From an uncultured Clostridia bacterium (lineage in GTDB: Bacteria > Bacillota > Clostridia > Lachnospirales > Lachnospiraceae), in the NCBI GenBank assembly GCA_946626755.1, contig CAMOUW010000011.1, forward strand, positions 1 to 32,925: a stretch of DNA of 32,925 bases, in the 5' to 3' direction. The notes beneath the pieces were generated by a model that ran no database searches, had not been told where the DNA came from, and was given only the letters and a program-made list of their open reading frames with translations. Made by a program: the position numbers and the translations under genes. This document shows, piece after piece, positions 1 to 32,925 of this stretch. The number at the start of each line of letters is the position of its first letter. Position 1 is the first letter of the stretch.

Positions 1-93
1 CTCATTATCCACAACAAATGTAATAGCTGTTGTTACCTGCTTGTAGCCCTTAGGTTCTACTGTCTCGATCATGGTGTATGATCCGTGCGATTT
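1..93 (-). pseudogene. Possible 5'-truncated fragment of a Cna-B/SpaA-like surface protein, running off the left edge
   Basis: Minus-strand translation gives HGSYTMIETVEPKGYKQVTTAITFVVDNE, resembling the end of a Cna-B domain (GxYxLxETxAPxGYxx...F.V). No start codon or domain beginning is visible; a terminator lies directly upstream. Confidence 0.4.
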
Positions 94-105
94 TCGCAAA
101 AAAAT

Positions 106-153
106 AGAACTCCTGACAAAAGCCAGCATTCATGCGGCTTACAGGAGTTTTTT
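106..153. terminator. Bidirectional intrinsic terminator
   Basis: AACTCCTG (108-115) pairs with CAGGAGTT (142-149), inner AAGCC/GGCTT, flanked by A- and T-runs; downstream of the minus-strand lipoprotein gene. Confidence 0.75.
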
Positions 154-237
154 GTATAAAAAAGTGTTAAAGTCAGGATTATATCAAATACATTTCATAA
201 ACACAGTACCCAACAACATCGATGATATAATACAACA

Positions 238-1695
238 TTACAGTCCCAGATTTTCAGCCGTGAAATCTTTTACCTGAATATTAATCACTTCTCCGGAACG
301 GAGTGTCTTTATATCATTATTGTATTCTTCCCGGGTTTTTACAACATCCAGATCATTTTCCGAAAATGTATTCAAAGTCTTGTGGATAGCACCGTCCTTT
401 TTATAGTAATAAAGTACCATTCCGGGATGGAATTCCCCGACATTTTCTTTGCTGTAGTTTAATCTTCCCAGTAAATCCTCATTTAATAAATAATAGAATC
501 TGTTATCAATAACTTCACCCTTTATATTTTCCGGTTTAATGTATGTATTAGCGGATTCTGCCACACCGTTATTGTAAAAAGCAATACCGGAAAAATTTGT
601 GTTAAATGTACCGTATGAAGCTGAAGCATAATCAAAATCAATGCTGTAAGATTTATAGATGTCAAGCTCCGGATGCTCTTCAGCATTGTATTTAGTCCAT
701 GTAATAGTACTTTCAACCGCAAGTTCATCTGTACCGTCAGCATCAAAATCGGCAATGGCATATTTTGTATAATAGCCTGCATATGATTTGTGCCCTTCGT
801 CTATAATCGGGTAACCACCTTGCACTTTTTCATGCGATCTGTAATACTCTCTTATATAATTCATTAATACTTCATCTTCAGGATGATCCTGTGCTTCAGC
901 TCCGGAAGCAGAGCCTGTATTTTCAAGCCAGACAGTATCCGCAATTTTGTCTGCATATTCTTTATAATAATCTATATCACCTGCTTTTACACCAAAATCG
1001 GTAAACTGCCCGTTATTATAAAAGGACGGAGCGGAAAACAGCAGATAATAAACTCCCCCGTATTTTTCGCCGATTATTTTATATTCATCACCATCTTCCC
1101 GGGAAATCCCGGGAACTTCATTGCCGGCACCACAATAAATATCTATTATCCCCTCATGTGCGCCTATATGCAAATAATAATCATCCACTTCAAAGTAATC
1201 TTGTCCGTAATATATCCTTTTGTTTTCTTCATCATACCTTGTATATATAAGTGGATCTTTTGCATTATCAGCTTGTATATAATACCCCACAGTACCCATG
1301 GCTTCCTGTCCGTCTTTAAAACTTTCACCAAAAGAAGGCAGGTAAATATGTACTCCGTTCTTAAGTCGTACTTCTATTTTGTATATACCTTTCCAGACAT
1401 CATCCGGATCTTTCTTCGGGGGTATTGCCGCATCGGCGTATTTTGACAACCATGCCTCTGTGGGAGCTTCTGTATTTTCTGTTGCCTTACTCAGTCCAGC
1501 CTGATCAGTTGTTGTCTCCTGCGACAGAGATCCTTCGTTTGTCACAGATGTAGTAGTGGTTTCTGCGGTTGTCGTTGCCTCAGTTGTTACTGTGGTTTCA
1601 GGAACACTTGAACCGGAAGCACCGCAACCTGCGATCGTCGAAGCAACAATCACTGCGCCTGCAATAAATAACGGTTTTTTTCTAATAATTCTCAT
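238..1695 (-). CDS. Secreted lipoprotein with Thr/Ser/Glu-rich linker, unknown function
   Basis: 485 aa; signal peptide with lipobox-like STIAGCGAS; low-complexity T/E linker; single long ORF. Confidence 0.85.
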   Translation of the reverse strand: MRIIRKKPLFIAGAVIVASTIAGCGASGSSVPETTVTTEATTTAETTTTSVTNEGSLSQETTTDQAGLSKATENTEAPTEAWLSKYADAAIPPKKDPDDVWKGIYKIEVRLKNGVHIYLPSFGESFKDGQEAMGTVGYYIQADNAKDPLIYTRYDEENKRIYYGQDYFEVDDYYLHIGAHEGIIDIYCGAGNEVPGISREDGDEYKIIGEKYGGVYYLLFSAPSFYNNGQFTDFGVKAGDIDYYKEYADKIADTVWLENTGSASGAEAQDHPEDEVLMNYIREYYRSHEKVQGGYPIIDEGHKSYAGYYTKYAIADFDADGTDELAVESTITWTKYNAEEHPELDIYKSYSIDFDYASASYGTFNTNFSGIAFYNNGVAESANTYIKPENIKGEVIDNRFYYLLNEDLLGRLNYSKENVGEFHPGMVLYYYKKDGAIHKTLNTFSENDLDVVKTREEYNNDIKTLRSGEVINIQVKDFTAENLGL

Positions 1696-1811
1696 TTTAT
1701 TCTCTCCTAAAAATGTATCTTTTATGATATTAATAATAACGGTTGTTATTTCTTTAAATTAAGATTCTTTACTACCGAATTCAATTTTATCCAAATACAA
1801 AATACTATCAT

Positions 1812-2186
1812 TTATTGCTTAATAAGATACATTTGGGACGATGAATCACCATTAGGATTAGAAAGAATCATAGTATTATCTGTAATTGTTCCTTTCAGTT
1901 CATATGTATCAGGGAACATGTAGTCATTACTATCATCCACAACAATCGTAACATCATTTCCACTTGCCTTATACGTCCATTTTGCATCATCTAGAACACT
2001 AAAAAGATCACCAAAAACTGATATCGTCCCGTCATTTTGAAAAATCAATGTTCCTGTCTTTCCGCTTGACTCCGTCTCCCATGCTCCAACCACAGCACCG
2101 TTACCACCGCATGCGGCAAATGTGAAGGCTGCCATGGAAAGCCCTCCGATTATACAAGCCTTTTTAAGAATATTTATTTTACTCAT
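1812..2186 (-). CDS. Small lipoprotein, unknown function
   Basis: 124 aa; lipobox-like AAFTFAACGGN; RBS-like gagaggagataag upstream. Confidence 0.85.
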   Translation of the reverse strand: MSKINILKKACIIGGLSMAAFTFAACGGNGAVVGAWETESSGKTGTLIFQNDGTISVFGDLFSVLDDAKWTYKASGNDVTIVVDDSNDYMFPDTYELKGTITDNTMILSNPNGDSSSQMYLIKQ

Positions 2187-2454
2187 CTTCTTATCTCCTC
2201 TCTTAATTTATCAGATACATCGTACAACTCTGTAATAATACCTTTCTTTTGTAACTACATCCAGTTAATGTCACATCAATATTATAAATCTTTATCGAAA
2301 AATGACAATAACAAAATGCCGCCCTCTGATATGTAGCGTGCAGATATTTCGGTTTTATTTTAGGATAACATCTTACTACCGATATGCTAACATACTCACT
2401 TTTTACAAAAACTGAACACCAGGGAAATCACAATACTCTTCATCCTGAAAAACA

Positions 2455-2483
2455 TTGAAAAAACTATGAAAAAATAGTATTAT
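2455..2483 (+). promoter_or_regulatory. Sigma-A-type promoter for the 514-aa gene
   Basis: TTGAAA, 17-bp spacer, TATTAT, upstream of the start at 2528. Confidence 0.5.
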
Positions 2484-2527
2484 ATGTATATATTTTTATT
2501 GCGATTTTTAATATTTAGGTAATCATT

Positions 2528-4072
2528 ATGAGAAAAAAAGAAGTAAAACATTTTTCATTTAAGAGGTTTCTCATCCTGGGCGCAATCACTTTTTCCCTGC
2601 CCGCCTTTACCGCCGTACCTGTGGCAGCTTCAGAATCTGCAAACACAGTTACGATAGATGACATTGAACAAAAGCGAAAGGTTTTGGAGCAGGCGCAAAA
2701 AGAATATGACATGGCGCTTGCCGGTCAGCATGCTGCCGAAGATCTGGTGGAAAATGCACGACGTGCCAGGGATGATGCCCAGGAACAATATGACATTTGC
2801 ATAGAGAAATACAAAAAGGGATTTGCAGGTTTTTTGCAGTGGGTTATCGATACTGAAGAGGACCCTTTAAAGGTTGAAGATGCCAGGTCCACTCTTGCTC
2901 TTTTGCAAGAAAGCGGAGAGACAGATGAGATTTCGCCTTTAAGCCCGAGAAATATCACAAGGATGTTTTTTACGGCGCAATGGCTTGATGAGTATGCAGA
3001 TTTTCTTGAGCAGTATGAAGACAGAGGCCTTACCGCCACCACCTCTCATGATTTAATGAACTGGACCCAGGACACTGACAGATTCTCCCCTGATGAATTA
3101 TATGAGGATTATTATTCACCACATTTAGAATTACGGCAGCTGGGGACCTTTGCTGAGGACAAAGACGGCATACCTGTTTTAGAACATTCTGAAACCGAAT
3201 ATAACCGCAGCACAGGTCTGTCCATGAGAATTGATGATGACGAATGGCTTCTCAGAGGCCACGCTACACTGGCATATATTCAACGTATTGATGACACCGG
3301 AAGCGTAATAGTAGGCTTATCTACGTTTGTAAATCCCGTTACCGGTGAGAATCTGTCACTTGATTATGTAAATTACGGCGACGGCAGGGAGCCTTATACA
3401 CTCAGAGAGTATGCCAGGGCACTGAGGGATTACTATGCCCTTGTGGATCCACTGACTTCTAGGGCTGCTTTGGATGGTTTCAATGATGATTTTACAAATG
3501 CAAAGAAAGAACTAAAAGGCGCAGAAGAACTTGTATCCTCTAAATTCTCCAGGCTAAAGGAAGCCCAAAAGGATTATGAAGAGGCTGTGGCCCAGTATAA
3601 CTCCAATACAACTTTGACTGAACAAAAGGCTGTAGGCACGGAAAAGGCACTTCTTTATGCCCGTACTGAAAAGGCATCTGTTTCACTTGATAATACCGCA
3701 GATGAGATGCCGGTGTATTCCGGTGAAATTCTTACTGAAACATCTGCCACGGATGCATACAACACCTCTTTACAAGAAACCACTTCAGACACCGTGGATA
3801 AAAAGGTTAATGAAACATCTCCCGTTTCTTTATCTTCTGTTGCGGAAAATACAGAGATCCAACCGGAAGGATCCGGATATGTTCAGCCGGTTTCATCTGA
3901 AACTACATTTACATACGGAGACATCTTAAGCGAAAAAGATAATTCGAAAAATACTGCAGAAGAACAAAACAGTATTCTTCTGAGAGTACTGTCTTATATT
4001 TTTAACGGCGGGGCTATAGCCATCATTATACCTGCCGGTTTTTTCAGGCGGAAAGAAGTTTATGAGACCTAA
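2528..4072 (+). CDS. Secreted coiled-coil surface protein with C-terminal TM anchor
   Basis: 514 aa; signal peptide; N-terminal and central coiled-coil-like segments; C-terminal TM YIFNGGAIAIIIPAGFF followed by RRK. Confidence 0.85.
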   Translation: MRKKEVKHFSFKRFLILGAITFSLPAFTAVPVAASESANTVTIDDIEQKRKVLEQAQKEYDMALAGQHAAEDLVENARRARDDAQEQYDICIEKYKKGFAGFLQWVIDTEEDPLKVEDARSTLALLQESGETDEISPLSPRNITRMFFTAQWLDEYADFLEQYEDRGLTATTSHDLMNWTQDTDRFSPDELYEDYYSPHLELRQLGTFAEDKDGIPVLEHSETEYNRSTGLSMRIDDDEWLLRGHATLAYIQRIDDTGSVIVGLSTFVNPVTGENLSLDYVNYGDGREPYTLREYARALRDYYALVDPLTSRAALDGFNDDFTNAKKELKGAEELVSSKFSRLKEAQKDYEEAVAQYNSNTTLTEQKAVGTEKALLYARTEKASVSLDNTADEMPVYSGEILTETSATDAYNTSLQETTSDTVDKKVNETSPVSLSSVAENTEIQPEGSGYVQPVSSETTFTYGDILSEKDNSKNTAEEQNSILLRVLSYIFNGGAIAIIIPAGFFRRKEVYET

Positions 4073-4099
4073 TTACCGATGATAAAATCTTTCATTTCC

Positions 4100-4147
4100 A
4101 AAGCGGAGACAAGCGAAAATATATCGTTTGCCTCTGCTTTTTATTTT
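4100..4147 (+). terminator. Intrinsic terminator of the 514-aa gene
   Basis: AAAGCGGAGACAAGCG / CGTTTGCCTCTGCTTT hairpin followed by TTATTTT. Confidence 0.7.
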
Positions 4148-4311
4148 ACAGAATCAGTAACAACACTTGATGGATGTCACTTTATATTTTATTTATCCTA
4201 TAATGTTCACATGGTGTAATTTACTACACAAATCAACTCGAATATAACTGACAAGCTTAAAATACCCTCCTTATCGGTATAAATCAGTAAAGAGGGTTTA
4301 AAAAATATTAC

Positions 4312-4635
4312 ATGAGGTCTGAAATGTTTATCAACAAAGCTCCCAACGGAAAAAACAACATATGCGGTGCAACTGTAGCACGGCTGCGCAAAGCTATGGG
4401 TATTTCCCAGCGGGCACTCGCCGACCGCCTGCAGCTGGCAGGTTTTGACATTGAGAAAAACGGCGTACAGAGGATAGAATCAGGCCAGCGCTTTGTCACT
4501 GACATCGAGCTGGGATTTCTGTCAAACGTTCTGGCGGTAGATGTGGATCTGCTGTTAGAACATGACTCAGCTGAAGTTTCATTGGACAGTCAGCCTGAAG
4601 AGAAAAGAAAAAGAGATTTGACCCCTGATATCTGA
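4312..4635 (+). CDS. XRE-family HTH regulator (copy 1)
   Basis: 107 aa; LRKAMGISQRALADRLQLAGFDIEKNGVQRIESGQR HTH; strongly similar to 11462..11761. Start may be the internal ATG at 4324 (MFINKAP). Confidence 0.85.
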   Translation: MRSEMFINKAPNGKNNICGATVARLRKAMGISQRALADRLQLAGFDIEKNGVQRIESGQRFVTDIELGFLSNVLAVDVDLLLEHDSAEVSLDSQPEEKRKRDLTPDI

Positions 4636-4712
4636 TACATATATAAAAAAATATAGCCGTTCGTTATTTTCATCCCGTAATGTACCCTTTGGACAAATGA
4701 TGATTATTTTTG

Positions 4713-4758
4713 AAAAAAGCCTCCCCATAATCACACCGCCTGTGAGGAGGCTTTATTT
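4713..4758. terminator. Bidirectional terminator between convergent genes
   Basis: AAAGCCTCC (4716-4724) / GGAGGCTTT (4746-4754) with flanking A/T runs. Confidence 0.75.
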
Positions 4759-4787
4759 TAATAATACGATTTGTAACCGGAACTTTT

Positions 4788-5054
4788 TTAACCCGGTATT
4801 TCATCCGAAACTTTTCTCTTTCTGAATCGTATAACTACATCAGAAAGCTTTATCTCGTCTCTATCCTGTATCTCTTTTTCTTCCCCGCCGGACAGCTTCC
4901 CACCGTTTATAAAGGTTCCGTTGGCAGAATTTTCATCCTTTATATACACTTTCTCTGTCCCGGGATCCACATGGATACTTGCATGAAGGCGCCCTACCGT
5001 ATTTTTATCGGAAACCTTCAGATCGTATCGTTTTACATTATCCATTAATCTCAC
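4788..5054 (-). CDS. FHA-domain protein, apparently N-terminally truncated
   Basis: VGRLHASIHVDPGTEKVYIKDENSANGTFINGGKL matches the FHA core (S/GRxHA...D..S.NGTF.NG), but the first strands and the usual IGR motif are absent and an in-frame stop lies just upstream. Start is GTG at 5054 or ATG at 5045. Confidence 0.65.
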   Translation of the reverse strand: MRLMDNVKRYDLKVSDKNTVGRLHASIHVDPGTEKVYIKDENSANGTFINGGKLSGGEEKEIQDRDEIKLSDVVIRFRKRKVSDEIPG

Positions 5055-5213
5055 ATACTTTCTGCTAAGATTTTTTGATCAAAATACTGTTTTATTACAA
5101 AACTGTAAACCTCTCATGAAGACATTCATTTCTTGTTAATTGATTATTGTAAACCTGTATAAAAAATTTAGTAAGAAATATATTGTTTATATTTATATTT
5201 TTTCATATTCCTA

Positions 5214-6521
5214 CTATATACAAAACCCAAGTGTCAGTTCTTCTTCCGGCTCTTCCGCCGGTTCCGGCATCTCATCACCCCCGAGAGCCTCCATTACATT
5301 TACATACTCCGGATGATCTGCCGGGGTATATTTTTTTACCTTTCTTGCCGACTCCCCCCTGACAAAAAGATATGCCTCCTTCGTGCTCATATCCAGTATG
5401 GCTTTTACAGGCACATCTGCCTTCACGGACATCATTTCGGCGGTTTTTATGTCCTGCCCCCCCAGATACAGGCAGGTGTCACAGTTGTTTACGATAGTCC
5501 GCGCCCGGTCACTGCCGTACAGCCCGTCCAGCTGGGTTATGCTCTGAACCACCAGACTCACACTGATCTGCCTTGAGCGTATTACGGAAATGATGTTGTC
5601 AAAATCCGGTACCTTAGTGTTCGTGGCGAAATCATCCATGATAAAACGCACCGGCACGGGAAGCCGGCACCCCGGATGGTTTTCCGCCTCGTCACAGAGC
5701 ATCTGCAGAGCCTGGGTGTAAAATACATTTACCAGCTTATCCATGGAACGGTCGGTGTCGCTGATGTTTAAGAAAACCGCCGTTTTCTTTCTGCCTATGG
5801 CTTTGATATCCACCTTATCCGGGTTGGTGACCATCCTTTTTGTCCCGTCAAAAGCAAATATATCCAGCGCCTCCTCTGTAAATGCTTCTATCCCGGCGCT
5901 CATTTTCTCCGCATCGGAATTTCGTTTTATCATTTTATACCTGGCCAGGGCGAAGCTGTCCGGGTCACTGTGCTCCAGCCGGGCAAACATCTTCCCTGCC
6001 GACTCCTTCGTCCATTCAGAAAACATCCGCAGAACAGAGACTAAATTCCGCTCCTTTGGCGACATTTTCTCAAGTACGTAAGCGATCAAAACCACCAGAA
6101 GCGAGCGGCCCTGCTGATCCCAGAAGGGCTCCTTTTCATTCATGTCCGGCGCTATGCAGGCGGCAAGTTTCAGTATGTCCTGCTCGCTGTACCTGCCGGT
6201 GGCGGAGTTGTAACGTATGTTATCCAGTGGGTTAAAGCCGCAGGAATTCAGGGTATTTTTAAAATCCAACACCTTCACTTTATACCCCTTGTTTTTCAGA
6301 TAAGGTGTAAATGTGTCCGCCAGATTCCCTTTTGTGTCGGCGATGATCATGCTCTCATTCGCCTGAAGTATATTTGGGATCACATATCCTGTGGTCTTTC
6401 CGGATCCACTGGGGCCGATTATAAGATCGTTGTTGTTCAGCCCGGTTTCACGGGTGTTGTTTGACTGCAGTATCCCTTTTGCAAGGATGCGGTATGTGTC
6501 CCGGTATTTTTCCTTTTTCAT
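5214..6521 (-). CDS. Soluble VirD4/TraG-like type IV coupling protein ATPase (copy 1)
   Basis: Walker A GPSGSGKT; Walker B-like VRFIMDDFATN; TraG-family FNPLDNIRYN and NNCDTCLYLGGQD. The start at 6521 has RBS gaggagaaacgacc; the ORF extends to 6611 without support. No N-terminal TM helices. Confidence 0.85.
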   Translation of the reverse strand: MKKEKYRDTYRILAKGILQSNNTRETGLNNNDLIIGPSGSGKTTGYVIPNILQANESMIIADTKGNLADTFTPYLKNKGYKVKVLDFKNTLNSCGFNPLDNIRYNSATGRYSEQDILKLAACIAPDMNEKEPFWDQQGRSLLVVLIAYVLEKMSPKERNLVSVLRMFSEWTKESAGKMFARLEHSDPDSFALARYKMIKRNSDAEKMSAGIEAFTEEALDIFAFDGTKRMVTNPDKVDIKAIGRKKTAVFLNISDTDRSMDKLVNVFYTQALQMLCDEAENHPGCRLPVPVRFIMDDFATNTKVPDFDNIISVIRSRQISVSLVVQSITQLDGLYGSDRARTIVNNCDTCLYLGGQDIKTAEMMSVKADVPVKAILDMSTKEAYLFVRGESARKVKKYTPADHPEYVNVMEALGGDEMPEPAEEPEEELTLGFCI

Positions 6522-6616
6522 GGTCGTTTCTCCTCGTATAACAGACAAAACCATTTCCTCCGGGATTATACTAACACACACGCTTTTTTTAAAAACTGAA
6601 CACCCCGGCAAAAATA

Positions 6617-6657
6617 AAGCGGCGGTGAAACGAAATAATTGTCGTTTACCGCCGCTT
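6617..6657 (-). terminator. Intrinsic terminator on the minus strand, downstream of hipBA and the surface-protein remnant
   Basis: AAGCGGCGGT / ACCGCCGCTT stem with inner AAACG/CGTTT, followed on the minus strand by TTTATTTTTG. Confidence 0.8.
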
Positions 6658-6722
6658 AAACAAGCTATGTTATATTCTCATTTTTGTAATAATTAAACTT
6701 CTCCGTGCAGGATATCCCCTGT

Positions 6723-6902
6723 TCATTTCTTTCTCCATAATCCGGTAGGTATTATTATCGCTATTGCTCCGCCGTTAAATATGTAAGATAAAACCTTTGC
6801 AAGTATATTTGGCTTTTTCTTCTCCGGTTCTGTCGCATCTGTCTTATCTGTCTGCAATAAAACTTCTTCGGTTTTTATTTCGTCAGCTGCTTTTACCAGC
6901 TG
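6723..6902 (-). pseudogene. Remnant of a second copy of the 514-aa surface protein (C-terminal 59 codons)
   Basis: Minus strand reads QLVKAADEIKTEEVLLQTDKTDATEPEKKKPNILAKVLSYIFNGGAIAIIIPTGLWRKK*, matching NSILLRVLSYIFNGGAIAIIIPAGFFRRK at the 514-aa protein's C-terminus. No start codon. Confidence 0.75.
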
Positions 6903-6920
6903 TTAATCCGTAACTATCTT

Positions 6921-8114
6921 TTAATCCGCCATATCCTCTATTCTTTCTTTGAAGGGCATCTTCTTTCCTTTTTTTACTCCTGTTTGTTTCAGATATTTAC
7001 CCAAAGCTTTCGTTTTTTCATAAATCTCTTCAACACACTCCCTGCAGAAACTTTCCGGCAGGCCGGCGCCGGTTCCAGCCTTCAAAAGGTCCTCCCTGGT
7101 TATATCCTTACCCTTACCGTTTACGGAAGTCGTATGTTCACCCCAAAAAGTATCACTGTAGGTAAGGTCATAAGCCGGAGCAAGACGCCAGCCTTTCCCG
7201 TCTGTATAGATAAATGAAAAATTCTTGGTATGATCATCATTATTATGGGCAGCCACATTGAAACACATGATTCTGAACAGCTGCTCCTTATCTGCCCTGT
7301 TATCCTTTGTAAGCACATTTACAAGCTTAAAAAGCATCTCATAATCGCAAGTGGGGGCTCTGAAATCAGCTTCAAGCAGTGCTGCAAATGTTACACTGAA
7401 GATTTTAGTCCCGTTTATCCTGTCAAATCTTGCCGTTTTAAAGTAACCTTCACAAACCTCAGATTTCACCAGTTCGGTGTCTGTCATGATTATCCCGCAT
7501 TCCTTTGCACAAAGGGAATAATCATACTCTCTTTTTCCGCTTATATCCGGATCGTTTTTTGCCGGGAACTTCACTATCCAGTCCCTGCAGTCTTCAGACA
7601 AAAGTATTTTAGGACGGGTTCCGCCGCTTGAGCCTCCCATTTGAAAAAGCAGATCCAGTTTATCAGAAGTCTTTGATAAAAGAATCTTTTCACATTCACC
7701 TGCGATCACATCAAAATCAAGACCGGAAGCTTCTATGCCGAAATCAGACCCTTTTGAAGGGAAATATTCCAATGCACCCATGCCGGATCTTCCCACATAT
7801 GCAAGTCTCTCCAATGCAGACAAACTGCCCCTTTGTAAACCGCAGTTTTCCAGATATCTGTCCAGAAGAAGCTGTCCCCAGCTGTCCGGCAAACTGTCTG
7901 CAAATATACCGAAGAGACCTCCGAAGCGTGTTCTTGAGCTTTCCGGCGGTACAAAAACTTCATTTTTAAGGGGCAGTGAAAAAGGGCTTATGGAAAAGCC
8001 GGTTTTTATCCAGTCATCACTGTACTGGAAGGCAACTCTTTTGTCCCGGGTTTCTGCCAGCGTCCCAACTTTTTTTTCATGATAATAGATCTCAAGAGTT
8101 CTGTTTTCTGTCAT
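6921..8114 (-). CDS. hipA: HipA-type Ser/Thr kinase toxin
   Basis: 397 aa; GLFADSLPDSWG-like region, GGSSGGTRPKILL, WIVKFPAKND, FNVAAHNNDDHTKNFSFIYT, LAPAYDLTYS. Confidence 0.9.
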   Translation of the reverse strand: MTENRTLEIYYHEKKVGTLAETRDKRVAFQYSDDWIKTGFSISPFSLPLKNEVFVPPESSRTRFGGLFGIFADSLPDSWGQLLLDRYLENCGLQRGSLSALERLAYVGRSGMGALEYFPSKGSDFGIEASGLDFDVIAGECEKILLSKTSDKLDLLFQMGGSSGGTRPKILLSEDCRDWIVKFPAKNDPDISGKREYDYSLCAKECGIIMTDTELVKSEVCEGYFKTARFDRINGTKIFSVTFAALLEADFRAPTCDYEMLFKLVNVLTKDNRADKEQLFRIMCFNVAAHNNDDHTKNFSFIYTDGKGWRLAPAYDLTYSDTFWGEHTTSVNGKGKDITREDLLKAGTGAGLPESFCRECVEEIYEKTKALGKYLKQTGVKKGKKMPFKERIEDMAD

Positions 8115-8376
8115 TTATTACCTCTTCAATGCTGCTGTAAACGGGCTGATCAAAAAGAGAGTTTATCTCTCCTATAACTCCCAGCTCCATGGCAAGCTTT
8201 ATAAAGGACTCCAGGGAAATCTTCCCTGTCTGCTCAAATTTCCTCAGAGTGGCATAACTTACGTTACTTCTTGCCGCAAGCTGCTCCTGGGTAATCTTCT
8301 TTCTTTTCCGTATCCGTTTTATCTTATCCGCCAGCCTTTTCGCAATGTCAGACGGTGTATCCCATAAAAAGTCCAT
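8092..8376 (-). CDS. hipB: HipB-like XRE antitoxin
   Basis: HTH IRKRKKITQEQLAARSNVSYATLRKFEQTGKIS; overlaps the hipA start; likely start MDFLWD at 8376 with RBS aaaggaggcgcg (ORF extends to 8403). Confidence 0.85.
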   Translation of the reverse strand: MDFLWDTPSDIAKRLADKIKRIRKRKKITQEQLAARSNVSYATLRKFEQTGKISLESFIKLAMELGVIGEINSLFDQPVYSSIEEVINDRKQNS

Positions 8377-8395
8377 GGCCGCGCCTCCTTTTACC

Positions 8396-8448
8396 GCTAT
8401 CATGATAGCAATAATAAGGCATTTATGTCAATATTTGCTATTATAGCA
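8396..8448 (-). promoter_or_regulatory. hipBA promoter with two palindromic operator candidates
   Basis: Minus strand TTGACA (8431-8426), 18 bp, TATCAT (8407-8402); GCTATCATGATAGC (8396-8409) overlaps the -10, and TGCTATTATAGCA (8436-8448) is just upstream of the -35. Confidence 0.65.
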
Positions 8449-8483
8449 GCGTTATATTCCCCTATTTCCACTTCTTCGGCCGG

Positions 8484-8605
8484 ATTGAAATCCGAGATGC
8501 CGGTTTATAAGTCGAAATGCGACTTTGTAAATTGAAAACTGAATAATTGTAAGCGAGATGCCACTTTTGTCATTGAGAATCCGCTTTTGCAAGTGAAATT
8601 TAGTT
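8484..8605. repeat. Degenerate tandem array, about 20-bp period, about 6 units
   Basis: Units at 8484, 8504, 8524, 8546, 8566 and 8586 (spacing 20,20,22,20,20), e.g. TTTATAAGTCGAAATGCGAC, ATTGTAAGCGAGATGCCACT, TTTGTCATTGAGAATCCGCT. Confidence 0.6.
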
Positions 8606-8611
8606 GTATGA

Positions 8612-9685
8612 TTAAAAATCTCTGTACCGTTCCAGCCTGTTTAACAATAACCTGTACATCTCTTCTGCCAGTTCGACCGGTTCAAGCACCATCACCGAAG
8701 CCCCGTAACCAAGCAGCCACCGTTTAAATGAACCCATCCCGCACACATCATCCTCATAATAAGCAATTTCCTCATTTTCAGGGTCATCATACAGCTTCCC
8801 GAACCGTCTGCCGTTGGTCTCTGTTTTTATCTTTTCGTATATATTTCCCGTGTCCTTTGAGATCCTGATCTTTACATGTCTGATAACATACCCGCCCTTC
8901 TGCGCCATTTCATCCGGACAAATATCACCACCCCAGATATAGTCAAGCACATCAAGCTCGCCCGGCTTCACCGGCGGCACTTTTTCATCGTTATGGACCT
9001 TAAGATTTCTTATGCGGTCGATCTTTTTAAGCAGAATATGTGCCGCACTGTCTTTACTTCCCGACATGTTTTTGCCCCCTTCGACAGGCTCAGGGAGCGC
9101 TGAGTTTAAAACACAGTCTTTGCGCCCAGGTATGGTTCTGCTCCCTTCGACAAGCTCACGTCGCTCTGTTTTTACAACACATTTTTTACTCCCGGGTATC
9201 CCTGCAAGGTACACTCTCCCGGCAAACAGGTCTGTGTAAATTTGTCTCGGAACTAACCCTTCCTCTTTTTCCTCCCCTGTCTCTGTTATATATGTAAATG
9301 TCACCGGATGACCCTGCTCTATGGCCATCTGTAGAGGTCCCATGATCCCCGGCGGCATCTCTGCTACCGCTAACGCCGGCTTTTTGATCCATACGGAATC
9401 GGAAAGGTGGGACACATTGGCAGCTCTGGCAAATACATTTTTCTCAAATGGCGAAATATTTACCGCCACCACATCACCTGCATATTCCGGCAGGAAAACA
9501 TCAGGATCTATTCTGATCGGATGTTCATCTCCGGTGATCGCAAGGAGATCTTTTTTAACCACCTCCGTCGGCACATTTAAAGAAGAGCTTATCTCATTTA
9601 CGGTAAGCCCCTCCGGAAAACGTTCCGACATAAGAAGCGCCATCAATTCCGACAATCTTTTATATGCATTACTAAAATCGCCCAT
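8612..9685 (-). CDS. WYL-domain transcriptional regulator (second gene of a tandem pair)
   Basis: 357 aa; N-terminal winged-HTH-like GLTVNEISSSLNVPTEVVKKDL; WYL region PVTFTYITETGEEKEEGLVPRQIY...FAGRVYLAG; IDRIRNLKV. Confidence 0.8.
   Translation of the reverse strand: MGDFSNAYKRLSELMALLMSERFPEGLTVNEISSSLNVPTEVVKKDLLAITGDEHPIRIDPDVFLPEYAGDVVAVNISPFEKNVFARAANVSHLSDSVWIKKPALAVAEMPPGIMGPLQMAIEQGHPVTFTYITETGEEKEEGLVPRQIYTDLFAGRVYLAGIPGSKKCVVKTERRELVEGSRTIPGRKDCVLNSALPEPVEGGKNMSGSKDSAAHILLKKIDRIRNLKVHNDEKVPPVKPGELDVLDYIWGGDICPDEMAQKGGYVIRHVKIRISKDTGNIYEKIKTETNGRRFGKLYDDPENEEIAYYEDDVCGMGSFKRWLLGYGASVMVLEPVELAEEMYRLLLNRLERYRDF
9055..9198. repeat. In-frame 66-bp tandem duplication with a TTCGACARGCTCA palindromic-repeat-like core, inside the WYL gene
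   Basis: CCCTTCGACAGGCTCAGGGAGCG and CCCTTCGACAAGCTCACGTCGC are exactly 66 bp apart (TTCGACA at 9080 and 9146); protein IPGSKKCVVKTERRELVEGSRT / IPGRKDCVLNSALPEPVEGGKN / MSGSKDS. Confidence 0.7.
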
Positions 9686-9706
9686 CCCTGTAAAACCTCT
9701 TACAAC

Positions 9707-11155
9707 TCAAACCTGCTTGGGATCATAACCGAGTATTTCCCTGTACCCCTCGATCATTTCCTTTGTCCTGGCTATCAGATGCTCCCTGCTTTTTTCAGGT
9801 TTGACGATAACCGCAGCATCCCCCAGGCTTCTTACAACCCTTAAAAAATCATGGGTTCCCATGATTTTGTCACTGTATCTGATCCACCCGGTCACGTTGC
9901 TCCCTTTCAAATACGAACCTGCTGCAGGACTGTTCCCTTCCTGTTTACCTGTTTCCTTTTTACCTTCATTTATATCCTGTTTTCCTGCGTACAGCTCCGG
10001 CTTACTATTTCCATGTATAAATGTTACCTCGGCCGTCTCATTTCTCGCCTTTTTAAGACTCCTGACCATATCCCGTATTTCAGGCCGGTCCTCAAACAGC
10101 ACCTCCACTTCACAGGGCTCATCAGGAGCGGCGGACCACATTTTGCTGAAAATATCCCTGTACCTGCGGCTTTCATATATATCATTGCTGACAGTTACAT
10201 TTACAGACATCTCTTTAACGGCGCTGAACTTCAGGTTTTTACGCACCCATTTGCCCTTGGCTTTGACCTCTCCCAGAAGATAAAAGGCGTTGGTCTCCAC
10301 ATTAAAGATGACCAGGGCGGTTTTGAAAATGTAATCCTTTGTCTTTTCCTTTTCCCGGTATTTTATGTCGAGGGCGTATTTCCCAAATGGCAGCCCCAGC
10401 AACTCATCCAGCTTCTGCGCCGATTCCTCCGGGATATCATTTCTCCTGCCTGTGCTTTTGTAAACTCCCGAAGCTTCTTCATATATGTCAGGACTAACCG
10501 CCGCAATCTTTTCATTTATGGTCTTAAGGGTGGTCCCCAGTTCTTCAGCATATCCCCCGTCGTAGTAATAAGCGTTGAAATCCATTACCGCCTCTTTGTC
10601 GATAAAAGAGATAACCGGGGCGCTGTCGCAAATGTGATAAAACAGCTTATTGCTGCTCCTTCCGGAATCCTCCGGCAGGCTCTCTCCCGATTCAATAAGA
10701 TCATTTATAGTATGCCGGCTGATATATTTCATGTCTACAAGACCGTCCAGAAGCCGTTTCATTTTACTCTTACTTACGGGGGCAGCCACATTTACATACT
10801 CATTGTAAATGTCCAGGGCGCTCATATACCGGTCACAGCCCCCGGACAGTATCACCATTATAAACCAGCGCGCCACCGTATCCCGGGTGACCGGTTCAAA
10901 TCCATCCGTTTCCGGCTCCGAAGGATTAAATTCCGGGTTTAGAAGCCGGTAGCCTTCGGTGTCGGATACGATCTCATATCCTTCATGTACAAGGGTCTTT
11001 ATATCAGAACTCAAAGTTGCTTTGGAAATATCCTTCCCGGAGCTTTTCATTATTGCTTTCCTGATATCTGCACCATACACTCTGTTTTCCGGAGCCCGGA
11101 TGAGCATATCTGTGATAAGTTTTCTTCTCTCCCTGATCTTTTCTGCAACTGACAT
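9707..11155 (-). CDS. WYL-domain transcriptional regulator (first gene of a tandem pair)
   Basis: HTH_11-like N-terminus (ITDMLIRAPENRVYGADIRKAIMKSSGKDISKATLSSDIKTLVHEGYEI) plus WYL/WCX-like core (YALDIKYREKEKTKDYIFKTALVIFNVETNAFYLLGEV). Ends 21 bp before the next gene starts; start MSVAEK at 11155 preferred over 11176. Confidence 0.75.
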   Translation of the reverse strand: MSVAEKIRERRKLITDMLIRAPENRVYGADIRKAIMKSSGKDISKATLSSDIKTLVHEGYEIVSDTEGYRLLNPEFNPSEPETDGFEPVTRDTVARWFIMVILSGGCDRYMSALDIYNEYVNVAAPVSKSKMKRLLDGLVDMKYISRHTINDLIESGESLPEDSGRSSNKLFYHICDSAPVISFIDKEAVMDFNAYYYDGGYAEELGTTLKTINEKIAAVSPDIYEEASGVYKSTGRRNDIPEESAQKLDELLGLPFGKYALDIKYREKEKTKDYIFKTALVIFNVETNAFYLLGEVKAKGKWVRKNLKFSAVKEMSVNVTVSNDIYESRRYRDIFSKMWSAAPDEPCEVEVLFEDRPEIRDMVRSLKKARNETAEVTFIHGNSKPELYAGKQDINEGKKETGKQEGNSPAAGSYLKGSNVTGWIRYSDKIMGTHDFLRVVRSLGDAAVIVKPEKSREHLIARTKEMIEGYREILGYDPKQV

Positions 11156-11358
11156 ATTTATTCTCCGGTGAAGCACACTGTTTTTATGTTATGACCTAAG
11201 GAACAAAAGAATTTTCGGTTTTGACCTTGGTATTATACTATTATACAGTATTTCAGCATGTTCATGCATAAACTTTAACTAAAATGTAAAATGCTCTTTG
11301 ACGTTGTTTTTTCAGTCATCCAATTTGTGGTTCACTGCGATCCTAAAATCATTAAACT

Positions 11359-11409
11359 TTGACACTTAGTAAGTCATGTCGTATAATACGCAAACAAAAG
11401 ATACATGAC
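11359..11409 (+). promoter_or_regulatory. Consensus promoter and inverted-repeat operator candidate for XRE copy 2
   Basis: TTGACA (11359-11364), 17 bp, TATAAT (11382-11387); GTCATGT (11373-11379) and ACATGAC (11403-11409) flank the expected start site. Confidence 0.7.
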
Positions 11410-11461
11410 GTTTGAATATTCCGGGAAGTTGAAAAATGCCAATTTTTAAAGAGGATGGATT

Positions 11462-11761
11462 ATGTTTATAAATAAAGCCCCTGACGGGAAAAACAACATA
11501 TGCGGCTCCAATGTGGCGCACCTGCGAAAAGCTATGGGCATTTCCCAGCGGGAACTTGCCGACCGCCTGCAGTCTGCCGGTCTGGACATTGAAAAAAACG
11601 GCGTCCAGAGGATCGAGTCCGGACACCGTTTCGTAACTGATATCGAGCTGGGATTCCTTTCTGCTGTTCTGTCAGTAGATATCGAAACTCTTCTGCAGTA
11701 TAAAGTCCCGGAAGTCATCTGCCATGATCCGGATACGCCTTCTTGGGAGCCGGAGATGTAA
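11462..11761 (+). CDS. XRE-family HTH regulator (copy 2)
   Basis: 99 aa; LRKAMGISQRELADRLQSAGLDIEKNGVQRIESGHRFVTDIELGFLS; near-identical core to copy 1. Confidence 0.9.
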   Translation: MFINKAPDGKNNICGSNVAHLRKAMGISQRELADRLQSAGLDIEKNGVQRIESGHRFVTDIELGFLSAVLSVDIETLLQYKVPEVICHDPDTPSWEPEM

Positions 11762-11770
11762 CAGGTTTAG

Positions 11771-13528
11771 TCATACCGTTTTATCACTGACCTCCACCCT
11801 CAGATTCCCCCACTCGCAAACCGCTGCTCCCTCTGTCAGGGAGTCTTTTTTTATATTTACGATATAATTCACGCCGGTTCCCGGTTCAAGGACACAAGGG
11901 GTCCCGTTACGTCTCATGTCTACATCACCGTCGTAAAGCAAAGTATTCATATAAGCGCCCTTCGTACCTGCTGTTTTTTCCATTTCTGACGCTGCATTTT
12001 CGTAATTATCACTGTCTCCGGCTATTTTACCCTCGCCTGTCATTACATTTACATAGATACTGTTGTGCTTAACCGCCTCTGAAGTACCGTTCGTGAGGCG
12101 TATCAGCAGCGATACAGATCCGTCCGGCTCGGCCCATGCGAGAACGCACTCTTCCGTTTCCTGGCCCGGAATGACCGCCGTTTCATCCTTAAATGAATAG
12201 TCAGCTTCATCAGCAAGATACGTATTTCTGCTTTCAGCCACCGCAGAGTTGTACCCTTCCGGATAATCCCCGGTATACTTACTTATAGCGGCGATCTTTT
12301 CAAGCGCCACTTTTAGTTCACCGTCTTCTTCTGCAAATGTGAAAAGACGGGATCTGCTTTTTATCAAACCGGAGTTTCCGGAAACCTGTCCTTTATAAAA
12401 CACTGCCGACACTCCCAGTGTATTTTCATCCTTCACAACAGGCACAAAAAGGAAACTCTCTCCCACTCCCGCAAGCCACCTCCTGTCATTTTCTATATAA
12501 TCATCCAGAGCCCCGTCGTCCCTGTATTTTGCAGTGTAAAACTGCTTAAAATCCTCAAGATCCGTCTTCCCCGCAATATCCTTAAGTTCACTCAAAAGCC
12601 GTTTTGCAGCCTCCGGGTCTATATCCCCCGCTGCAAACGCCCCGGGCTGAAACTCTTCCACACTTACCCCTGTAATACGCGCGCCATTTCCCTTACCTGC
12701 AAATGCTGCTATGACCAGCCCTGCTGCAAGCGCTGCCCCGCCAACTGCAAACCCTGTTATCAGTGCACTTTTTCTGTGCTTTTCAGAACTGATGTTGCGG
12801 TTTCGTGACGTTTGCTTTTTTATCTCTTGCAAATCCCCGTTGTGGTCGCTACTGAAATAATAAAACTCACCGTCATCCCCCTGCTCCACCGGGATATTCA
12901 GTTCATTGCAGGCCCGTATAAAATCATCAACGCTACATCCTTTAAATCCTTTAGATGGCAGTTCTTCGCTGACACTGTACATTTGCCTTAATTTATCATC
13001 TGCATAACGGCTTTCGCACTCACATATACGGTCATAATAAGGCACTCCGGAGCTGTCACGGACTATCAGAAAATACTTGGATACCTCCTTCATATCTCTG
13101 ATAGCCTCCGGCACCCCGTAACTGCCGTCCCCAAGATCAGTGCTCCATTCACCTTCTGCCTCTCCTGCACGGAGATGCATATATTTATTCCTGTAATTAT
13201 CTATCAAACGGGTGACTGCCTGTGTAAATGTGTTTCTCCACTCCCTGTTCTCTGCTTCCGTACCCAGATCATAAAACCCAAAATGTGACAGCACCACATC
13301 CCGGTACTCTGAACGGAATTTAAAAAACTTCAGGCAGGCCTGAATATCAAGATCCTCAAGACATTTCTCATCTGTTATGATCGGAATCTTTTCCTCTTTT
13401 TCACGGGCTATAAATACTTCAAACCATCCCGGCCCGTATTTTGAGCCCATACCTCTGTCTATGGCTCCCATAAGACAGGAAAGCAGATACTTTCCCGCCA
13501 GGAGCATTTCAGCTTCTTGTAATTTCAT
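11771..13528 (-). CDS. Membrane-anchored protein with N-terminal Swt1-like HEPN domain and C-terminal extracytoplasmic domain
   Basis: 585 aa; AGKYLLSCLMGAIDRGMGSKYGPGWFEVF and TFTQAVTRLIDNYRNKYMHLRAG (R-x4-H) resemble Swt1-type HEPN; single TM SALITGFAVGGAALAAGLVIAAFAG. Confidence 0.7.
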   Translation of the reverse strand: MKLQEAEMLLAGKYLLSCLMGAIDRGMGSKYGPGWFEVFIAREKEEKIPIITDEKCLEDLDIQACLKFFKFRSEYRDVVLSHFGFYDLGTEAENREWRNTFTQAVTRLIDNYRNKYMHLRAGEAEGEWSTDLGDGSYGVPEAIRDMKEVSKYFLIVRDSSGVPYYDRICECESRYADDKLRQMYSVSEELPSKGFKGCSVDDFIRACNELNIPVEQGDDGEFYYFSSDHNGDLQEIKKQTSRNRNISSEKHRKSALITGFAVGGAALAAGLVIAAFAGKGNGARITGVSVEEFQPGAFAAGDIDPEAAKRLLSELKDIAGKTDLEDFKQFYTAKYRDDGALDDYIENDRRWLAGVGESFLFVPVVKDENTLGVSAVFYKGQVSGNSGLIKSRSRLFTFAEEDGELKVALEKIAAISKYTGDYPEGYNSAVAESRNTYLADEADYSFKDETAVIPGQETEECVLAWAEPDGSVSLLIRLTNGTSEAVKHNSIYVNVMTGEGKIAGDSDNYENAASEMEKTAGTKGAYMNTLLYDGDVDMRRNGTPCVLEPGTGVNYIVNIKKDSLTEGAAVCEWGNLRVEVSDKTV

Positions 13529-13561
13529 AATATCAGTCTTTTTGCTGTAATAATTTAAAAA

Positions 13562-13601
13562 ATAAAAACATCAGAGTTTTTTTCCTGAAAATTCTCTGAT
13601 G
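13562..13601 (-). terminator. Intrinsic terminator downstream of clpP
   Basis: CATCAGAG (13569-13576) / CTCTGATG (13594-13601), followed on the minus strand by TTTTTATTTTTT. Confidence 0.75.
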
Positions 13602-13662
13602 TCATTTTACAATAGTTAAACTGTATTTACAAACTATTTCCGTAGCTTCTAATCATTCTGTA

Positions 13663-14235
13663 TTATATGATCTCCGTTGCGATGCCTGACTCCACCGCCT
13701 CTTCAGCACTGAAAACACTGTCTTTTTTAGTCTTGGCATATACACTCTGGAGGGTCATGCCGGTCTGCTTTGCGATGATCTTTCCAAGGGTTTTTCGTAC
13801 CTTCATCAGATCATTTACCTGTTCCATAAGCTGCATAGGCTTCTGTCCGCCCATATCCATGGAACCAAATGACGGATCGTGGATCAGTATCTGGGAATGA
13901 GGCAGCATCTTGCGCTTCGTGCCGTGCATAAAGATTATGGCGCCCATACTCGCAGCCATACCTATGCAGATAGTAGTGACCGGGGACTTCATCTGATTTA
14001 TAAAGTCGCATATTACCAGTCCGGCAGTCACCTCACCTCCGGGGCTGGAGATATAGATCTCTATCTCCCTGCCCGGATCATGTTGATCCAGATACATGAG
14101 TTGTTTAATAATATCTGCTGAGCTTTGGGATGTGACAGGTTCGCACATAAATATTTTCCTGTCATTATACATATGGTCTTCAATTGATATGGCCTGAAGG
14201 CCTCTTGATGTTTCTTCGATGATATGTGTACTCAT
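13663..14235 (-). CDS. clpP: ClpP-family protease (accessory copy)
   Basis: SRGLQAISIEDHMYNDRKIFM; IYISSPGGEVTAGL; GMAASMGAIIF (Ser); HSQILIHDP (His); KKDSVFSAEEAVESG (Asp). Start at 14235 with RBS aaggagaaaaaatct; the upstream ORF extension to 14337 is not supported. Confidence 0.9.
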   Translation of the reverse strand: MSTHIIEETSRGLQAISIEDHMYNDRKIFMCEPVTSQSSADIIKQLMYLDQHDPGREIEIYISSPGGEVTAGLVICDFINQMKSPVTTICIGMAASMGAIIFMHGTKRKMLPHSQILIHDPSFGSMDMGGQKPMQLMEQVNDLMKVRKTLGKIIAKQTGMTLQSVYAKTKKDSVFSAEEAVESGIATEII

Positions 14236-14372
14236 AGATTTTTTCTCCTTTTTCGTTTTTGTTTTATCACAAGGGTACCCTTCTTCCACCCGGCGAAGCT
14301 GAGTGGCGAAGCGCACCCAAATTTTGTCGAAGCGCATCTAAACTTATCACATAATTCATACCGTAAAGCATT

Positions 14373-15626
14373 TTATACCATTTCTGCTTCAATCACTTCT
14401 TTTAGCGCCAGTGCCCTCTCATATTCCGGATGGTAAGACACATCATATCTTTCCGCCTTTTGCGGTTTATGTCCGCGTATAAAGAGATAGGCCTCAGACA
14501 GTTCCATGTTCTGGATAGTGTCGGTGGTACGATTTGCTTTTTGGGCGATCAGACTTATAGTAGTATTATCCTGTCCGCCAAGATAAAGCATTGTATCACA
14601 GTTATTGATTATGGTTCTTGATCTGCCGTCTTTATATATACTGTCAAGCTGACTGATACTCTGCAGGATTATGCTTACAGATATTTCTCTTGAGCGGATG
14701 ACGGATATAATATTGTCGAAATCCGGAATACGTGCGTTTGTAGCAAAATCATCCAGGATAAATCTCACCGGTACAGGCAGGCTGCAGCCTTCATGACTTT
14801 CCGCCTCCTCGAAAAGCATCTGAAGTGCCTGGGTATAAAAAATATTTACCAACTTATCCATAGAACGGTCTACGTCGCTGATATTCAGAAAAAGTGCTGT
14901 TTTCTCCCGGCCTATGGCTTTAATATCTATTTTATCTTTGTTGGTACTCATTCTTTTAGTCCCGGCAAATGAAAAAATATCCAGTGCCTGGGCGGCAAAT
15001 GTTTCAATACAGGCATTTGTTTTTTCTGCACCGAAATTTTTTTTGATAATATGATATTTTGACACGGCAAAGCTGTCCGGATTTCTTCTTTCTGCTTCGG
15101 CAAATAATTTCTCAGCATTATCTTTGTTCCAATGGGAAAATAACTTCTGGACTGAAACCAGATTTCTGTCTTCCTTCTCTACATTTTCCAAAACATATCC
15201 TATCAGGGCGGCAAGGAGAGTTCTGCCCGACTCATCCCAGTAACGGTCATTATCAGTCAGATTAGGAGCAATGCTTTTTACCAGCCTGAGGATATCCTGC
15301 TCGTTATAACTGTCAGTTGCCGGATTGTATTTTATATTATCAAGAGGGTTGAATCCGCAGGATCTCATGGTATCTTTAAAGTCCATAACCAGAACTTTAT
15401 ATCCCTTTTCTTTTAAATAGGGAGTAAATGTATCTGCCAGATCACCTTTAGTGTCTGCGATCACCATGCTTTCGTTTGCCTGAAGGATATTGGGGATTAC
15501 ATATCCTCTGGTCTTTCCGGCACCGCTGGGTCCTATAATAAGGTCGTTGTTGTTTATTTTTGTAACATGGGTGTTATTTGACTGTGTTATATCTTTTGCT
15601 AATATACGAAAAGCATCTTTATTCAT
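14373..15626 (-). CDS. Soluble VirD4/TraG-like coupling protein ATPase (copy 2)
   Basis: 417 aa; GPSGAGKT, VRFILDDFATN, NNCDTMLYLGGQD; roughly two-thirds identical by eye to 5214..6521; no TM helices. Confidence 0.9.
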   Translation of the reverse strand: MNKDAFRILAKDITQSNNTHVTKINNNDLIIGPSGAGKTRGYVIPNILQANESMVIADTKGDLADTFTPYLKEKGYKVLVMDFKDTMRSCGFNPLDNIKYNPATDSYNEQDILRLVKSIAPNLTDNDRYWDESGRTLLAALIGYVLENVEKEDRNLVSVQKLFSHWNKDNAEKLFAEAERRNPDSFAVSKYHIIKKNFGAEKTNACIETFAAQALDIFSFAGTKRMSTNKDKIDIKAIGREKTALFLNISDVDRSMDKLVNIFYTQALQMLFEEAESHEGCSLPVPVRFILDDFATNARIPDFDNIISVIRSREISVSIILQSISQLDSIYKDGRSRTIINNCDTMLYLGGQDNTTISLIAQKANRTTDTIQNMELSEAYLFIRGHKPQKAERYDVSYHPEYERALALKEVIEAEMV

Positions 15627-15689
15627 AATGTCTCCTCCTCGTGCAGGATATATATTGTTATAATCTTATCTGTCTGCCTGCTGCAACCA

Positions 15690-16160
15690 TTATCTGAATG
15701 GCAGATCTCCGTAAAGATCGTCTGATATCCAAAAATCATCGGAAGCTTCCGCTCCGTGATCTGCACCGGTTTTACGAGCCGGTGAGAAACGAAAACACGG
15801 CTCCACAGGTGTTTTGGTTTTTAAACGGCTCAACATCAATATCTTCATGGGATAAATGAAGACCGACATCAATACAGGCTTAAATAATCTGTAGTTATCA
15901 TCCTTATACACTTTCAGAATGATATCTTTTATGTATGTCCATTTCTTTTTTTCTTCTTCATCATAAGACTCATATATAGTAGATATATATTTATCATAAG
16001 TTTTTGCAAAATCCTTACCCAGGTATTTTTTCGTCAGTTTTTTGAACTCGTCGAAAAACACCTCATAATGCAGCATTATGTACTCTTTGAGAACAGGATT
16101 TTTAACGCAGTTAAATTCCTGCAGCAATTCATCCATATTCTTTTTTTTATTATTTTTCAC
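15690..16160 (-). CDS. Hypothetical protein, 156 aa
   Basis: ORF with aaaggagaaaaaag upstream; same orientation as and adjacent to ATPase copy 2. Confidence 0.7.
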   Translation of the reverse strand: MKNNKKKNMDELLQEFNCVKNPVLKEYIMLHYEVFFDEFKKLTKKYLGKDFAKTYDKYISTIYESYDEEEKKKWTYIKDIILKVYKDDNYRLFKPVLMSVFIYPMKILMLSRLKTKTPVEPCFRFSPARKTGADHGAEASDDFWISDDLYGDLPFR

Positions 16161-16192
16161 TTTTTTCTCCTTTTCCTTAGCTGATCTTTTTT

Positions 16193-16513
16193 TCAGGCAG
16201 GCTTTATTCCGTGAAATAGTAATAAAAGGAAATCCCGGGGTTCTTTGAGCAGTTCACTTGAAATATCCTCTGACTCCATTACCAGCACATCGCCTATCCT
16301 CATTTTTTTGAAGTCTTCTTTAGTCGGCTTCTCTTTGCCGTTGCCCCCGGTCACATGATCATATAAGTAGTTGACAAATACATCATGATCTTTCCCCTGA
16401 TAGAACTCTTCTATGGTCAGATCATAAAAAACCCCGGTCACTTCTAAAAGATACTTGTCATCGAGTTTCGTACCGCTTAAATATTCGGTCAGTTCTTTTG
16501 CTGTTCTTTTCAT
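16193..16513 (-). CDS. Hypothetical protein, about 106 aa
   Basis: Start at MKRTAKEL (16513) with ggaggtggtgat upstream; first gene of the probable minus-strand operon. Confidence 0.7.
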   Translation of the reverse strand: MKRTAKELTEYLSGTKLDDKYLLEVTGVFYDLTIEEFYQGKDHDVFVNYLYDHVTGGNGKEKPTKEDFKKMRIGDVLVMESEDISSELLKEPRDFLLLLFHGIKPA

Positions 16514-16804
16514 TATCACCACCTCCGTTTCTTGATGTTTGCCCCGATCCGTCTCACGGGTATGATAACAGTATAGTCATCTTCCGTAAGCCGGTAAATC
16601 TCTTTTTTGTTTTCTTCGCATATTTTACGAACTATTTGACTTTTTATATGTTATCAACTAAAATAACCTTAAGAAAAAAAATTTTCACTATCAGTGTAAA
16701 TGAGGATCATTTCACATAAACCATTCCCAAAAGTGATACTAATCACCGGTCCGTGGAATCCCTAGTCAACTGGTCAATCAGTATATACAGGAAAGGAAGA
16801 AATA

Positions 16805-18016
16805 ATGTATACCGGAAAAAAGGAAGAACAAAAAAGAAAAGAAGATTTTTACCGTGACAAATTTGATGAGGAACTGGTAAAACTCCGCCGGCTTATATTC
16901 GGTCACGGTATATCGATAAAAAAATACATCACTACTGATAAAGGCAATTACAGCGAAACGAAAACCAGAAAATTTATCGAAGAACTTATGGGATATATCA
17001 GGGAATACAGATTTGAGGAAGACAACAAACTATCTGTATTGAGCACAAAAGGAGTTATAGATTTATTCAGTAACGTTGATAAAGAAAAAACAAAAGAATT
17101 AATAAAAAAATACGAAACACAAAAAAAGGAATATATAGAGACCTCAAAGAAAACATATAAGCAGGAGGATATTTTTTTTACAAATCTGCTTTACTGCACG
17201 ATCCGCATAGCCCTTATTGAAAATCCCGGAAATCCTGTGTTGGGTGACATTTCCGATGCGCTGAAAACTCTGGAAGATGTGTATAATGACACTTTCTATT
17301 TAGATTATGATCATTACGGATTTATCGATCATGATTTCTCAGAGTCTCTAGTGTCTTTTCATAGCGGATTTTATGAAGATATCATTTCAGCTATACTGAA
17401 CTTTTGCACATTTCAAGATAATCTGTTTGACAAAATAAATGCCTATTATTTCATTCTGACAAACGGACATATTCCTTTGAAGACAGATATTTCAAAATAC
17501 GAAAAGACAGACACTGAGCATTTTAAATTACTGAAAGAGAGAATCCCTTATTTAGAGGATGAAGAAAAGGCATTTAAGGAATTACAGAAACAATTTCCGA
17601 AAAAAAAGAATAATCTCGATCTTGATTGGGAAGAGGTTTTGGAAGATGATGAATATCCGCACCATGTTATCATTGATGATGATCTTTACGAGGAACCACC
17701 CTGGCCGGCAGATGCACTTTTAAAAATACAAAAAAGCTTTAAAGATTCTGATCTGTTTATTAAATCTTGCGAACTTTTCCGCTTTTATCTGAACGCACAG
17801 AAAACTAAGGATTTCAGAAAGCACCACAGCGATGACATTTCTCTTCAACAAAAATACGGATATGAGGATATGTATAAAAAAACAGATTACGCTATTGAAC
17901 GGTTTATTTCAGAACATGATCTTAATATCCTTTCAGACAGCGATAAATGTGTCTACATTTACACCCTTCTTAAACAGGCCGAAGATATAATCAACGAAAA
18001 GATAGGAGGGGAATAA
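16805..18016 (+). CDS. Hypothetical charged protein, 403 aa, no recognised domain
   Basis: Long ORF with RBS aggaaaggaag; coupled to the next ORF. Confidence 0.85.
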   Translation: MYTGKKEEQKRKEDFYRDKFDEELVKLRRLIFGHGISIKKYITTDKGNYSETKTRKFIEELMGYIREYRFEEDNKLSVLSTKGVIDLFSNVDKEKTKELIKKYETQKKEYIETSKKTYKQEDIFFTNLLYCTIRIALIENPGNPVLGDISDALKTLEDVYNDTFYLDYDHYGFIDHDFSESLVSFHSGFYEDIISAILNFCTFQDNLFDKINAYYFILTNGHIPLKTDISKYEKTDTEHFKLLKERIPYLEDEEKAFKELQKQFPKKKNNLDLDWEEVLEDDEYPHHVIIDDDLYEEPPWPADALLKIQKSFKDSDLFIKSCELFRFYLNAQKTKDFRKHHSDDISLQQKYGYEDMYKKTDYAIERFISEHDLNILSDSDKCVYIYTLLKQAEDIINEKIGGE

Positions 18017-18017
18017 T

Positions 18018-19268
18018 ATGGGAGCATTTGAACCCGGGCGCGCCGTATCCGGCATACGGAACGATTACCTGGAAAAACTGGAAAGATCAGAAATATATGA
18101 AGAATTCAGATCTGAAATACCGAAATTTGATCATTCTAAAAACAGATATCCGGTAGACGATAAAAAAACCAAGTTTTTTTACAAAAAGCTTATGCAGCGT
18201 GTGAATGTTTTTTTCGAACTTCCGGAAAAAGAAAAGCAAAAAGGTTTATTGGATTTTTTAGTTTTTTTACTGGAAAATCTCAAAAAAAATAATAAGCTTT
18301 ATAAAGTGGCTGTAAAATATACCGGACCAAATAAAAAAACGATCACACCACGAGCATCAAAAGAATTAGAAGAAGAACTTGAAAATATCACTGATATCAT
18401 ATTGGGACAATTAAAACCGGAATATTCTCTCCGGCGCCGGAAAGGATGTATATCATCTCTTAGCGGTCTGCTCCCTCTTGTGTTAAAGGCTCTGAAAGGG
18501 GAAAAAGACGCCGGTTATAATCTCCCGACAAAAACTCAGGTCATGAAAAATGTATCATTACTGGATGATGATCTTCCCGTGATAGTGACAGATCTTATAG
18601 CCGAAGTTGCTGTTCATCACAAAGTTAAGGAATATTTTTATAACACTTCAGCAAGCACCGCAAAGGGAAACAAAAAAGTATCGCGCAACAAAACTATATC
18701 CCGTTTAGAAGCTTTTGCAATGGATAACAATTTCAACGAAACTTATGATCATGTGGCGTTTGCAGATAAACACAGTATATACGAAATATACAGGGAGCTG
18801 CTCAAAAAAGAAGAACAGGTATCCAAAGACTTTTTCTTACCTGTAGCCTCTGACTGTTTTGGAAATATCATAGTGATCTCGGAACGTAACGCTCTTATTT
18901 CTTTATTTCCGGAAAAACGTATTAAAACAAAAGATTTTAAGCTATGGTTTGCTATACTGTCCCCCCGGTATAAAAAAACACAAAATAATTCAAGGATCAA
19001 CTATACATGTGCGGATGTTTATAATAATTATGAATATGCTTTGTATGAACTCGGTCTGATGACATCTCGTTTCCCTGACAGTCCGATCATCCCCGGAAAC
19101 CGGTTCTATACAGGCATCATGAATAAATATCGTAAAATGGCGGATCTTCGTGATGCCATTGACAGTAAAAAGTTTCTTGATGATTGTAAGAAGTACGAAA
19201 AGGAATTATCTAAAGAAATGGACTCAAAAGATAATAAACACAGACATACCGGTCCCGGCTCTTTGTAA
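18018..19268 (+). CDS. Hypothetical protein, 416 aa, no recognised domain
   Basis: Start 1 nt after the previous stop, with RBS aggagggg inside the end of the upstream gene. Confidence 0.85.
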   Translation: MGAFEPGRAVSGIRNDYLEKLERSEIYEEFRSEIPKFDHSKNRYPVDDKKTKFFYKKLMQRVNVFFELPEKEKQKGLLDFLVFLLENLKKNNKLYKVAVKYTGPNKKTITPRASKELEEELENITDIILGQLKPEYSLRRRKGCISSLSGLLPLVLKALKGEKDAGYNLPTKTQVMKNVSLLDDDLPVIVTDLIAEVAVHHKVKEYFYNTSASTAKGNKKVSRNKTISRLEAFAMDNNFNETYDHVAFADKHSIYEIYRELLKKEEQVSKDFFLPVASDCFGNIIVISERNALISLFPEKRIKTKDFKLWFAILSPRYKKTQNNSRINYTCADVYNNYEYALYELGLMTSRFPDSPIIPGNRFYTGIMNKYRKMADLRDAIDSKKFLDDCKKYEKELSKEMDSKDNKHRHTGPGSL

Positions 19269-19424
19269 AAAGACAAGTTTATGATAATATGATATAATAT
19301 GTCACCGGGTTCCGTTTTTGAATTTTTTTATTTTAGAAAAAATGATATAACCCGGTCAAGGCCATAACATCATTATAAAAACGGTTCCAAAAGAACAATT
19401 GCAATATAATCAAAGGAATTGATC

Positions 19425-19652
19425 ATGAAAATAAGACAGATACTTGCAATAATTGGTCTTTGCGCCTGGGGCGCACTTATAGTTGCCACTCTTGTGGTGG
19501 CATTTACCGTGGATGATAATACACGCGGTCTGTTTAACGGACTTATCGCTGCTGATATTATAGTCCCGGTTCTTATCTGGATTATGCTCTGGATAGTACG
19601 ATCTGTTATGAAAAAGAGACAGGAACGCGAGGACTATGAGAGCAAAGAATGA
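19425..19652 (+). CDS. Small two-TM membrane protein
   Basis: 75-77 aa; two hydrophobic segments; RBS caaaggaattgatc before ATG at 19425. Confidence 0.7.
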   Translation: MKIRQILAIIGLCAWGALIVATLVVAFTVDDNTRGLFNGLIAADIIVPVLIWIMLWIVRSVMKKRQEREDYESKE

Positions 19653-19666
19653 ATATAATATATGAA

Positions 19667-19726
19667 AACACCGGTTATCTATCTGCTCCCTGCTGCCGGG
19701 GACAGTTCATAACCGGTGTTTTTTTA
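19667..19726 (+). terminator. Intrinsic terminator
   Basis: AACACCGGTTAT (19667-19678) / ATAACCGGTGTT (19709-19720) followed by TTTTTTA. Confidence 0.8.
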
Positions 19727-19762
19727 TTATATTAACTTCAGGTTTAAGATGTCTCATATTAT

Positions 19763-19896
19763 ACGGTCAAAATGCACAATATTTCAGGGACGCTTTCGCT
19801 CCGGCCCGTTTGCCTGCGTTACATAAGGCGGCACAATACGCCGCCTAAGTAACGGGCAACGGGCAAGCCCTGAAATTATTTGTGCATTCCGACCGT
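19763..19896. repeat. Long imperfect inverted repeat (MITE/REP-like candidate)
   Basis: Left arm ACGGTCAAAATGCACAATATTTCAGGG...GCCCGTTTGCCTGCGTTACATAAGGCGGC pairs with the right arm (reverse complement) ACGGTCGGAATGCACAAATAATTTCAGGGCTTGCCCGTTGCCCGTTACTTAGGCGGC; 7-nt apical loop. Confidence 0.75.
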
Positions 19897-19932
19897 TTTT
19901 TAAATAGTATTTAAAAGTACAGGTATTATATA

Positions 19933-21036
19933 TCAAAGAATCTTGTAACTTACGGTTCTTAAGCCCCATGCATTACAGTTGTCTGCACCAAAGGCTTTAA
20001 ATACACCGGGCTGAAGATCCAGGACACGGGAGCCGTTGCCCATGCCGCCACAGTCATTTATAACTGCAGTAACTGTCTTTCCGCCGTAGGAAATAAGCAC
20101 CTTGTGTCCGTACAGGTCGCTCCTGCCCCATGCCATAGGGATGGCAACGCCCATAGATGACTCGGTAACTGCCTCGCCTGTAGCAGAAACGAAGTTGCTC
20201 TGTATCTGGTCATCTCCATATCCGCCGTAAGCTGAAGCTACACCTGTAGACCAGCCTGTAGTATCCACATTGTATGAAACTACTGCCGCTGCAGCAGCCT
20301 GCTCAGCAGCTATACGCTCTTCTTCCGCTTTCTTTTCAGCTGCTATACGGGCTTCTTCTTCTTTTCTCTTACGCTCTTCTTCAGCCTTCTTTTCAGCTGC
20401 GATACGCTCTTCTTCTATCTTGGCGTCTGTCTTGCCCTCTGAAAGCTTGTAATCTACTTTTACATCCTCTTCTTTAATGAAATAGGACTCATCATTTTTC
20501 TGAATGGTTATGTACTCACCCACGTCAGAAACCTTATATTTTTCACCCTGCTTTACGGTGTCTTCGGGAACCTCTGCATTAGTCTTGTAGACCTGTGCAT
20601 CATTTTTCACCTCAGCCTCTACCTCGTTGCTGAAGATAACTGCCTTTGCTTCTTCTCCGAGGCACAGGTTCTTCGTCTCTACCCATCCTGTAAGATCGCC
20701 GGACTTTATCTGTGTCCAGCCGTCTTCACTGGATACAACCTCTGCAATGTTCTTTTCAAACATCTTTCCTGAAGTCTTATCCGAACCCTTTTCCTGATAA
20801 ACCGTAAGCTCTGAGATAGCGATAGCTTTGTTGGTGCCTTTTTCTTCTGCCTTGGCAGCCTTTATACCCTCGCTGTACTCAACCTTTATATCCGTGACAA
20901 CATTATCTGCCACAATAGTATCATTGATCTCTCCGAATTTTTCCGCACCCGCTACAGGTACTGCCGCGCTAATACCTAAGAATATACTCAGGGCTGTTAT
21001 GGCAGCCTTTTTGGTGGTATGCATAATAAAAATCAT
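19933..21036 (-). CDS. Secreted SH3-domain plus RlpA/3D-like double-psi beta-barrel cell-wall protein
   Basis: Signal peptide; SH3-like VSSEDGWTQIKSGDLTGWVETKNLCLG; AEEERKRKEEEAR linker; C-terminal GVASAYGGYG...VLISYGGKTVTAVINDCGGMGNGSRVLDLQPGVFKAFG. Confidence 0.85.
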   Translation of the reverse strand: MIFIMHTTKKAAITALSIFLGISAAVPVAGAEKFGEINDTIVADNVVTDIKVEYSEGIKAAKAEEKGTNKAIAISELTVYQEKGSDKTSGKMFEKNIAEVVSSEDGWTQIKSGDLTGWVETKNLCLGEEAKAVIFSNEVEAEVKNDAQVYKTNAEVPEDTVKQGEKYKVSDVGEYITIQKNDESYFIKEEDVKVDYKLSEGKTDAKIEEERIAAEKKAEEERKRKEEEARIAAEKKAEEERIAAEQAAAAAVVSYNVDTTGWSTGVASAYGGYGDDQIQSNFVSATGEAVTESSMGVAIPMAWGRSDLYGHKVLISYGGKTVTAVINDCGGMGNGSRVLDLQPGVFKAFGADNCNAWGLRTVSYKIL

Positions 21037-21197
21037 CCTTTCGTGTGTAAATATTATATATCTGTTAAAACCGATATGTAAATGTTACAGATATGTTACG
21101 AAGTGATTATATATTGATTACATGCATTTGTAAAGTCTGTTTGTGTTTGATTTGTGTATATGAAATGAAGTTTCTATAAAAATACGTCACAAAATAA

Positions 21198-21220
21198 AAA
21201 AAGCTGATGATCAGCTTTTT
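21198..21220. terminator. Terminator of the panBCD operon
   Basis: AAAAAGCTGA TGA TCAGCTTTTT. Confidence 0.75.
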
Positions 21221-21262
21221 GAATAACCGGCATTTCTTATCTTTCAGGAAATAAATGCCGTA

Positions 21263-21637
21263 TCAGTGTTTAAGTTCGCCGTGTTTCTCATAATGAGTTA
21301 TCCGGGAGATTTTGTTTTCTCCGTCTACAAACACCACCTTAGGTCTTATCTCAGCAGCCTCCTCCGGCGTCATATCAGCATATGCCATGATGATCACCGG
21401 ATCTCCTGTCTGACCTGAGCGGGCTGCCGCACCGTTCAGGCATATAACACCGCTTCCCGGCTCACCGGCAATAACGTATGTCTCTATCCTGCTGCCACTG
21501 TTCACATTTACAATATGTACCTGCTCATATTCGAAAAGCTCGGCTGCCTCCATAAGTTCCCTGTCTATGGTTATACTGCCCACATAATTTAACTCAGCCT
21601 GTGTTATAGTCGCTCTGTGGATCTTACTCTTTAACAT
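21263..21637 (-). CDS. panD: Aspartate 1-decarboxylase
   Basis: [29 protein letters not shown] cleavage motif; NGAAAR; MAYADM. Start at 21637 rather than 21649. Confidence 0.97.
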
Positions 21638-21732
21638 TGATAAGTGCACTTTACCGTTGCCTCCTTAATATAAAAAAAATGAAATCATTTTCAAAAACCT
21701 CTTTTGCCTGTTTTTATCACGCTTATACCAAA

Positions 21733-22581
21733 TCATGCATCTTCAGTAAAGAAGTTGTCTATAAGTCTCGTTTTACCTATGTATACTGCCATGGCACAAA
21801 TAGCCGGTGCTTCTATGGTTTTTGTCTGTTTTATGGTATCTGCATCTACCATTTTTATGTAATCTATCTTAGCCAGAGGCTCTGCTTCTATAATTTCCTG
21901 CATTTTCGCAAGTATTATGCCCGCATCCTTCTCTCCGCTTTTAACCAGTTCTTTACCTGCATTTATACTTTTGGAAAGAACTACGGCCGCTTTTCTTTCT
22001 TCGTGGCTTAGATAGGTATTACGCGAGCTTTTCGCCAGTCCGTCCTCTTCACGGACTATGGGGCATCCCACTACTTCTATATCCACGTTCAGATCCTGAA
22101 CCATGTGTCTGATGACTGCCAGCTGCTGGGCATCTTTTTTACCGAAATATGCTCTGTCGGGCTTTACTATGTTGAAAAGCTTTGTCACAACCGTACACAC
22201 ACCGCGGAAATGACCGGGTCGGCTGAGTCCGCAAAGCTCTTCCGTAAGTCCCGTCATATCTACAAATGTAGAAAAATTGTCCAAATACATTTCCTCCGGC
22301 TCAGGGTTAAATATCAGATCTGCTCCTGCTGTCTGTGCGATTTCAGAGTCATGCTCTATATCTCTCGGGTAACTTTCCAGATCTTCTCCGGGTCCGAACT
22401 GTATGGGATTTACAAAAACAGATACAACCGTCCTGTCATTTGCAGATGACGATGTTTTTATAAGGGATGCATGTCCTTCATGCAAATATCCCATAGTTGG
22501 AACAAGTCCCACAGAAAGCCCGGCATCGCGCCACTCTTTTACCTTTTCTCTTACTTCTTTTATTGTCTTAACTATAATCAT
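21733..22581 (-). CDS. panC: Pantothenate synthetase
   Basis: GLVPTMGYLHEGHASLI; FVNPIQFGPGEDLESYPRD; YFGKKDAQQLAVI; SSRNTYLS. Confidence 0.97.
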   Translation of the reverse strand: MIIVKTIKEVREKVKEWRDAGLSVGLVPTMGYLHEGHASLIKTSSSANDRTVVSVFVNPIQFGPGEDLESYPRDIEHDSEIAQTAGADLIFNPEPEEMYLDNFSTFVDMTGLTEELCGLSRPGHFRGVCTVVTKLFNIVKPDRAYFGKKDAQQLAVIRHMVQDLNVDIEVVGCPIVREEDGLAKSSRNTYLSHEERKAAVVLSKSINAGKELVKSGEKDAGIILAKMQEIIEAEPLAKIDYIKMVDADTIKQTKTIEAPAICAMAVYIGKTRLIDNFFTEDA

Positions 22582-22656
22582 GTATTTTCTCCTAATGTTG
22601 TTGTAATTGTGATGACCTCTCTACCTGCAGATGATGTGACCATATGTAAAATAATA

Positions 22657-23514
22657 TTACTCTTCAGTGTCATGCGCAGGCGCATGAGCCTCCACTTCTT
22701 CAATAACACTCTCATCTACGGCGTATGTATGCTCGATCGCAGGAAACTCTCCCGACCTTGTTTCATTTATGTAATCATTTATCCCTTTTCTCATGACCTC
22801 ACCGGCTTCGGCAAATTTTTTTACAAATTTGGCCGTGTGACCCGTGGTCATCCCAAGCATATCCTGATACACCAGCACCTGACCGTCACAGTCTTTACCG
22901 GCACCGATACCGATGGTGGGGATCTCAAGCCTTTCAGTTATGATCTTTGCCAGCTTCGCGGGAATACCTTCCAGCACCAGCATAAATGCCCCGGCCTCCT
23001 GTATCTTAAAGGCATCCTCAAGTATCCTGTATGCACTATCCACATTTTTACCCTGTACCTTGAAGCCTCCGAAGGCATTTACAGACTGCGGCGTAAGTCC
23101 CAAATGCGCCACAACCGGAATAGATGCATCTACGATGGCTCTGATCTGCTCGCAGACAGATGCGCCTCCTTCCAGTTTAACCGCATTGGCACCACCTTCT
23201 TTTACAAGACGCCCGGCATTGGCCACTGCTTCGCTTACACTCACCTGATAAGACATGAACGGCATATCTGCCACAACAAATGCATCCTTTGCCCCTCGGG
23301 AAACTGCAGCCGTGTGATGTACCATATCATCCATGGTCACGGGAAGTGTGGTGTCGTATCCCAGCATCACCATCCCCAGAGAATCTCCTACGAGAATGGT
23401 ATTTATCCCGCATTCGTCCATGATCTTGGCCGTAGTGTAGTCATAAGCCGTAAGCATGGTTATCTTTTCGCCTGTACGCTTTTGTTCTGTTAATGTCAAA
23501 ACTGTATTTTTCAT
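22657..23514 (-). CDS. panB: 3-methyl-2-oxobutanoate hydroxymethyltransferase
   Basis: [68 protein letters not shown]. Confidence 0.97.
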
Positions 23515-23563
23515 AAATTATTCTCCCACAGGCTTTTAAGCCTGATTCTGCGCCCTCACTTCC

Positions 23564-23613
23564 GGCCGGCAATCTTCTTAACTAAGAAATACGTCCGATG
23601 CAAAAAACCGGCC
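23564..23613 (-). ncRNA. Structured 5' leader element of panB (pan-motif-like candidate)
   Basis: Minus strand GGCCGG TTTTTTGCATCGGACGTA TTCTT AGTT AAGAA GATTG CCGGCC: nested hairpin in the panB 5' UTR. Confidence 0.4.
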
Positions 23614-23654
23614 TTTTTCTTTTTAAACATCCCGGGCAGTTAGTATAATTTGGT

Positions 23655-23684
23655 ATTATAACACAAAAAACAGGGGGATGTCAT
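23655..23684 (-). promoter_or_regulatory. panB promoter
   Basis: Minus strand ATGACA (23684-23679), 18 bp, TATAAT (23660-23655) with TGn extension. Confidence 0.6.
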
Positions 23685-23697
23685 CCTCCACCCTGTT
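23664..23697 (-). terminator. Terminator of the AAA/DUF4143 gene
   Basis: Minus strand AACAGGG TGGAGGATGACATCC CCCTGTTTTTTG. Confidence 0.75.
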
Positions 23698-23702
23698 TGG
23701 GA

Positions 23703-24929
23703 TTATATAATATTGCTCGGGATCAGCGAATTCATCGCGTCTATAGGAAACGGCCGATCACTCATACAGATTATCCCGCCGTATCCTTTTTCAAGAGACG
23801 TTTTTTCTATAATGTCAAATTTTTTTATCTCCTTTTTCTCAGGATTTGCACTTTTTTTAATCTCCAGCGGATGAATCCTGCCATTTTCTTCAATGAACAC
23901 GTCAATCTCTTTTGCCTTGTCATCCCTGTAATAGCTTATAAGCGCTGAATCCTCGGCATATGTATAATTTTTTACCAATTCCATTACAACATAGTTTTCA
24001 AAAAAGTGGCCTCCCGCTGCTCCCGCCCTGAGAGAATCAGGGGTAAGCCAGCGTGTAAGATATGCACATAAGCCTGTATCACAAAAATATAGTTTAGGTG
24101 ATTTTATCAGACGTTGTAATTCATTATTAGAATATGGTTCTAACAAAAAAACAACGTCCATGTCCTGTAAAATACCAAGCCACCTTTTTGCAGTAACATC
24201 TGAAACTCCGGCTGCTTCACCAAGTGTTCTATAATTTAAAATATTCCCTGTCAATGCAGCGCATGCGCGAATAAAACGTCGAAATCCGGTCACATCAGAT
24301 ATCCCTTCATCATTTACTGCATCTGCGATCAAATAATTGTCTATGTATGACTGATAATAAACCTGTGCCATTTCATTTGATGCCGTCTGAACATCCGCAA
24401 AACCACCTTCCCATATATGCCGGAACACTTCAATTATGTCATTTTTAGGCATGTCATTTTGTCTCTCTAATAATGATCTCATAGAAAAATCTAATGGAAC
24501 CGGATTCAACAATCCTGCTTTTTCCCTTTGGGAAAGACCAAATAGCCTCAAAATCCCCAGCCTTCCGGCAAGAGTATCGCTAGCCCTTTCCATCAGTTTC
24601 TTTCGCTGGGATCCTGTAAGCCAAAATCTTCCTCTTTCATCACTTTCATCACACATAATCTTTATATGTTCCAGAAGTTCGGGCGCCTTTTGTATTTCAT
24701 CTATCAGGATCGGCGTTTTATAGGTTTGAAAAAACAGTTCAGGATCATTTTTTGCCAATTCGCGATCCATATCATTATCCATTGTCACTATGGTTCGGTT
24801 TTCGTTTTCTGCAAGATGTTTTAACATAGTGGATTTTCCCACCTGGCGTGCGCCCGTAACAAGAACTGCCTTAAAAAAACGACTTGCTTCTGTAAATTTT
24901 CTCTCTAACTCTCGATGACGATACTTCAT
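23703..24929 (-). CDS. AAA ATPase with DUF4143 and PD-(D/E)xK-like C-terminus
   Basis: TGARQVGKSTML Walker A; PILIDEIQKAPELL; WLTGSQ; C-terminal EIDVFIEENGRIHPLEIKKS. Start 24929 with RBS ggagg. Confidence 0.9.
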   Translation of the reverse strand: MKYRHRELERKFTEASRFFKAVLVTGARQVGKSTMLKHLAENENRTIVTMDNDMDRELAKNDPELFFQTYKTPILIDEIQKAPELLEHIKIMCDESDERGRFWLTGSQRKKLMERASDTLAGRLGILRLFGLSQREKAGLLNPVPLDFSMRSLLERQNDMPKNDIIEVFRHIWEGGFADVQTASNEMAQVYYQSYIDNYLIADAVNDEGISDVTGFRRFIRACAALTGNILNYRTLGEAAGVSDVTAKRWLGILQDMDVVFLLEPYSNNELQRLIKSPKLYFCDTGLCAYLTRWLTPDSLRAGAAGGHFFENYVVMELVKNYTYAEDSALISYYRDDKAKEIDVFIEENGRIHPLEIKKSANPEKKEIKKFDIIEKTSLEKGYGGIICMSDRPFPIDAMNSLIPSNII

Positions 24930-24944
24930 AAAAGCCTCCAAAAC

Positions 24945-24978
24945 GGTGTAAATCCAAAGTACACTTTGATTTTACACC
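24945..24978. promoter_or_regulatory. 34-bp near-perfect palindrome over the promoter of the AAA/DUF4143 gene
   Basis: GGTGTAAATCCAAAGT AC ACTTTGATTTTACACC; overlaps the minus-strand -10 (TTGATA-17-TAAAAT). Confidence 0.7.
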
Positions 24979-25048
24979 ATTTTGAATTTTCTATCAATAA
25001 ATATGTATAGAATAATTTACTTTGCAATTAATCGCATTTGCCACTAAT

Positions 25049-25091
25049 AAAGGCCTCCTTATGATTAATTATTCTATCAAAGAAGACCTTT
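25049..25091 (-). terminator. Possible terminator of the giant surface-protein gene
   Basis: AAAGGCCTCCTT / AAGAAGACCTTT (10/12 complementary); weak T-tract TTTATTA on the minus strand. Confidence 0.45.
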
Positions 25092-25142
25092 AGGTTATAA
25101 TTATTTACACAAAAAGTTTCATACTCTCTTAATAACTAGTTG

Positions 25143-28100
25143 TTATCCCTTATGTTTTTTACGATTGTTTAAAAAAACTATCAATGCTGCCATAATTCCT
25201 ACTGCGGAAAGTGACAATGCTATTATCCATCCGAGATTGTTTTTATCTCCTGTATGTACTGCTTCAGCTTTATACTCAATCACCTTATTATCTTCTCTTG
25301 AATATTTTTCCACACTTGTATCATCTGACATAACTGGCTCATCTGCATTTGTTATTGTCTTTACTTTTGAATTCGTAATTTCTTTCTCACTGTCATTATC
25401 TTTATTATCAATATCCACTCGCTTCTGCTCTTCCGGCTTCTGTTCCTCTGGTTTCTGCTCCTCCGGCTTCTGTTCTTCCGGTTTCTGCTCCTCCGGCTTC
25501 TGTTCTTCCGGTTTCTGCTCTTCAGGTTTCTGCTCTTCACTACCGGAATCTTCATTTTGACTTCCTGTTTCTGGTATGATCTCAATATCTATATGATTTA
25601 AGTCATTTGCACAGACTCTTGTGCGCTCTCCATTCTCATTTTCAGTGGCTTCCTTAGTAACCTTCCATTCACCCCAGGCATGACCTAATGGTTCGGTATT
25701 TCTTGTTTCGCTGTGAGGCGCCCCATTATTACATGTTCTAATCTCCTCGCCGGAAGAAGTACATGTTGCAGGCAAGGACATTGTCCAATCGCTCCAATTA
25801 TGGCCTATTGCAGGGATAATTATTTCTGTTTCTTTTATCACCTGAGTTCCTTCAGAATCTTTATAAATTTCACCACACTCAGAACATGTATAGTATTCTA
25901 TATTTCCGTCCTTTTCGCAGGTAGGAGCTTTGGACTCCGTTTTTATAAGACTGTGTCCCTTCGGAGGTATTTCCTGTTCCTCCCTGTGATTACTATCATT
26001 TTTGCATATGCGTACTTCAGATCCTTTTTCTGTACATGAGGGTTCCTTGCTGACTGTCCAGTCCCCCCATTCATGACCTATTGCGGTCAAGACCACAGAA
26101 TTCTTATCCTCTATTTTCATATCCCCCTGTTCATCCTCGAATAACAGTTGGCATCCCGTACACACATAATGTGCTTTTATGCCTGTAGTATCACAGGTAG
26201 GTTCAACTGCCTTAACAAATATCATATTGTGCACATGCTCAAGTTTGGGTATCACTTCAGTTTCTATATGTGATGCATCCCTTTTACATGTTCTGGTACG
26301 GGTACCTTCTTCAAATTCGGTTGCCTCTTTTATTACCTGCCAATCATTCCATTCATGACCTGTTGCTGGTATGTCTTCAGTATAGTTATGTGTAGGATCA
26401 TTTTTGCAGGTAAATGTTTTTATTCCTATTTCCACACAACCGGCTTCTTTTGTAACACTTTCCTCGTGGTCATGACCGGTCATGGGTATAACAACACTTG
26501 CTTTATCAGTAATTTCTTTTGCGCCTTCCTTATCCTCGTACCATTTCTCACATTTGCTGCAAATGTAATATTCAATATTTCCGTCTTCAGTACATTTGGG
26601 ATCCTTTGCTAATACAGTCTGCATATCATGGGTATGCTTAACCGTCACTTCACAACTGTCGCTTATCCAGTAATCTTCATCTGAACGCACTGTTATCGTG
26701 GCTGTACCCTCTTTTAATGCCTTGAGCTTTCCGTCCTCAACGGTGACTATTTCATCATCCGAAGACTCCCACCAGACAGCTTTGCTCCAAGTAGTATCTT
26801 CAGGAACATATGTCACCGTCAATTCATCTTCGCTATCTGGTTCCATCGTAAGCTCATTTTTATCAAGCTTAATTTCTTCCAGCGAAATGGGCGGATCCGG
26901 CACTACTCTTGTCATCATTATTTTATAATTGTAGTCACCCTCTATTTCTTCAGGAAGTTTAAAGGTAAGATTTTTTCCATATTCCGATATATATGAAACG
27001 TTCGAATTGTAGCCAATCTCATATTTTTTGTTAGTATCGGTTACACTCGTCAGAATCAGTTTTGCTTCTGTGTTATTATCCGAATACCAGTTATAATCAT
27101 CATAATTATACAGTTCCGATCCGTATTCATCCTTAAAGTTTGATAAATAGAATTCTACGTCTGATCCCTTTTTTGTTTCAAATATGTTGGTGTTATTTGA
27201 ATCTATATTAGAAATGTGTACATTGGCAGCGAAATTTTCTCCTATTTTTATTTCAGTATTTGTATGTTCTGCCACATCAACTGATCTTTTCAGTGAAACG
27301 CTCATGTCATCATAAGTTGATGCACTAATAGTATATTCATGTTCTCCCGGATCCACTACAACCTTATCGCCGCTTTCTTCAATTCTTTCGTGATGCCAGC
27401 TCCAATTGTCATCATACCACTCCAAATAAACAGATGTGTAGTAATCAGGATATTCTACGCTTACAGTAGTAATGTTCTCCGCTGCCACAGGTAAAATAAT
27501 GTCCACATCTGTACCGGATACGACTATATCCTGTACATCCTCTAGAACAGTTCCGTTAGATCTGTATTTTGTGGTTACAGTATATTCGCCGGTAGCAGTC
27601 TTTATGCTGTCTTTATCTATACTATACGAAACATTTGACCAAACATTTTCCGGCAACTTACGTTTTATAGTGCGGCTTATAATCTGTATACTTTCGGGAT
27701 CATACACATAATTAATACTATTATAATCATTCCTCAGCTCAGCCAGATCAGCTTTATCTTCAGAAAGGGTCTTCAAATCCATCTCATAAATAGCCTCGTC
27801 ATCCCTGAAGTAAAGAATCGCCTTATCTGACTGCTGCAACTGTTTATTTTTATCAGCTGAGAACACCAAAGAATAATTGTTGTCATTATGATTACTGCTG
27901 AAATACATTTCATCATAACCTTCTCCTGAATATGCCAACAATCTTTCATTTTCTGTGTCGCCTGAGCAATTGCTAAGCGTAATTGTCTTTGTGTTATCTT
28001 TCAGGAGTATCACACCGTCTCCCTTTGTCATGTCCAATTCGTCTTTTTGTGAATCATATGCTCCCGAAACATAAAATGAAGTACTAAGTTCTATGCTGTC

Positions 28101-31100
28101 GATACCGTCACCTATAAGTATTTCCTCGTTATAATTGTCTATGTCATAACCATAATATAACGGTATCCCATTTATCTTTTCCGCATTTCTTATGCAAACG
28201 TCACTAAAATCTTCTGTGCGCTCAACTGTTATCTTTTTAGCCCCTTCTATGGAAAGAGTTTTTCCTTTAAGCTCTGATACCGGGATCAACTCAAGTCCGT
28301 TATCGTAATCACATAAGAGATAATACTTTCCGTTGTTCAGATCCACATCGTCAGAGGTGGGATAAAGGCTACATTTATATACACCATTATCCTCATCTTC
28401 TGTTCTTTTTAACTCATACGAATCCTCGTCATAATATCGTTTTTCCCCACTATTAACCCCCTCATAATACTCATCTTCTTCATACTCGTTTCCAAGTCTT
28501 AAAAGCCGGAAATAAGGATAATTATTTGTCTTTATTTCAAAATCTATGGTATCACGTACCTTTACCTCAAGATTTTCCGTTTTCGTGATTACCGCTTCTG
28601 ATGTTTTGTTTTCTTTGTACGTAACCTCTGCCGTCAACTTATGTATACCCTTGGTCAGCTTCTCTGCCGGTACAAATGCAGAGGACTCGCCGGTGCCACT
28701 TACATACTCATTTTCAGCCAACACTTCATTATCCACTTTGAAAACCACTTTCTGAACAGTGGAATCCTTATTGATCTGGCATTTCACAAATGCGCCTTCA
28801 TCAGTATCCGCAAGAGTCAGGGTTTCAGGAGTGATCTCGGTGATCTCAGGAACCTCATAACGTTTGAAATTAAGAGTCTTTTCTGCTTTATTGTTTTCGC
28901 CCGTACGTTCATCCACATCAACGGTCTTGTTGGTCAACGTAACAGAAACGTTATGAGAATCATTTGTAGGAGTGAAGTCAAATTCTACTGTGTCATATGA
29001 AAATGCACCAATGTACACATTGTCCTCATGATAGACATTTTGCCCGTCTACCGTTACATCCACATCCGTCCAGCCTCCGCTGGAACCACGGTTATATATC
29101 TTAATTGAAACCGGATTATTGTCTCCCACATATGCGTCTTTATCGGCAGATATGTTTTCAGGGTATATAGCAAAATCAGGTAACGCTCTTATATCATCCA
29201 AGGAATCCAAAGATCCCACATACGCAATTTTAGTTTTGTCGGGAATGTATATATTATATTCTGTGTCTGTGGCTATCGTATGAGAACCCGGGTTTGTGTT
29301 AAATACTCTCTTTATAGTATTTGAATCGTTCATTTTAAATGAATCAGTCAGCATACTTACAATAAATAACTCGGTCAATCCATCCGTACTCCTGCTTCCA
29401 AGACTTTCCCCATTGACAATAAATTCCTGCGCCGTTACTTCGGTATCTGTATAATCCCCTTCAATGCCGCTGACCCTTCCCGTTGTTACTACATATCTAT
29501 GGTTGCCATAAACATAACTGATACTACTGTCTGTATCCTTTTTTTCAACAACTTGATCAGAATCTGTTTCTGCCAAACGATAAGAGTCTTTTTCAACTTG
29601 GATAGATTTAACTTTTTTCCCAGACATTTTTTTATTTTGATGATTACTGTTATTTTGAAGTTTTTCTTTGTTAAGGGTTACAGCTTGAACATAATTATAC
29701 ATAGCGTGGTTTTCCCAACTTGAATCTATTAGCAAATCATTATTCTCCCTAAAATATATCAAGTCCGTATGCCCGTATTTCGCATATGGAGAACTAACAC
29801 CTATTAAGCTAGAAACCAGCGTGCTTGAACTATTAAATGAATCTTTTTCATTATAGATATTATGTATATTTTCAAATCCTTTAGATATATTTGATTTCTC
29901 TTTTAAAATTGCAATTTGCATATCTTGAAGCGCTATTCCATTATAAACAACATTAATAGCACCAAATGTATAAACATAGATATCATTTTTAGTAACCTTA
30001 TCTGACCACCATTTATCTTTTCCTACATTTTTGTTTATTACTGCCCCGATTAAATTAGCTGCAGCACCACCTAGACTATGCCCTGTAACTATTATTTTTA
30101 AATTTTTAGCATTCTTAATTCTGACATGTGTATTTATATAATCATCTACCGCTGAAAGAACTTTTTCACTGAAAGACTTTACATTTTCTTTAACAATATC
30201 TCCATAATATGGAAAACTGGGCACTCTTAACCAATCGCCTAGCTTCTCAAGCGTTGTTTGCGTTCCCCTGCAATCTATAACAAGAACCGTTGTTTCCTTT
30301 CCATCTATTTCTATGTGTTTATGTGCAAGATAAAAAGTTCCTCCCCCATCTTTTTCATCATTGTTGCAATGCTTAACAAGGTCAAACTTAAACTTATCCA
30401 ATCCTGTCCCTTTATTATCGTATGCTGCATCACTCAGTTTGGCACAATATAGAGCCATATCATGGTCATACTTAGTAGCTGATGTAATAAAAGAACTCGA
30501 GGGCATAGGTTCAAACGATTCACTTGAACTGCTATTGCTATTGTTATAGTTTTTGGGGGATACCATTGAATTCGTTTGAGTAACTAAAGCTGAATCGTTA
30601 CTTTCGTCATCTATTTTTATACCATTTCCAAAACCCATTTTAATGTTGTTTGTTACAGATCCTGCATTTGTACACTGCTCACCATATTGTTTAGCCATAT
30701 AATACAGACTGTCCTCTGAATATAATCCTTCTCTCATATTATTAACAATGTTATACAACTTATTTATTATTTCTAATCCGGGTCCCCAACTAAGAGACAA
30801 TGGATTGAGAGCTTTAGAAATTGGAGATTTTTTATGAAAATCAATGATAACGCCAAGTAATGTTAAACAAATACCTCCCCTGGCTGCATTTTTTTTATGT
30901 TCACTGGCATTGGGATCAGTTAAGGTTTTTACATTAAAGGCAGTAAGTATACCGTCATATATATACCTGGCATCTCCTATTTTAGGTATAGCCCCAAATG
31001 CATCAATTGCATACTCGTATCCTTTTTTATTTGCCGACTTATTTGCTTTTACAAATGCTGATAAAGCATCATCTGCTTCTTTTTTTCGTATTTTCTTTTT

Positions 31101-32549
31101 AGAATCTGAAATTGTTGTCGAAAATGTTATTCTTTTGGGATTGGTTTTCTCATTATTGTTATTAATATCATTCTTTATAACCGACAGTTTTTCTCTTATG
31201 TTACTGTTATCCTTATATTTTTCTTCAACATTTTCTATATAGTCAATTAGCGATGTATTAAATTCTTCCGGTGACATAACAATAGACGTTTCAATTACAT
31301 ATGAGTTCTTTTCTTCTCTGCAATCAACAATTACATCATCCTGCTCCTCTCCTACGTCATCAAAAGTAGTTATCTCCGTCTCCAGTGTAATATTTTGGTT
31401 ATTATTACCTTCATCCTGGTATTCAAAAGTCGCAGTTGTTGTCAGATTATTCAGATCGTAGCTATCAGTATTTAATCCTATAGCTTCATACAACTCTGAT
31501 TCATCCGGATTGTTGCCCAATTCACTTAGATTTTCACTAACTTTATCCTCTAATTCGCATTCCTCTTCTATCATATAATACGGATTATCATCCTGATAAA
31601 GAGCCAGCCTCCAAGCCTCTATAGTATTATAATTATCAGGCAGCTTAAATGTAGCAGCCAGTTCCTGCTTAGCAGCACCTCCTGTAGCTATTATCGCTCC
31701 AGTTACCGTAGCCATATCATCTTCATCCATATTAAAGAAATCAGGCTTTACTGTAAAAGACACCTCTCCCCCTTCCTCCAGATAATAATTCTCTATGAGC
31801 GGACTTACTGACAGGTATCTGCTTACATCCTCACCCACTGATATGGTCAGATCGGATACATCATCTCCGTTATTTCTCACATAATAGGTCTGCGTCAGGG
31901 TTTCTTCATCTATTTCCCCTGCCACCAAGCTATAACTTACGTTACCATGATTACATTTAAAATCAACAGTATGTCGTGAAACCTGCTCAAATTCCGCTCC
32001 GGAATCACCGTTTGACGCCATAGCAACAACTGGGATACTGTATTCTTTCTGAGACGCATTTTGAAGGAATATGCTTAACTCTATTTCCTTCTCCGCCCCC
32101 GGTTCAATAGTCAGAGGCGCATCTTCAGAGCCCTCCTGTACAAAATTAAGGTAAATGTCATCATTGGGATTTTCAGCCTTCAGATAATAATTCATCGGCT
32201 TCTTAGTGTTGTTTTTTACCTTAACTGTCAGCTTCTGGGCATAGTCTCTCTCAAGAGTAACAAACTTAGAATCCAACTCCAGATCATAACCATAGTCATC
32301 TTCATGATAAGGCTTTTCCGGATCCTCTTGCTCGCCCGGCTTCTCCTCTTCTTTCTCTCCTTCCTCCGGCTTGTTTATGGAAATGACCTCATTTCCACCG
32401 TCCGCAGTAAACACTATTTCATTTTCAGTTTTTGAATTATCATCATTAACGGTATCCTGTGCCATTACAAGTCCTGAAACAGGTATTCCTACACTTGCCG
32501 TCAGGGAAATAGCAAGAATCGAAGTCAGAATTCGTTTTTTAAATTTCAT
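25143..32549 (-). CDS. Giant (2468 aa) surface protein with class-3 lipase domain, Big2-like domain, Cys/His repeats, PEEQK repeat and C-terminal anchor
   Basis: Signal peptide; VLVIDCRGTQTTLEKLGDWL...LKIIVTGHSLGGAAANLIGA lipase_3 signature; CARDB-like region; Big2-like LDKNELTMEPDSEDELTVTYVP; repeated GHxWxxW...C...C...H...IPxxGH; VHTGDKNN + TM + NNRKKHKG. RBS aaggaggcag. Confidence 0.93.
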   Translation of the reverse strand: MKFKKRILTSILAISLTASVGIPVSGLVMAQDTVNDDNSKTENEIVFTADGGNEVISINKPEEGEKEEEKPGEQEDPEKPYHEDDYGYDLELDSKFVTLERDYAQKLTVKVKNNTKKPMNYYLKAENPNDDIYLNFVQEGSEDAPLTIEPGAEKEIELSIFLQNASQKEYSIPVVAMASNGDSGAEFEQVSRHTVDFKCNHGNVSYSLVAGEIDEETLTQTYYVRNNGDDVSDLTISVGEDVSRYLSVSPLIENYYLEEGGEVSFTVKPDFFNMDEDDMATVTGAIIATGGAAKQELAATFKLPDNYNTIEAWRLALYQDDNPYYMIEEECELEDKVSENLSELGNNPDESELYEAIGLNTDSYDLNNLTTTATFEYQDEGNNNQNITLETEITTFDDVGEEQDDVIVDCREEKNSYVIETSIVMSPEEFNTSLIDYIENVEEKYKDNSNIREKLSVIKNDINNNNEKTNPKRITFSTTISDSKKKIRKKEADDALSAFVKANKSANKKGYEYAIDAFGAIPKIGDARYIYDGILTAFNVKTLTDPNASEHKKNAARGGICLTLLGVIIDFHKKSPISKALNPLSLSWGPGLEIINKLYNIVNNMREGLYSEDSLYYMAKQYGEQCTNAGSVTNNIKMGFGNGIKIDDESNDSALVTQTNSMVSPKNYNNSNSSSSESFEPMPSSSFITSATKYDHDMALYCAKLSDAAYDNKGTGLDKFKFDLVKHCNNDEKDGGGTFYLAHKHIEIDGKETTVLVIDCRGTQTTLEKLGDWLRVPSFPYYGDIVKENVKSFSEKVLSAVDDYINTHVRIKNAKNLKIIVTGHSLGGAAANLIGAVINKNVGKDKWWSDKVTKNDIYVYTFGAINVVYNGIALQDMQIAILKEKSNISKGFENIHNIYNEKDSFNSSSTLVSSLIGVSSPYAKYGHTDLIYFRENNDLLIDSSWENHAMYNYVQAVTLNKEKLQNNSNHQNKKMSGKKVKSIQVEKDSYRLAETDSDQVVEKKDTDSSISYVYGNHRYVVTTGRVSGIEGDYTDTEVTAQEFIVNGESLGSRSTDGLTELFIVSMLTDSFKMNDSNTIKRVFNTNPGSHTIATDTEYNIYIPDKTKIAYVGSLDSLDDIRALPDFAIYPENISADKDAYVGDNNPVSIKIYNRGSSGGWTDVDVTVDGQNVYHEDNVYIGAFSYDTVEFDFTPTNDSHNVSVTLTNKTVDVDERTGENNKAEKTLNFKRYEVPEITEITPETLTLADTDEGAFVKCQINKDSTVQKVVFKVDNEVLAENEYVSGTGESSAFVPAEKLTKGIHKLTAEVTYKENKTSEAVITKTENLEVKVRDTIDFEIKTNNYPYFRLLRLGNEYEEDEYYEGVNSGEKRYYDEDSYELKRTEDEDNGVYKCSLYPTSDDVDLNNGKYYLLCDYDNGLELIPVSELKGKTLSIEGAKKITVERTEDFSDVCIRNAEKINGIPLYYGYDIDNYNEEILIGDGIDSIELSTSFYVSGAYDSQKDELDMTKGDGVILLKDNTKTITLSNCSGDTENERLLAYSGEGYDEMYFSSNHNDNNYSLVFSADKNKQLQQSDKAILYFRDDEAIYEMDLKTLSEDKADLAELRNDYNSINYVYDPESIQIISRTIKRKLPENVWSNVSYSIDKDSIKTATGEYTVTTKYRSNGTVLEDVQDIVVSGTDVDIILPVAAENITTVSVEYPDYYTSVYLEWYDDNWSWHHERIEESGDKVVVDPGEHEYTISASTYDDMSVSLKRSVDVAEHTNTEIKIGENFAANVHISNIDSNNTNIFETKKGSDVEFYLSNFKDEYGSELYNYDDYNWYSDNNTEAKLILTSVTDTNKKYEIGYNSNVSYISEYGKNLTFKLPEEIEGDYNYKIMMTRVVPDPPISLEEIKLDKNELTMEPDSEDELTVTYVPEDTTWSKAVWWESSDDEIVTVEDGKLKALKEGTATITVRSDEDYWISDSCEVTVKHTHDMQTVLAKDPKCTEDGNIEYYICSKCEKWYEDKEGAKEITDKASVVIPMTGHDHEESVTKEAGCVEIGIKTFTCKNDPTHNYTEDIPATGHEWNDWQVIKEATEFEEGTRTRTCKRDASHIETEVIPKLEHVHNMIFVKAVEPTCDTTGIKAHYVCTGCQLLFEDEQGDMKIEDKNSVVLTAIGHEWGDWTVSKEPSCTEKGSEVRICKNDSNHREEQEIPPKGHSLIKTESKAPTCEKDGNIEYYTCSECGEIYKDSEGTQVIKETEIIIPAIGHNWSDWTMSLPATCTSSGEEIRTCNNGAPHSETRNTEPLGHAWGEWKVTKEATENENGERTRVCANDLNHIDIEIIPETGSQNEDSGSEEQKPEEQKPEEQKPEEQKPEEQKPEEQKPEEQKPEEQKRVDIDNKDNDSEKEITNSKVKTITNADEPVMSDDTSVEKYSREDNKVIEYKAEAVHTGDKNNLGWIIALSLSAVGIMAALIVFLNNRKKHKG
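25422..25538 (-). repeat. 15-bp coding tandem repeat, about 8 copies of PEEQK
   Basis: Alternating ttctgttcttccggt / ttctgctcctccggc units; protein EEQKPEEQKP...EEQKR. Confidence 0.9.
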
Positions 32550-32616
32550 AATACTGCCTCCTTGTTTTTTCTGTCATATAAAACATTGTTTTTTATTATC
32601 TTCTGTTTTTCCACAT

Positions 32617-32664
32617 CATCCGACTGCCTTCGGCAGCCACCTTATCCTCAAGGAGAAGGCTTTT
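32617..32664. repeat. REP-like dispersed repeat candidate upstream of the giant gene
   Basis: Minus strand AAAAGCCTTCTCCTTGAGGATAAGGTGGCTGCCGAAGGCAGTCGGATGATG; resembles a repeat commonly seen in Bacillota genomes (from memory). Confidence 0.5.
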
Positions 32665-32783
32665 TACCACACTCTGTTTTTTTATATGGTATCTCCGACT
32701 TCATCATACTCGGAGAAGAATTTTTAAATATTACTCCACATTTACTGTAAATGACAGATAAGAAAAATCCCTTAACCTGTATC

Positions 32784-32831
32784 GAAAAATAAAAAATGCA
32801 GCACCTTTGCATTTAAACAAAGATACTGCAT
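32784..32831 (-). terminator. Intrinsic terminator of a minus-strand gene lying beyond the right edge
   Basis: Minus strand ATGCAGTATCTTTG TTTAAATG CAAAGGTGCTGCAT (14-bp stem with G-U pairs), then TTTTTATTTTTCG. Confidence 0.75.
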
Positions 32832-32870
32832 TACTAATATATTGACACTACAATAAATGTCAGATTCAGC

Positions 32871-32925
32871 GACTGACTGACTGACTGACTGACTGACTGA
32901 CTGACTGACTGACTGACTGACTGAC
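32871..32925. repeat. (GACT)n microsatellite, about 13.75 units, running off the window end
   Basis: Perfect 4-bp repeat for 55 nt to the last base. Confidence 0.97.

Follow-up and report, generated by a model that had tools for sequence, protein, structure and literature searches.

A predicted membrane-tethered protein with a probable Swt1-like HEPN domain and a modular outer domain from an uncultured Lachnospiraceae bacterium

Results

Gene organization of the locus

The gene under study lies in a 32,925-nt stretch of DNA (the window) from an uncultured, gut-type Lachnospiraceae bacterium. It is an open reading frame on the minus strand (11771..13528) with an ATG start and 585 codons for amino acids, and its translation contains the peptides YGPGWFEV and TFTQAVTRLIDNYRNKYMH. 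From the amino to the carboxy terminus, the encoded protein, a membrane-tethered HEPN protein by its predicted features, can be divided as follows (all coordinates on the minus strand). A Swt1-like HEPN domain (residues ~8-155; 13064..13507), delimited by hhalign and a sub-threshold match to PF18731, carries the catalytic-type motif RNKYMH (R113-x4-H118; 13175..13192), which was assigned from conservation and from the alignment with Swt1-HEPN domains. Next to it comes a small alpha/beta domain in juxtamembrane position (residues ~182-240; 12809..12985), modelled by AF2 with pLDDT 75-92, and then a single TM helix (residues ~256-274; 12707..12763). The remainder forms a two-part ectodomain, the first part of which (residues ~301-420; 12269..12628) has relatives in L003 and G091, and the second part of which (residues ~421-585; 11774..12268) is beta-rich and recurs elsewhere.

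On the same strand, the HEPN gene is flanked on one side by genes for two WYL-type regulators, WYL1 (9707..11176), which has the same order in L005 and L022, and WYL2 (8612..9685), likewise a conserved neighbour. On the other side lie genes for a ClpP-family protease (13663..14337; PF00574, E 1e-49), a VirD4-like ATPase devoid of TM segments (14373..15626; NF045973) and two small proteins (15690..16522), small2 (15690-16160) and small1 (16193-16522), homologues of which are located beside VirD4 in L015/L005 and L022. Between the genes for ClpP and the HEPN protein there is a hairpin with a U-rich tail (13562..13610, minus strand; -13.6 kcal/mol, z -3.2), probably the terminator of the small1-small2-VirD4-ClpP unit. 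Further away, the window encodes a surface-type protein of 2468 aa (25143-32549) that contains a class 3 lipase domain and Big_2 and is rich in repeats at its carboxy terminus.

Distribution of relatives and conservation of the neighbourhood

Of the 11 genomes of the genus, three contain relatives of the HEPN protein by profile search, and none was detected outside the genus among 397 genomes of the family. Plasmids, phages and viral contigs, including IMG/VR, did not yield a relative either. Apart from the gene in the window, there are orthologues in the uncultured Lachnospiraceae MAG RUG12934 (L005:6001-7653) and in a second other species of the genus (L022:8966-10636). One of these two species also harbours a paralogue with 43% identity (L082:1358-3046), which sits on a 4.8-kb contig, flanked by genes for an aldo-keto reductase and a putative lipoprotein and apart from the WYL/small/VirD4/FHA gene set.

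Conserved in the three species are the genes for the HEPN protein, WYL1, WYL2, small1, small2, the TM-less VirD4-like ATPase and an FHA protein. An XRE gene accompanies this set on the opposite strand; in the window it is found at 11462, downstream of a perfect TTGACA-17-TATAAT promoter-like site (11359-11387). No conserved antitoxin-like partner is present beside the HEPN genes, and according to the neighbour lists (window, L005, L022 and L083) none of the four genes adjoins a nucleotidyltransferase (MNT) antitoxin.

In the window the set is rearranged. A HipB/HipA pair lies between WYL2 and a second VirD4-like copy, the FHA protein has shrunk to 88 aa, and a coiled-coil gene remnant remains at 6726-6866, all of which are signs of rearrangement. 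The second copy (4788-6611), with HipB/HipA upstream, is 65% identical to the one at 14373-15626, and the genome contains no others. In L015, the set is followed by genes for a Ser/Thr kinase and a PP2C. This region (L015:12041-16740), with an FHA membrane protein, a Ser/Thr kinase with a PPC-type domain and a PP2C phosphatase beside the VirD4-like gene, reads as a phosphorylation circuit tied to the HEPN locus in one species. We also noted a pair of unannotated proteins of 403 and 416 aa (16805-19268), for which no Pfam family was found; the pair recurs with its order kept in a second species (L015:1168-3799) at 29% identity.

The preliminary description placed the protein next to an ATPase and ClpP. 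Both genes are indeed present in the window, but the link with ClpP was not supported. ClpP adjoins the HEPN gene in one of three orthologous loci, i.e. the window, and is not beside it in L015/L005 or L022. On the other hand, ClpP is encoded beside a related ATPase on the same strand in all 17 loci retrieved from 15 other genera (L040-L056), and no HEPN relative was found in these genera. A more distant VirD4-like ATPase of the genus (L020) also has ClpP alongside, with small ORFs often near such pairs, whereas a conjugation-type VirD4 in L021 lacks an adjacent ClpP. The ATPase-ClpP pair is a module separate from the HEPN protein and possibly represents an unusual ATPase-protease machine. The collection of papers searched contained nothing useful on a VirD4-ClpP pair, and PMC7159879 held no relevant HEPN/ClpP/VirD4 link. 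ClpP was rejected as a partner of the HEPN protein owing to the intervening terminator and its absence at the other loci.

Relationship of the amino-terminal domain to Swt1-type HEPN domains

The full-length protein has no match in Pfam, NCBIfam or PADLOC. When residues 1-179 were compared with Pfam, HEPN_Swt1 (PF18731) was the sole family, with an E-value of 0.011 that falls under the curated cut-off. The same family was the only one matched by three of the four relatives, every Pfam match being below its cut-off. Since a direct hmmsearch with a small Swt1 model gave scores near noise, we adopted a profile-profile comparison. The yardstick consisted of 13 HEPN domains from other genomes, picked by PF18731 and independent of the query; in their alignment the R and H columns are invariant and the W column is nearly so. 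Searched against the PDB, this profile best matched a CRISPR-associated protein, Csm6 and HepS. It is therefore a fair yardstick, as it retrieves HEPN nucleases.

Alignment of the query family with the Swt1-HEPN profile by hhalign gave an E-value of 1e-5 and a score of 37.1. The highest scores in the controls were 21.1 among 400 column shuffles and 20.1 among ~280 unrelated natural proteins, after the single equal of the query score, a fragment of the same gene, had been set aside. The landmarks YG-W, DIQACL and RN-x3-H align in order, and R113 and H118 fall in the columns where R and H never vary in the Swt1-HEPN set. The R-x4-H pattern alone was rejected as evidence for a HEPN domain, as shuffling the whole protein produces it in 21% of cases, and shuffling residues 1-180 produces R-x4-6-H in 35%. 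RNKYMH rises above chance because it is placed within a calibrated profile match and is invariant in the four relatives. R113 and H118 are unchanged in the three orthologues and the paralogue, where the motif reads RNKYMH or RNRYMH; its R, N, Y, M and H, as well as W35, are invariant down to 43% identity, in a set of four sequences from one genus that is too small to part catalytic from structural conservation. Within the protein, conservation is highest in the HEPN region, which has the lowest dN/dS (~0.06-0.12, with dS near saturation). The gene is under purifying selection.

AF2 prediction of residues 1-245 from three sequences (pLDDT 73.5) yielded a model that is all-helical up to residue 120, where a long helix (91-120) ends in the motif. 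Foldseek searches with this model and with the full-length model listed no HEPN structure, but weak helical or beta-sandwich matches at best. Since the PDB gave no close structure of Swt1 type, the missing HEPN match is weak contrary evidence. The Swt1-type HEPN resemblance and the conserved R and H proposed in the preliminary description are thus supported by the calibrated profile match and by the alignment of relatives; the structure search did not independently retrieve the four-helix HEPN fold. Taken together, a relationship of the amino-terminal domain to Swt1-type HEPN domains is supported, short of proof, by sequence comparison.

Membrane topology and the outer domain

In the three orthologues, the best 19-aa hydropathy window corresponds to residues 256-274 (score 2.1-2.5). 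Three to six K/R residues occur in the 15 residues before the TM helix and one or two after it. Because the positive charge prevails before the helix, the protein is predicted to be oriented N-in/C-out, so that the HEPN region of this inner-membrane protein would face the cytoplasm and the ~300 residues after the helix would lie on the outer side. Hydropathy and charge bias thus agree with the earlier proposal of one TM helix, a cytoplasmic HEPN-like domain and an external carboxy-terminal domain of ~300 aa.

In two other genera, residues ~305-504 have matches in three kinds of protein, namely a lipoprotein, a protein with a signal peptide and a large TM protein, the anchors being judged from sequence. 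The outer module thus occurs on different amino termini, in the manner of sensor or binding domains. By this comparison, the outer domain is modular and appears to be a swappable unit. The structure search suggested earlier for the carboxy-terminal domain pointed weakly to a beta-sandwich. At L079:5795-10961 there are two nearby genes with outer-domain relatives, one encoding a lipoprotein and the other a large TM protein, whose amino terminus is vaguely sigma-factor-like and is not recognized by Pfam.

For the juxtamembrane domain (residues 182-240), a RacA/MerR-type winged helix was the top profile match with three sequences (E 0.062), and Foldseek also placed RacA among its better hits (E 1.1, prob 0.63). 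With four sequences the profile match fell to E 0.58 and was no longer the top one. The resemblance is a weak lead.

Discussion

As the best reading of these data, we tentatively propose a membrane HEPN RNase that is gated by its outer domain. The protein would be a single-pass inner-membrane protein comprising a cytoplasmic HEPN domain whose R-x4-H motif is intact, the juxtamembrane domain, the TM helix and the two-part outer domain. The latter would sense a ligand, the envelope state or a partner, and the signal would cross the TM helix, probably via altered dimerisation. A pair of HEPN domains may then cut RNA at the membrane and thereby slow growth. Transcription of the locus is probably controlled by the two WYL regulators and the XRE regulator. 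An abortive-infection-type effector, as suggested in the preliminary description, is possible and finds no specific support: a phage or plasmid context is absent, and PADLOC gave no match.

The main rival to the gated RNase is a Swt1-type HEPN domain that does not cut RNA and instead serves as a binding or scaffold domain linking the outer domain to WYL, FHA and VirD4-like partners, so that the protein would be a membrane-bound regulator. The operon-like order that three species share with the WYL, FHA and VirD4 genes, the downstream kinase and phosphatase in one of them and the weak RacA/MerR-like hint would suit such a role, and inactive members are known among Swt1 HEPN domains (PMC3710099). 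However, the paralogue retains R and H without these neighbours, and the RacA hint fades on adding the fourth sequence. We consider this alternative possible, but rather unlikely. It is improbable that the amino-terminal domain is not HEPN at all, with RNxxxH and YG-W matching by chance in another helical fold; the sub-cut-off Pfam matches, the Foldseek results and the frequency of R-x4-6-H in shuffles would allow for it, but the profile score far exceeds those of shuffled and natural proteins, and the landmarks align in order. That the HEPN protein belongs to the adjoining VirD4-like ATPase/ClpP machine, or is targeted by it, is very improbable: the genes are adjacent in the window and the HEPN genomes are those of the genus with the 65-66% VirD4 type, but a terminator separates ClpP and HEPN, ClpP is not beside HEPN at two other loci, 15 other genera have the pair without a HEPN relative found, and the paralogue lacks VirD4/ClpP neighbours.

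HEPN domains form one of the main classes of toxins that target RNA during conflict and stress in bacteria, and most of them act in the cytoplasm in response to internal triggers. If a HEPN domain were coupled to an outer module that also occurs on other proteins, RNA stability could be set by signals from outside the cell. Among known families, the bacterial Swt1-like HEPN domains of PF18731 share with the query YG-W, D-x3-CL and RN-x3-H in the same order and the invariant R and H. The query differs in scoring below the Pfam cut-off, in a longer insertion ahead of the motif helix and in a beta-hairpin linker after it; moreover, it is a short TM protein, whereas the PF18731 members found are mostly long proteins. 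HEPN-MNT toxin-antitoxin systems also have a HEPN domain with R-x4-6-H, but the query lacks an adjacent MNT antitoxin and is a membrane protein. By analogy, the eukaryotic membrane HEPN RNases Ire1/KEN and C6orf70 may be compared, in which a sensor lies on one side and a HEPN-type domain on the other; they belong to other HEPN families, and Ire1 contains a kinase. A bacterial Ire1-like logic, in which an outer sensor directly switches a cytoplasmic HEPN RNase via one TM helix and the ectodomain is shuffled among output domains, is conceivable but doubtful.

Bacterial membrane-associated HEPN proteins have been described in three groups by Anantharaman et al. 2013 (PMC3710099), who proposed stimulus-gated membrane HEPN RNases for other architectures and thereby already a link from external signals to RNA stability via HEPN. 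The present protein would be a compact, testable case of such a link and shares with those proteins a cytoplasmic HEPN domain on a TM segment and a possible outer sensor. In their Abi2/SWT1 membrane group, an all-alpha domain and a TM segment precede a carboxy-terminal HEPN domain, whereas in the query the HEPN domain is amino-terminal to the TM helix and the modular ectodomain of ~300 aa comes last. Thus, of the unusual architecture noted in the preliminary description, the membrane HEPN itself has been known since 2013, but the order HEPN-TM-swappable ectodomain differs from the three groups of PMC3710099, and both this exact order and the ectodomain are new compared with the examples given in that paper.
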